64,000 nt of DNA, taken from positions 13,208,162-13,272,161 of the forward strand of contig OW804099.1 in NCBI GenBank assembly GCA_942159475.1, given 5' to 3'. Position 1 is the stretch's first letter; each line of letters begins with the position of its first letter. The notes under the pieces are model-generated. The model did no database searches. It had not been told where the DNA came from and was given only the letters and a program-made list of their open reading frames with translations. The DNA comes from Sthenelais limicola (taxonomy: Eukaryota; Annelida; Polychaeta; Phyllodocida; Sigalionidae). This document shows positions 1-64,000 of this stretch, one piece after another. The position numbers were made by a program, and so were the translations under genes.

Positions 1-6
1 GATAGG

Positions 7-1623
7 ATGGATAAACTCATCTCTACGCAAGTGAGTACTTTGAATTTGATGAATGATTCAGTATTGGAGTCTGCAAGGAAGGGGAAAGAGGCCCTGGAGA
101 AAGCGGCTTATACTGAATCGGAATTGAATTTGGCTAGACAGGAACAAGCTCGTTTAAGATCTGTAGTGAAAGATCAAAGTGAGAAATTGACTTCACTAGA
201 GGCTAAGCGCGCTTGGGAACGTAAGAATAATGAGCGTATGAGAGTGAATTTGGAAGAATTGAATAGCCGCTTTGACTTTCAAGTCCCACAGCACAGGGCT
301 AGGGGTATTGCTTTTGCTGACGAGGTGGAAAAGGTTAGCACTCCTATTTATGAGAATCCGGGTGGTATAACTAATGAATCATACACCCGAATCATGAATG
401 ATTTACCTGACTTTGATCAAAGGAAAGGAAGTCCAGATAATGTAGCATCATATCCACCACATTATACGTCGGTCATGCCGGACGCACCAACTGGCGGGCG
501 GGCGTTTAAAGGTGACAGGAGGAGTGCTTTAGAAGCTGCGCGTGGTTTGCGCCCTTCTAGTCCTAGTCCAGTCGGTTATGGAATTATGGGCGCGGTAAGG
601 CGATCATTGCCGGCCAATATGAGTGGAGTTAGGCGGTCAATAGATCCAGCCGCGGGTTACTTACCTGAAGGTAAGGGACCTGCATTTGGCATGCCTAAGT
701 TCAAACCAACTAAGCCAATTCGCAACCCTAGAACTGTGAACTTCCCTGAATGGGATGGTCGGGAGGATTGGCGTGACTATCAAAGACGCACAGTAATGAT
801 AGCACGTTCAAATAATTGGGATGATGAGACTTATAAAATACAACTGCTAACCGGAGTAGGTAAACAGCTGCCGCAAGCTATGATGCTGGAGCCGGATGAT
901 TTTTCAGTTGATCAGCTGCTACAGATGCTCGAATATGATTATCAGGCTGAAAAGTCTGATAAGACGCGAAAGCGGGAATTTTTCGAATGCAGGCAAGATC
1001 CTGGGCAGAGTCCGGCTGCTTTCAGCCAGAACTTAAGTTTGAAGGCAGTACATGCTTTCGGTGAATGGGATGGCACGTTGCATGATATGGCGGTGAAAAC
1101 ATTTCTTGATGGGCTGGTGGATAAAGGCATGTCGCAATATGTTGCAATGCAGGAGCCGACCGATATAGTTTCGGCTGCGGCAGCCGCTACTAGATATAGG
1201 GATGTATTTGGAACCAGTGGAGTTTCACACACGTCTTCGCATTTACACTCGATTAAAAGCGAGGCGGGTGTGTCAACGGTAACTACTGTGACCAAATCGG
1301 AGCGAGAGTGGGATGATAGAGAAATGGCAGAGTTTCAAGCTTTTCGGGCGTGGCAGAAAAGGCCAAAACCGCAACTGGAGGCTTTACCACCACCACCACC
1401 TGCCGAGTCGGGTGAGGGGGGTAGAAAGGGTTCTTCTGAAGGAAATTATAGGAGAAGACCTGGTATGCCTCGGAAATGTTACTATTGTCAGCAAGAAGGA
1501 CACATGTGGGCGGATTGTGTTAAACAAAAAACACATGTTAAGTCTTTTGATGACTTTACAGCTCAGGCTGCGGCAATTAAGGAACAGTTGGCTCTGCTGT
1601 TAAACAAGGTCGGATCTTCTTAG
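7..1623 (+). CDS. gag: Gag polyprotein of element A
   Basis: 538-aa nucleocapsid precursor. The N-terminal part (about residues 1-90) is charged and probably coiled-coil. A Ty3-type capsid region follows at about residues 245-400, beginning near the FPEWDGREDW motif. A single retroviral zinc knuckle of form CX2CX4HX4C lies at C491, C494, H499 and C504, just after a proline run and an Arg/Gly-rich stretch. The ATG at base 7 is the first in-frame ATG in the window and lies in the context gATAGGATG, which recurs before ORF3. Upstream sequence is not visible, so a longer protein cannot be excluded. The stop at 1621-1623 overlaps the pol frame, which suggests a Gag-Pol fusion by -1 frameshifting. 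Confidence 0.9.
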   Translation: MDKLISTQVSTLNLMNDSVLESARKGKEALEKAAYTESELNLARQEQARLRSVVKDQSEKLTSLEAKRAWERKNNERMRVNLEELNSRFDFQVPQHRARGIAFADEVEKVSTPIYENPGGITNESYTRIMNDLPDFDQRKGSPDNVASYPPHYTSVMPDAPTGGRAFKGDRRSALEAARGLRPSSPSPVGYGIMGAVRRSLPANMSGVRRSIDPAAGYLPEGKGPAFGMPKFKPTKPIRNPRTVNFPEWDGREDWRDYQRRTVMIARSNNWDDETYKIQLLTGVGKQLPQAMMLEPDDFSVDQLLQMLEYDYQAEKSDKTRKREFFECRQDPGQSPAAFSQNLSLKAVHAFGEWDGTLHDMAVKTFLDGLVDKGMSQYVAMQEPTDIVSAAAAATRYRDVFGTSGVSHTSSHLHSIKSEAGVSTVTTVTKSEREWDDREMAEFQAFRAWQKRPKPQLEALPPPPPAESGEGGRKGSSEGNYRRRPGMPRKCYYCQQEGHMWADCVKQKTHVKSFDDFTAQAAAIKEQLALLLNKVGSS

Positions 1624-1645
1624 GCGGTGAACAGGAGATCGCGAC
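1599..1645 (+). promoter_or_regulatory. Candidate -1 ribosomal frameshift signal between gag and pol
   Basis: The heptamer GTTAAAC (1599-1605) sits in gag phase as G TTA AAC. The same heptamer is used for -1 frameshifting in equine arteritis virus. Three nucleotides later, bases 1609-1617 can pair with 1636-1645 in a 9-bp stem with one bulged G (1641) and an 18-nt loop. After a -1 slip the pol frame is open from 1602 through to 5891. The spacer is slightly short compared with the usual 5-9 nt. Confidence 0.65.
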
Positions 1646-1664
1646 AAACAGCATACACACCGCA

Positions 1665-4600
1665 TTGTCGATAAATCGGGCTAGTAAACCAATTGGATCC
1701 GATGTTCTTGTGCCCCTAGATCAGCCTGGGGACGCCCATGGAGAAGGTGATCTTGGAGGTGAAGTGTACGAGGGCAGCGGCATTGGCGCAATTGGGCGCG
1801 CCACATGCTCAGTGATGGTAGTGAATGAAGGAGATCCTGAGTATGTATGCATGCCTGGGCAAATTCTAAAAGTTGAATGGGGGGAAGATGCCCGGGTGGT
1901 GAGTAAAGTAATGGTGTGTGACTTGCGTGATTTTGAGATTTGTGTTTCAGACCGCAATCGTCCGCTTGTGGCTGAGCGCATGTATGCGGATGTGACTTTA
2001 GTGAATGTAACTGGTCAATTCCTTATTGACTGGGGGGCACAATGCACGCTGGTAAAAAGGCATGTATATGATGAACTCTCAGTCAGGCCGTCATTGATGC
2101 CATGTGGAGTGACGTGCTATGCTGGGACTGGTCATAATCTAAAGACGCATGGGTGTGTGCGACTCGCGCTGGGGTTGGGAGGTGCTTGGTATGCCCTCAA
2201 CTGCCTGGTGGTAAGTGGTTTGGTTGGAGCAGAAGCTGGTATCTTGGGGATGGATTTTATCTATCTCCATAAATGTAATTCCGACTGGTCTGGTTTATTC
2301 ACTCTCGAGGCAGGTGAACAATCGGTAATGTGCAGGGCATTGCAAAGTGGGCCTATGACAAGGAGCAACTGTGAGAGTATTTTCATAGACGCTTTCTCCA
2401 CTATTTGTAGTGGCATTGGCCCAATGTCCCCGAATGAGGACATGTTCTTTGAACCAGATGAGCCGGAGTTGGGATGTTATGTTGCAGGGAGTTTATTGGT
2501 TGCTGGCGACCGATATAATTGCACGCTGTCTGTATGCAATCCCACTAGCTCTCCCGTACTGATCGAACTGCAGACAGCAAGGGGAGAAGATTTCTTGAAT
2601 GATAATTCTCCTATTGTTGATGTGGAGATGTTGGAACCGGAGGTTCCAATGCCGCCAGTGGATGAATGCCCACTAGCGAAATTGGTAAGAGGGTCTGATT
2701 TGTCTAAGGCGGAGGACATAATTAGACTAAGGAATCTGCTTTGGCAGTATAAACATTGCTTCAGGTTGCCGGGTGAAACACTGGGACACACTAACAAAGT
2801 GCGTCATGTGGTTGACACAGGTGATGCTGTGCCAATTAAAAGTGTGTATAGACGCCTGCCGCGCGCGCGTCGAGAAGCTGCTGAGAAACAGATTCAAGAC
2901 ATGCTCGATAAAGGTGTTATAGAACCTAGTAATAGCCCCTGGGGATCTGCGGTTGTGATTGTGAAGAAAAGTGACGGCACTGACAGGTTTTGTGTTGACT
3001 ATCGTCCAGTCAATGCGGTCACAAAGAAGGATTCTTTCCCTCTCCCTAGAATAGATGAAAGCATTGAGGCATTGGGTGGTAACTTATGGTTTATAACTTT
3101 GGATTTAGAGAGCGGTTACTGGCAAATTGCCATGGACGAAGCTAGTAAGGAGAAGACGGCTTTTGTCTCGACTATGGGCCTGTTCCAATTCAAGGTTATG
3201 AGTTTTGGACTATGCAATGCGCCTGCCACATTTGAGCGTATGATGGAACAAATGTTGGCTGGATTGAGGTGGAAATGCTGTCTTGTTTATTTGGACGATG
3301 TAATCATCTTTGGCTCCAGTTTTGATGAAGCATTGTTAAATACGGAAAAAGTCTTGCAGAGACTAGCCGATTATGGGTTGAAGCTTAAACCGAAGAAATG
3401 TGAATTTTTCAAACTGAATGTGAAGTATTTGGGGAGAATTGTTTCGCAAGATGGAGTCCGCGCGGATCCGGATAAGTTGGAGAAAGTCCATTCTTGGCCG
3501 GTTCCGACTACTATTAAGCAGGTCCGTCAGTTTCTGGGTTTCGCTTCATATTATAGAGAATTTATGCCCAATTTCTCAGAGGTTGCAGCTCCTATTCAAG
3601 CATTGGTAGCCGGGGCGGAGCTGAAGAATAATCGGCGGGTGACCTTTGATGATAATTGTCATAAGGCCTTTGCAGACCTGAAAGATTTATTGACATCTCC
3701 TCCTGTATTAGGCTACCCACAGCCGTCTGGAACTATCATTCTGGATACTGACGCGAGTGGATTCGGTATGTCTGGAGTCCTCTCTCAGATGCAGAATTCG
3801 AGAGAGGTGGTTTTGAGTTATGCCAGTAATACGTTGACTAAGGCCCAACAGAATTACTGTGCTACAAAAAGAGAGTTGCTAGCTGTTTTGACTTATTTAT
3901 CTAAGTTTCAACATTATATAATAGGGCAACATGACTTTATGTTGAGAACTGATCATGCTTCGTTGCGCTGGTTAATGAACTTTAGAGACCCTTCTGGTAT
4001 GCTAGCAAGGTGGTTAACCACTTTGCAGCATTATGGATTGCGGGAAGATCAGATTGTTCATAGGCCGGGCCGCAAACACATAAATGCGGACGCGCTTTCG
4101 CGGCTGCCGGTGAGAAGATGTCCCAGAGAAGATTGTCTGGATTGTGGTGCACATGACGCCGTAGTAGCTACAATGACTGTGGACTACCATATATTTTCAA
4201 CATTGGCGGGTGATCGGTTGAAGGTAGCGCAAGAAGAAGATGATGTTCTCACCAGAATCAAATCAATAGTACAGGGTCTTACTCAGAAGCCAGACAATAA
4301 AGCTTTGTTGGCTGAGGGGGGAGAGTTCTGTTACTATGTGAGTAAGATAGAATTTTTAAAAGTGGAAAAAGAATTGCTGTGTATGGATTGGGAAAGCGAC
4401 AACGGAGTTGTGTATACACGTGTACTGGTACCTCTAGCTCTGAGGAAGGAGTTATTCCGTACTTTGCACGGGAGTAAGCTTGCAGCTCACTTCGGCGAGT
4501 TCAAAACTTATCAGGCGGCAAGACAAAAGTTTGTTTGGCCCCGGATGAAGAGGGATATCGCCGATTGGGTACGCGGCTGTGAAGTTTGCGCTTCTTGTAA

Positions 4601-5891
4601 GAGTAGGGGTGGAAAAGGTATAACCCCGTTGAAGAAGGAAATCCATGGTGTGCGCTGGAGCCGCATTGCTTTGGATATCATTGGTCCATTTAGGAGAACC
4701 CCTAGGGGAAATAGTTGTGTGATGGTTGTCACAGATTATTTTTCTAAATGGGCTGAGGCTTACCCGCTTCCCGATCACACAGCCGCTACCTGTGCGATGG
4801 CCTTGTTTACTGAGTGGGTGCTAAGGTACGGCCCACCGGTCTCCCTCCAGACTGATGGAGCGCCAGAATTTCGTTCAGCTCTTTTAAAGGAGTTATTACT
4901 CTTGCTTGACATAGAGCAGTTGATGTCCCTTCCCTATAGACCCCAGGCAAATGGGCAGGTAGAACGTTGGAATCGTGTTCTTGTTGAGCAATTGTCATGT
5001 TTGACACAATTTGAGGATTTGAATTGGGATTTGTTGGTGCCCTGTATTGCACATGCTTATAGAGGAGCGGTGCATAAGAGTACTATGTGCACGCCAAATT
5101 TGGTGGTATTCGGTACAGAATTAACAGTCCCGGCTGACATTATATATGGTACTCTGACTGGGGACGTTGATTTCCCTTGTCGCAGTGTCTTTGTGGAGGA
5201 GATTAAAACGCTATTGCTGAAAGGACATAGATTTGTTAGGGAGCGTTTGGGGCATTCAGCCGTTTATCAGAAACGATATTTTGATAGGCGGGCGAGACCC
5301 AAGGTTTTCAAATCTGGAGATGTTGTATGGAGGTATGCGACGCCTATGGCTCAGAAGAAATATGGCCCTAAATGGGATGGTCCTTTTGAAGTCATACGTC
5401 GTGTGCAGGGTTCTACCTATGAACTCAGGACTGAGGAGGGAGTTCTCAGATGGAATGGAGATTTACTAAAATTGGCTTTTGATGCAGATGGGACTCCAGT
5501 GCAGGTTACTAACTTGCATAGAGCATCAGAGTATCAGAAGCAGCAGGTAGCGGGTAAAGACTACTTGAAGATTACTCCTCAAGGTCGTGTCATACCCGGG
5601 CGGCATGCTCCTGCCGTGTTACCTGCAGCTAATATAGTTAGACATGTGAAAAGGCGCGGCCGTCCGCCCAATAAACCAGCTTTGTTGTCTGACCAGCCGC
5701 CGGGCCTGGGAACGAAGCTGGAAGGTGGCACAGCGGCTGTGGTGTCTGAGAGTTCCAGTGATTCAGATTCTGAGGAAAAGGTAGAAGGTTCACCACTAGC
5801 CAAGACTATGGATGGTTTGTTGCGATCAGGTTACTTAGAGGAGCGGCCTAGGCGTCATAGGCAAGCACCTGACCGATTAGGCTATGAGTGA
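1665..5891 (+). CDS. pol: Pol polyprotein of element A (protease, RT, RNase H, integrase)
   Basis: About 1408 aa from the TTG at 1665. There is no ATG near the frame start, and the frame is open upstream past the gag stop, so translation is most likely by -1 frameshift from gag. Domains in order: an aspartic protease around residue 122 with the unusual LIDWGAQ active site and a flap-like ILGMDF; reverse transcriptase with YLDD at 542-545; RNase H with the DTDASGFG motif; an HHCC integrase finger; and an integrase core with D1004, D1064 and E1100 (35 residues between the last two). A GPY/F-like segment follows (YGPKWDGPFEV). The tail carries an AT-hook-like KRRGRPP and an acidic serine run. 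All catalytic residues of RT and integrase are present. The protease has W where T or S is expected in D-T/S-G. Confidence 0.93.
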   Translation: MSINRASKPIGSDVLVPLDQPGDAHGEGDLGGEVYEGSGIGAIGRATCSVMVVNEGDPEYVCMPGQILKVEWGEDARVVSKVMVCDLRDFEICVSDRNRPLVAERMYADVTLVNVTGQFLIDWGAQCTLVKRHVYDELSVRPSLMPCGVTCYAGTGHNLKTHGCVRLALGLGGAWYALNCLVVSGLVGAEAGILGMDFIYLHKCNSDWSGLFTLEAGEQSVMCRALQSGPMTRSNCESIFIDAFSTICSGIGPMSPNEDMFFEPDEPELGCYVAGSLLVAGDRYNCTLSVCNPTSSPVLIELQTARGEDFLNDNSPIVDVEMLEPEVPMPPVDECPLAKLVRGSDLSKAEDIIRLRNLLWQYKHCFRLPGETLGHTNKVRHVVDTGDAVPIKSVYRRLPRARREAAEKQIQDMLDKGVIEPSNSPWGSAVVIVKKSDGTDRFCVDYRPVNAVTKKDSFPLPRIDESIEALGGNLWFITLDLESGYWQIAMDEASKEKTAFVSTMGLFQFKVMSFGLCNAPATFERMMEQMLAGLRWKCCLVYLDDVIIFGSSFDEALLNTEKVLQRLADYGLKLKPKKCEFFKLNVKYLGRIVSQDGVRADPDKLEKVHSWPVPTTIKQVRQFLGFASYYREFMPNFSEVAAPIQALVAGAELKNNRRVTFDDNCHKAFADLKDLLTSPPVLGYPQPSGTIILDTDASGFGMSGVLSQMQNSREVVLSYASNTLTKAQQNYCATKRELLAVLTYLSKFQHYIIGQHDFMLRTDHASLRWLMNFRDPSGMLARWLTTLQHYGLREDQIVHRPGRKHINADALSRLPVRRCPREDCLDCGAHDAVVATMTVDYHIFSTLAGDRLKVAQEEDDVLTRIKSIVQGLTQKPDNKALLAEGGEFCYYVSKIEFLKVEKELLCMDWESDNGVVYTRVLVPLALRKELFRTLHGSKLAAHFGEFKTYQAARQKFVWPRMKRDIADWVRGCEVCASCKSRGGKGITPLKKEIHGVRWSRIALDIIGPFRRTPRGNSCVMVVTDYFSKWAEAYPLPDHTAATCAMALFTEWVLRYGPPVSLQTDGAPEFRSALLKELLLLLDIEQLMSLPYRPQANGQVERWNRVLVEQLSCLTQFEDLNWDLLVPCIAHAYRGAVHKSTMCTPNLVVFGTELTVPADIIYGTLTGDVDFPCRSVFVEEIKTLLLKGHRFVRERLGHSAVYQKRYFDRRARPKVFKSGDVVWRYATPMAQKKYGPKWDGPFEVIRRVQGSTYELRTEEGVLRWNGDLLKLAFDADGTPVQVTNLHRASEYQKQQVAGKDYLKITPQGRVIPGRHAPAVLPAANIVRHVKRRGRPPNKPALLSDQPPGLGTKLEGGTAAVVSESSSDSDSEEKVEGSPLAKTMDGLLRSGYLEERPRRHRQAPDRLGYE

Positions 5892-6615
5892 AAAAATTGG
5901 GTGAAAGGTGCAGGAAAAAAAAAAAAAATGACACAACGAGAAGTACTGGTTTAATAATGTCTTACACGAGCATGGCGGGGGTGAAGCTACTCCGTGTGTG
6001 GGAGTTATTTAATAAAAAAAACATCATAATTACTGTACGTGGTTCAGTAATTGAATTGATTTGGAAAATGTAATCGACTGGCAGGGCATGTAGCCTCTCA
6101 TTGTCCTGACACCTACTGGGAAATGTGATTGGGCCGAAGCAATACACCCCACGGAAAGTAGGGAGAGACTGCTTGATTTTCTTTTCTAATGATATTGGTT
6201 ACTGCAAGTGAAAGAGTGATGGACTTTGCTCGGGAGTTCAGGTCCCTGGTACTGTGTGTATGCTTGCTATAGTGAGCAGGCAGGCAGCGGTATCCAGGCC
6301 GTGTGTACTCTGGCGTGAACGGCTCGGCAACAGGTTTATGATGCTATATTTAGAGGGAAGAAAGTCCTCCGATTGGCGGAGGTGTCGCGAGACTAGGTCA
6401 CGAGAGCTGGCGGGAGCGTCCGTCTGCAGAGTACGCTCGGGCAGTGAACACAACACACGTGTTTCACTATCCAGTTGTATGTGACTTGGTTTGCTTGGCT
6501 TATCCCCCCGATAAATCATTGTATTCCTAGGTTGTTGTTGAGTTGGTTGGCAGAGTTTGTATTTTGTCTGTGTCCCTAACCTTGAAACTCCATCTGGAGT
6601 TCTCAAGCAGATAGG
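5892..6615 (+). other. Non-coding spacer between pol and ORF3 of element A
   Basis: About 720 bases with no convincing ORF. It begins with a poly-A run (5915-5928) just after the pol stop. Just before ORF3 there is a possible 3' splice site: a branch-like CCCTAAC near 6575 followed by TCAAGCAG at 6602-6609, directly before ATAGGATG. This would allow ORF3 to be made from a spliced RNA, but an internal promoter or reinitiation is equally possible. Confidence 0.5.
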
Positions 6616-9600
6616 ATGTCTGACAAGGAAGAGTCGGCCATGGACGTTGAGTCGCCTCCGGGCGATAATCAGAAGAAGGAGGCGGTGGTTGGTGATGATG
6701 CAGCAGCTAGCGGGAGTCAGCCCACAGCCGAAGACGCTGCGCCTGTGGTCGCTGAATCTGTCTCGCTAGAGGAGCCGCCTAGTGCAAGTTGGGCTGAAGA
6801 AATGGAGGCTGAGATAAAAGCAGATTATGAGAAGATTGAGAAAAAGAGAATGGAGTTGGAGAAGGCGAAGGAGCGCAAGGCTGTGGCTGATTGGCAAATT
6901 CCTAAGCTTAGGTCGCGGAGGAAAGTTAAGCATGTCAAGGCTACTGCTTCTGCTTCCAAAGCCGCCGAGGCGGGTGATAGTGATGGTGAGGAAACTACCA
7001 CAGCCGCTTCTTTGCCTAAACCTAAGAGGAAGGACAAGAAATTGGATGTTAAGGCAGACAAGAAATCGGATGTTAAGGCAGACAAGAAATTGGATGAGAA
7101 GACCGAAAAGAATAAAGACTCTGGTGCCGTGTCAGATAGTGCAAAATCTGACAGTGGTAAATCGAAATTGAAGAAGAAGGAATTTAGTTCTCCTAAGGGT
7201 GCGCCTAAGGACACCCGCAAGACCCGTGATAGGCAGAGGAATGCGAGCAGTAGTTCGCGAGGCTCCTCCGTGGATGGTGGTGACCAGGCGCGTTCCAGTC
7301 ACACAGGTGGTCCCGGCCTAAACACGGTAGAGGATGTTGTGAAGGCATTGTCAAAGCCAGGTTGGAAGGGTGCGGCTAAGAAGATGACTGACCCCTCTAT
7401 TCCCGTGCGAAACCAAGCTCGTTGGTGGTTGAAAGATAGGCTTGAGGGAATTGAGTTGACTCCAACCAATATGGCTAATATTGTCCCCAAGAAGAATGAT
7501 GGAGTTACCACTGCTCCAGAATCGGATGATGAAGATGAGGTGTTGGGAGATTATTGGACGGAAGCTCCAATAATGCCTCGGTACGAGGATAAATTTCACT
7601 ACTTGAAATCTCGTACTGGGAAAGCTGATGGACATAAGCAGATTATTGAATTGGTAATGGATAAGCTGAATGGCGCCCCCTTGCTATGGAAACCAGGGTA
7701 TAGGTGTCCATTCACTTGGTGTCGTTATTTGGGCGAGGAAATTAATCCTTGTGGGATTAAAATCTATCGCACCAAAGAACGATTTTATCGACATTTGTGT
7801 GAGGAGCACTGCCCAGCTGTGCAACTCCTTACTTGCCCACATGCTCATTCGTGTGGAGTAAGGTTAGACAGACGATCAGATTTGATTAAACATTTGATGA
7901 AGGGTCCTAGTGGACATAGGAATGGACCTGAAAGATCGCGGGAGTGGACGTCCAGCTACAGAGTGGTGGAGCAGGAAGCGGCTAACCTCGGCTGTGTGAG
8001 ATTTGCGCGGATGGGCAGATACGATCTTGATCGTGTTATGACCATCGGCCGCCATCGAGCTCTAGCCGAGGCCCGGCATAGTGCTACTGAGGCTAGGAGG
8101 ACAGTGAATAAAAATTTCGCTGATGCTCCTCTGCCTGCTAAGAATGCTTGGACTGCTAAAGGCCCTTCTCAAGCGACTATTGCTGCCGTGTTGACTGGTG
8201 CTCGCCCGAAGGATACGTCAAGCGTGGCTGCATTGAATATGCCTGCGGCTGCCGCTGGTGCTCCTGGTGGTGAAGCAACTGATAGGCGGGTGGTTGCTCA
8301 TGGAGAGTTGCCTGTCAATATGAGGAATACGAATCAGGAAAGTGCTAGGCCAGTTGCTGCAGCTTCTGTGCTTCCTTATTTGCCTACAGATGAGACTTTG
8401 TGTTCTGCCGCCACAGATATTGATAGAACCTTGTCCGATGCTTCAATTGGTATCAACCAAGCTGTCGCTCGGTCCTTAGACGCTGTGAAGCTAGCCGTAC
8501 AAGTTGCTTTAACCCCTATGATTGATATCAGCGAGGTGAGAGCAGCTGCGGCAGAGATCCCGGCTATGCGGGCTAGGATCGTTGATTTAACCAGGCAGTT
8601 GGAGTATTATAAGCAGGAGGACCATCTTTCTAGGGAAACAATTCTAGATTTGAAGTGTCAGCTCTCTGCTTATGAATCTGGTGAACCGGAGATGAAAAGG
8701 AAAAAGACGGAGAAGAAGGAGGAAGCGGTTGACTCTGATGTGGTGAGAAAATCGGATCTGGCAAAGATTATGTCGGATTTGTTGCAGCAACATACCGCTT
8801 CTCTGGCGAAGTTGCCTTTGCCTGCTTCTCCACAGAGAAGGCAGACACAACCGCCTGCTGAGGGAGTGTTGAAAGTGTCGCCTCGGCCGCAGCGAGTTGT
8901 CGTGCAATCTCACCCACCTCTACAGAAATTGACTTTGCAGAGATTGCCAGCTGCTCCGGCTGTGACTCCTGTTAAGCCGATTATTGTTAAGGAGATTTTG
9001 GAAGGACCTTGTGGTGATACTTGGAAGTCAGTGATGAACCCATCAATTGATTTAGTATCTCCGCAACGTTGTGGTGCTAGGTGGAGTCAGACTACTGTGC
9101 AGTTGCCTGCTCAATCGCCATTACAACATCATATGTTGCAACAGTCTCTGCAACAACAACAGCATTTGCAACAGCAGCAGTTGCAGCAGCAGCAGTTGCA
9201 ACAGCAACAGTTGCAGCAGGAACGGCAGTTGCAGCAAACTTTGCAACAACAGCAAAGCCAGCATATGCAGCAGTCTCAATTGTCCTTGCCTTCATATAGT
9301 CCTTATTTAATGCAGGGCTTTGCGCCTCTGACCCAGTTCGGTGGAGTGCAGCGGCAGTTAGGGGGAAACCCGTCTATACAGGGCTCTCCCGCTCGTGTTC
9401 ATGGTCAGTCAGCCGCTGGTATTTTGGATACGAGTGGCGCTCCCATTGCTCCGCCAGGATTTGTTGGTGTGACTCCCGTGGGTATTGAGGAGAAGGGGTC
9501 AGTTCAACTGTCAACCGTGACTCCTCTTTTCTCCTCCCCGGTGAGAAAAATTGGCGATATGATTGCTAGGGCTATGACTTTTGGTTCGGGAGAAGACCAA

Positions 9601-9813
9601 CCCACACCGACCAAGGAAGTGGTGTTAGAAACACAGTCAGACCCGGGTACTATCTCTGTGGGTAATGAGAAGCAGGATATTTCTGGTTCTCCCCATGGTA
9701 GCGATACCTGGGAGCGGGGTGTTGATGAGGAAGATAGGAATATGGAAATTGATCCTGCGTATGAGGAGGAATTGCTGAAGGGAGACCCTGATGATGCTTA
9801 CCCGACGGTTTAA
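6616..9813 (+). CDS. ORF3 of element A: large protein with Cys/His fingers and a Gln-rich region, function unknown
   Basis: 1065 aa, in the position where env or accessory genes lie in Ty3/gypsy elements, but with no signal peptide or clear membrane segment, so not an envelope. The N-terminal third is highly charged, with Lys-rich tandem pieces (DKKLDVKA-like, about residues 135-165) and Ser/Arg stretches. Near residue 364 two degenerate zinc-finger-like units occur: CX4C followed by H-X4-H, then CX5C followed by H-X7-H. A probable coiled coil lies near residues 655-690. A Gln-rich tract (LQQQQ repeats) spans about residues 835-880. The stop is 600 bases before the LTR. The composition suggests a nucleic-acid-binding or nuclear protein; that is inference. 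I do not recognise the family. Confidence 0.75.
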   Translation: MSDKEESAMDVESPPGDNQKKEAVVGDDAAASGSQPTAEDAAPVVAESVSLEEPPSASWAEEMEAEIKADYEKIEKKRMELEKAKERKAVADWQIPKLRSRRKVKHVKATASASKAAEAGDSDGEETTTAASLPKPKRKDKKLDVKADKKSDVKADKKLDEKTEKNKDSGAVSDSAKSDSGKSKLKKKEFSSPKGAPKDTRKTRDRQRNASSSSRGSSVDGGDQARSSHTGGPGLNTVEDVVKALSKPGWKGAAKKMTDPSIPVRNQARWWLKDRLEGIELTPTNMANIVPKKNDGVTTAPESDDEDEVLGDYWTEAPIMPRYEDKFHYLKSRTGKADGHKQIIELVMDKLNGAPLLWKPGYRCPFTWCRYLGEEINPCGIKIYRTKERFYRHLCEEHCPAVQLLTCPHAHSCGVRLDRRSDLIKHLMKGPSGHRNGPERSREWTSSYRVVEQEAANLGCVRFARMGRYDLDRVMTIGRHRALAEARHSATEARRTVNKNFADAPLPAKNAWTAKGPSQATIAAVLTGARPKDTSSVAALNMPAAAAGAPGGEATDRRVVAHGELPVNMRNTNQESARPVAAASVLPYLPTDETLCSAATDIDRTLSDASIGINQAVARSLDAVKLAVQVALTPMIDISEVRAAAAEIPAMRARIVDLTRQLEYYKQEDHLSRETILDLKCQLSAYESGEPEMKRKKTEKKEEAVDSDVVRKSDLAKIMSDLLQQHTASLAKLPLPASPQRRQTQPPAEGVLKVSPRPQRVVVQSHPPLQKLTLQRLPAAPAVTPVKPIIVKEILEGPCGDTWKSVMNPSIDLVSPQRCGARWSQTTVQLPAQSPLQHHMLQQSLQQQQHLQQQQLQQQQLQQQQLQQERQLQQTLQQQQSQHMQQSQLSLPSYSPYLMQGFAPLTQFGGVQRQLGGNPSIQGSPARVHGQSAAGILDTSGAPIAPPGFVGVTPVGIEEKGSVQLSTVTPLFSSPVRKIGDMIARAMTFGSGEDQPTPTKEVVLETQSDPGTISVGNEKQDISGSPHGSDTWERGVDEEDRNMEIDPAYEEELLKGDPDDAYPTV

Positions 9814-10432
9814 AATTTCGCCTTGGAATCTGTCTCTGAGGTTTGTTGTTCATTTTGATACTTGAGATGTGATGAACTCGAGCCGTATGCGGTAGTGGAT
9901 AGCCCAGCTGAGATGACCAGACTTGATGGACATGACCCGGGATGACCTTTCTACCAGTCGCCTTGGTCGGATTGTAACCAGCTTGGACTTGGACGTTGGA
10001 TTTTACCTCGAACACCAGCAAAAGACTATTATCAAGACCTACCAACTTGTGCCTCAAACGGACTAAACTAGGATGTTACCGGACATTTGTGCTACGTTTA
10101 CCAACCTGCGGACAATACCTTGCGGTTGGAAACTCTGTGAATACTTTTACATACGGACTAAAACTTTCATATGGACTGGAGTGGATATTTCTTCACACTG
10201 CGATAGAATTCCTTGTGTGTTTTTACTTCAGCGTTGTTCGTGTATTCTACAAACCGGTATGGATTCCTGTGTTATCATATTTTTACTCTGTGATAATTTT
10301 TATATTGTTTGAGTGTCAAATTTACCTACTATTGTTGCTTGCGTTAAAACTTACTTGTAAACCTTATGGTATAGACTCTTATGTAAGGTCTAAAGCGGTT
10401 GTGCCCTCCTAACAATAAAAGGGGAGGGGCAT
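9814..10432 (+). other. 3' non-coding region of element A with polypurine tract
   Basis: No convincing coding sequence. The purine-rich stretch AAAAGGGGAGGGG at 10417-10429 sits three bases from the LTR start and is the expected plus-strand primer for reverse transcription. A small open frame at 9996-10412 runs through this region but has no recognisable motif and ends at the tract; I treat it as chance. Confidence 0.7.
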
Positions 10433-10856
10433 TGTGGTGCGCGGCTCTGGATTGACATTTGTTAAACCAGAGCCGGGGCTACGCGGCTGTTGTACCAGTC
10501 CCGCTAAGTAAGTCTAGAGTAGCCGCGCTGGTCGCGGTTGTGGTGGGTTTTGACCGATAGAGGTCGTTGTATTTCGGTGGTCTGTATTTTAACTTTTTTA
10601 TTGCTGTGTGATACTGCTTGTTCCATATATTTACTGTTATTCCTTCCTTATACACCCATTGTGTATGCACACCTATGTATTGATTACTCGATATGACGTA
10701 TTGTATGGTTGTTGTTCTCGTGAGAGCAGCCCGGGTGAGGAACAGAAGTATATAAAGAGAGAAGCTGGCGAGGTCCATTAGATCCTGTTGTTGTCGTTGT
10801 CTTTATTCGATAGATTAAGTCTCATAGTCGCTTAAGGCCGTCGATCGGACACTACA
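10433..10856 (+). repeat. 3' LTR of element A
   Basis: 424 bp, starting TGTGGTG and ending CACTACA, an imperfect 7-bp inverted terminal repeat with canonical TG...CA ends. It follows the polypurine tract directly and contains a TATA box at 10749-10756. No second copy is in the window, so the left boundary rests on the TG plus tract and the right one on the CA next to the minisatellite. Confidence 0.8.
10749..10756 (+). promoter_or_regulatory. TATA box in the element A LTR
   Basis: TATATAAA lies about 100 bases before the LTR end, the usual place for the U3 promoter that drives the genomic RNA. Confidence 0.6.
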
Positions 10857-11030
10857 ATTTCAACAATAGTCATTCAACAATATAGTCATTCAACAATATA
10901 GTCATTCAACAATAGTCATTCAACAATAGTCATTCAACAATAGTCATTCAACAATAGTCATTCAACAATAGTCATTCAACAATATAGTCATTCAACAATA
11001 GTCATTCAACAATAGTCATTCAACAATGTA
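10857..11030. repeat. Minisatellite, 14/16-bp units (short left block)
   Basis: About 11 tandem copies of CAACAATAGTCATT and its 16-bp form with an extra TA. Same family as the large array at 15031-17330. The LINE at 11031-15030 probably split one array in two. Confidence 0.95.
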
Positions 11031-11635
11031 TGTATATGTATAGGTTTTTATTTTCGGAAGTGTACACTTTCAATAACATATCAAATTTTGCACCGAAAAA
11101 GGGGGTGGGTCTCCTCTATGAAACCATAGATCTTCCTGAGGGCCCCCTTTGGAAAAAATAGAGTTACGTTATTAAACAGATACAGTAGTAGTTGGTAGAT
11201 AGATAGATGCAGCGACTACATTAACGTGATAAACTAATATGGCAGTAATAACAACACAAGTAAGACAAGCACAATAAACAATAAATTGGGCAATCTAGTG
11301 CCATGACGATCTAGTTTCTAGGTAGTTTGCCTACCTCTTCACTTTTAACCCAGATCTGGTACAGTACAGTACTTCTTTATATTTTGTGGATATATTGGGG
11401 TGTTGTAGCCAGTCGGTGAGTAGCATTCTGACGAACACTGTGTCACCTCCTGGCCGCATTCCCTTCATGTATTTACAGTTGCGGGTAGCATTCTGGCGAA
11501 CACTGGCCGGTTTCCATTATTACAGCAACTGTAATAATAGTGATATAATACAATAATACAACAATGCAATATAATAATAATAATAATGCTCAGCGGTTTG
11601 TGCTGGGGAGAGAGAAAGAACAAACAAGCGCCCTG
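11031..11635 (-). other. 3' untranslated region of LINE 1
   Basis: No coding sequence. It contains a short internal near-duplication of TAGCATTCTGRCGAACACTG (11419 and 11485 areas) and an AAT-rich microsatellite near 11540-11590. Confidence 0.6.
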
Positions 11636-14545
11636 TTACTGACTGTTATTTGGCTGTGCTGGGTCCTCTACCTCAGAGTATGAGAAAAAGTTTTCTTCAA
11701 GGTATGCCTTGAGATGAGGAATGGTGGGGCAGTTTCTACCTGCTTGTGGTAGTTTATTGAATAAGGAGGGTGCTTGGATTATAAACGATTTTTTAATTCT
11801 TTCTATTTTCGTCATAGGTATTTTCAGCATTTTACCATTAGCAAGATTGCGAAGATTTATTTTTCTTTTGTCAAGGTATTTCTCATCACAGCTCATCTCA
11901 TGGGCTAGGAGGAGAAGGCGTGAGTCTCTTCTCTCATCGAGGAATGGTATTTTTATTTCGCAGTGGAGATCCTTGACACTTTCTCTTTTATTAATTTTAA
12001 ATGCTAGACGTAGGAATGAATTTTGAATGGCTTGTAGTCTGTCTAAATGTCTCTTTTGGGCAGGAATATAAAATATGTCACAGAAGTCGAACACCGGGCG
12101 TACCATGGTTTTATATATCAAAAGTACGTTTTTACTTGTGAGGGCATGGCTAATTTTGGCAGTGGCTTTAAGTCTTTTGATTGCTTGTTCAATTTTTGAT
12201 ATTATGTGGGGATTGAAGGTCAGGCCTTCATCTATTTCTAAGCCCAGGTATCGGTATTCCGTGGCATAATCCAGTTCTGCCGAGTTGAGTTTCAGTTTAT
12301 TGGTATCTGTTTTTTTCTGTTTTCTGAGAGTTATGTTCATCACCTTGCTTTTGCTGACATTTATTGAGATTTTATTAACCCTGCACCACCTTCCTACCTC
12401 ATCTAAGTCTTGTTGGAGCTCTTTTTTTAGGGTGCTCTCTGTGGAGCTTGAGTGGAACAACACGGTGTCATCCGCAAAAAGTTGTATTTGTGACCGATTG
12501 ATCACCTGGTGGAGGTCGTTTATGTATAAGAGGAACAATAGAGGGCCCAGCACAGTTCCCTGTGGCACCCCATATGTGACCCCAGCCCTCCCCGATGTGA
12601 CATTGTTTGTGCACACCTGTTGATACCTGCCTGACAGGTAGTCTCTAAACCAGTCTATGACATGGATTGAGAGTTGAAATGTCTTAAGTTTATTGATGAG
12701 TATATTATGATCAACCGTGTCAAATGCTTTTTTGAAATCAAGGTACACTAAGGACACTGGATTTTTATTGTTTTTCGATTCATAGATATATTCAAAAAGT
12801 CTTTTGTGTGCCTGTTCCAAAGAGTGGCCTGCCCGGAACCCATATTGGTGTTTATATAAGAAGTTGTTATCTTCTAGGTGGGTGTATACAGCACTATGTA
12901 CCACCCTTTCCAGTATTTTTGCTGGGAGGGTGACTACACTGATGGGTCTATAATTTGATGGGTCTGTCCGTGGGCCTGCTTTATATAGAGGGGTGATGGT
13001 TGCTTCTTTGAAGTCTTTTGGGACCTTTGATGTATGCATTGATAGGTTGCATAAAAATGTGAATTGGTGGGACAGGGCACTCAATATTGGCTTCAGGACA
13101 CGTGTTGGGAGTAGGGGTATTCCGGATGATTTTGAAATTTTGGTCTTTTGTATAATCTTATAGACGGTCTGATGTGTTACCTCTGGGAAATAGAATAGGG
13201 CGTTTTGGTCTGGTATTGCTGCTCTGTTTGCATTTATGTTAATAGGCTGAACCTCGTTTTCCGGCAGGGGTATGATTTTGTCAGCTAATTTCTGACCTAC
13301 TGAAGCAAAGAAGTTATTGAATTCATCTGATGTTTCAGAGTCATTCAGAACTTCGTCTTGTTGGTTTTTTAGTCTGATTTTGTCTTGGGTTTTTGTTTTA
13401 CAGGGGGTTATTAATGGTTTCAGTATTTGCCAGAATTTTGTTGGGTCTGTAGAATTTTCGTCTAATTGTTCAGTTATGTAATCATTTTTTGCCCTGACAA
13501 GTCTCGAGTTCATTCTATTTCGGATAATTTTTGCATTTTCCCAGTCAGTCTCCTTTTTTGTGCGTCTTGCCTTTCTAAAGGCCCTATCTCTCTCCCCCGC
13601 CAACCTTCTCAACTCCCCTGTGTACCAAGGGGGTCTTACCCTCGCACCAGCAATGCGTCTCACAGGGCACATCCTATCTAGATAGAAAGATATGCGTTCC
13701 GAAATCATTCCCCAGCATTTGTCTACACATTTAGTCTGGTATAGCGGGACCCAGTTTTCGTTTGTTAGTATTTCGCATAAGATTTTAATGTCTAGGTTTT
13801 TCCAGACTCGTGTGACTATGGGAGATTTTTCGTATCTGTTTTTTTCTTTTTTCTTAATTAGAAAGGTTGGGAGGTGGTCACTTGTGTTGTTGTTTATGAC
13901 CCCTGATTTGCAAATGTATTTTGCGTTAGTGTATATTTGGTCGATGGTTTTTGATGAACGTTTTGTTACTCGAGTTGGTAGGTCTATTTTTGGTGACAAA
14001 CCGTTTTGTGCTAGCATTGGTGTAATTTTGCCTGACATTTCATCAGAGTCATGATTAAAATCTCCCATTACGTAGATGTCTCTTTTATGGGTAATTTTTG
14101 ATACAGTGCCTTTTAGTAATTCTATTGCCACTGGTAAGCTTCCACCTGGTGGGCGATATGTGTTTACGATTACCATTTGCTTTGACTTCTGTTTCCCACA
14201 CTTAATTACTTGTACTTCTAGATCTTTAGTTTGCACATTTAGGTGTGAGAGTATTTGATCATCTACTTCATATTCATCTTTTATATAGACCATCAGGCCA
14301 CCTCCCTTTCTTTTGATTGCTCGGTCAGTTCTACATTGCTGGTACGAAGGCACCTTGACCTGCCCATCCAGGACCTGACCGTTAAGCCATGTCTCCTGTA
14401 TGGCCAGTATGTCCGCTCCTGTCATAAGTAGGAGATCACATATATGGTTAAGTTTTGGCAGGACACTCCTGACATTCCAGGATATGAGGGTCACCCCTTT
14501 TTCTCCTGCTAGTTGTAAGGCTTCTAGCTCGACACTGTCAGGCAT
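11636..14545 (-). CDS. LINE 1 endonuclease-reverse transcriptase
   Basis: 969 aa. Residues about 15-235 form an apurinic-type (EEP) endonuclease: the SWNVRS start, an IQETW motif, MGDFNHD and a TSDHLP end. The reverse transcriptase follows from about residue 480, with YRPISVVTLPAKILE, the DFKKAFDTVDH motif, GVPQGTVLGPLLF and the catalytic FADD at 690-693. The C-terminus ends in the RLFIQAPSLFNKLP-like segment typical of the CR1/Jockey group. The frame has no breaks and the catalytic residues are present, so the protein may be active in target-primed reverse transcription. The ATG at 14545 precedes the endonuclease closely and matches family length. Confidence 0.92.
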   Translation of the reverse strand: MPDSVELEALQLAGEKGVTLISWNVRSVLPKLNHICDLLLMTGADILAIQETWLNGQVLDGQVKVPSYQQCRTDRAIKRKGGGLMVYIKDEYEVDDQILSHLNVQTKDLEVQVIKCGKQKSKQMVIVNTYRPPGGSLPVAIELLKGTVSKITHKRDIYVMGDFNHDSDEMSGKITPMLAQNGLSPKIDLPTRVTKRSSKTIDQIYTNAKYICKSGVINNNTSDHLPTFLIKKKEKNRYEKSPIVTRVWKNLDIKILCEILTNENWVPLYQTKCVDKCWGMISERISFYLDRMCPVRRIAGARVRPPWYTGELRRLAGERDRAFRKARRTKKETDWENAKIIRNRMNSRLVRAKNDYITEQLDENSTDPTKFWQILKPLITPCKTKTQDKIRLKNQQDEVLNDSETSDEFNNFFASVGQKLADKIIPLPENEVQPININANRAAIPDQNALFYFPEVTHQTVYKIIQKTKISKSSGIPLLPTRVLKPILSALSHQFTFLCNLSMHTSKVPKDFKEATITPLYKAGPRTDPSNYRPISVVTLPAKILERVVHSAVYTHLEDNNFLYKHQYGFRAGHSLEQAHKRLFEYIYESKNNKNPVSLVYLDFKKAFDTVDHNILINKLKTFQLSIHVIDWFRDYLSGRYQQVCTNNVTSGRAGVTYGVPQGTVLGPLLFLLYINDLHQVINRSQIQLFADDTVLFHSSSTESTLKKELQQDLDEVGRWCRVNKISINVSKSKVMNITLRKQKKTDTNKLKLNSAELDYATEYRYLGLEIDEGLTFNPHIISKIEQAIKRLKATAKISHALTSKNVLLIYKTMVRPVFDFCDIFYIPAQKRHLDRLQAIQNSFLRLAFKINKRESVKDLHCEIKIPFLDERRDSRLLLLAHEMSCDEKYLDKRKINLRNLANGKMLKIPMTKIERIKKSFIIQAPSLFNKLPQAGRNCPTIPHLKAYLEENFFSYSEVEDPAQPNNSQ

Positions 14546-15030
14546 GTCTGTCAGTGTAGAGCTACCTCCTCACCTGATATAACAACTTGGGTATCATAGG
14601 ATTAACTATATGGTATTTACGTTGACAAGTTTTGGCGGTAGCACCGGTTTGTAGTTACAAAATGTGTATGCGTATGTGTACGGCTTATGGACGAAGGTGC
14701 CTATTTCAATATTTAACATCTTGTATAAACACATATATATGTGTAACCCATTAGCCTAAATATATGAGGTTGTTGTAGTGTGTCCGTTTTCCATAAATCT
14801 ATATGAACACAGATATACATATGTATAAAATCATACAGACACACATATAAAAATCATACTGACACACATCCATAGTAACTCATACATGACTTAGTTTTTG
14901 TGACTTAGTTTTAGTTTTTAGTTTTATTTGTATCGGGTACTCATCTCAATGATGTTTACTTTTACTTTTATATTCAGTACTTTCATTACTTCACTCGATA
15001 TCTGATCATTTTGTAGCACCTGTTTATGGA
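14546..15030 (-). other. Upstream (5') region of LINE 1
   Basis: Non-coding, AT-rich, with short CATA/CACACAT runs. A degenerate minisatellite unit (TCATTGAATATAGT, about 15038) marks its right edge. Confidence 0.5.
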
Positions 15031-17330
15031 AGTTAACTCATTGAATATAGTCAACAATATAGTCATTCAACAATATAGTCATTTAACAATATAGTCATTC
15101 AACAATAGTCATTCAAGAATATAGTCATTCAACAATAGTCATTCAACAATATAGTCATTCAACAATAGTCATTCAACAATATAATCATCCAACAATATAG
15201 TCATTCAACAATATAGTCATCCAACAATATAGTCATTCAACAATAGTCATTCAACAATAGTCATTCAACAATATAGTCATCCAACAATATAATCATTCAA
15301 CAATAGTCATTCAACAATAGTCATTCAACAATACAGTCATTCAACAATATAGTCATTCAACAATAGTCATTCAACAATATAGTCATTCAACAATAGTCAT
15401 TCAACAATATAGTCATTCAACAATAGTCATTCAACAATAGTCATTCAACAATATAGTCATTCAACAATATAGTCATTCAACAATAGTCATTCAACAATAT
15501 AGTCATTCAACAATATAGTCATTCAACAATATAGTCATTCAACAATAGTCATTCAACAATATAGTCATTCAACAATAGTCATTCAACAATAGTCATTCAA
15601 CGATATAGTCATTCAACAATATAGTCATCCAACAATAGTCATTCAACAATATAGTCATTCAACAATAGTCATTCAACAATATAGTCATTCAACAATAGTC
15701 ATTCAACAATATAGTCATTCAACAATAGTCATTCAACAATATAGTCATTCAACAATAGTCATTCAACAATATAGTCATTCAACAATATAGTCATTCAACA
15801 ATATAGTCATTCAACAATATAGTCATTCAACAATAGTCATTCAACAATATAGTCATTCAACAATATAGTCATCCAACAATAGTCATTCAACAATAGTCAT
15901 TCAACAATATAGTCATTCAACAATATAGTCATTCAACAATATAGTCATTCAACAATAGTCATTCAACAATATAGTCATCCAACAATATAATCATTCAACA
16001 ATAGTCATTCAACAATAGTCATTCAACAATATAGTCATTCAACAATATAGTCATTCAACAATATAGTCATTCAACAATAGTCATTCAACAATAGTCATTC
16101 AACAATATAGTCATTCAACAATATAGTCATTCAACAATAGTCATTCAACAATAGTCATTCAACAATATAGTCATTCAACAATATAGTCATTCAACAATAG
16201 TCATTCAACAATATAGTCATTCAACAATATAGTCATTCAACAATATAGTCATTCAACAATATAGTCATTCAACAATATAGTCATTCAACAATAGTCATTC
16301 AACAATAGTCATTCAACAATATAGTCATTCAACAATATAGTCATTCAACAATATAGTCATTCAACAATATAGTCATTCAACAATATAGTCATTCAACAAT
16401 ATAGTCATTCAACAATAGTCATTCAACAATAGTCATTCAACAATATAGTCATTCAACAATATAGTCATTCAACAATAGTCATTCAACAATATAGTCATTC
16501 AACAATATAGTCATTCAACAATAGTCATTCAACAATAGTCATTCAACAATATAGTCATTCAACAATAGTCATTCAACAATATAGTCATCCAACAATATAG
16601 TCATCCAACAATATAGTCATTCAACAATATAGTCATTCAACAATATAGTCATTCAACAATATAGTCATTCAACAATATAGTCATTCAACAATAGTCATTC
16701 AACAATATAGTCATTCAACAATATAGTCATTCAACAATAGTCATTCAACAATATAGTCATTCAACAATATAGTCATTCAACAATAGTCATTCAACAATAG
16801 TCATTCAACAATATAGTCATTCAACAATAGTCATTCAACAATATAGTCATTCAACAATAGTCATTCAACAATAGTCATTCAACAATAGTCATTCAACAAT
16901 ATAGTCATTCAACAATATAGTCATTCAACAATATAGTCATTCAACAATAGTCATTCAACAATATAGTCATCCAACAATATAGTCATTCAACAATAGTCAT
17001 TCAACAATATAGTCATTCAACAATAGTCATTCAACAATATAGTCATTCAACAATATAGTCATTCAACAATAGTCATTCAACAATATAGTCATTCAACAAT
17101 ATAGTCATTCAACAATATAGTCATTCAACAATATAGTCATTCAACAATATAGTCATTCAACAATATAGTCATTCAACAATAGTCATTCAACAATAGTCAT
17201 TCAACAATAGTCATTCAACAATATAGTCATTCAACAATATAGTCATTCAACAATATAGTCATTCAACAATATAGTCATTCAACAATATAGTCATCCAACA
17301 ATATAGTCATTCAACAAATTAGTCATTTTC
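15031..17330. repeat. Large minisatellite array, 14/16-bp units
   Basis: About 2.3 kb, near 150 tandem units alternating between the 14-mer CAACAATAGTCATT and the 16-mer CAACAATATAGTCATT (one extra TA). Rare variants carry CATCC for CATTC or ATAATC for ATAGTC. No unique spacers occur, so this is not a CRISPR array. The array ends in a degenerate unit (AACAAATTAGTCATT) at about 17325. Confidence 0.98.
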
Positions 17331-18180
17331 CTTTGTCAGGATATATATTATAAAAATGTGGTGAACAGAGGGCATGACAAATAGCTCTACAGTTTGGTCA
17401 AGATCTTTATCATATTTTACAAACCAAGTGCTATAATTGTTGTGATCACTTTGCACTGTTGTCTCTGTTTAATTCGGAAATAAAGACCCGGTGTAGGGGG
17501 AAAAGAAAAAAAATAGCATTTTACAACAAAAATGTCTAAGTTAAATTTTTAAAAAACATAGGAAAGTCTGTATATCTGTACCTACATTATTAGCGAGATA
17601 ATGTTTGTTTTGTTTTTTTAATAAATTTTATTGGTCAATATTCACATGTGTGATAGTTCTCATTGCCAAGGAAAATGAATATTGTTAAAGTTATACATCA
17701 AATAAATATAATAGCAGCTCGTTGATAAGAGTTTTAACATTTTAAATGAGTGAGAGAGTCATACATATTCCAATTTTGGTTATAGTGGGATAATTTCCCA
17801 GCTATAATTCACGGCTAATATCACATTTGGCTGTAATACATTTGGATTTATGATAATACTCATTTATCTTTCATGGTCGTGAGATAACATTCGACTTAGT
17901 CATTTGAATAGAAGAATAATCTTCATCTAAACCTATAAGGCAGATAACATTGCTGAATATATAAAGAAGAGAAAAAAAATTAAAAAAAATGCAAGCACCA
18001 CACATCACCCAAGGCTAACCGAAACGTATCACCCTGTGTTTGGATCACACTTTGATTACATTTCATCACAAGAAAAAGGGCAGAAAGTGAACGCTTAACA
18101 CTACTCGATCTGTTTGGCGGCAAGTTGAGGATATATATATAAGAATATTTATTTCTCTTTTCAGTACATGCAAAATACAA
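17331..18180. other. Non-coding stretch
   Basis: AT-rich DNA with no convincing gene. One AATAAA lies near 17480. No long repeat unit or recognisable element was seen. Confidence 0.5.
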
Positions 18181-20210
18181 TAATGTTACAGAGAAAAAGG
18201 GTTTATCCTGTCAGCTCAGTTGGTCTTCCCAGGTTCCCTTAATAAAAAGATATTAAACAATGATAGTTGAAACAACTTTTTAGATAAACAGTGTACTTCA
18301 ATTACAATTTGCTTTGATCAATTTGTTATTAATGTTATACAATTTGTTATTACTGTTACACAGTAAAATCATTCAATATAAAATATTTAGTCTTAAGTAA
18401 GTATAATTTTTACATTTTTGGGATGGATGGATTAATATATAATTAGTTCTATCCCTTTAGTACGTAGTTATGTACTTAACTTCGCTCACATTAGTTTGGT
18501 TTATTTACAAGTTGCCCAGTATATTTCTGTGCCCTATACACAGTTTCGCATTTTTTTAACATTTTTCAGACCATGACTTAAATTCCCTTTTTTCTTCCTA
18601 TTCTATACTATAGGTTCACTTTATTTACAGTTTTACAAGAACTGCAACTACTTTGTTTTACGTAATTGAATCAGTTATTCTGGATTCTTCTACTTAGTGT
18701 ATATGTACAATGGTATTTGTAAAATCTACTTGATTTTTCATTGTTAGTCGTTCTGAGGGCCAACACTGCCCTACTTTGTCTTTTATTCTAATATATCATT
18801 TAACCCTAGCTACTTGGGTCTATTGTCCTAACCCGGGTCGTATTCCTTTTTTAAGTATCTTTTAAATTCTTCAATTGTTTCATAACACTGGTGCCTTGGG
18901 GCCAAGCTGTTCCACAGTTTGGGAATTTTGTACACAAACGATTTCTTAACCATTTCTGTTTTTGGAGTTATCATCTTTAAGTTTCTCCCTGTTGCTAAAC
19001 TTCTAAGGTTGAGATTTCTCTCATCTACGTTTACTCTGCTCTGCGCCATTTTAAAACCTATTTCCAGGAGATGAACATTCCTTCTATGTTCCAATTTTGA
19101 GAGACCAAGATCTTTGTGTGCCTGATTTGTGTTCTCTCTCTTCTCCAGTCTATTTATTATTCTAATGGCTGAGTTCTGTATAACTTGTAGTTTACTTATA
19201 TTTGACACGTTTCCTCCACTGTATAAGAGATCGCCAAATTCTATGATAGGTCTTATCGCTACTTTGTAGATCTTCAGCAGAGTATTATTGTTTGCTGCAT
19301 ATCTTATTTTAGCCAGCTTACTTATTTTGCTCCTAGCTGAGTTCACTCTCTTTGTTATATGTTGTTTAAATGAAAGAGAGTCATCTATATCGACCCCTAG
19401 ATATTTGTAAATTGAGGTTCTCTCTATCTCGTTATTGCCTATAAAGAACTTTGTTTTTTCATCATTTATTGATCTACTTTTCCTGCTAATTTCCATAACC
19501 TTACTTTTCTTTATGTTTAGCGATATTTTGTTTTCCCTGCACCAAATGTCGACTCGTTTCAAGTCAAATTGTAATTCATCCTCCACTACTCCTCTCTCTA
19601 TGTTTGCATTGTAAATAACCGTATCATCTGCAAACAGAATAATCTTTGAGTGTTTTATCCATTTGTGTAAGTCGTTAATATATACTTGGAACAGCAGTGG
19701 CCCCAAGGCAGTACCCTGTGGTACACCACATATAACATTTTCCTCACTTGAGGTATAATTGTTAACGACAACTGATTGATTTCTGTTGCTCAGATAATCC
19801 CTGAACCATTTTGAAACTTCGTTACTAGCACCTGTCATTTTTAATTTATGCAATAACCTTTCGTGATCAACCGTGTCGAACGCCTTTTTTAGATCTAAAA
19901 AAGCCGTTAATGACACCTGCTTATCATTTAAGTTATTATATATATTCGAGAATAATTTGTGGTGGGCATCTGTCAGAGACAGCCCTTGGCAGAAGCCATA
20001 TTGATTATCATAAATCATATTTTCACTCTCTAAGTACTGATAATACTGCCTCTGCACACATTTCTCCAGAATTTTTGCTGGCAGAGTTATAACTGATATT
20101 GGTCTGTAATTTCCAGGTTCAGTTTTGCTACCGTCCTTGTAAATTGGCGTTATGAGTGCTTTTTTTAACTCATCCGGTATAGATAGAGGATAGATATAGG
20201 ATAGAGCCAA
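18181..20210 (-). mobile_element. LINE 2: 5'-truncated Jockey-superfamily retrotransposon
   Basis: Homology to a non-LTR RT starts abruptly at about 20210 and runs to the C-terminus at 18828, followed by about 650 bases of AT-rich 3' region. The endonuclease and the first part of the RT are missing, as expected from incomplete target-primed reverse transcription. It belongs to a different lineage from LINE 1: about half of the shared motifs differ. Confidence 0.8.
18828..20210 (-). pseudogene. LINE 2 reverse transcriptase, N-terminally truncated
   Basis: 460 aa open without stops. It begins inside the RT domain just before KKALITPIYKDGS and YRPISVITLPAKILE. FLDLKKAFDTVDH, GVPQGTALGPLLF and the catalytic FADD are all present. 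The C-terminal PKLWNSLAP motif is intact. Although the remaining frame is clean, the copy lacks the endonuclease and cannot move by itself. Confidence 0.88.
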
Positions 20211-20271
20211 TTGTGGATTTGGTGGGAACAGGAGACAGGTGGGAAGGGAACCTCAATGTGTGAGACAAATG

Positions 20272-20668
20272 TGATATATATGTTTCAGGAAAATGAGTCA
20301 CAAGTCGCAAAATTGATATTTTTCAAAGTGTTTTCTTCACAAGCTCGCATTATTGGAATGTTCTGATTTTTGGAGGGTTTATCCCTTATAGCTATATCAA
20401 TCGATGTATCAAATATCAGGACAATCTATGGAATATATCTCTTCGTTTTAACGGTCCTCATATGGTCTGCATTTAGTTACTTTACTGTTTATTGACCCCC
20501 AGAAATATTGGAAACTTTTTTTTCAAAAACGAAAATATCAAACTTAAAATCTAGATTACTAGACTGTTAACCATCATTCGGATCGGCTTGATCTCATCTT
20601 TTCAAATATAATGGTATCTCAAAATCTATATTTTGCGACTTATGACTCATTTTCCTGAAACACATCAC
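20272..20668. repeat. MITE-like inverted-repeat element
   Basis: Inverted arms of about 45 bp: TTTCAGGAAAATGAGTCA near 20284 and its reverse complement near 20645, with matching outer GTGAT ends. The interior of about 300 bp has no ORF. The size and structure fit a non-autonomous DNA transposon. No clear target duplication was identified. Confidence 0.65.
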
Positions 20669-21037
20669 AAATGGCATAAATATTGTATAGGTAGAAAGGA
20701 GATTGGCCATATGCCCTTTGACAATCATAATCCATTCATATTGGTCTCCTGTCCTTATATACTTATTCAGTCATGATTTAAAAACTTAAACTATTTATTT
20801 CTCATTAATGTACGTTAAAATCTTTTTCACTTGAGCAGCATGAGATTACCATGTCACCATGGAAATGTTCTCAATAAGATTTCTGAATATAAATGGCATG
20901 TAACATGGGTGCAATGAGATACATGGGCATGCTACAGATAACCCCAATTATAAGGCACACTCAGTACACATATGGGTCACATTTTCAGAAAAAAGTACAA
21001 TTGGCAGCTGTACACATTTAGTAAATTCGGCTACGTT
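20669..21037. other. Non-coding stretch
   Basis: No gene or repeat recognised. It may be the 3' flank of the zinc-finger locus on the minus strand. Confidence 0.4.
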
Positions 21038-21203
21038 AAGCTGTAATTTGTTCAATACTAGCTGAATTAAAGTATATTTTGCATTGCATTGATCCTAGCA
21101 ATGTGTTTGGTTAGGTTGCACTGGATTTTGAACATTATTTTCGTCTGAAATGTGGGTTATTTGAGAAGATTGGCTAAGTTGAATTGTACATTTTCTGAAA
21201 ATC
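21038..21203. repeat. Dispersed segment also present at about 30751-30916
   Basis: About 165 bp matching the interior of the foldback element at 30205-31096 in the same orientation, for example CTAGCAATGTGTTTGGTTA in one and CTAGCAATGTGTTTGGTTAT in the other. Identity looks near 75-80 percent by eye. It lies at the distal end of the zinc-finger locus. Confidence 0.75.
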
Positions 21204-21346
21204 TGACCCATATGTACAGTATGTGTTTTTACATCTCTCGTCAGGCTTCCAGCCTCTGCTGCCCTACGGTCACACTCAGTACATGAATAGGGCTTTTTAC
21301 CAGTGTGTGTTCTCATGTGTTTCAGCCTCTGCTGCCCTATGGTCAC
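21095..21346 (-). pseudogene. Decayed C2H2 zinc-finger fragment
   Basis: 83-aa frame with part of one finger (HMRTHTGKKPYSCTECD) followed by unrelated sequence. It continues the tandem finger block at 21235-21730 and looks like a remnant rather than a gene. The C-terminal half overlaps the dispersed 165-bp segment. Confidence 0.55.
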
Positions 21347-21730
21347 ACTCAGTACATGTATAAGGGCTTTTTACCAGTCTGTGTTCTCATGTGTTTCAGC
21401 CTCTGCTGCCCTATGGTCACACTCAGTACATGTATAAGGGCTTTTTACCAGTGTGTGTTCACATGTGTTTCAGCCTCTGCTGCCCTATGGTCACACTCAG
21501 TACATCTATAAGGGCTTTTTACCAGTGTGTGTTCTCATGTGTTTCAGCCTGTGCTGCCCTATGGTCACACTCAGTACATCTATAAGGGCTTTTTACCAGT
21601 GTGTGTTCACATGTGTTTCAGCCTGTGCTGCCCTATGGTCACACTCAGTACATGAATAAGGGCTTTTTACCAGTGTGTGTTCTCATATGTGTTTCAGCCT
21701 GTGCTGCCCTATGGTCACACTCAGTACATT
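21235..21730 (-). repeat. 74-bp tandem array derived from a zinc-finger coding unit
   Basis: Six full copies begin near 21302, 21376, 21450, 21524, 21598 and 21672, with partial copies at both ends. Read on the minus strand, each holds the H-linker and C-X2-C halves of a C2H2 finger. The period is 74 rather than 84 bp, and an extra base in the linker breaks the frame in every copy. It directly follows the stop of the 342-aa zinc-finger exon, so it is a non-coding satellite born from the gene's end. Confidence 0.85.
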
Positions 21731-22766
21731 TATGGGGCTTTTTTATGTGTTTTAATGTGCTTCTTGAGTGTTGCATACGTTGCCCTATAGTTGCAGAAAG
21801 TACATTTAATTCTTCCAGTGTGTGTCATTATGTGACGCCTCAGCAGAAAAGACTCGGCTGCCGTAAAGTCACACACAGTACATTTATAAGACTTTTTAGC
21901 AGTGTGTTTTCTCATGTGCGATTTGATAATTCCGCGGCGTGCTGCCCTATAGTCACACACAGTACATTTATAAGGCTTTACCCCAGTGTGTCTTACCATG
22001 TGACTCTTCAGGGCTGAAGACTGTGCTGCCCTATAGTCACACTCAGTACATTTATAGGGCTTTTCTCCAGTGTGTTTTCTCATGTGAGTCTTGAGGCTTC
22101 CAGTCCACTCTGTCCTATAGTCACACACGGTACAGAAATAGGGCTTATCACCAGTATGTTTCATCATGTGATGCCTAAAACTTGCAATCTCTGCTGCCCT
22201 AAAGTCACACATAGTACATTCATAAGGCTTTTCTCCGGTGTGTTCTTTCATGATTATCCTCAGGCCTCCACGCCCTGTAGCCCTATAAGTCACCCCGGGA
22301 CTTATTACCAAGCCGTCACTATGTTTGCTCCCCATGTGATTCCTCAGGTCTCCATACTCTGCTGCCCTAAAGTCACACACAGTACATTTATAAGGTTTTT
22401 CTCTGGTGCTTTCTTCCATGCTTATCCTCAGGCCTCCACTCCCTGTAGCCCTAGAAGTTACACCGCGACTCAATGCCAAGCCATCAGTGTGTGTTCTCAT
22501 GTGATCCTTCAAGTCTCCATACTCTGCTGCCCTAAAGTCACACACAGTACATATATATTTCTTCTTAGCACTGTGCATGAATAAATGCTTCTCTAAGCAA
22601 CGTGTCCATTTGAATCCTTTAACGCAGGCCTTACAGTTCTGTAGTTCTTCCCCGGTATGAGTCACATAGTGAAGTATGATTTGACATCTGACATCAGTAG
22701 AGTAGGTACACAAGTCACACTTATAGCAAGGCTTGCCGGTACCATCTCCAGGAGTCATCTCTGATT
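21730..22766 (-). CDS. C2H2 zinc-finger protein, 3' coding exon
   Basis: The exon runs from a strong acceptor (TTTATTCATCTGCAG before 22766) to a TAA at 21730, about 345 codons. From an internal ATG at 22758 it would be 342 aa. There are about ten finger units, most of form CX2CX12HX3H with TGEKP-type linkers and CDYRAA or CDFRAA cores. Two units (following residues around 100 and 155) have lost their Cys and His pairs. The first two fingers resemble those of the neighbouring exon at 24857-26789. The 24857 donor and this acceptor join in phase 1 and in frame, so both blocks are probably one nuclear DNA-binding protein. Targets are unknown. The C-terminus ends where the 74-bp decayed finger satellite begins. 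Confidence 0.85.
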
Positions 22767-24107
22767 CTGCAGATGAATAAAAACAAACTGTTTAGCAATG
22801 TATCAACAATGTATCTAGCCAGTTCAAATGAGTACACCACTTTTTATTTATTCATTTACTTTTTTGAAGAGAGTATACCAAACTCATATGACAGAGTGGT
22901 TCACCCGGTTTCCCCCCAAGAAAATTTGAAAACAATCTTGAAACGGGACATCATTTTTGTTGAGATGAATGGAATGTTAAATGAACATCAAGTGTTAACA
23001 TGTATCTAAACACCACTGGGCCATCATAGCTGAGGCCTGTCACCTCTCTCTCTGTATGTCAGAGAAGTCATTCCAGCCGCCCTTATAGGCTGAGACACTA
23101 TGTTAGGTCCATAAACACTATCATTTCAGGCATACCAGGCAGATATCTTTTTATTTTTCCTATACAGGTTCAGTAAATGTATTTATGATATCAGAGCTTT
23201 TTAGATGTAGAATTATAAGTACCAGTACTAAGTATAACTAACAAAACCGGGTATAAAGTGTAAGCAACCAGATTTTAAAAAGTGACCATACTATGACCTA
23301 TAGTCCCAGTTAGTGAGGAGGCAGGGCCTACTTGGGTTACCTCCTGACTATGGAGAGAGTGTTATGTACCGAAGGTTTCCCTGTGTCCAACGACCGCTCT
23401 AATAGACTTGGTCCGAATTGAGAAGTCCCCATTGACCCACCGAGGGCAGAATGAAGGCTCACGGTCAATTTGGACCGGAACTGGGGCCAGAAACATTTGT
23501 TTACATTTTGTGTCATAGGGAAGTGTATGGACGTAGGGAGGACCCCCATTAAATGTCACTTTATCAATAGAAAAACATCTAATATAACCACCAAATTAGA
23601 GGATATAAAAGACAACATTATGCACATCAGTTAAGCTATTGTTGGATACCATGTCAGCTTCAAGAAATTCAATAAATTGGGTTCATTTAAATGGCTAAAA
23701 TCAAGTCCACCTTACAGACTGACATGCCCATGAACCAAGTAACCTTGCCGGGCACGCTGCCCTGCACCCGGCCCCGCACCTAGACAGGGCCTTAGCTGTG
23801 GTCAGAGCCCCGCCCACACTCAGATAGGCCTCACCGCCTGTCTTAAATTAGTATCAGGTGTACATATTTCAAGCCAAATGTCCAATTCGAAAAAGCCCTA
23901 TTCTTCCATGTGAGAAACAGGATGGAAATTCAATCAAGGAAAACATCTGGTCTTTAATAGGGCACGTAAGATGTCCATGGCAGCCATTTTTTGAGTCCGT
24001 TACTGTGGCAGTTTCATGATATTATGTGCACATGTCAAGCAAAACTCCCATAGCCCCACCATTGCAGAGATCAATAATCTCTGTTTGTTCATAATTGGAG
24101 GTTGTTT

Positions 24108-24282
24108 ACTTTTAGACCCAGTTTGGTCAGATTCTGGGGTGTGTTTTTGTCACAATATACCACGGCAATCACTTCCGCCAACTTCTGGTAAGGAATGGGG
24201 ATTATAGACGTTGAAAGAACTGGTATATAAAAGTCAGTAAGTGGTAAATAAGAGTCAAATCTGACCAAGCCGGGTCTAAAAG
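24108..24282. repeat. Inverted repeat, about 30-bp arms
   Basis: CTTTTAGACCCAGTTTGGTC at 24109 pairs with its near reverse complement ending at 24282. The two arms are about 115 bp apart. It abuts the longer hairpin on its right. Confidence 0.65.
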
Positions 24283-24413
24283 CACTAATACCCTCGGTTT
24301 TGGATGGTCTAAGTGGTCTGTTGCCTGGTGGAAATTCTCGGGGCTAACGCCCCTCGAATTGTCCACCAGGCAACAAACCACTTAGACCATCCAAAACCTT
24401 GGGTATTAATGCT
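24281..24413. repeat. Long near-perfect hairpin
   Basis: Two arms of about 64 bp (24281-24344 and 24349-24413) separated by the 4-base loop TAAC, differing at only a handful of positions. The core TTTTGGATGGTCTAAGTGGT recurs as its reverse complement. It could be a foldback MITE or a hairpin RNA precursor. Confidence 0.85.
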
Positions 24414-24725
24414 ATACTGGTCCACACATGGGTACAACTACACGACTAGTTTTTGTTAATTCGCACCGTGCCGCCATGACACTTACGCCCCCTATAGAGG
24501 AAGGCCTGACGGTGCCTGGGGGACCAAGTGCATCAAAACATGCTCCTTGTTTCTGGCCTAACTGGGTCGGGTACCGTAGATACTCAACAATGCTAAAATA
24601 CATATATGTATAACGATATAAAAGTGAAAATATGGGTTTTAATGAGAAGAAAACTTATAAATACTATGGAGATTCTGAATATTTATGGACATTATGGATA
24701 TTCATTAATTCATGGATGCCTGGCA

Positions 24726-26789
24726 TCACTGCACTGTATAGGATGAGTAAGTTAGTTTGTTGTGATTGAATGAGTGATTATATACTATTGTAAAGTCACT
24801 CATATTGTAGATCTGTACTGGCCAGGATATAATATATAAAGTATCCAAATTCTTACCTTGCATTTTGTATGATGCCTGAGGCATGTCCCCAGTGTGTGTT
24901 CTCATGTGTACCTTCAGGCTGCCAGACTGTGTTGCCCTATAGTCACACAGAGTGCATTTAAAAGGCTTTTCCCCAGTGTGTGTTCTCATGTGTGTCTTCA
25001 GGTGTCGGGCCTGTGCTGTCCTATAGTCACACACACTACATTTTTTAGACTTCACTTCAGGGTGTGTTCCCATGTGTTGCTTCAGGTAGACAACATCTGC
25101 TGCCCGATAGTCACACACAGTACATTTATAAGACTTTTCCCCAGTATGTGTTCTCATGTGAGTTCTCAGTTCTCCAGACCGTGCTGCCCTATAGTCACAC
25201 ACAGGACATTTATGAGGTTTCTTACCAGTGTGTCTTCTCATGTGAACCCTCAGGTGTCCAGACCGTGCTGTCCTATAGTCACACTTAGTACATTTATAGG
25301 ACTTCTCCCCAGTATGTGTTCTCATGTGTTTCCTCAGTCCTCCAGACTGTGCTGTCCAAAAGCCACACACAGTACATCTAAAGGACTTTGCCCAAGTATG
25401 TGTTTTCATGTGTTTCCTCAGGGCTCCAGTCATCAATGTACTATAGTTACACATGGTACATTTCTTAGACTTTTTTTTGTCTTTAGTATGTGTTCTCATG
25501 TGTTTCCTCAGGAGTATAACATGTGATGTGTTAAAGTTACACTCAGTACATTTAAATGGGTTTTCCCCAGTATGTGTGCTCATGTGAACCTTTAGGTCTC
25601 CAGACCGTGCCGCCCTATAGTCACACACAGTACATTTATGAGGCTTTTCTCCAGTATGTGTTCTCATGTGTACCCTTAGGTGTCCAGTCTTGGCTGCCCT
25701 ATAGTCACACACAGTACATTTATGAGGCTTTTCTCCAGTATGTGTTCTCATGTGAACTCTTAGGTGTCCAGACCTTGCGGCGTTATAGGGACAAATAGTA
25801 CATTTATGAGGCTTATCTCCAGTATGTGTTCTCATATGAACTCTTAGGTGCCCAAACCGTGCTGCCCTATAGTCACACAGGGTACATTTATATTCCTTAT
25901 GAGCATTGTGCATGAATAAATGTTTATCTAAACTACTTGGGTCTGTAAACCCTTCAACGCACACACTACAATTGTGTAGTTTCTCCTCTGCATGAATCAC
26001 ATGGTAATGCATCCGATGAGTGGGTACACTAGTCACACTTGTAGCATTTGCTGCCTCTCCTGTCACATTGTGATGCATCATGCCTTCTGATATCAGTAGA
26101 GAAGGTGCACTAGTCACACTTGTAGCATTTGCTGCTGGTTCTATCTCCCCTGTATGAGTCATACCGTTATGCATCATGCCTTCTGACATCAGTAGAGAAG
26201 GTTCACAAGTCACACTTGTAGCATTTGCTGCCTGTCCTGTCTCCCCTGTATGAGTCACACTATGATGCACCATACCTTCTGACATCAGTAGAGAAGGTAC
26301 ACTAGTCACACTTGTAGCATTTGCTGCCTGTCCTGTCTCCTCTGTATGAGTCACATAGTGATGCATCATGCCTTCTGACATCAGTAGAGAAGGTACACAA
26401 GCCACAGTGGTAGTATTTTCTTCCTGTCCTGTCTCCCCTGTATGAGTCACACTGTGATGCATCATGCCTTCTGACATCAGTAGAGAAGGTGCACTAGTCA
26501 CACTTGTAGCATTTGCTGCCTGTCCTGTCTCCCCGGTATGAGTCACACTGTGATGCATCATGCCTTCTGACATCAGTAGAGAAGGTACACAAGCCACACT
26601 TGTAGCATTTGCTGCCTGTCCTGTCTCCTCTGTATGAGTCACATAGTGATGCATCATGCCTTCTGACATCAGTAGAGAAGGTACACAAGCCACAGTAGTA
26701 GTATTTTCTTCCTGTCCTGTCTCCCCTGTATGAGTCACACTGTGATGCATCATGCCTTCTGACATCAGTAGAGAAGGTGCACTAGTCAC
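24726..26789 (-). CDS. C2H2 zinc-finger protein, 5' array exon with a repeat-rich N-terminus
   Basis: Open frame of 687 aa. The coding exon probably ends at 24857, where CAAG|GTAAGA is a strong donor; the last 43 codons (24726-24856) would then be intronic. Thirteen C2H2 fingers run from LHNCSVC to the THTGDMP end, mostly CX2CX12HX3H with TGEKP linkers. The N-terminal 250 residues are eight 32-aa repeats (PSLLMSEGMMHHSVTHTGE type) encoded by a 96-bp tandem. These repeats are a finger unit read partly out of frame. The 5' end of the frame is not an ATG, and an acceptor at 26881 leads into another frame, so the true start is uncertain; many in-frame ATGs exist in the repeats. Nuclear DNA binding is expected for the finger part. 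Confidence 0.8.
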   Translation of the reverse strand: MTSAPSLLMSEGMMHHSVTHTGETGQEENTTTVACVPSLLMSEGMMHHYVTHTEETGQAANATSVACVPSLLMSEGMMHHSVTHTGETGQAANATSVTSAPSLLMSEGMMHHSVTHTGETGQEENTTTVACVPSLLMSEGMMHHYVTHTEETGQAANATSVTSVPSLLMSEGMVHHSVTHTGETGQAANATSVTCEPSLLMSEGMMHNGMTHTGEIEPAANATSVTSAPSLLISEGMMHHNVTGEAANATSVTSVPTHRMHYHVIHAEEKLHNCSVCVEGFTDPSSLDKHLFMHNAHKEYKCTLCDYRAARFGHLRVHMRTHTGDKPHKCTICPYNAARSGHLRVHMRTHTGEKPHKCTVCDYRAAKTGHLRVHMRTHTGEKPHKCTVCDYRAARSGDLKVHMSTHTGENPFKCTECNFNTSHVILLRKHMRTHTKDKKKSKKCTMCNYSTLMTGALRKHMKTHTWAKSFRCTVCGFWTAQSGGLRKHMRTHTGEKSYKCTKCDYRTARSGHLRVHMRRHTGKKPHKCPVCDYRAARSGELRTHMRTHTGEKSYKCTVCDYRAADVVYLKQHMGTHPEVKSKKCSVCDYRTAQARHLKTHMRTHTGEKPFKCTLCDYRATQSGSLKVHMRTHTGDMPQASYKMQGKNLDTLYIISWPVQIYNMSDFTIVYNHSFNHNKLTYSSYTVQ

Positions 26790-26820
26790 ACTTGTAGCAT
26801 TTGCATCACTAGAGAAGGTG
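26000..26820 (-). repeat. 96-bp tandem repeat in the zinc-finger N-terminus
   Basis: About eight units, period 96 (32 codons, so frame is kept). A 288-bp higher-order duplication of three units is visible: the copies at about 26376 and 26664 share the same private variants. The first unit on the minus strand has an internal deletion of about 55 bp near 26800. Confidence 0.85.
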
Positions 26821-26880
26821 CATAAGTCACCTTGAAGGTTCTGTACTTGGTACTAACAACCCGGAAGAATCCAAGGCTAA

Positions 26881-26895
26881 CCTGAAAACAAGCAT
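26881..26895 (-). other. Candidate 3' splice site upstream of the zinc-finger repeat exon
   Basis: Minus strand reads GCTTGTTTTCAG before 26881, a good pyrimidine tract plus CAG. The frames leading in from here meet stops within 20-30 codons, so if it is used the encoded start must lie further in. Confidence 0.5.
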
Positions 26896-26899
26896 AGAT

Positions 26900-27305
26900 G
26901 TATGTCATATGTTAGCTTCTCATGTGTACATGTTGATATCTGACCCACCCCTGGTCACAGTCTTTTCATGAATGACATTAGTCACCATTATTATCAAAGT
27001 ATATCAATAGTATTCGGGTCATTAATTACCTAAGTTTATTACCTAAGTTAATTTTAATCACACGCATTTTACAAGCTGACATGGCCCTGTGTACTGCCTC
27101 TACCGAGCTCTCCCATTGGTCAATAAAACATAGCCCAGCGCCCTACCCCTGAGAGAGAGACTCGGTGAGGCAGGAGCGACTCAGTTTGTCTTTAGTATGA
27201 GTTGTAGCAGTTGGGCCTTGCTAGAGAACAGTGATTAAGCATAGACTGCTCTAATATAGGTTCCCTGCTTTTCATGTATCACTTTCATACTACTCTACAA
27301 TAGGG
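26900..27305. other. Non-coding stretch
   Basis: No gene or recognisable element seen between the zinc-finger locus and the next inverted-repeat element. Confidence 0.4.
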
Positions 27306-27729
27306 GGTGTAAGTGTCATGGCTACCATCGCCCGCTTTTACTTTTTTAATCTTGTTAAGTATTACTTCCGGGAAAAGAAGTGACGTAATGGCCATAGACA
27401 ATGCATATAGCGAGATAAATATCCTCTCTCTCCATCTCCCTAGATAGTCTGCCTATCTCTACTAGCGATAGCACTGTTGGGTCAGATCCAGCCCTGACTA
27501 CATCTCCCCAGCAATGTCCAGGAACTTCTGGTCAACATATATGGAATAATTTGACCCTATATATGGCGATCCAGTGGTCGGAACTTAGAATAAAATTTTC
27601 GGGAAATCTACAAACAGTGAAAACTTTTCGGCCCAATGCATTATCAATGGGAGCGATGTCACTTCCTTTCCCAGAAGAAGCAGCAAGTGCGCGACAAACC
27701 TGGTGGCGGCTATTTTGAACTTACATGCC
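27306..27729. repeat. MITE-like element with long imperfect inverted arms
   Basis: Arms of about 100 bp (27306-27407 and 27630-27729), matching through CTTCCGGGAAAAGAAGTGAC versus its inverted partner and through AATGCAT and GTAAGT blocks. The interior has no ORF. Confidence 0.55.
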
Positions 27730-28388
27730 CTATAAACGTGAGATGTACATCACATTACTCCTGGAATCATCCCACTCTACTCAGCTAATGATTTCCTACC
27801 TAATCTACTCAGGATAATCTCCAACACAACTAAACTAATAATTGCCCTCCCATGTATCAGTAAGTCCGCAACCTTGTTGTTGATGCACCATCAAGAAGAC
27901 AAATAAGGAATTCCCTAATCTAACCCCATGAACTCATATTACTTACAGCGATACTGGTAGAGGTATTCAAGCCACACTTTACAGTACCTATAGAAGTATG
28001 TACAATGTACAAAGAATTATGTAGAAACATGTGTACATGCAGTGCACAGGGTTTGAAAAATCGCCTCGAAACTTTTCAAGATATAGTTGTCCGATATATT
28101 ATCTATGGTTGTCTGCTCACATCAAGAAATGTGAAAACTGGTTGTCCAGAGAAGAGTGCAGTGCAAGAAGCCCTCCATTGGCATATCATAGAAATATATT
28201 GCAGATGCAAGATATACTTTTATGATAATTTGAATCCTTAAATCGCCTGCAGCCAACACAGGCAACTTCTTAGATAATTTATTTTCCCCATTCTCCTCAT
28301 TCACCATGAGGAGAATGGTAGATTAAAGTAAAGCTAAAATGTGATACATCAATGGGTGGCATATGTCTAGTGTTTATATGCATACAAC
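27730..28388. other. Non-coding stretch
   Basis: Small chance ORFs only. A short palindrome TCCTCAT-TCACC-ATGAGGA lies at about 28296-28314. Confidence 0.4.
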
Positions 28389-28461
28389 CAGTCTATAGTC
28401 TAGGGGTAAGATCCTGGACTCCCAATCAGCACATTGGGGGATCAAATCCCAGAGCAGCCAG
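28389..28461 (+). repeat. tRNA-like sequence, probable SINE head
   Basis: An A box TAGTCTAGGGG at 28396-28406 and a B box GGATCAAATCC at 28439-28449 match RNA polymerase III internal promoter consensus at normal spacing. Acceptor-stem pairing is absent and the anticodon arm is poor, so it is not a working tRNA gene. Confidence 0.5.
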
Positions 28462-28510
28462 CTATTTTACATTTGTCTCATTTTCGAGTCATTTTATTTT
28501 TTAATTTCAC

Positions 28511-29055
28511 TGATTCTTTGAGACGGCAGGCGGGTTCCGGTAGCGGTAGCGGTGCAACGGGTACTGTTTTCATAGAATTAATTCTGGATTTTACAAACAT
28601 TTATGCTGTCTATCAGGTCAAATTCTTTTACATATATCTTAATAAGAATATATCTTTCCAGAGAACCTTTAATTTCAACATAGTTTGTCCAGGAAAGATG
28701 AGATTTAAACTTTGAATGAAGTGCGTTGGAAAGGGTAACAGATACGGCAGGGATTGCATACAGGCATCGGCCCCCATAGACTCCCATATTAAAATCCCAA
28801 AGTTTATACTCCTGTTTCTACATGATAACGATGAGAAATTGTTTTGATCTCAACATATGTGATACTTACAATATCAAACTTTGTGTCAATGAAAGCAATT
28901 AATTTTTGACGAATGTTTTCTATATTTAAGGGGGGCTTAAATCTCAAAATTTTACTATGGGACTCTATGGGACATGCATCCAATACCGCTCAAAAGTCAA
29001 CCCCTGGTTCGCAGCGCCACCTGCAATCACATGACTTTCCGTCTCAAAGAATACC
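28511..29055. repeat. MITE-like element with 15-bp terminal inverted repeats
   Basis: ATTCTTTGAGACGG at 28513 and its reverse complement at 29039 bound about 545 bp. A second internal inverted pair (CCATAGACTCCCATATTAAAAT at 28772 and its partner near 28958) is nested inside. No ORF inside has recognisable motifs. Confidence 0.55.
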
Positions 29056-29278
29056 TTCACCTCTGGGACTCGGATTTTTTTAAACTCACACATGTAGTTA
29101 TTGATACAATTCCCTTTTAGTTGGTGATTTTTTCAACCCTGATGCATACATATATATCTTTATCCTACATTACATCCTTATTAAGCAAGGTTCCCGAAGG
29201 ATATTACAATCGTTTTTAATGTGTTTCTTATTCACTTTATACATAACCTTTTCCTCCATTCAAAGCTACCAACGATAA

Positions 29279-29455
29279 AGACATAACATAGGGAAAATCA
29301 CCCTCTCAACACAAATACCAGCAAACCAAAAATACCAACAGAGCTTTCTCCACACTCGCACCCTGCTATGGAACTCCTTATTCCGACAAATTCAACTACA
29401 AGATGATCGACAAAAGTTCAAGTTAGAGAGTCTAAAATATGTACTAGGAAAGTAA
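29279..29455 (+). pseudogene. LINE reverse transcriptase C-terminal relic
   Basis: 59 codons after an in-frame stop, ending in TAA at 29453. The segment SFLHTRTLLWNSLFRQIQLQ matches the C-terminal LWNSL motif of Jockey/CR1-group RTs, as seen in LINE 2. The rest of the element upstream is lost, and the following few hundred bases to about 29800 are probably its 3' tail. Confidence 0.65.
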
Positions 29456-29985
29456 AACTAAAGATAAATAAAATAATTAATAAGCAAGTGACCAGGAACT
29501 AAACGTGGTGTTTTGATTTGAAACGCTGCATCAATTTCCCTGGCCATTGCTAATTAGATCCCAAATAAAAGAATGTGCCAAAAGCTGTCAGATGCCAGTA
29601 TGCAAATAGCAAATAACAAATAGCAAATAAGTCCAACCCATGCACTTACATACCATAAATGATATAATTATAGATTCAAATGTATAATCTAACAGACTCA
29701 TGTTTGTGAATGTGACACTTGTGATTCATGAGAGAGGTATACTACTATCATTATCATCATCATTTTGTTATGACTTATTTTTATCATTGTTAACAAACTC
29801 TGTATTCTTGAAGTGATTTAAAATCTATTAGAATAACATAATTTAAGACAAAACATAATGACAAAGAAATTATGAATTGTTGATTCCTCAATAATGTATA
29901 AATCTATATAAATGTACACAAGAACCGAACGAAAAGGACTAGATATTGGATTATGATGTATTATTATTTATAATAACAACAACAA
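29456..29985. other. AT-rich non-coding stretch
   Basis: Probably the 3' tail of the LINE relic, then microsatellite-like ATC, AAC and TTA runs. Confidence 0.4.
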
Positions 29986-30154
29986 CAGTATAAAGCCTAT
30001 GGAGGGCTCTTCGTCTCGACATGGGGAGAGGCGAATGATTTGTCTATGTGTCGACAACAACAACAACAACAAATAGTTATGTGTCCAGTATAAAGCCTAT
30101 GGAGGGCTCTTCGTCTCGACATGGGGAGAGGCGAATGATTTGTCTACGTGTCGA
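29986..30154. repeat. Direct duplication with 100-bp period
   Basis: A 69-bp segment beginning CAGTATAAAGCCTATGGAGG occurs at 29986 and 30086, differing at one or two bases, separated by ACAACA runs. Each copy has a small hairpin (TTCGTCTC against GAGAGGCGAA). Confidence 0.85.
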
Positions 30155-30204
30155 CCACCTCCCGACCACCTCCCACTCGGCCATTAGTCAAGGTTGCTAG
30201 AGAG

Positions 30205-31096
30205 GTCGGGCCGCTGTGAAGTCGGACCGTCGTATACTCGGACCGCCGTATACTCGACCCGGGTAAGGTCGGACCGCGGGGTTAGTGGACTCGGACCGAG
30301 GGGTTAGTGGAGTCGGACCATGCCAAACTCGGACCATGCCAAACTCAGACCATGCCAAACTGATGTGAAATACCCAGTAATTATGGCAGTGATATCAACT
30401 GACAAAATCACAGCTAGGGAATCAATGTGAGCCGCCCAAATAGGACCTGATTGTCACCAACGTTTCAATACCTTTTTGTCAAAATATCCGTTTTATTTCT
30501 ATACAATTACAGTGTTAAGATAGGAGGATCCTTTTATAATAATATTATTATACATTATATATTTTCATTCACCCGCCAAGGAGGGCGGGTAACTTGGCAG
30601 TTTTACCTGCCCACACAAATTTTTACCCACATTTGGCGGCAGGCGGGTGCTAATTTCGCACTCTGAAAAAGGACATAACAGGGAGCAATTTCTCTGTGTC
30701 TTTGGTAATTAAGGAGAAGTAACATTCAGTCTCCAACAAGAGAGATAAATCAGGCTGCAATTTGGCCAATACTATAGGTAAATTCGAGTATATTTGGCAC
30801 TGCATTGACTCTAGCAATGTGTTTGGTTATGTTATGTTGAACTGTATTTTGAACTATATTTTCGTCTAAAATTTGGGTTATTTGAGAGGATTGGTGAAGT
30901 TGAATTGTACATTTTGCAGTGGTCCGAGTTTACAGTGGTCCGAGTTTACAGTGGGCCGAGTCCACTAACCCAACCGGTCTGAGTCTACCAACCCGGTGGT
31001 CCGAGTCCACTAACCCCGTGGTCCAACTCCACTAACCCCCCGGTCCGACTCCACTAAGGCGCCGGGTCCGACATCACGGCGGTCCGAGTTCACCAG
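30205..31096. mobile_element. Foldback element with tandem-repeat inverted arms
   Basis: The left arm (30205-30362) is built from about 20-bp units such as ACTCGGACCGAGGGGTTAGT. The right arm (30917-31096) carries the same units inverted (GGTCCGAGTCCACTAACCCC). Such subrepeat-built arms are typical of foldback DNA transposons. The interior of about 555 bp has no transposase and includes a copy of the 165-bp segment seen at 21038-21203. Target duplications were not found. Confidence 0.75.
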
Positions 31097-31437
31097 TCAC
31101 CATTATACCTCCCCCGATGTTTTGGGTGAAAAAATAGTGAAAATTCGATGGAAATTAGAGTCGGAAAACAAGCTGGGTTCAACACACTGTTTTGTTTACA
31201 TTTCGGAAAGTTTCTCACTTCTGGTGCCTCTGGCTCTGGCTATTTTTCTATTTAAATGCGCAATAAATTCGCATAAATTTTTAGATACAGAAAATAAGGA
31301 CGTGAACATGTGTCTACATTTTTATAAGATTCCACCAGAGGTAAATATGATATGTAGGCTAAATATCTCCCAGAGACGGACAGTCCCCACCCCTCTCCCC
31401 TGAGCTCTCCTGCCCTACATTAGGCTACAAGGGCTGG
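31097..31437. other. Non-coding stretch left of element B
   Basis: A 93-codon open frame (31122-31403) has no recognisable motif. Otherwise nothing seen. Confidence 0.4.
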
Positions 31438-31441
31438 GTAC
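31438..31441. repeat. Target site duplication of element B, left copy (GTAC)
   Basis: GTAC directly precedes the left LTR and recurs directly after the right LTR at 52830-52833. Four to six bases is normal for Ty3/gypsy integration. Confidence 0.85.
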
Positions 31442-32147
31442 TGTTGCGCGCGTAGCTTCGGATCTTTATGCTATTGGGCGGTGCATCGGGCCAGGGTGAA
31501 TATATCTAGCTAGTATTCATATGCATTCGAATATACTCGGACTTCGGGGTATTGCCTCTCATGATGTTTAATATAGAACGTGATATTGTAGGAGACGATA
31601 GGCGATATTGAATAGAGAGTCATGGTGATATATAGTAGCTGTAGGTTTCCGGTATGAACAACACAACACGATGAGTTTTAGTACGCCACTACTTGTATAT
31701 TGTATCTTATCCTGTACATAGATGCTAGGTTGATGTTAGTATAGACATTGAATCATATGAGATCTTATGAGACTCCTTCCCTGTATTCTTACGGTTGTTA
31801 CTGCATGACAATCCGAGATCAGTGTGTTATAATATATTGGTTCTAGCGCACATAGTGCGTCTAGTACGTCGTGGTATCTACCGCATATCTCTCTATATTC
31901 CAGTCTATATGAATGTCCCAAGTCTCTCCCGTTCTATGTATATATTCTTATGTATATCCCAGTATTCCCCGTATATATACCCAGGGGGGGTGAGTGTCGG
32001 GTATCCGTATTGGTGGACCCTTTATCCTATGATACCTTTCCCTCCCTCTAGCCCCTCCCCTTCCCTTAGCGCATGCCTCAGTAAAAGAAACATGTCCTAT
32101 CCTACTACCCACCCTACTGCCCTCTCGTGTTAACCACGGTTACTACA
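31442..32147 (-). repeat. 3' LTR of element B
   Basis: 706 bp, ending on the minus strand in GCGCGCAACA and beginning TGTAGTAACC. A TATA-like GTATATATAC lies at 31971-31980, about 170 bases inside. It matches the right LTR base for base as far as I can read. Confidence 0.95.
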
Positions 32148-32160
32148 CTACCCTTTTACT
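32148..32160 (-). other. Candidate polypurine tract of element B
   Basis: Minus strand AGTAAAAGGGTAG ends exactly at the LTR start, where the plus-strand primer is expected. Confidence 0.55.
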
Positions 32161-35104
32161 CGATAAGCAAGAAAAATCCCCCTAAAAATTTTCGTCCCGA
32201 CACTCGATAAATATAGCCATGAATACACATAACAATTCTAGGAGGTACACATCTTTCTCCCTTAACAATTAGAATCGCTTACGCGCACGCAAAATCCAAG
32301 ATTCATGGTAGCTCATAAATACAATACATTCTCTTGCCTCTTGTAGTACATTTTTCCCGTCATCTTAACAATAAAATCGCCTACGCGCTCGTGTACAAAT
32401 CTGAACGCACAAACTTGGTAATTATATAGGGGTAACTATGGGGTATGGGTTAAATTGGGCGTATTTTGTACCAAAAAGCCATAAGCAATAGTAATATAAG
32501 ATGTAAGTCAGGACAGGAAATTTGGGACCTTGCAGAGACTATATTTTTATTTTTACCCTTATTTTGTGTGTTCCCGAATGGCGAATTCAACCGCGTTAAC
32601 CAACGCACATAGCAAAACACCTAATTATGCAGGATGTGGGGGGAGCAACGGGGGTGTTCCAGTTAAATGGGAGAAACACTGTCCCAGATGGGAGAAGAAT
32701 TATATTAATTATTTTGAAGTAATTTATCATTTATTGATTGTGTAAAGAGATCCTACGTGGACCCACCAGAACCACCCCTGTGATCCGAGCCAAACACTTA
32801 AAGGTGATTGTTCTGCACTCAAAAACAATCAAAGCTTTACAAGAAACTTCTTGTGACATTGACGAAGCCCATTCCGGCCTTTAGAGTAGGAAAAGGGATA
32901 GATGGCACCAGCATTCACTCTACATTGGATTCTATATTCAATATACTAATAGAAGGGGGAAGTCCCATATATTATGAATATACACCTGACACTCTCCACC
33001 CGAGTACATACACCATGACTGTATGCATAGAAGAGCAGAATGTGGAGGGGTGTATGGCCCTAGGGCCGCACACCCAGCCGCCAACAATGAGCAATGAGTA
33101 ACAAGTAACATCCACTCCAGAGTCTAGGGAAGGACTCCCATATATTAGGCATTTCATCTCTCTACCCCATATTCCCTCCCCAAGGTTTGGCACAAAAATA
33201 ATGCCGATTCCAATATGGCAATATGATTTTATCAGACCGAATGCAGGAATGTGTCTGAGCGTCATGAGGGCCGTCAGACAAACAACAGTGCTGGAAGATA
33301 GAATGCGTGATTACATGATGAGCCGCATCCCGGCTAGATGGCAGACTTCATCCTAAGATGAGCCCGCACATCCCGTAAGATTAAAGACCTACGCCCACTC
33401 GTGGGTGTCATCCTTACCCCTCTTTTGTTCTACCAGCCATGCCCAGGCACCTATATCCCTTAATTCCACATCCAGCGATAGGCTTGACCGCCTGGCTAAG
33501 ACTAAGGCTAGGGATTTGTACTATAATCAAGTGCCCAGGAACTGCCTTACAGAACCTCACTAGAAACCAAAAAGTATGGGGATAATATGGACGATTTGTT
33601 GCTAATAAGAACATTCCTGACAGTGGTTGATAACTATTGCCAGTAAAAACATTTGAACATTAATAATGGACATTGTCAAACCCTGTATGTGATTAGCAAA
33701 GATTAGCAGATAGTACCAGCATTCATGGACGTGCTAGAAGAAATCAGCCCCCTCCTGAATATTGTGACTTGCCACCGCAATGGTGAAGCATGCGCTACCC
33801 CCTCCCTCCCCCCCCCCCATTATGAAAGGAAAACAACCCAGCATGAATAGCCATGCATGAGGTATATATATTAGCACCTTGGGGTGGAACTGACAGGTGG
33901 CCCTATGCAGCCTTATTCAGATCACATGAACAATTTATGGGCAATGCCACAAGGATACCTGCAGTGGGCGAGAAAACTCAATTAATTAAAACCATAACTT
34001 TACTAATTCGAATGTGTCTGGAAAGGGGACCGGGTAGGGCTGGATACCTGGGTATTATCTATATGTCTATATATAGGATAGGGAGACACGTTGGGGATAA
34101 ATGGTGTTACAATATAAGGAACCAGCTTCATGCTGCAAATATTTGCATAGTTGCTCGCTCAAACAGTAAATAAAATCCAAATACAAGATAGTACAAGAAG
34201 AAACATAACAAGCAAATCAAAGAGACAACAATATAGCAACAATGATAATCCTGATCACACAAATATATATAGTACTAGTGATATCAATTGGCTAACTATA
34301 ATGAGTATATTGAGTACATATTAGCTAACTTTTTAATGAGTATCCCATCATGTATACTAAGTATCGATAAATTAGGTTAAAGTTCCGCCACGTTGGGATG
34401 AGCGTAGTAGTATATGTAAACTAGGTTGTAGCGTCAGGCAAGGCGAAGTAGTGGCGCGTGGTCTGTTAAGCCGGGCGTGTGCGCCAAACGCGTTGTGGAA
34501 TCATCACTAAGCATAAGGAAAGTTCTTTTTATCCAAACGGACCGCCCCGTTTGCCGGATGGAGAGAGCCCACGTGGGGGCGAACGGACAACATGGCATTT
34601 CTTTTTCGTCCGGGAATCGTCACGTGGTGTCTGCTTGCTTGTAGGTTAATGCAAAATGTCTTTTTACCGACTCACGCTTGGAGTGTTACCGGCCATGTGG
34701 TCCAACGGGCCTTGGTCGTTCTCCTCCTGTAATGAGTCATAAATGGGAGGATTTAGACACCGTATACATTCCTTTACAGGTCATACACAGATTTATATTA
34801 CCAACACTGATTATCCCATTAAGTGATGCTTCATTCACTCTCCTTCAGTCATACATATGTTAAAGATCAGGGGAGGTTACAACCATTAATTTGTGGTTTT
34901 TATGTTATATTTACATGCATTATTATTACTTTTCATTAGTCCCTAGAGGGGCCTTTTGTTCTGCCTATGGCAGCCATGCATTATTCAATATTCCACCAAT
35001 AGTTCTAGTATTTTCTGTCTTAATTAAAGAAAATCTGTATGATACCAACTTGAAGAAGTTCTGCAGGTCCCCTCGCATGCGCAACACCCTACCTACTTAC
35101 GTTT
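32161..35104 (-). other. Long 3' non-coding region of element B
   Basis: Almost 3 kb between env and the 3' LTR. Only short chance frames occur on either strand. A GC-rich island at about 34430-34640 carries two CACGTG E-boxes (34570-34575 and 34621-34626) and short palindromes. Poly-C runs lie near 33810. Confidence 0.5.
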
Positions 35105-37520
35105 TTATAGTTTTGAACCAACAGCTGCTTCATTTCCATGGAGATTAGTGGCTACCAGGAGTCGGCTGTTGGAAGTGGAGTTAAGAAGCTCGATCTTTTC
35201 TGCAGGTCTTAGTGACCAGAATACTATTTCTTCTGGCAACTCGACCGTTTCTGCTGAACCAGCATTTTCTACCTCTAGGCCCCCAAGCCACCTAAGTCGA
35301 ACAACTGTCCTGAACGAGCAGCAAACCTGTTTTGCTACCATTCCCGTGACGACAGGTGGCGTGGCCGATCTGAGTACCTCCACTGGATATACCAATTTAC
35401 ACAGGAAAAGAGCATACCGCTTCTCTCCCTCCTGTACACGGAGGCTAAGTATTGTGTGTCCTGCCGTGTTATGGCCTCGAGCTTTTCTACATCCACACCC
35501 ATTACAGATCCGTCGTATTATTTGTCCCAACACGTATACTACTACTAGTCCTGCCAGCATCGTACCATATGACGGCCATTCCCCAGACTTGCCTGCTTCA
35601 AGTGAATCTGAGTTCAGGGCGGGGCCTTGTGTTCCCCATTCGATCTTGCCCCAACTATCTTCTGGAAATAGTTCCAGGGTTGAGCCGATCTTCCCTGCCA
35701 ACGCCCCTTTTAACGATCCAATGATCGCGAGCATTCTGAAAATTCTATAGCAAAGATAAATGGTTATTAATACATGTATCATTTCTATTAGCCAGAATAC
35801 CAGTGGTACCTGCGGCGTTACACTTAGATCTGTTAGATCTCGCCATGCCTTATATTGCCATGCTTCACCTTGCTCCATGTTACTCTTAATTTCTCTCGCA
35901 ACCTTATTTACCTCCATTCCTTTTGCAAACTGCTGGGGGGACATTGCTGTTAGCATTTTCCCTAGTTCCTTACCTGTTGGCAAATTTAAATGTACTAAGA
36001 AATTAGTGAGGCTTTCTCCCGAAAAGTTTCCCACCGGTATACCAAAACTTCTTGCAAATGCCAAATTAAACCCATGCGCCACAGAAACCTCTACCCCGCT
36101 TAATTCTCTACACGTCAGCTCCTTTGGTGCCAATCTATGGTGGTCAATCTGCAGGGTGCATCCGCAGGACACCTCGAACACAGTGATCCCCACGATATTG
36201 ACCTGCCTTGTACTATTTCTGCATGTCAGTAACCCCTTGGGTCCCTTATTTATAAGCAAGTACGTTGACCCCTCCACATTTTTAACAATGTCTGGCGCCC
36301 TTTTCTTCAAGTACATGTCAAACATGCAATACCTAAGAACATTGGCACTATGGTCATTAAATAAAGCGATCATGCAGTCCTCATCCTTTCCTGAATTATC
36401 TATGAAGGTGAATGGACATATATAGCTCCCTTTTTTAGTACATTGCATTAATTCAATGGCGTCCACCTCCATTAATTCCCCTGAGCCGCGTTGGGCCAAC
36501 ATGCGTTGTGTGGCCGATCTCAATCGTGTGCATCCATCCTGAGATTCCCTGTGCACATGCAATGGCGTATCAAACACCTCCATTTCATACAACTGAAGGG
36601 GCTCCGAATCGTTTGCTAGGGAAATTGGTACCAGTATGTTGATCGTATTGTTGGGCCCTATCTGTACCCCAACGTTAGTATTCCAGTCGATATAATCCCC
36701 CAAAATGTTCAAAGTGCTGTTATCTCCTAATACCTGTCTCACTCTCTCTTCCCACTGACTTTCCATAAATACCTTGGCAAGTGACTCATGTATTTTTCCC
36801 TCTCTTAATGTTTCCAAGACATCACCCACTATCGTTATATCTTCAATGTAATTTCTTATCGCCAGGCATTCCAAAATTGAGCCTTGGAGCTGCTGTTGGA
36901 TTCTCCCCTGTGAGTCCACTTCCTCGTGCATTATGTCCGATAATTGAGCCGTCTTATTCGCAAAGCGTAGCCATTTATCTTCTAATTCATCCATGGCGCT
37001 TATTGATTCGTTTACATGCGATCTTAGGAACCTAAATATGATATTGGAATTGGCCACTAACTTCATGAGAGCCTCATCCCTCAGGTGTGGGTTTCTTATT
37101 ATCCCTGGTGCAAGCCTATGAATAATGTGTCTTTCTACGTTTCTTAAATCAGAGTTAGTTGATAGATCGAGAATCCCAGCCACAATTTTCCCAAACGGGG
37201 CCAGATAATTTCTTTTTAATCGTTTAGGGCGCTGCAAAATATTTCTCAAGTGATTTGCACGCTCATACTCCCTTGCGGCCCTCGAATGTAGCTCCCTGAT
37301 ATACTTGACTAAAGACTCCCCCACCATTTCATAACCTTTTGGCCATTCTCCCTTAACTATCTGGATCGGCTGTGGAGGTATAATATTCAGCTCAGAACGG
37401 AAGCCTAAACTCAAAGTTTCCACCCCTGTTATCAATGTACCACGGTCAGCGAATACCACTCCATAGTTGTGCCTTAGAACCGTTGTAGCCATGCAACTAT
37501 ATGGCATGCACATCATGATC
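35105..37520 (-). CDS. env: Envelope-like glycoprotein of element B (class I / F-like candidate)
   Basis: Open frame of 803 aa (ATG at 37516), with a strong acceptor (branch-like GCTAAC, TTTTTAG) just before 37520. A basic motif near residues 96-102 is directly followed by a hydrophobic, Gly/Ala-containing stretch (about 103-118) and a Leu-Asp segment, the arrangement of a cleaved fusion subunit as in errantivirus and baculovirus F proteins. Probable helical heptads follow at about 170-260. Hydrophobic segments lie at about 571-596 and 652-672, then CNGCGC and a long C-terminal region of about 130 residues that looks beta-rich and resembles the ORF at 58993-59634. The role would be membrane fusion at the particle surface; this is inferred from layout. 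A short upstream exon may supply the true N-terminus. Confidence 0.75.
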
Positions 37521-37645
37521 CTAAAAACAAGAAGTTAGCAAAAAATGAAAAACGGCTTAATGCTGAGAAATCCACACTAGCCTTCACTGGCCTATGTAAA
37601 AGTGATATACTTCTAGTAAACTCACCCTATTATGAGTTCGAACAT
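37521..37645 (-). other. Candidate short leader exon and intron before env
   Basis: An ATG at 37645-37643 is followed after 20 nt by the donor AGG|GTGAGT (exon ends 37626), with the acceptor at 37521/37520. Removing the 105-nt intron puts this ATG in frame with env and would add a hydrophobic start. Only the positions are given here. Confidence 0.5.
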
Positions 37646-38386
37646 CTTGCGATCCTAGTCCTGTAGTAAGATACTAGTCCCCGTTCTTTCTATATGCAAG
37701 TTCGTTCCTGATCCCTGTACAAAAGTCAAGTGATGCTCTCCCTCTGGCTGTGCTGAGCTTATATCTGAGACCAGACCAGTCCAAGACCTATTGGGCTTGC
37801 TCCTTCCCTCCTCCCTCTCAAGCATACGACACATCCCCATATCAAGTTAGGGTACAGGTGTCCCAGCTCATGACCTTCCTCTGCTAGATGAAATACTGCA
37901 TAATGACACCTAGCCACTTATCGTGTATGAGGCCTGTCTTGCAATTTATAGAACAACCCCCCCCCAACCGCTTGCAAGCTACTTATGGGTTTCGACAGCT
38001 TGAGCCCAATTGCTGTGTCTAATTTTAACTGTCTTGCCTCCCAAGCTCCACTTTTCATACGTTCCAGCCCCCATCAAAATACACCAATAATCCCACCATT
38101 TTAGGTTACTGGCTCCATTTACCCCAACCTGAATCCAGCACAGTACATTACACTCGATCAAAAGACTAAATGCGCCTCCAATTCGTTTCAATTTCCTTAC
38201 ATGAATTTAAATCTGCATCTCCACACAACCCCGACACCCCAATGAGTTGCACGTAGGCATCTTATACCTCCATAATTCTTACATGTATACCATGTCACCA
38301 TGGATCCAACAGAGCCCCAAACTTATCATAAAGCCTAATATACCCTCATAACATAACCCTGCACATTTCAGATATGTATTGTGTAC
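37646..38386 (-). other. Non-coding spacer before env in element B
   Basis: No accessory-family motif found. Two short chance frames (61 and 70 codons) have no recognisable features. Confidence 0.4.
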
Positions 38387-38956
38387 CTATGGGTTCAATT
38401 GTCCAGAACTCACCTTCAAGCCCACGGGCATCCATGACAGAGGCAATCTTAGCTCGATTTGATATACATCCACCGGCAACGACAGGTGATGTCTTATAGT
38501 TGCCTCAGACATTTCTGTTAGCTTGTCCAGGAATTTTACCGCTTGCTCCATATTTTCAGGGAATATCCCCCTCACCCTTGGACGAAACATGTTTAAAATT
38601 TCATATGTTAAATCCGAGATAATGCATACCGTATCCTGTAGCCTCCTTAATGGCGTGAGAGTGTGTCTCTGCGAGATATCAATCGTCAAGGACCGAATAG
38701 GCTCATAACGTAGGCCTCTTAAAAAATCAAATGCCGCTTTTCTCAAGCGAACGATATGCGTCTCCTTTTGCAGCCTTCTAATGGGCTCAAACTCCGGATA
38801 TCTCTGAGATGGAGACAACATGAAGAATTTCAAGATTTCGAGCATTAACCAATTGGCCCTGACCTGTTGATTCAAGATGGCTGCCATTCTGGCAGCCCTA
38901 TCCGTTCTCCTAATAATTTCCGCATTAATCATCTCACTCCCCCTTCTTGTATCCAT
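38387..38956 (-). CDS. Accessory ORF e of element B (novel paralogous family)
   Basis: 189 codons to the stop, with AAG|GTGAGT at 38414/38413 (phase 0) near the end, so the last few codons are probably intronic. Predicted mostly helical and basic, with no signal peptide. It carries the family pattern as PSQRY followed by RLQKETHI at about residues 52-70, then a second Arg-rich helix. The ATG at 38956 follows GAAAG, as in accessory ORF a. Function unknown; its place between pol and env suggests a regulatory or particle-associated accessory protein, but nothing in the sequence proves it. Confidence 0.7.
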   Translation of the reverse strand: MDTRRGSEMINAEIIRRTDRAARMAAILNQQVRANWLMLEILKFFMLSPSQRYPEFEPIRRLQKETHIVRLRKAAFDFLRGLRYEPIRSLTIDISQRHTLTPLRRLQDTVCIISDLTYEILNMFRPRVRGIFPENMEQAVKFLDKLTEMSEATIRHHLSLPVDVYQIELRLPLSWMPVGLKVSSGQLNP

Positions 38957-39165
38957 CTTTCACTACAGTGATGCAAACCCTATTATACCAGGTCTATTTC
39001 CTGTGACAATACTATATATCCCTGGTCCCCCCCCCCCCCTCCACCGGCATGCTTTATATACCCTAGGTCCATCTTCACCTACCCATTATAGTTTTTTTTT
39101 ATCCCACTCCCTAGCAACTGGTGACGTTTTACCAATCGACCACGACAAATATAGACAGTATATGC

Positions 39166-39795
39166 TTACACGGGGATGCCCCCATCTTCCACTAATTTGT
39201 GAGACTCCATATAACTCACCTTTCTTGTCATTATGTCTGGCAAATACTCTTCTGGTAATACGTCACCCAGGGTCGCAAAGTCAATATCCGATTCCAAGTT
39301 AGCGACTATAAGTTTTCTCGCCAGGCCTGTGCGCTTCTGTAGATAGGGAATTAATCTGTGTTGTCGTTTATCTTCTATACATTCTAATCTGAATTCCTCA
39401 GCACAATAGACGTCCAAGATGTTTAGCAACATTTCGCCCACCGCCTTTGTCAAATGTAATAATTTATCGGACACAGTTACTGCTTTCTGGGCTTCGAAGA
39501 CACTTCTCATTCTTCCGCCCCTTGTCGTGAGCCGTTCTATTGCCCGAAAACCCCTGCTTTCAACGTAGATTCTGCAACGTTCCTTCATAATATATATATA
39601 CGTATCCCTTTCCAATCGTTCTCTAGTGGAAATACGTGCGGATCCACCTCTGTTCACAGGGTTCACAAGGAAATACCTAGTGGCCCTGACCAGCAATATC
39701 CCCAAGTTTCTCTTCTGATTTTTCAAGATCTTCAGCTCGTCTGCACCCAATCTAGCTTTTTCCAAACGACACATTTGTCTCTGTTCCAGCTCCAT
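39166..39795 (-). CDS. Accessory ORF d of element B (novel paralogous family)
   Basis: About 209 codons from the ATG at 39795; the open frame continues upstream to a possible acceptor (GCGGTAG, before 39816). Family pattern as PVNRG followed by RLERDTYI at about residues 46-66, then helices with an Arg/Lys-rich EDKRQHRL and a TGLARKLIVANL end motif. The strong donor AAG|GTGAGT at 39220/39219 is in phase 0, and the remaining 17 codons look intronic. It is the longest member. Function unknown. Confidence 0.7.
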   Translation of the reverse strand: MELEQRQMCRLEKARLGADELKILKNQKRNLGILLVRATRYFLVNPVNRGGSARISTRERLERDTYIYIMKERCRIYVESRGFRAIERLTTRGGRMRSVFEAQKAVTVSDKLLHLTKAVGEMLLNILDVYCAEEFRLECIEDKRQHRLIPYLQKRTGLARKLIVANLESDIDFATLGDVLPEEYLPDIMTRKVSYMESHKLVEDGGIPV

Positions 39796-39804
39796 CGTAT
39801 TCAA

Positions 39805-40968
39805 AGTTGAGGACTACCGCCACATCAGGACACCAGTGCAGACACTAAACTCCAAATACCAAACTCCAGACCCTAAACTTCAGACCCCCTTTCAAGATCC
39901 GCGTGTATTTGTTATTTTCTTCTTCCCATCATCCTTTATTACCTTCCAACTTCCTCTGCCAAGCTTTATTACCCATATTTACCACCCCTGACTCCTACTC
40001 ATAATTAATGTTTTGAGTTAATACTTCCTGCGCACGCGACCTATGTTGTGCCACCCGCCCCGCCAGACACGATACTTTCAGTTTTGCGTATGTTCCATCA
40101 CTCATTTTCAAGCCACAAAATATGACATAAACATCTTACAGTAATACACACGCGCCGAGTGTCATCACCCCACAAGCCCACCCCCATCATATTCTGAGGA
40201 GAGATTATTGTTTTCTCATTGGGTATACAAAAATTCGTATCCCACAAGCTGTATATACCATCAACAGATATCAATCCAAACGTCCCAAGCTCACACAACA
40301 TCTAGTCACACATACCCCCAAATCCCAGGCTATCAATCCCCAGTGAGTTCCTTGTAGACACTCACCGAATTACCAAATAATAGCCCATATATTTTGTCTT
40401 CAAGATAAAGACCAGTTGTAGTAACCTTCACCCTCACTCCCTTCATAACATAAAATCATTGCGCTCCACACCTTAAAATGATTCATTTATTTCTACTCTG
40501 AAACAACCATTCCTGCAGCGACAATTATATATGGCATACACTTATTATTATGTCTTACTCATAGTTTGTAGCCCGAGGGCCTCCCAAGAATTGATTTTCC
40601 TGATACACCCGAAAACGACCACCACGGCGTGTTTTAACAGAAAACCATACCTTCATTAATTCTATCTGAAATGTATGCTTTTCAGAACGTTATCTTCACG
40701 AGTCAAATTCATCACAACATGTCACCTTTACACGACCGTATAAGATAACGCCTCGTTGTATCACATGTTGTCTCGCTCAATCATCATCAGGCGTCTCCTT
40801 TCATTAAACGATTTTAAGAACAATCATTCTGCATTCCATCCATTCAAACCGAATCCTCGAATTACAAAATGATATATGTCACTTCCATATTTGCCGGCTA
40901 GCCCGTGACGTCACCCCTCTCCCTATCTGATTCAAATGTATCAACTTTCTCCTTCCCCAAGATTGTCA
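39805..40968 (-). other. Non-coding spacer between accessory ORFs d and c
   Basis: About 1.16 kb with no accessory-family pattern and no convincing ORF on either strand. Confidence 0.4.
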
Positions 40969-41475
40969 CTACAGACAGAGAATGAAAACTTGACCCACCG
41001 CCTGCAGCAACCAATCTCCATTAATCCATTCGATTGGTGACATTACGTTGACCGTCCCTTGAAGCAATTCCTGCACTTTTGTTTTAGATAAACCTGACAA
41101 TGCCATGAACCGCTTGGTGTCCGCCTCCTTGTGATTTTTTCTCTGGCAACAGCGCTTTCTTAAATAATCCGTTGAGTATAATTTCAATAGTACATCCAAA
41201 ATCCTATAGACCTGATGCAAGATCGCACTCATTCTGTCTTTATCACTCATTACCCGCAAACGCTTGGTAGAGTACCATTTTCCTGGCCTAACTTTCAGGG
41301 ATCGTAGGAGTTTATCACATTTTTCGTATAAAGATAGCAAGTACCATTCTACTTCCAATCGATAATTAGGCAACTGCCTAGGATATCTAATCCAGGGAGC
41401 TAAAAGCCAAAACGAATACACTTTAATACACAAGATCGACGCGTTCCTAATATTTATTTTACTATGCTCCAGCAT
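40969..41475 (-). CDS. Accessory ORF c of element B (novel paralogous family)
   Basis: About 168 codons from the ATG at 41475. Family pattern as PWIRY followed by RLEVEWYL at about residues 30-50, then a basic Cys-containing stretch (RKRCCQRK) and the SGLSKTKVQELL end motif. A weaker donor (GCG|GTGGGT at about 40999) is in phase 0 near the stop. Probably an all-helical basic protein of unknown role. Confidence 0.7.
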   Translation of the reverse strand: MLEHSKINIRNASILCIKVYSFWLLAPWIRYPRQLPNYRLEVEWYLLSLYEKCDKLLRSLKVRPGKWYSTKRLRVMSDKDRMSAILHQVYRILDVLLKLYSTDYLRKRCCQRKNHKEADTKRFMALSGLSKTKVQELLQGTVNVMSPIEWINGDWLLQAVGQVFILCL

Positions 41476-43086
41476 TGTCACCAAATTGCAAAGCCGAGCA
41501 AAGCTTCAGAAATGGCTTGTCATTCGGCAGCGCCCTTCCTCTCCTGATAATCTCATCTGTCTAGGTGCCCATTGTCTAGGTGGGTTATTTCCCTCATATT
41601 TTTATTGTCATTAAAATTATGCATCAGTTTAACCTAGCCTACTAGGTCGCTGCCGGCCCGTGCTCCCTTCATCTGTATAGATCAGTCTATTTCCTGCGTT
41701 GCCATAGTCACCTCACCTGCCTGTCTTATATGGCATAGTGATTCCCCGGAGACGCTGGTATGCTCACTTCATGTTATTTTTATACTAATCCACCCCTGGA
41801 CCACTCCTGCTATTCTCATATACCGAAAAAGAATCTAGACAATACCATGAACCCTTACCTGAATATTCCGAGACTCAGTTTACTCTGTCCTAACTATAGT
41901 CATCTTTGTTTCCCCAATTTCTATCAACACGTTATTTTATGTAAACATCGGATCCTCGAATCAGCCGACGAACAACATACTACCTCGTCCTAACGAACCC
42001 CCACGTTCCCACGAAATCCATATCTGTAAAACTTATTACGACCAGCGTTTCTCAGCGTTTTTTATGCCCACCTGTCACCTAGTGATTGAAACTTTCTGCT
42101 TTTCGTTGACTTTCACACCCAATCTGCTTTCGTCTTATCAGTGACTCATCAACTATACACCGCTCTAATCTTCATTCAATTATATGGTTTTCAATTCATG
42201 GATTCTAAAAAAAAATTCTCTCATTATTCCCTCGCTCCTTATCTCTATGAGTGTCATGGTGTCATGATCTTATGACCCGATCATGACTCGATCCCCGGTG
42301 CCTCCCCTTTGTTCATTTATTACGTCAATCAAATCTTTTTAGCCAATTGGCGTGTCCCTACAATGATATCAGAGTGGTGTCTTTGATTAGGCAAATTCCC
42401 CATTTGGTATCCTGTAGACATCATTTCCAGCTTAACTTCTCGCAGCAGCACCCAATTTCCGCCGACCCCCTACACCAGCTTCCTATCTCCTATATATAAT
42501 TTCCCGATCTTCAAACCTTTTGGAAACCATGGCAGGCCGAGAACTTTACCTGGCTATCGACAATGACATTGTCATTGTCGAAACCAGAGACGTATGGAGC
42601 CTGAGCGATTTAGCTCGGCTCCTCGTCTATGGCCTGTCTTTGAAGGCAGCTCGGTGGTTTTATGGGCGGGCGTGTGCTCTTGTTTTCAGGGCATACCGCC
42701 GCTGGGCTAACGAGTAGCACATTTTTTGTATATCCCAGTAGATTTTAGCTATAGTAGTTACGTAGTATGTTTTTAGTTTTTCTTATTCTTTTATAATAAC
42801 CCATATTACTCATCATATATTATCATATTCAAGAAACCCTCATATTCTACTCTCTTTATCCCTACCCCTCCTTGCACCCCTTCCGCTTCTGCACCACAAC
42901 CAACCTTCCCCACACCTCGCACTGGTAAGTCGCCTTATATACCTTTTTATTTCATTCTGATTTATTTTTCCCTGCTTATAAACCTGTCCTTGTCTTAGAA
43001 ACTGCTCCACTGGAAATAACTGCTCACTGTAACATCTCAAAGACCCCGTATCTCTAGTTATACATAACATGATCGAGTCAGATATA
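41476..43086 (-). other. Spacer between accessory ORFs c and b
   Basis: About 1.6 kb without a sixth family member on the minus strand. A 110-codon minus frame (42840-43172) lacks the family pattern and is probably chance. The opposite strand has a small ORF with a good start context at 42529-42717. Confidence 0.4.
42529..42717 (+). CDS. Small antisense ORF inside element B, possible
   Basis: 62 codons from ATG, in the context ACCATGG, which is close to ideal for animals. A TATA-like CTATATATAA lies about 35-40 bases upstream (about 42489). The protein is amphipathic and Arg/Trp-rich at its C-terminus, with no recognised domain. Bases 42557-42581 form a perfect 25-base odd palindrome inside it. 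It could be chance. Confidence 0.3.
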   Translation: MAGRELYLAIDNDIVIVETRDVWSLSDLARLLVYGLSLKAARWFYGRACALVFRAYRRWANE

Positions 43087-43542
43087 TTACCTACCCTCAG
43101 ACACCGGAATCCATTTTTCCAATGTTTTCTCAATCCAGCTCCATCGTTCACACGCCAGTTTTTCCAAGTCACTAACTGTCATCCTAGTGTTACATGCCAA
43201 CAACTTAATTATAATATCTCTTGGGTAGTTGCAACATCCTATTTTTAACATCGTGCCGTCGAAATAACTTTTTAACATCGACAGGTATATATACTGCTGC
43301 TTTCGTGATCGATCCTCCCAGCTCATGTGATTGACGGCCATTCTCTCCCTCCTATCTGGCATTTCTCTAATCAAGAAACGAGAGGCTCCCCACCAGATAT
43401 TTTTTAAGTGTGTTTCCATTTCAATTCGCCTCCTAGCGTTAGCCCCTCTGAATCTCAGGTGTGGTTTCTGCATATACAGACGAGCCAATCGAATCACCTG
43501 TATCACCTCTGCCTTCTCTCCCCTGGTTATAGGTCTACACAT
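43087..43542 (-). CDS. Accessory ORF b of element B (novel paralogous family)
   Basis: 151 codons. Family pattern as PHLRF followed by RIEMETHL at about residues 27-47. WWGASRF and an R/K-rich SRKQQYIYLSML helix follow, then a Leu-rich end with TVSDLEKLA. Possible donors overlap the stop (GGTAG|GTAATA near 43091, or AGG|GTAGGT); their phase differs from the other members. Function unknown. Confidence 0.65.
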   Translation of the reverse strand: MCRPITRGEKAEVIQVIRLARLYMQKPHLRFRGANARRRIEMETHLKNIWWGASRFLIREMPDRRERMAVNHMSWEDRSRKQQYIYLSMLKSYFDGTMLKIGCCNYPRDIIIKLLACNTRMTVSDLEKLACERWSWIEKTLEKWIPVSEGR

Positions 43543-43622
43543 TCTCCTCGATAGTCAGTATTCAATGCTTACAGGCCTATAAAACTGTATACTGTGTCCC
43601 CACCCATTTCCAAAATACCTTC

Positions 43623-44117
43623 TCACTGCCTATAAGTGAATACACTTACCTTGACTTCCGCCCATGCGCTTGGACACAACTCCTTAATGTTTAGCAGGTC
43701 CACCTCTTCCGTGAAAACTGCGTTAATTTTATCTGCTGGGATGAAGGTTAGACCACTTATATATTGATAAAGAACCACTCTATCACATTGTTCGTATGCC
43801 AATCGTTTCTGCTCTGCTTCTAGCGATAAAATATTGCATATTACCCGACGTATTAATACGTGGGCAATATATTTATGCTGCTGGTATTTTGTCCTTGCCA
43901 ATGGGAATACATCTGTGATGCTTTTCACCTCGTTGTCTGGCAATCTCAGATCAGCATACATGTGCCACAGGTACCACTCGTTTGTCAACCTTTTCTCGGG
44001 ACATCCTCCGTACCTGTGAGCTGGATGTATGGTAAATATTCTTATCAATCTTATAATCAGGCGTTCTATGTCGTACATATCCTGTACCCCTAATGCTGTA
44101 CCAGGCAACTTGTTCAT
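43623..44117 (-). CDS. Accessory ORF a of element B (novel paralogous family)
   Basis: 164 codons, first of the five after pol. Family pattern as PAHRY followed by RLTNEWYL at about residues 32-51, an Arg/His-rich middle helix region and the SGLTFIPADKINAVF end motif. A near-consensus donor AAG|GTAAGT at 43650/43649 is in phase 0, eight codons before the stop. The start ATG follows GAAAG. No membrane segments. Function unknown. Confidence 0.7.
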   Translation of the reverse strand: MNKLPGTALGVQDMYDIERLIIRLIRIFTIHPAHRYGGCPEKRLTNEWYLWHMYADLRLPDNEVKSITDVFPLARTKYQQHKYIAHVLIRRVICNILSLEAEQKRLAYEQCDRVVLYQYISGLTFIPADKINAVFTEEVDLLNIKELCPSAWAEVKVSVFTYRQ

Positions 44118-45100
44118 CTTTCGACATCAACGGCGATGAGCGCTCCTTCCTCTCCACTATAGTGCCACTGGGCAGCCCTTATTCCCCATCTTATTTTTAA
44201 TTGCTCAACCCCTACCTTCTTCCGGGGCAGCTGACACTCTGGCACTATCCCATAAGTCATCTCCAAGCTTGACTTATTGGAGCAGCTTACCTTGCTGCTA
44301 CCATTTGTCTCTCATATCTCACTCACCCTATTATGCGTATTCTGGCCATACCCTTTCAACTTCGTGATACATTATTTCTCCTGTTTTACGTATCTGCTAC
44401 GCCTGGGGCTTGTCATATTAGCCGAGCATTGTTGTCACAAGAATGTCACCCATAGTTATTCGACAAGCGACTTCATTCTACCTTATTTCACCCGCATCTC
44501 CCTTCCCCACTTATTATTCATTGTATAAGTCCTTTATTTACCCAATGAGAACTGTCAGTGACAATTAACTTTGCTTACCCTTTTTCTCGGATAAGCAAAG
44601 CTTTCCTAGACCTTTATATAATATTAACTCACCTAGGAAATCAATATGGCATATACTAGGGTATCCTCCCATGTCAGACTGAAGTCACGGCACTAGATTC
44701 TCTCCCTCCTTCCATCTGAACCCGCACAGGAGCTGTTTGTTAGTTTGTTTTTTGTTTTCTTTTTTGTGTCTTTCTTTTTCTACCCTCAATTCCAACCCAA
44801 CCTCCCTTTTTTATTCACTCGTGATTAAACCCCATTTCGCTGGGATAACTCCTCACACCAGGCGCGGCTCACTCCCATTCACTTCCTCGTATCACTTTCA
44901 CATAAAAACCACTGTTGCTGGCTTGCAGCTCTCGCCTCGTGGTTACAACCCTATAACCACCACAGCTGTTCGAGAATGTAAACACCGCGTCTCGCTCAAG
45001 CTCCCATGCCACATATATATTGTTAATGCGCCCTTGCCAAGGTACTACGTACTACACTTATTTCATCCATTCTATCAACGTTCTACAGGATCTGGAGAAT
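44118..45100 (-). other. Spacer between pol and accessory ORF a in element B
   Basis: About 980 bases; no accessory-family pattern seen. A plus-strand frame (44737-45270) runs through it into pol antisense and has no recognisable features. Confidence 0.4.
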
Positions 45101-48100
45101 CTACTGTGTATCCTCTATCTCATTCTTATCCTTCTCTCCCTCCTCTTCAGGCCAATTGCAGCCTATTTCTTCTGTGCAGGCTATATCCTGCCATCCCTTC
45201 TCATCCAGCGGGCCCTTCTCTTCATACTCGTGCAAAGGTAGTAAATCTGGTGAGAGCAGTCTTTCCATAAAGTGACTGGTTTTGGATACACTAACCGGTT
45301 TCAAATGAGATACATGCACTGGTTTAGGCAGTGTTGCCCCAGTATCCATCCTCCTTAGTCTGGCTGTGCACCCTGTGGGTCTTGCACAGATGACAAAGGG
45401 GCCACAGAAATTCTTCTGCAACTTATATGCAGTTCCAGGTTGTAGTAGGCGATTCACCTTCATATATACCAACGATCCTGACCTCAACCTGTGTGCATTC
45501 GCCTGCCTATCATAATATTCCTTCATTTTCGCCTGTGACGTCAGTAATGCTTCCCGAGCTAGGTCCCCATAGATCTCTTGTTTTTCGACGATCTTGCCTA
45601 GCTGCTCCAGAAGGGGCCTCATTTCTCCCTCGTATTCCTTTAAGACATTTTCGTGAGGAAGTCGTGGGAATCTTCCATACATTAGCAGGTACGCTGGGTA
45701 GTTTGTCGAGCTTGAATCCGACGCATTCATCGCAAATACAATCGGGGCCACAAATTGACACCAATTTTTCTGATCTTTATTTACGTATGCCCTCAGGGCC
45801 GTCTTCAGGCTACGATTAAATCTCTCGATTTGACCCTGACTCTGAGGATAGTAGCTCGATCCCAGGACCTGCCTAATTCCCATTACTGTGCAGAAATTTC
45901 TGAACAATTTGCTAGTAAATGAAGAACCGTTATCGCTGAAAAGAGTGCATGGCACTCCCAAGACAGACACTACGTGCTCAAAGAACTCAGGTATTAAGGT
46001 TTCAGATTTTATGTCTTTTGTTGGCCAGGCTACACAGAACCTTGTGGCTACATCACAGACCGTGTGCACATATTTATAGCCTCTGCTCGATTCAGGCAGT
46101 GGACCTATGGTATCAATCTCGATAGCGTCCCATGGTACCTGTGACAGCTCCTTAACGGTCATAGGTACCTTGATAGGATTAGGATTCGGCTTCACCTCCA
46201 GACATTTCTGACAAGACCCAATATACTCACCTATGTCTCTAGCCATTGATGGCCAGTAGTACCGCGGTGAGGCAATGCTAAGCATTTTTTTTATACCCAT
46301 ATGTGCGCCCAAACCGACGTCATGTATTTGATTCAATAATTTTTCTACCATAGATTGTGGGACCACTAATTGCGCTCTCTCTTCTATCTGTGCCTTTCTC
46401 GTCCTTGGTGGTACCCTGTACAGGATGCCGCCTGATAGCAAGAAACAGTCGTGTTGCAGCAAAACTCCCCTTGCTCTTGTGTTATCCTTCGGGAGCTTTT
46501 CCCTCTCAATGTAATTTGTCATATCGCTGCAAAACTCGTCAGTTATTTGCTCCTTCTCGAACACCTCTCTCGTACCTAAAGTCCCATACTCAGTGATGAG
46601 CCTTTCATAGAACGCCGTATCTGTGATTTGCACTTCTCTAGCCCTTACTCCCTTTCGTCTTTTCTCTCTTTGATACTTACCAACCAATGACGGGACTCCC
46701 AAAGCCTTCCTCCGTCTTGACACTCCTCTGTGGATTAGGTCTGTCCCCTCTGGTGTCTCTTCCTCAGCCTCTGTCTCCTCCTCTCGTGCTGGTGTGTCAT
46801 GGTTGCCAGTATCAGACTGACTATCCCCCTCTTCTGAGTCTTCCTCCCCTAATTTCCCTGCCTTGTCTCTTTCCTCGATATATAGCGCCATCCTTTCTGT
46901 CACACGCGGGTTTTTTCTAGTAACCATCATTATTTGCTCCCCTGGCGTGCCCAGGCGTGTCACCACCGTGCCATCGACTCTTGGGAAGTCCCTACTATCA
47001 TCCTCGATAGGTGCTGTGTCTTGCTCTGGTTCTGGTGCACTTACCCGGATAATTGGCGTGTCATCCTTCTCATCTCGCCTCTTATTTCTGAGACGTCCAT
47101 TTTTTAAGATTGACGGTCTCCTATACTTTCTGATGGGCGATGCTCCCAGTACCTCCTCCTTATCAAAGAATCGGATGTGATTCACCGCCTTGAATCTTAC
47201 CTGCCTCTGCTGCGGTCCCTGCTCCTCCTTTGCTGTAATGCCATCCCCAAAATATGGCATTCTTGATAAAATATCGGCTGTGATGTTGCATTTCCCTTTG
47301 ATGTGCCGCAAGGTGAAATCAAAATTACTGAACCAGTCGATCCAACGAGCCATTCTTCCTGTAAGATCCTGTTTAGCGTTCAAGGCTAATAATGCCGCAT
47401 GATCAGTGTATACCTCAAAGTGACTGCCCAGAACGTAATGCTTAAACTTTTCCAAGCCATACCGGACCGCCACCAATTCTTTTTCTGTCGCCGAGAAATT
47501 TTGTTCAGCAGAAGACAGGCTTCTTCCTGCAAACGCAACCGGCCTATGGAAGCAATTATCATGAAGCTGAGTCAACACGATGCCAATCCCAATTCGAGAA
47601 GCATCACACCAGATAGTGAACCCTTTAGAATAATCAGGGTATCTTAGAACGACATCTTCGCACATTGACCGCTTTACTGCCTTAAACGCTCTATCTGCCT
47701 CTGTATTCCACTGAAAACGCTCTCTTCTACCAAGCTTCTTCGTCAGCTGGTACAAGGGGACCATTTTATCTGCAAACCCTGGAATGAATGTCCTATAGTA
47801 ATTTGCCAGACCGTTAAAGGCCCTCATTTCCCTGACAGTTTTTGGTATTGGATATGAACGAATTATACGAACCTTCTCTGGGTCCGGCTGCAACCCATCT
47901 TTCGTTACTACAAACCCCAGAAATTGCATTATTTCATACCCAAACGCACATTTCTCCGCCCTGAACTTAAGCTTCGCCACTTGGAATGCTTGCAATACCT
48001 CTTCCACGTGCTGCAGATGCTCCTCCCATGTTTGTGATGCTATAATTACATCATCCATGTAGGGCAGTGCATTTGGCACATATTTTAAAACGCTCTCAAT

Positions 48101-49822
48101 CACCGAATGAAACGCTTTTGGCGAAGTTTTGAGCCCCATAGGCATGACCTTGTACTGGAACACCCCTCTGGGTGTGACAAAACTAGTTTTGGGCTTGTCT
48201 TCTGGCCTTAGAGGCACTTGAAAAAATCCTGAATGGCAATCCAATTTTGAGAAAAATCTTCCCCCCAGTCCCCCGACGTTTTCCAACGTCTCGTCTGCTG
48301 AAGGGAAGACCCTACATTCGTTCTTTATACATTTATTAATTTTTCTGTAATCTATGACAATTCTATATTTTTTGTCCTGTCTTGCAGCTGCTTTCCCTTT
48401 CTCCACTAGAAAGCATGGCGCAGCAAATTCAGACTCGCCATTCGTTCGTTCAATAATGCCCAAACGCATCTGCTCTTCCAGCATTGTTTCCAGTACCCTT
48501 GTCATATGAGGGTTTGTACGGTATGGACTTCGAATAGGGGCCACATAATCTTCTTTCAACTCTATTTTATGTGCAAAAATGTCAGTTGTCGATATCGGCG
48601 AATCTTTTGTGGCGAAGACCGCGCGGTAACGCTGTAGCAAACTTGCCATACTTAATTTCTGCTCCGCCGACAGATTCTCGCCTAGGGTGTAATCAACCCT
48701 AGTCTCACTGCATTTTGTGCTACCTACCTCCTCGATCGGTCGCTCAGACTGACCGGGAACCCCAGCTTTTACATAATCATCTTCATTGACCACTGAAAAT
48801 GCTGCCAAAACCGAACCCTTTCCCAATTTTATTGGCGTGTTAGCCGCGTTAAATACGGTAACCGGTATATTGTTTCCCCCCCGCTGTGGCCTCACGAGGG
48901 CTCTCTTGACCGCAAATGGGACCTGCACACATCTTTTCAAATTGTCAACTACTCCTACTGCATGATTTAAATTTTGATGCGCCGAAACCACTGCCATGCA
49001 AGTAAATTCTGATTTCGGAGGTATTAATTTAGGCTTAGTTATTCTAACGGTGTAATGGTCAGGGTCTTGGATTTGGAAGTCAATCTTGGCCTTTCTTGCT
49101 TTCAAGAAATCGACACCTATGATACACTGAAGGGATAAACCCTTCACAACATAAAACCATGCGTTAGTGCGAACTTTTCCAATGTTAATAGACAACAACA
49201 CCCTTTCATTCGACTTGTGGCGCCCCCCATCGGCTGTGTAAATAACCAAATATGTCTGTACACGGCGGAGCAGCGCCCCTTTTTCCTGCACTACTTGGTT
49301 TAACGTATCCGTCGAAATACAACTGATACTAGCTCCCGTGTCCACCAGGCAGCTAATTTTTGCTGAGCCAACTGTGCAAATTGTTCTGCAGTCTTCCAGT
49401 TGGACTGTCACTTTCCCCGCGTCACTGTCCTGTAACACCAGGCGTGAGGAACGATCATCGCCCTCCTTACTATTAATTATACTGTTTTGTGTCACCTCTT
49501 TATGTTTACTTAAGGACATCAACCCATTGTCCTTTCTCTTCTGAAGTTTCAATTCCTGTACCGCTCTATTATTTTCACGCTGTTCTTTTTTCATCTCCTG
49601 TAATTTCCATCTTCTCCTCTTCTGGTTCCACCTCTTTCTCATTGCTTTTTTCACCTCCTTTTCTCGAAAGGCCATCTCCTGCACCTCCTGAGTTCCTTTC
49701 TCTTGACTCATACTTATGTCACTGTCATCTATTGAAACTGAACTTCCGCTTTCATCCTCTCCATCTTCCTCAGATCGATTCTCCCTTTCTGCCGGTATGG
49801 CTGGCAACATTCCAACCGGCAT
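45101..49822 (-). CDS. pol: Pol polyprotein of element B (protease, RT, RNase H, integrase)
   Basis: 1573 aa from the ATG at 49822. The N-terminal 120 residues are charged. Protease: LVDTGAS with D161. Reverse transcriptase: RIVIDYRKIN, then YMDD at 588-591. RNase H: WCDASRIGIG. After an acidic linker (about 910-1060), the integrase has an HHCC finger and a core with D1237, D1297 and E1333 (35 residues between the last two), then a GPF-type tail (NFCGPFVIC). All catalytic residues are present. The gag stop lies three bases before this ATG and the frame is -1 to gag and open upstream, so either frameshifting or reinitiation could express it. Confidence 0.94.
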   Translation of the reverse strand: MPVGMLPAIPAERENRSEEDGEDESGSSVSIDDSDISMSQEKGTQEVQEMAFREKEVKKAMRKRWNQKRRRWKLQEMKKEQRENNRAVQELKLQKRKDNGLMSLSKHKEVTQNSIINSKEGDDRSSRLVLQDSDAGKVTVQLEDCRTICTVGSAKISCLVDTGASISCISTDTLNQVVQEKGALLRRVQTYLVIYTADGGRHKSNERVLLSINIGKVRTNAWFYVVKGLSLQCIIGVDFLKARKAKIDFQIQDPDHYTVRITKPKLIPPKSEFTCMAVVSAHQNLNHAVGVVDNLKRCVQVPFAVKRALVRPQRGGNNIPVTVFNAANTPIKLGKGSVLAAFSVVNEDDYVKAGVPGQSERPIEEVGSTKCSETRVDYTLGENLSAEQKLSMASLLQRYRAVFATKDSPISTTDIFAHKIELKEDYVAPIRSPYRTNPHMTRVLETMLEEQMRLGIIERTNGESEFAAPCFLVEKGKAAARQDKKYRIVIDYRKINKCIKNECRVFPSADETLENVGGLGGRFFSKLDCHSGFFQVPLRPEDKPKTSFVTPRGVFQYKVMPMGLKTSPKAFHSVIESVLKYVPNALPYMDDVIIASQTWEEHLQHVEEVLQAFQVAKLKFRAEKCAFGYEIMQFLGFVVTKDGLQPDPEKVRIIRSYPIPKTVREMRAFNGLANYYRTFIPGFADKMVPLYQLTKKLGRRERFQWNTEADRAFKAVKRSMCEDVVLRYPDYSKGFTIWCDASRIGIGIVLTQLHDNCFHRPVAFAGRSLSSAEQNFSATEKELVAVRYGLEKFKHYVLGSHFEVYTDHAALLALNAKQDLTGRMARWIDWFSNFDFTLRHIKGKCNITADILSRMPYFGDGITAKEEQGPQQRQVRFKAVNHIRFFDKEEVLGASPIRKYRRPSILKNGRLRNKRRDEKDDTPIIRVSAPEPEQDTAPIEDDSRDFPRVDGTVVTRLGTPGEQIMMVTRKNPRVTERMALYIEERDKAGKLGEEDSEEGDSQSDTGNHDTPAREEETEAEEETPEGTDLIHRGVSRRRKALGVPSLVGKYQREKRRKGVRAREVQITDTAFYERLITEYGTLGTREVFEKEQITDEFCSDMTNYIEREKLPKDNTRARGVLLQHDCFLLSGGILYRVPPRTRKAQIEERAQLVVPQSMVEKLLNQIHDVGLGAHMGIKKMLSIASPRYYWPSMARDIGEYIGSCQKCLEVKPNPNPIKVPMTVKELSQVPWDAIEIDTIGPLPESSRGYKYVHTVCDVATRFCVAWPTKDIKSETLIPEFFEHVVSVLGVPCTLFSDNGSSFTSKLFRNFCTVMGIRQVLGSSYYPQSQGQIERFNRSLKTALRAYVNKDQKNWCQFVAPIVFAMNASDSSSTNYPAYLLMYGRFPRLPHENVLKEYEGEMRPLLEQLGKIVEKQEIYGDLAREALLTSQAKMKEYYDRQANAHRLRSGSLVYMKVNRLLQPGTAYKLQKNFCGPFVICARPTGCTARLRRMDTGATLPKPVHVSHLKPVSVSKTSHFMERLLSPDLLPLHEYEEKGPLDEKGWQDIACTEEIGCNWPEEEGEKDKNEIEDTQ

Positions 49823-49858
49823 ATCTACTGAAAATTCTGCCGATACACTCCGTTTTTC
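49790..49858 (-). promoter_or_regulatory. Candidate gag-pol frameshift or reinitiation region of element B
   Basis: Two heptamers are in gag phase: G AAA AAC (49858-49852) and G AAT TTT (49837-49831), the latter just before the gag stop. A perfect 7-bp stem (49821-49815 with 49796-49790) begins nine bases after the second. The -1 frame is open from the first heptamer to pol. Neither heptamer is canonical, and the pol ATG overlaps the stem, so reinitiation is also possible. Confidence 0.45.
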
Positions 49859-52062
49859 ACCACCCCAGTTGTTTTTGGTGACTGAACGCTTGATCTCTTA
49901 TTCTTATCTTTCTCCTGGCGTCTCTCTCCCTCACCTCTTCTAGGAGTCCATTCTCTTTCCTGGCGTCTCTCTTCCTCACCTCTTCTAGGAGTCCATTCTC
50001 CTTTCTCCTCTACTGGTAGGCTTCTAGCAGGACCGGGGTGTGATCTGACATCACTGGGAGTAACGTCATAACCCTTCATTGCCAGAGAAGCTATCATTGA
50101 TTGAGTAGAACCCACTAGGTGAAGTCTCAGTGCTTTTTCATTTTGCTCGTCCGACAACTCATGTTTTCTGGCCGCTCTTCTAGCCTCTTCACAAGTGCGA
50201 GGAGCCTCTGTCAGGACTCTCTCCGCTAATCCATCCTTTAAACCTGCTATAAAAGCCTTCAGTTTCTCATCCTCGTGCAGTGATGTCCTTGCCAGCAATA
50301 CCAGCATGGCGTCTGCATATGTCTCCACACTCTCACCTGTCTCCTGTCGTCGCCGGGAATAGTCATCCTTCACCTCACTATACGGCATTTCCTGAAACTT
50401 GGTCAAGAATTTACTTTTGATATCTGAGTACGACAGTGTACCCCGTTTTCTGGCTGCAACTGATGCGACTTGTTGGTAATATGCTTTAGCTGATCCCTCC
50501 AATCTACCACCCAGCCCCTGCAGCCAATACATCTCAGGTATGCCCAAGGCACTTGCATAGTCCTCATACTCTGTCAGGAATTCAGACACATTTCTGGTCG
50601 CCGTTGAATGTCGAAAATTTTCAGGCCCCCTAATGAAGTGTCTCATTGCCGCCCCTCCCCCTTCGTTAGACTTATCTGACCATCTTCCTGTTTGTGCAGG
50701 GGTAAACGCTGGGAGCACATTAGGTAGCCTATACATCTCGGTTATATCCCCGGAATCTTCTGAGCAAATTGTGCTACTAACACCTATTTTCGTTGCTTGC
50801 TGGTTTGCTCTCTGGGGTGTCCGCAGTACGCTATTTTTAGGCTGCTCTACCCCTCCAGCGTTCGTGAGATTTCTGACCATGTCTGTAAGGTTCTTCCTGT
50901 CCTGCTTGTAACGCACAGACGCATCTCTAAATAGGGCACTCTCCTTTTCATGTTCTATTTTCAGCTTATCCATCTCTTCTGCTAGCCAGTTTGCCCTTGC
51001 TTCCCTTATTTGGTTTTCCTTTTCCATTTCCTCACACCACTCTCTATTTCTGGCCTCTCTCACCTCCTCCATTTCGTGTCTTGCTATTTCTGCCCTCTCC
51101 CACTCCTCCCGATCGCTTTCTTCCTTCCTATTGGCTCTAGCTCTGGCCCGTCTTTCCTCCTCCAGCTCCCTTTTCAGCTCCTCCAACTCCTTGTTATGGT
51201 TTTCTTTTTCATTCGTCATATATTCATTTCTCTGTTGTTCTGTTTTTTCCATTTTCTGTTGTGCATTTTTCCAGTCATTCTGCAGCGTTACAATTATATC
51301 CCTATTTCCGTCTTCTGCAGTTTTCACCCTTCGTCGCGCGCCCTCCTCCCATGCTAGTTTTAGTACGTTTATCCTAGCTTCGTGCCTATCTTCGGCATCT
51401 TTTAACATTTTTTCATTCGTTCGTTCCCAATCATTTCTCATATCCTGGACTGTCCTCAGGGTATCTTCCTCCGCTGCCTTAAGAGCGGCTTGAGTTCTCT
51501 GCAACTCTTTGCTGACAATATCCACGCTTTGCCTGAGCAGCTCCTCTTTGGCCCCTTGCGGGCTTAAGTAGTCAAAGTCTGGATTATAAGGGAGTGGCAC
51601 TAATGGCTCTGTGTAATATGGCGGCTTACCAGCGTCCCACGTTACTTCAGGTATTAATGGCACACTAGGGTCATCACAAAAATCTGCTGCGAATGGATTG
51701 TTTCTCTTGGGCCTAGCACCTCCCACTGCTGTACTCTCCGCGCTCAAGTTAGCGTAACTCGGTGGTCCCTGGACAGAAGAGTCCGGAGATGAATCTTCTG
51801 TACTCTCTCTTTCCGTCTTTACCTCCCTATTCACATGAACCCCCACACTAGGTCTTGCGGACGCCTTCATTCTTGCCAATCTCTTCTCCATTAATTTAGC
51901 AAGATTTTTTATTCCATCTTTGATTATGGACACCTTCTCCCTCTCCACTTTGCCGATTCGTTCTGTTGTTTCAGCAAAGTTCTTTGCACTTTGTGTAATT
52001 CGAGCATTGTTCTCCTGTATTTCCTTCACCAAGTCCGCCACTGATGACCCCTGTTTCGACAT
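49825..52062 (-). CDS. gag: Gag polyprotein of element B
   Basis: 745 aa. Residues 1-80 and about 180-400 are predicted coiled coil, rich in Glu, Lys and Arg. A Ty3-type capsid (retrotransposon gag domain) lies at about 500-650, with FLTEYEDYA, LGGRLEGSAKAYY and ETGESVETYADAM. No CCHC zinc knuckle is present. Instead the C-terminus has a duplicated EWTPRRGE-ERRQE unit and a basic end that may bind RNA. The ATG follows the leader donor by about 16 bases. The protein would form the particle and package the genome RNA. Confidence 0.88.
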   Translation of the reverse strand: MSKQGSSVADLVKEIQENNARITQSAKNFAETTERIGKVEREKVSIIKDGIKNLAKLMEKRLARMKASARPSVGVHVNREVKTERESTEDSSPDSSVQGPPSYANLSAESTAVGGARPKRNNPFAADFCDDPSVPLIPEVTWDAGKPPYYTEPLVPLPYNPDFDYLSPQGAKEELLRQSVDIVSKELQRTQAALKAAEEDTLRTVQDMRNDWERTNEKMLKDAEDRHEARINVLKLAWEEGARRRVKTAEDGNRDIIVTLQNDWKNAQQKMEKTEQQRNEYMTNEKENHNKELEELKRELEEERRARARANRKEESDREEWERAEIARHEMEEVREARNREWCEEMEKENQIREARANWLAEEMDKLKIEHEKESALFRDASVRYKQDRKNLTDMVRNLTNAGGVEQPKNSVLRTPQRANQQATKIGVSSTICSEDSGDITEMYRLPNVLPAFTPAQTGRWSDKSNEGGGAAMRHFIRGPENFRHSTATRNVSEFLTEYEDYASALGIPEMYWLQGLGGRLEGSAKAYYQQVASVAARKRGTLSYSDIKSKFLTKFQEMPYSEVKDDYSRRRQETGESVETYADAMLVLLARTSLHEDEKLKAFIAGLKDGLAERVLTEAPRTCEEARRAARKHELSDEQNEKALRLHLVGSTQSMIASLAMKGYDVTPSDVRSHPGPARSLPVEEKGEWTPRRGEEERRQEREWTPRRGEGERRQEKDKNKRSSVQSPKTTGVVKNGVYRQNFQ

Positions 52063-52072
52063 TTATCCAAAT

Positions 52073-52079
52073 ACTCACC
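52073..52079 (-). other. Leader splice donor of element B
   Basis: AGG|GTGAGT with exon end at 52079, between the primer site and the gag ATG, the place of the major donor in retroviruses. It would feed the downstream acceptor at 37520. Confidence 0.6.
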
Positions 52080-52104
52080 CTCCCCTCTGCACACAATCTC
52101 CAAT

Positions 52105-52122
52105 CCCGTGGTTCTCCAACCA
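52105..52122 (-). other. Candidate primer binding site of element B
   Basis: Minus strand TGGTTGGAGAACCACGGG starts two bases after the LTR. The TGG start suits pairing with a tRNA 3' CCA end. I could not assign the tRNA. The sequence can also fold on itself (TGGTT...AACCA). Confidence 0.5.
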
Positions 52123-52123
52123 G

Positions 52124-52829
52124 TGTTGCGCGCGTAGCTTCGGATCTTTATGCTATTGGGCGGTGCATCGGGCCAGGGTGAATATATCTAGCTAGTATTC
52201 ATATGCATTCGAATATACTCGGACTTCGGGGTATTGCCTCTCATGATGTTTAATATAGAACGTGATATTGTAGGAGACGATAGGCGATATTGAATAGAGA
52301 GTCATGGTGATATATAGTAGCTGTAGGTTTCCGGTATGAACAACACAACACGATGAGTTTTAGTACGCCACTACTTGTATATTGTATCTTATCCTGTACA
52401 TAGATGCTAGGTTGATGTTAGTATAGACATTGAATCATATGAGATCTTATGAGACTCCTTCCCTGTATTCTTACGGTTGTTACTGCATGACAATCCGAGA
52501 TCAGTGTGTTATAATATATTGGTTCTAGCGCACATAGTGCGTCTAGTACGTCGTGGTATCTACCGCATATCTCTCTATATTCCAGTCTATATGAATGTCC
52601 CAAGTCTCTCCCGTTCTATGTATATATTCTTATGTATATCCCAGTATTCCCCGTATATATACCCAGGGGGGGTGAGTGTCGGGTATCCGTATTGGTGGAC
52701 CCTTTATCCTATGATACCTTTCCCTCCCTCTAGCCCCTCCCCTTCCCTTAGCGCATGCCTCAGTAAAAGAAACATGTCCTATCCTACTACCCACCCTACT
52801 GCCCTCTCGTGTTAACCACGGTTACTACA
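52124..52829 (-). repeat. 5' LTR of element B
   Basis: 706 bp, same as the left LTR as far as I can read. TATA-like GTATATATAC at 52653-52662 would drive minus-strand transcription through gag. Confidence 0.95.
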
Positions 52830-52833
52830 GTAC
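52830..52833. repeat. Target site duplication of element B, right copy (GTAC)
   Basis: Matches the left copy at 31438-31441. Confidence 0.85.
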
Positions 52834-53906
52834 GGTACTGGGCGATGATAGGGGCTACTGAGGTGAAACTCAGTTTTTCACTTCCATAAATAGGCATAAT
52901 AAGGTTACACTTTTCTCATTAGATTATAACTTTCAGTTCGGGTTATTCCCTTCAATACTACTCTTTATAATAACGTTACCTGATAGTCACCTGTGTTTGA
53001 CCTGATAATTTCCGGGTATATTTCTCACCGGATGCGTCGTCAGGACACCGCGGGAGCTTGATTGATGCGCAAACTGCGCGCTCTACTCTATGTCTCCTAC
53101 TCGGGGTGTGTAGTGTCTGACTCAACATAGCAGTTCATGATTCCCACTTCAACACAGCCTTAGCTGTTTTAATATAACTTAACGGGTTATTGTATTATTA
53201 AAGCGGATTGACTCTATCATAAGTTTTAGAATATTAGTTTAAAGTTTGTTTATATATTATTTCTAGGTCTACATAACTCCATAACTATTTTTGTAACAAT
53301 TGCAAATTTCCGATTTTCATGTCTTTTCTTTTTTAATGTGCCGCCAATTTATCAAATAATTCTTGAATCAAAGACAAATACTTGGGACATGTATGCCTCT
53401 CTTTCACATTTTACATCTCAAACTTGTTTTAAAGGGCCATTCTCAGAAAAGTCTTGCATTTCAGCGTTGGAAATCGAAAAAAGTAGAATTAAAAGGAGAG
53501 GTTTGGGGGTTATATTTCCTGAAAATATATATTCTCTTCTATACAATCCTACAAAAAATGGCACTAGGGATCAAATATTAAGAAATCTAGAGCCCAAAAC
53601 GTGAGGAATGGTCATTTTTGTATAGGAATAGCATACAAAATTATATCCATATAATAATATAAAGCTAGAGCGATTTCTACAAAAAGGGGTAGAAAAGAGG
53701 GGTTTCTTTATGTCACATGTTCTCTGAATTTGTTGTTTTACAAACCTTTTTTTTTTATGTAGAGGTCCGTCCATCCTCTCCGGAGGTTGTAGTATGTGGT
53801 TTGTGAAGGTGGTGAAAATGTGATTTTGAAGCCCTTTTTAGTTTTTTTTTAGTTGTGTTCTATACAACTATTTTTAGCACGGGAAATCCCCTGTTAGTGT
53901 TAGGAA
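52834..53906. other. Non-coding stretch
   Basis: AT-rich, only chance frames. Nothing recognised. Confidence 0.4.
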
Positions 53907-54143
53907 CTAAAAGAGATTGACGTCATATGCCTCTCCCACGTCTGTGGCAACATGGGATTCCCTAGCAATGGGAGAGATAGGGGTGAAGCGGGTTGAGGAA
54001 GGGATGGGGGGCAAGGAGGGGGATGGGGAGAGGGGAGCTGGGGTGGAGGAATTAAAGGGGGTGAAAAGCATGTATTCTTGTATCAGCTCTGTCAGACCCC
54101 TGCCTCTCGAGTCGCCGACCATGAGTAAATCCAGTCTTTCCAT
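53907..54143 (-). pseudogene. Fragment with a GDSRGRGL motif, possible SGNH-esterase-like remnant
   Basis: 78 codons from ATG; the frame is open about 20 codons further upstream. MVGDSRGRGL resembles the catalytic GDS block of SGNH hydrolases, a fold found in ORF1 of some CR1-type LINEs. It then enters a Pro/Ser low-complexity run and stops. No other catalytic block follows, so this is at best a fragment. Confidence 0.3.
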
Positions 54144-54199
54144 ATTTCTGGCTTGTGTCAGTCCTATAATTATATTGAGCTCTAAGTCTAAGGGTTAAG

Positions 54200-54909
54200 T
54201 AGCTCCTATTCCTTCTTATTAGCGATGACTGTGGTGTAGGAAGCTTTTATGCGGGTCAGAATTTGGCCAAAGTTGTTTTCGCCCTTGAAATATTTCGAGG
54301 TTAGTTTGTCTCTGACGCCATCTTTGATTCTAGTGCTTGGGTGCCGGAAACCAGCACCCCACTTTGGGGAAGTTGTGATTTCATCAAACTTTACCGCCGT
54401 TTGCTTGTTAACCAGAATATTGCGTAAAACAGTGTTATATTATCATATCTAATGTAAGGAAGAAGCAAGTGGACACGGCGGCTTCTCGATGTTAACTGTT
54501 TATTCATTTGTGTTCGTGGGCATGGCCCACATGACCAAGCACGCATGTGCGGGCTTGCATATCCCAAATAGTAGGCGGGGTACTACCCAAGATATATGAA
54601 GGTGGAGTATACTACTCATAATAGGTTTTAATTATACAAGCATACCTATATATACCTTAAAGTAAAACACTGGGCTGGAACACTTGCAGGACATACAGCT
54701 CAATTATGATTTATAAGTGGGAACTCACATTATAATACTGGTTTCTGGGCAATGATATTGTCAGAATCAATCCAGTAATTTCTTTCCCGCTCTCCCAAAC
54801 CCTTAGACTGGGTGCCTTCATATTAGTAGCTGTGTGACACTAACTAGGGCTGTAACACTTCCTGAATGAGTTAGGTGTGATCATGGTCTAGTGAGTCTGT
54901 AGTAAACAG
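54200..54909. other. Non-coding stretch
   Basis: A minus-strand AATAAA near 54508 precedes a TTCCTTACA at 54453, so it may be the end of an old transcript or LTR. No gene seen. Confidence 0.35.
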
Positions 54910-55392
54910 TCAAAGTGGCCACTTTACTTCAAGGTCAACTTAGCTATAGGGCTGCACCCCAAGTTAGGGACATTGCTGTATTAATCATTTTTTTCTTAAT
55001 CCTTGGGTATGAACATGTTTTCTTTGTTCATAAGTTCATCAATTGTGCAATAGGGATTTTCTCTGTATTTTTCTAAGAATAAAAGACCATCATTCCATAC
55101 CTGCATAATTATAGTGCAAAATTTGAGTAAAAGGAGAGAATTAAATGATATAGGTTGTCGTCACACAATATGAAAAAGAATTTTTGGAATTGTGCATGCA
55201 AGTTTCAAATATAGACCGCCCTGAATCTCTGCTTTTGTTTCACATATGACAGTAACATTTAACTAAACTAAAAGGAACCTTAAAAAATGAATTAAGGCAA
55301 TTAAGGTTTTAGTCCCTAACTTAGCACACACCACTATAGAAATACTACCTTACACTGGTCACGGTCTACTGATCCACTTGACACTTGACCTC
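54910..55392. repeat. Possible inverted-repeat element
   Basis: Arms at 54910-54973 and 55310-55392 share inverted blocks (CTATAG..., AAGTTAGGGAC, TCAAGT). Pairing is imperfect and no target duplication was found. Confidence 0.4.
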
Positions 55393-56380
55393 AATTCTCA
55401 AAAGTATATACATAAATATTTAGCTGTGTTTTTACTGTTGAAATCGAATGAAAGAGCTCCCTGATGTTAATCTGCTGCCAGTATTTGTTGCTATACATCC
55501 ATATGCTTTATAGGTTTGCATTTCTAAAGCAGGTAGAAGTCAGGGACTATAAATATTTAGCTTAGATTACAATATATACTGTCTGAGTGCATTCACTTCC
55601 ATTGAAACGGAAGTTTACCAACCCTCCTTCTTGTCATTTATGCATAGCACACTGGGAAGACACTGGCCCAGTAACAGTCTTCTCTATTAAATGCTGCCTT
55701 ACAGCCACACACACTATTGGATTATTCATTATAGTGTGCATAACATAATATCTTAGTTTTCCTCAATGTCTGAACAGAGGATATAGTCAGTCCAGTGTCC
55801 CCCTTTAAGCATAAGCATCTTTTCATAAGTATTACAAGGTTACCTCAAAATAATGAATTTGCATTTCTAAAATTAGCATTGAATAATAAGGATCAACGGT
55901 TCCTTTACTCATGCGGTCTAGAGTAAAATCTTTCATCGATTTGTCGAGCTCCGCAGTGGAGATCAACATCTGAGGCCTGTACTGGCTGTCGGCTAATTAC
56001 AGCAATTAATTAATCGTTAACCTAAGTAAAACTGTTGGAAACTCTTATGAGAATACTTCATCCCTCCATCTTCTCATTTTTTTATGGTGGATGTCTTTGG
56101 TTACATAATCCATCTAATCTCTCCTTTTTTATTTTCTTTTGTCCAAGTACGAAGACACGTAAAAATAAAACAACCATAAAAATGAAAAAATACAAACAAT
56201 AATTGTACACAAGTCTGATTTGATACTCTACACCTGAATACTTAACTAACAATACTCGCAAATATATGTATGAAACTGAGCCTGTAGTAGTTGGAATAAA
56301 TGCTTGGAGGCACCACTTCTGTTTCTGCTTAATTCTACAGGTTTCGACCAAAATTTTCCGACTTTGACAACCTGTTTATA
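55393..56380. other. Non-coding stretch
   Basis: AT-rich with chance ORFs only; nothing recognised. Confidence 0.4.
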
Positions 56381-56662
56381 CACTTGTCAATTGCATCCCC
56401 CCCCCCCCCCCCCACCCCCGGGGATGTGGGGGAATGTCCTGGGCCTTTGAGGAAATATGATGAAATCCCCGACCCCCCAGGGCAAGATATTTTTGTAAAT
56501 CCCCGACCCCCTGGGGCATATTTTTCAGTGGATACCTTTTTAGTAACAGAAACTATTATCAGCAGGAAGACAGCAACTTCAGCATTTTGTGGATTCTGAT
56601 ATGTGTTGGCCAGGCTAGGCTAAGTTACAAACCTCCCCTTCCCCTATATATACATGAAAACT

Positions 56663-57113
56663 GTCACCCTTGAACATGACAGGGTTTTTGATGTCCACAG
56701 CTGTGTGTCAGCCCTGAACTATACTCGATATATGCAATGTAGACAATAGCTGAATATCTGAACTAAGCAGAGTCTAAGCTGCCCAGTGGTGTAGGAAGCT
56801 ATAGCCATTGGGGTGGGGGGCAAGCTAGGATGTGTGTGGAGGTAGGGAAGGGAGGAGGGGGCAGGTAAAATGCGCAATATGACATTAGTTCTAAATGGCC
56901 AACAGAACAATTGGTGAATACACAACCCACAGGTTAGAGCAGCAAGTTGGTGATAGCCTCCCTCAATATATGTGTGAAGAGTGTCACCCTTGAACATGTC
57001 AGGGTTTTTGATGTCTACAGCTGTGTGTGAGAGCATCACATCTGAACTATGCTTGATATATGCAATGTAGACAACAGCTGAATGTCTGAACTAAGCAATG
57101 CCTAAGCTGCCCG
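56663..57113. repeat. Direct duplication with 320-bp offset
   Basis: About 125 bp starting GTCACCCTTGAACATG at 56663-56784 and 56983-57113, sharing CAGGGTTTTTGATGTC and GATATATGCAATGTAGACAA. Divergence is about 10-15 percent by eye. Confidence 0.8.
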
Positions 57114-57353
57114 GTAACTTTGACACATTAGAACTATACAGGAAAAGTCCAATGCTATACCCTGTCTTCTCCCCCACTCATCTCACCCTCTCTCTCTAAC
57201 CCCCTCCCCCTAACTGCCCCCCATCTGCCCCCGACCCCTCCACCTCACTTCCTCCTCCCTAGCCCTGGAGTCCATCAAATGCAAGACCTCGCGTTCTTCG
57301 AGGCCATCTGCTCTCGATTAATTGGGTATTGCTAATAGCATTTACAATAGTTT

Positions 57354-57421
57354 AAAAAGGTGTATTAATTAAAAAGGTGTATTAATTAAAAAGGTGTATT
57401 AATTAAAAAGGTGTATTAATT
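57354..57421. repeat. Four perfect 17-bp tandem copies
   Basis: AAAAAGGTGTATTAATT repeated four times without change. Confidence 0.95.
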
Positions 57422-57546
57422 TACACATATCATATTATAGATGGAACGGGATGAGAAGAGAAATGATGGAAGATGATAATACATTTCAATGTCAGTTAAT
57501 ATTTCTGAAGAGATGAGAATGGAGTGAGTGAGGGCTGAGCGATTAT

Positions 57547-57765
57547 TTAATTACCTTTGTCAAGAAAGAATTTTTTAATATGAATTTTGAACATATTATT
57601 GTCCTGAATGTTATGCAACCTAATAGGCAGGCTGTTCCAGGTTAAAGCAGCTTGATAGTGTAAAGATTGTCTGTCCGATTCCCTTTTTGGGATGAACACT
57701 TCAAGAACAGTAGCATCGAATAATCTAGTTACTCTTGCAGAAGGGGTAGTTTTTCGAGTCTCTGT
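57547..57765 (-). pseudogene. LINE reverse transcriptase C-terminal relic
   Basis: 73 codons ending in TAA, with RVTRLFDATVLEVFIPKRES and ALTWNSLPIRLHN, which fit the C-terminus of Jockey/CR1-group RTs. The rest of the element is not visible upstream, so it is a very short 5'-truncated copy. Confidence 0.65.
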
Positions 57766-58992
57766 TTATTTAGGGATAAAAATGCCATTTTAGAGAGAAG
57801 AAATCCAATTCCTCATATATATACAAAGAACCAATACTTGGGAACTTTGGGTGTGTGTGTGGGGGGGGGGGGGACCTGATGGGCATATGCCAACAAAATT
57901 GCAAAACTGTCAGCATCATGTATATCTTCCTGATTTTTCCTGAAGCTATATCTATCATGATCTCATATCTAATTGTGATCATTATCCCATATCTATTTGT
58001 GATATATTTTATGCAATACTATTCCTCTCTTGGGAACCAAGGTATAAATAATATAGCATTGGCGGACATTCCCCCACCCATCCAGTTGATATTGCTGTAA
58101 ACTAAGGGAAATCTCCGCCTGGGTGGGGGAATGTTTTCTCAGACATTCCCCTACCATTCCCCCACTTCCCCGGGGGTGGGGGGGGTTGCAATTGACAAGT
58201 GCATTAGTAGCTATATCCCAAAGTCTGAGAATTTCAAATTTTGACACATCTATAATTAACTAATTCTAGAAAAAAATAATACTAAAATAAAATTGTACGC
58301 GTGCCTAGTTCCGAATAAACTCATCTAAACGTTAGTCCTGACACGGTGTAGCAATTATACCTACACGCCCTCTACTGGCCCCACTCTGCTTCCATTTAAC
58401 AGACCTCATAAGTACTTATGTTACCTTAAATTCTCAATAAAACATGCTTAATGTGCGTTTAGAGAAATCATAGTTGGTTCTTTATCCTTTGGACGATAAT
58501 TTTCCACTTTTGTGTGGTTACTCTCGCTATGCGACTATGGAAATACAAAAGTCCCGGCCGACACCTCTGGTGTCTGGTCCGCCATCTTGATTCTAAGAAA
58601 ACCTGTCGCTGACAATGGTGCTTTTTTGTAAATGTTTGTATCATCCTCTTTTTCTAATCTGATCTTCTCCTGGTGCCGAAGTGGAGCTGTGCGGCCTAGC
58701 CCTAGTCGCTGAAGTTGGGTAATCCCGGAGCGCACGCAATGACTTCCTTGTCTGATTCTGACAATCTGTTGTAAGTAGAGGAAAGTAATTCACATGCATC
58801 AGAGGTGAGTAATAAGAACATTCTTTCTTCATCACATAGGTAAAGACAAAAGCTAAGAAAAAACCCCAACAAAATGTCATCAAATGGTCTAATCTAATTA
58901 TTAATTAAGTTAAAATTTCAATTGTAAACACATAACAGGCAATACGCTGTAATACAAAATCCCAATAGTAGTTCTATTGGCTTATTAATTTG
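57766..58992. other. Non-coding stretch
   Basis: Contains one arm of the C-run repeat and a G-run. A minus-strand CAAGATGGCGGAC near 58587 resembles a YY1-type initiator element, but the attached frame (58535-58735) has no recognisable domain. Confidence 0.4.
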
Positions 58993-59634
58993 TTAGTACA
59001 TTTGCACATACCCGTCATCTTTCCCTAGCTCATGTGGACCTTTTCTACTCCACTGCAGCTGAATGCGTTCTCCATTCGGGTAAATCAGTACCAATAGGAT
59101 GGAAACGCAAGGGTTGTTTACTAGTCCCTCCAATATATTCGACTGTTTTCTTGATAACTTAACTTCGTCCTTCAACTTGTACTTTTTAGGCAGACCCCAA
59201 CACTTGAAAGTGAGCTTCCCAGCCCAAGTCAGTCGTAACAGGTTGGGTTTACACCACCTTGACTCAATGGAGGTTTGCAAGAGTATGGGGTCTATGGTTT
59301 CCGAAATGGCGTTTATTTCTTCTGCCACCTGCTGGATGCGAACTGTGCAAGCCTTGTCCAACCATTGGAATTCAAGGCTCACCCAGGCGCAGTACTCACA
59401 TCCCACTGAGGTAGTACAACAATTGTTGCAAATACAACATTTCATGCATTTGTCCCTTAGGCACCCACAATGCTTCCCAATCATTTTTATCACGAAGAGA
59501 GCCACTAGGCAACCCAATATGATGGTAGCCCAGTCGGTGTGATCCATCTCTTCGATCTTGAATCGAGGGCGTTGTAGTATTTCATACCTTAAATAAGTCA
59601 CAAACTCGTAAATCACAACTCGTGGAGATCGCAA
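58993..59634 (-). CDS. Membrane protein resembling the C-terminal part of element B env
   Basis: Open frame of 213 codons; the first ATG gives 184 aa from 59547. A single membrane segment (about ATIILGCLVALFVIKMIG) follows the ATG closely, then a dense Cys cluster (HCGC, CMKCCICNNCC). The remaining 130 residues share with the env tail the order Cys, LRLxWxGxL, a D/E-E/V segment, then NSxxLV and G-E-like positions. No stop or frameshift breaks it. The ectodomain is missing. It may be the end of a related, otherwise lost element, or a host gene derived from one. Upstream on the minus strand are ACTTCCGGC (ETS-like) and GCCACCATTTTG (YY1-like) motifs near 59660-59705. Confidence 0.6.
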   Translation of the reverse strand: MRSPRVVIYEFVTYLRYEILQRPRFKIEEMDHTDWATIILGCLVALFVIKMIGKHCGCLRDKCMKCCICNNCCTTSVGCEYCAWVSLEFQWLDKACTVRIQQVAEEINAISETIDPILLQTSIESRWCKPNLLRLTWAGKLTFKCWGLPKKYKLKDEVKLSRKQSNILEGLVNNPCVSILLVLIYPNGERIQLQWSRKGPHELGKDDGYVQMY

Positions 59635-59639
59635 TGGTT

Positions 59640-60841
59640 TCCAGAATGTTTATTTCTCGCCGGAAGTAACATACACATGATAGAACAAGATTCAAAATGG
59701 TGGCGCCCATATGGGGCTATCGGTAACGTTAATGGTTAGAACATTACAAAATTCCTCCTTGTCTTAGAATAAAAGTTAACCTCAGAACTTTTTAAGTTGT
59801 TAAACATTACAAGAACTTCATATGGCCCAACTTATACACAACACTCTATAATATAAAATCTTAAAGACCTGAATCAGATAGTACCTTAGTTGATCAATCA
59901 AAATAAACTCTTCAGTTGATAGCACCGATTCCAGTGTTAGAATCTTAAAACACGAAACAGATGTCACTCTCAAGACTAGTTGATTAGAACCAACATTTCA
60001 ACTAACTTATGTTAATGTCCCAATTTATTTTTAATAACATTTGAGTCTATGTACCTGTTCTATTTATATGTGTGTTACTAGTTTACTTATTTTGGTCGAT
60101 CATTTGAGAGGTGGTAGGGAGGGGGTCTGACCCCTGGGCGGAGAGAGCTGGTGCAATGGCGCTGGATGATGAAATCCCCCAGCGACATTGCATGTGAGCT
60201 ACTCCGCCATTAACAAGGAGGCTGATGCAATGGGCAGTGCTTTCTCAACAGCCCCGGTGGCTGACAAAATACCCACTGAACATTGCAGTACACCCGGGAA
60301 GGATGATGAAATGCATTCCAAATCTGTTGCAATACTTAGAGTATATAAGGGCCCCCAGTCTCTGTATAGACAGACTTCTCCTGAAGAGCTGTACTACCTT
60401 ATGCTGTATACTGAAGAACTGACTGACTGGAAGCCCTGCCACCTCAAACACTGACCATGCTATAACTTGCTATACATGAACATTGTCTTATTTGAAGTCT
60501 AATAAAAGAAGCCATTCTGTACTCCACGCCTTACTTTATACCTACTGATACTACAAGCCTAGCATAACATCCAATCGAGACATCTATCCATTCGAAGCTA
60601 CCCCTATTTATAAGTACACAACGCTAGATCAGAGTAATTAGAGTAACTCCTTAATCCAATAGTAGTAATCCTTTATTGTAGTGTCCACGCTCTACAGACA
60701 CTAACACTTAGCACCATGTGTTGTGAGTGAACTTATTTAGTACCTTAAAAATGACTTAAAACCTTTGGTAACGGCTGTCTGTACCTGAGCATGATCATAG
60801 ATTTAGGGCGACTTACTTCATTTATTAAGTTATAAAATCTT
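59640..60841. other. Non-coding stretch with an LTR-like block
   Basis: At 60073-60569 the DNA starts TGTTACTAG and ends CTAGCATAACA, with GTATATAAGG at 60349 and AATAAA at 60501 on the plus strand, as in a solo LTR. No target duplication was found, and the neighbouring pol fragment is on the other strand, so the assignment is weak. Confidence 0.35.
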
Positions 60842-61801
60842 TTAGGTGGGGGGGGTTTTGATATGTCGCTTGGGTCTTTCAGACACAGATGTTTGTGCTT
60901 TGTGTTCAGACTGGTTTGATCGCTCAGACTGGCTCATCGGTTTCGCTGGTGAACTGATTGGCTGACTGGTCTGGTTGTTGATCCCTGGGGGTTTTCCGGA
61001 TGAAGTTGCTAAATTCTCGGGCTGTGTTACTGTTGAATTTCCTCCTGGTCTATTACTAGCTTCCCTCATGATCTCCTCCCATCCATCATTGATTGGTATG
61101 CTCTCTCTCCTTTTCATGGGTTTGACATCAGGTTCATAATACTTCCTTACATGGCTGGTGTTTCTCTTGTAGGATGCACCATCATCTGTTGTCATGGTGA
61201 CTTGTGTACCCTGTCTACCTGTCACAGTCAAGGGTCTTGGACTGAAGTTAGACGTTAACTTGTTCTCCTTGTCCTGACACATTAGAACCTTATCTCCTAC
61301 CTGGAGCTCGGATGTGGAGCGGTTTTTGTTGGCGCAGTCTGTAGTTCGCTGCTTGGAGATACTGTCACGATCTCTGACATCCTCATCGTTCAATGCAGAT
61401 CTCAGTGATGGCAGACTGGTGCGAAGTTTTCTTCCAAATAGCATCTCTGCAGGACTCTTTCTTGTGCTGCATTGTGGCGTAGTGCGATATGCCCTTAGGA
61501 AATGGTGCAGTTCCTTTCTCCAATCCTTGTTTTCAGCATGAGCTATCTTCATAGCTTTCAGTAGAGTTCGATTTTGGTGCTCTACTTCACCGTTAGCTTG
61601 TGCCCATCTTGGTGTCGTTCGACGATGCTTGATGTCGAGATGGGCCAAATAGTCTTCAAAATCACCTGACACGAACTGTGGACCATTGTCTGTTGTCACA
61701 GAATATGGAAGTCCCATCATGTCTAGACACGAGACACTGTCTGGCACCCATGACATCGTCTGCAGAAATCTTCTACATCCTTGTCCATGCGGGGCCACCA
61801 T
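60842..61801 (-). pseudogene. Element C integrase fragment
   Basis: 319 codons. The core has TTDNGPQFVS (second Asp) and ANGEVEHQN (Glu), followed by a C-terminal domain with VGDKVLM and RNTSHVRKYY and a Ser/Lys-rich tail. The N-terminal HHCC finger and first catalytic Asp lie in the frame-disturbed region 61802-62144. Confidence 0.85.
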
Positions 61802-62144
61802 ACCTTTTCCCTAAGTCTGGACTTGGTCTTGACGACTCCTTGGTGTCTTTGACGTGCTAGGCTCAACACTTCTTTTCACAGGTTGGTTGGTATGATGATC
61901 CTCGCCTGTCGTAAGACTATATGTAACCTACTTTCGTCAGTTCATCTTTACATGCCTTATATCCAACTTCTGCCTTGGAGAAGTCACTGGATGCGATGTA
62001 CTCACAGACTTTCTCCAGTTCTTCATCTGTCTTCGATGCTTGCTCTATCTCCCGAGCTGACATGGTTCTCGGGACGCTTTCTATTGTCATAGCTCGGATG
62101 GACTCCTCTCCTGAATCTCTCGCTGGACTCTGGAATTCAGCAAT
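61802..62144 (-). pseudogene. Element C disrupted segment between RNase H and integrase
   Basis: No long frame on the minus strand. By position it is the linker and integrase finger, with several frame breaks. Confidence 0.6.
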
Positions 62145-62846
62145 TCATGATAGAACATCGGCAATGTTGTTCTTACCCGGAATATACTTCACCTTGAAGT
62201 TGTACGGCTGAAGTCGCAGCACCCATCTTTTGACTCGTGCAGACAGTTTGGACTTGGCCCCGTATATTACTTCAAGTGGTCGATGATCTGTCAGCAGCTC
62301 AAACTCTAGGCCAATCAAGAAGAGTTTGAATCTCTCGCATGCCCATACAAGACCCAGCGCCTCCTTCTCTGTCTGGGAGTATCGCCTCTCGACGTCGCTA
62401 AGGGACCTGGCTGCATAATACACTGGTCTGAAGTTTCCATCTGTCTGTCTCTGTACTAGTACAGCGCCGAGACCTACCAGGGATGCATCAGCGATTACCT
62501 GTGTTGGCGCATCCTTATTGAAGTATGCTAGAACTCGCGATGAGCTGAGACTACTCTTCAATGTCTTGAAGGCTTGTTCCTGCTGGCTGCCCCATACGAA
62601 CGGAACATCTTTTCTTGTCAGTCTCCTCATCGGCTCTGCAACTGGTTCGAAATCCGGGATGTACCTCAAGCAATATGTCACCAGCCCCAAGAAGCTCCTC
62701 ACCTTGGATGCATCCTTTGGCTGCATTGCATTGTTGATGGCCCTGATCTTCTTCTCTGCTGCGTGGATCCCATGTTGGCTCAACACATGTCCTGTAAAAA
62801 CCAAGCAATTCATGCGGAATTCGCATTTGCTCTTATTGAGCGTCAA
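62145..62846 (-). pseudogene. Element C RT thumb and RNase H fragment
   Basis: 233 codons, with FTGHVLSQHGIHA, the VRSFLGLVTYCLRYIPDF connection, RNase H (IADASLVGLGAVLVQ, SQTEKEALGLVWACERF, TDHRPLEVIYG) and NNIADVLS at the end. Confidence 0.88.
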
Positions 62847-62873
62847 ATTACAATCATGGAGGACTTTAAGAAC

Positions 62874-63143
62874 TTACCCCAACCTATTATCATGCTCAGT
62901 CACATCCTTACCATGTACAAGAATATTGTCTGAAACATTTACAGCACCTTCACAATCTGCTATCAATTTGAATGGTAGCCCATCAAGTTTGGTGAACACA
63001 GAACTACCATTCATTTCTAGTATTACCTCATCGATAGTTGGGATCGGAAATCTCTCCCTTACCACAGCTTGATTTGCTCGACGCATGTTGATACAAATGC
63101 GAACATCATCACCTTTCTTAGGGATAACTACCATAGGTGACAC
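62874..63143 (-). pseudogene. Element C RT finger/palm fragment
   Basis: 89 codons with MVVIPKKGDDVRICINMRRAN and FPIPTIDEVI. About 50 residues of the palm appear deleted after FTKLDG. The catalytic block reads VSDNILVHG in place of an ADD motif, so an aspartate is lost. Confidence 0.85.
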
Positions 63144-63209
63144 CCAAGACGTTGGTGTCTGTTACTTTTTCAATGATGTCCAGGTTAGATAACTCATCAA
63201 GCTTCTTGT

Positions 63210-63773
63210 CTACTGTATCTCTAAGGGCGAATGGACTTTGCGGGATGCTTGTACCACTGGTTTGACTTCATCGTTAATGTGGATTTTTACTTGATGATCC
63301 GTTAATTTACCAAAACCCTGAAACAATTGTGGAAATTGATCTTCCATACACCCTTCTATGGCATAAGTGTACTGGATAAGTCCTAGCTGCAACGCAAGTT
63401 CTTCTGAAATTATATTACACACTCTCGGACCTTTCATTACCAGAAAATCACACTTCATGCTTTTGTCCTTAACCTTAGCTTGAGCGACAAATTTACCTTC
63501 CACCTGTAATTTGGAATCTACTCCAAATGGATACAAAAGGCACTTAGCTTTATTTAACCTGGGGCTTCCCAACATCTGATGTGTTTCATAATCAACAACA
63601 TTAACACTGGACCCAGTGTTGATAAGAACTTTGACAGCAATACCATTAATTGAAACTTCTAGCTTCCCTTTCTTTTCTTTTCCTGAAAGAGAATGAATAG
63701 CATCATGTAGTACAAAGGCAGATTCAGTATCACTTTCTACATCATTTTCAGCAACATTGTCTACAGCTTTCAC
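63210..63773 (-). pseudogene. Element C protease fragment
   Basis: 187 codons. VLINTGSSVNVVD aligns with the D-T-G active site of retroviral proteases, but the catalytic Asp is Asn. The Ile-Ser-Glu region and start of the RT linker follow. Confidence 0.8.
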
Positions 63774-63783
63774 CTGCTTAGAT

Positions 63784-63895
63784 CACCAGACTTTACCATA
63801 GTGTCCCATTTTACTGCATTTATTACACTTTCTGTTTTTGGGTGGACACTCATCACCATTTTTGTGTTTCTTACCCCCACAATACCTGCAAGAGT
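63784..63895 (-). pseudogene. Element C gag zinc knuckles
   Basis: Minus strand encodes CRYCGGKKHKNGDEC (CX2CX4HX5C) and a second, CNKCSKMGHYGKVW, whose last Cys is Trp and is followed by a stop. This two-knuckle arrangement is common in Mag-like Ty3/gypsy gags. The rest of gag runs out of the window. Confidence 0.75.
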
Positions 63896-64000
63896 CATTT
63901 GTATTAACACTAGAGTCACTCTTAGAGTCATATTTCTTCTGACTCCCTGACTTCTTCTTCTGGATTGCTTGAACTTTCTCTCAATCTGATCTCAACAGAA

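Follow-up and report, generated by a model that had tools for sequence, protein, structure and literature searches.

A putative family of five paralogous accessory genes with predicted splice donors between pol and env of a Ty3/gypsy-type element

Lentiviruses, which belong to the Retroviridae, carry genes for small accessory proteins between their pol and env, and Vpr and Vpx are paralogs within one retro-element. The accessory genes of complex retroviruses have usually been traced one at a time. Cer1 of C. elegans is one of the Ty3/gypsy-type elements, which duplicate 4-6 bp of their target. Its CERV protein is described as made from a spliced mRNA and needed for the export of the genomic RNA (PMC10309623). 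The giant Burro Ty3/gypsy elements of planarians are described as exceeding 20 kb and as having env homology and accessory ORFs (PMC6431247), and the Env of insect ERVs/errantiviruses is reported to be made from a spliced subgenomic RNA (PMC12992720).

The window (the whole stretch of DNA analysed, 64,000 nucleotides) holds an LTR element of 21,388 bp at 31442-52829, on the minus strand, flanked by a GTAC target duplication at 52830-52833 and 31438-31441. This is a young, virus-like jumping element of a large eukaryotic genome, and besides gag, a Ty3/gypsy-type pol and an env-like gene it carries the ORFs a-e. The pol matched the Pfam domains RVT_1 (5e-28), RT_RNaseH (2e-31), Integrase_H2C2 (4e-18), rve (6e-12) and gag-asp_proteas (3e-7). 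The domain order protease-RT-RNase H-integrase seen with Pfam, together with LTR ends TG...CA and a 4-bp duplication within the 4-6 bp range, is that of the Ty3/gypsy type (Metaviridae). No CCHC knuckle was matched by Pfam in the gag ORF. The anatomy of the element is well supported; its splicing and function are what we infer below.

52124..52829, minus strand: 5' LTR, 706 bp, TG...CA, 706/706 identical to the other LTR
49825..52062, minus strand: gag-like ORF, 745 aa, assigned by position and a weak Pfam match (Arc_capsid_dom, E 0.0023, below cut-off)
45101..49822, minus strand: pol (protease, RT, RNase H, integrase), from Pfam domains
43623..44117, minus strand: accessory ORF a, 164 aa, with the motif, found by profile c
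43087..43542, minus strand: accessory ORF b, 151 aa, with the motif
40969..41475, minus strand: accessory ORF c, 168 aa, the family hub, whose profile finds the other four
39166..39795, minus strand: accessory ORF d, 209 aa, with the motif, 151 genome matches reported
38387..38956, minus strand: accessory ORF e, 189 aa, the most conserved of the five, 151 genome matches reported
31442..32147, minus strand: 3' LTR, 706 bp, 706/706 identical to the 5' LTR

The coordinates and the strand (minus) of a-e stood as originally predicted, and all five start with ATG; the C-termini probably need correction, the frames running past a conserved predicted splice donor. Translating the 64-kb window in six frames gave exactly five instances of the motif predicted to unite them, P-x2-R-[YFG]-x(6-9)-R-[LI]-x2-[ED]-x-[YH]-[LI], one per ORF, and 60 mononucleotide-shuffled windows gave one match in total. 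Among intact copies the full motif was found in 25/28 (a), 12/26 (b), 18/20 (c), 19/19 (d) and 19/20 (e), and without the leading P in 26/28, 26/26, 19/20, 19/19 and 19/20, respectively, so the leading P is not fixed in b. The later [ST]-G-L-like end was also there in most, as S-G-L in a and c and T-G-L in d; b of the window has T-R-M, the remaining 21 b copies in the alignment have T-G-M or T-G-I, and e has T-E-M. The order a-b-c-d-e, with all five present, was found in 25/28 loci examined, and no sixth paralog was detected by profile search of the window or in 28 loci. At L029, L034 and L036, only a and b were present within the 7.5 kb examined.

In sequence comparisons, a-e are very probably related and make up one orphan family. 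A profile built from c copies alone and run against the 816 six-frame ORFs of the window placed e (E 3e-6), d (4e-4), a (8e-4) and b (0.035), in this order, at the head of its matches other than c itself, and for each of these families c beat all shuffled controls. Profile a ranked c, e, d and b likewise among the six-frame ORFs, only at E 0.026-0.25; profile b found its relatives only amid chance matches, and the top match of d, c, narrowly missed its shuffled control. The tblastn search with c also matched d in 8/20 loci (25-27% identity, E 3e-5 to 4e-4). In the tree the five form monophyletic groups with bootstrap values of 96-100, and they separated before any sampled lineage split. Identity to c is only 15-22% in the other four families, and seven of ten hhalign pairs scored below 6% probability, the best control reaching 7.6%; among the low pairs were b-d (0.1%), c-d (0.3%) and d-e (1.4%). 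These low profile-profile scores make the evidence for one ancestor weaker for d and b. The prediction that four or more duplications of a single ancestral gene gave rise to the five is nevertheless supported by the single-family profile searches, the common order, the monophyly and the homologous splice donors. We infer that the duplications took place inside the element; alternatively, the array may have been acquired already duplicated.

The absence of purifying selection from other copies would have spoken against the prediction; instead, all pairs in the dS range 0.05-2.5 had dN below dS. Median dN/dS across the five families was 0.065-0.26, namely 0.13-0.24 for a (dS bins from 0.05 up), 0.11-0.18 for b, 0.13-0.26 for c, 0.155-0.235 for d and 0.065-0.106 for e, a constraint nearly that of the pol piece. 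In windows of 20 codons, which may miss single selected sites, the maximum was 0.64 (c) and 0.63 (d). By hand count, a was stop-free in 130/150 listed rows, such lists favouring well-preserved copies. Chance ORFs are ruled out by the purifying selection and the many stop-free copies.

New here is the observation that every one of the five ORFs has, at a homologous place close to its end, a conserved 5' splice-site sequence. All five predicted donors fall in the final 60 nt of their ORFs, and the donors of a, d and e take the first three ranks for conservation among 481 GT sites.

43644..43652, minus strand: 5' splice site of a, exon ending at 43650, rank 1/481, median 12.7 bits, with 18/18 loci scoring over 5 bits
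43089..43097, minus strand: 5' splice site of b, exon ending at 43095, rank 11/481, with 16/17 loci scoring over 5 bits
40993..41001, minus strand: weaker 5' splice site of c, exon ending at 40999, rank 21/481, with 17/18 loci scoring over 5 bits
39214..39222, minus strand: 5' splice site of d, exon ending at 39220, rank 2/481, 12.2 bits (18/18 loci)
38408..38416, minus strand: 5' splice site of e, exon ending at 38414, rank 3/481, 12.2 bits (18/18 loci)

L032 has lost the b donor, which is altered in L035; L035 has lost the c donor, which reads GTAAGT in L032 and L033. Since the ORFs overrun these donors, their last 8, 1, 9, 17 and 8 residues (a to e) are probably intron. Identity drops past the donor clearly for e (0.92 to 0.66) and modestly for a, c and d; for b, with a single residue left, the drop is meaningless. 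Judged by eye, the donor phase is common to a, c, d and e and differs in b. Upstream of and near the five ATGs no acceptor above 6 bits was found; the strongest candidate, at 5.8 bits, is located within a, some 190 nt ahead of b. Good acceptors occur downstream, e.g. at 37520, 34726 and 33958. On this pattern of conservation the a-e donors are likely to be used in splicing; the lack of stronger acceptors near the ATGs, the donor losses and an in-frame TGA before the d donor in L032, L033 and L035 weigh against it.

Downstream of e, the env region has both a donor and an acceptor conserved across loci, and its env may be expressed from a spliced RNA.

39052..39060, minus strand: TATATAAAG, TATA-like candidate promoter word, about 100 nt upstream of e, intact in 12/15 loci
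37690..37975, minus strand: block ahead of env, conserved and seemingly non-coding, 84-98% identical to 18 loci
37626..37645, minus strand: putative env leader exon, ATG to donor, from the alignment with phase by eye, donor 9.9 bits in 18/18 loci
35105..37520, minus strand: env-like ORF, 803 aa from 37516, acceptor at 37520

The acceptor at 37520 scores 10.4 bits and is kept in 17/17 loci. The env-like ORF has hydrophobic segments and an RPKR furin-like site, with a median dN/dS of 0.11-0.13 over residues 1-345; its protein gave no Pfam or protein-database match, and PDB sequences only at E 0.8. For the block upstream of env, which contains TATAAG at 37758-37763, we favour a candidate promoter or leader. 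An RNA element was rejected there, with no Rfam match and a folding z of -0.22, no better than shuffles. TATA-like words are also conserved within a and e.

The proteins of a-e are basic and arginine-rich, with median pI 9.2-10.3 across the five families (one e copy has pI 7.0), and no hydrophobic segment was found in them. In the comparison of folds only c gave a usable AF2 model, all-helical at a moderate-confidence pLDDT of 72, with an end resembling a helix-turn-helix; the model of a was too poor. In line with the original statement that no described retroelement accessory family is known to have the pattern, there was no match above the curated cut-off in Pfam or NCBIfam, collections that may hold no relatives of this element. 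None of 68 a-e members matched the lentiviral accessory families in Pfam (Vif, Vpr, Vpx, Tat, Rev) at E <= 1. Weak HhH, UBA and TAFII28 matches were at chance level, a designed protein (E 0.42) was the only match of the family profile among PDB sequences, and the other databases searched held no convincing relatives.

Our best reading, held tentatively at a little under even confidence, is that a-e are tandemly duplicated accessory exons, expressed through spliced RNAs, encoding small basic regulators. The copies would have arisen by tandem duplication in the element's ancestor, and each ORF would be read from a separate spliced subgenomic RNA, its donor joining it to a downstream acceptor and thereby removing the downstream genes. 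In a less certain step, the proteins, being basic, arginine-rich, helical and without a membrane segment, would be nuclear nucleic-acid-binding regulators; at least one would let intron-containing genomic RNA exit the nucleus, or control transcription, and the copies would share out such tasks among themselves. That the proteins are nucleic-acid-binding regulators is possible, with the balance somewhat against it; the high pI, the lack of a hydrophobic segment and the helix-turn-helix-like end of the c model speak for it, and basic charge alone is no proof of RNA binding. They would most likely be nuclear RNA-handling factors, with a role comparable to Cer1 CERV, which offers a precedent, or lentiviral Rev. 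A fuller version, in which the element's own multigene family of five exons, tandem-duplicated with the donor, supplies basic nuclear regulators of a new fold with divided tasks (RNA export, internal-promoter transcription, host interaction), is rather doubtful.

The main rival, unlikely in our estimate, holds that a-e antagonise host defence like Vif, Vpr or Vpx, one host factor or variant per copy, the duplications reflecting an arms race. The location between pol and env, the low identity of the other four families to c and the windows with the highest values (c 0.64, d 0.63) would fit such antagonism, but no 20-codon window of any family exceeded 0.64 (single sites may be missed) and e is constrained nearly like the pol piece. 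It is quite improbable that a-e are virion or particle components, e.g. nucleocapsid- or matrix-like basic proteins separate from Gag: they are basic and helical, all five are kept in 25/28 loci and the gag ORF has no Pfam CCHC knuckle, but a structural protein has no need of five copies that are unequal and each have a splice donor, and the a-e profiles gave no match below E 1 to the element's own gag, pol and env frames. Alternative first exons of one protein, spliced to a common C-terminal exon, could account for the homologous donor in 5/5, the phase shared by a, c, d and e (by eye) and the good downstream acceptors (e.g. 37520, 34726, 33958); b differs in phase, however, the in-phase tails behind candidate acceptors are short (by eye), and in L032, L033 and L035 an in-frame TGA, the second-last codon before the donor, means that the d donor cannot extend the protein there, so that this explanation too has little probability. 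That the ORFs are unrelated and share the motif by chance or convergence, as the low identity to c and the hhalign scores might suggest, is very improbable and already strongly disfavoured by the common pattern, the order of profile matches, the homologous donors, the c-d tblastn matches and the monophyletic groups.

With five old paralogs, many stop-free copies and several lineages in one genome, the duplications can be dated and ordered, selection can be measured for each copy, and one can ask which tasks need separate proteins. The conserved donors are exact, testable splice predictions. If the proteins handle RNA, Ty3/gypsy-type elements would have reached gene control in the style of complex retroviruses independently, and if the reading as a multigene family of regulators is true, complex-retrovirus-like regulation would have arisen independently in Metaviridae.

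Among known systems, the bdelloid rotifer LTR elements with ORF3 also have ORFs additional to gag and pol, described as GDSL esterase, DEDDy exonuclease or env-like, with no paralogous array reported in the available text (PMC5408684). The sORF2 of the Drosophila MDG1 group is likewise an accessory small ORF expressed by LTR retrotransposons, but is described as transmembrane and fusogen-like, whereas a-e have no hydrophobic segment (PMC11952523). Insect ERVs/errantiviruses have an F-like Env homologous to baculovirus F; in the env-like ORF here, only a furin-like site and hydrophobic segments were seen. Burro shares with our element the Ty3/gypsy type, a length over 20 kb, env homology and accessory ORFs, but its extras are given as BIR, BCL2-like, MATH_TRAF_C and ankyrin, largely in a giant polyprotein, known domains in contrast to an orphan family in separate ORFs here (PMC6431247). 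Lentiviral Vpr and Vpx resemble a-e in being small, accessory and encoded between pol and env, and in being paralogs in one element; they are two rather than five, and no sequence link was found. Likened by description, Cer1 and CERV share with this element an LTR retrotransposon, an extra protein from a spliced mRNA (here predicted) and a suggested handling of intron-containing genomic RNA, with one protein there and five paralogs here (PMC10309623).

The accessory ORFs a-e lie between pol and env of an LTR element with the following parts.

31442-52829, minus strand: LTR element of 21,388 bp with two LTRs of 706 bp each
within the element, minus strand: gag-like ORF, 745 aa
within the element, minus strand: pol, 1573 aa, with protease, RT, RNase H and integrase (Ty3/gypsy order)
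within the element, minus strand: env-like ORF, 803 aa, with hydrophobic segments and an RPKR site

The two LTRs are identical (706/706), have TG...CA ends and are flanked by a GTAC duplication; the insertion is therefore young. The 803-aa ORF had no match in the databases searched (Pfam, a protein database and PDB sequences), and its env label is putative, taken from its position, hydrophobic segments and RPKR site only. The block preceding it (37690-37975, minus strand) is apparently non-coding and holds TATAAG; it shows 81-88% identity in the most diverged locus group versus 56-77% in most a-d windows, and RNA folding analysis gave no fold signal. Elsewhere in the window, a second Ty3/gypsy-type element (plus strand) carries gag (7-1623), pol (1665-5891) and then an intact 1065-aa ORF (6616-9813), which is glutamine-rich near its end, contains C/H-containing stretches and had no Pfam match at E <= 0.01. 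A minus-strand ORF (58993-59634), in which a cysteine-rich stretch comes after a hydrophobic segment, resembles the end of another env and adjoins broken pol-like frames (60842-63773). A long, low-GC tandem repeat array, with shifted copies about 91-95% alike, occupies 15034-17327.

The motif reported for a-e, P-x2-R-[YFG]-x(6-9)-R-[LI]-x2-[ED]-x-[YH]-[LI], has five instances in the six-frame translation of the window, one per ORF; 60 shuffled windows together yielded one. Among the best candidates scored in the genome (1.13 Gb, 161 contigs, the largest above 160 Mb), there were at least 150 matches to a and at least 151 each to d and e. We retrieved 28 loci (20 of about 9.5 kb and 8 more diverged of about 7.5 kb), all picked from matches to a spanning 62-99% identity. 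All five families, in the order a-b-c-d-e, were present in 25/28, with certain ORFs split; only a and b were seen in the other 3. No sixth member was found in the window by profile searches or in the 28 loci. On contig C21 of genome G000, accessory ORFs from multiple copies lie together (3411-43283), and three equally scoring d matches spaced by 4144 bp (30003, 34147, 38291) suggest tandem amplification.

Each profile, built from copies of a single ORF, was run on the window's complete set of 816 stop-to-stop frames of 35 aa or longer. Profile c detected e (3e-6), d (4e-4), a (8e-4) and b (0.035), with unrelated frames starting at 0.69. The next four frames for profile a were c, e, d and b (0.026-0.25; unrelated frames from 0.55); profile d placed c (0.008) and e (0.11), and profile e placed c (5e-5), b (0.014) and d (0.12), above unrelated frames. 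With profile b, c, a and e surfaced only amid chance matches. When 20 shuffled versions of each sequence were included (E-values scaled to a set of 100), profile c gave 5e-8 for e, 5e-7 for a, 1e-6 for d and 4e-5 for b, the best shuffle reaching 2.4e-4. The matches of a to c (6e-6) and b to c (8e-7) surpassed their best shuffles, as did those of e to c, d, a and, barely, b; none of the remaining family-to-family matches, including d to c, did so. Plain tblastn with c matched the position of d, at 25-27% identity, in 8 of the 20 longer loci (about 9.5 kb). Profile-profile probabilities were 70% (c-e), 60% (a-c), 21% (b-c) and below 6% for the seven other pairs; among 100 controls, shuffled or reversed, the highest value was 7.6%.

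In a 41-sequence tree each family was monophyletic (bootstrap 96-100) on long branches, and the duplications therefore predate all sampled lineages. The tree joined d with e, and a with b and c (support 87/85, subject to a long-branch warning); this grouping tracks gene order, as expected from tandem duplication. The common ancestry of a-e put forward in the original prediction is backed, less strongly for d and b, by the single-family searches and by the monophyly of the families.

Intact copies (at least 85% of the length covered by a single uninterrupted match, ATG not required) were compared pairwise.

dN/dS by accessory ORF. Pair counts are not independent, as pairs have common history.
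ORF; intact copies, window's included; dN < dS at dS 0.05-2.5; saturated or undefined pairs excluded; median dN/dS across dS bins; dN < dS at dS <0.05
a; 28/29; 316/316; 48; 0.13-0.24; 13/14
b; 26/29; 283/283; 33; 0.11-0.18; 9/9
c; 20/26; 160/160; 17; 0.13-0.26; 11/13
d; 19/26; 160/160; 0; 0.155-0.235; 10/11
e; 20/26; 152/152; 27; 0.065-0.106; 10/11

The copies of all five are under purifying selection, dN being below dS in every pair with dS 0.05-2.5. For comparison, a C-terminal pol piece gave 0.02-0.07 (match in 18/20 loci) and an N-terminal env piece 0.11-0.13 (13/19). Medians were higher in very close pairs (0.17-0.50 at dS <0.05), as expected if copies drift once inserted. By 20-codon windows, the minimum ratio fell over the motif in three ORFs: 0.01 in e (51-70), 0.05 in b (21-40) and 0.11 in a (31-50). 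For d the ratio was 0.42 over the first half of the motif and 0.02 over its end and beyond (61-80); the motif windows of c (0.18-0.20) were not clearly lower than the rest.

We scored 481 GT sites in window 37400-45300, each alignable in at least 12/18 loci. Three predicted 5' splice sites (donors) head the conservation ranking, each scoring more than 5 bits in 18/18 loci: GTAAGT at the end of a (43650) and GTGAGT at the ends of d (39220) and e (38414). Fourth comes the predicted donor of a putative short leader exon preceding env (37626); the donor of b, at 43095, has rank 11 and that of c, at 40999, rank 21. In seven loci compared, the d donor was GTGAGT or GTAAGT in 7/7 and that of e GTGAGT, GTAAGT, GTAGGT, GTAAGA or GTGAGA. 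The c donor is better in locus L026 (GTGAGT) and in L032 and L033 (GTAAGT) and lost in L035; L032 lacks the b donor, and L035 has an altered one. Many listed e matches below 90% identity stop at residue 183/184, 2-3 residues beyond the donor. From these signals we infer that each accessory ORF would be an exon whose own donor removes the genes downstream. The ORFs could possibly be alternative N-terminal exons; in L032, L033 and L035 a TGA is the second-last codon before the d donor, so splicing cannot lengthen d there, and most of the listed copies that are 61-69% identical to d contain an in-frame TGA. Strong conserved candidate acceptors (3' splice sites) are found for env (37520), inside d (39336) and at positions 40968 and 37591; further candidates, judged on two additional loci, lie downstream of env (33958, 34726, 35014). 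The acceptor at 39336 (minus strand), by eye at a codon boundary, and the donor at 39220 make an acceptor-donor pair spanning 117 nt. Conserved TATA-like words precede e (12/15), env (15/15) and, more weakly, c (11/15 for the one at 41725-41730), and also occur within a and e; these genes may possibly have promoters of their own.

The proteins are basic (median pI 9.2-10.3 across the families; 7.0 in one e copy), and no hydrophobic segment was found in the window's copies. The AlphaFold2 model of c was all-helical (pLDDT 72, pTM 0.69), with helices 116-127 and 131-143 on either side of a three-residue turn, where the S-G-L motif lies, a predicted pair resembling a helix-turn-helix or helix-hairpin-helix. 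The model of a was poor (pLDDT 47), with helices at places similar to c, too weak to compare folds. Antagonists of host defence and particle components are both possible roles. The basic, helical (as modelled), non-membrane character would fit nucleic-acid-binding regulators, and five copies suggest that tasks are divided among them.

Among the listed titles and abstract openings of open-access papers, none was seen to describe an LTR element that carries several paralogous copies of an accessory gene. The closest experimentally studied case found is CERV of Cer1, reported to be a spliced-mRNA protein required for genomic RNA export (PMC10309623). With this many conserved splice sites, the element carrying a-e would share the Cer1 problem of exporting unspliced RNA.
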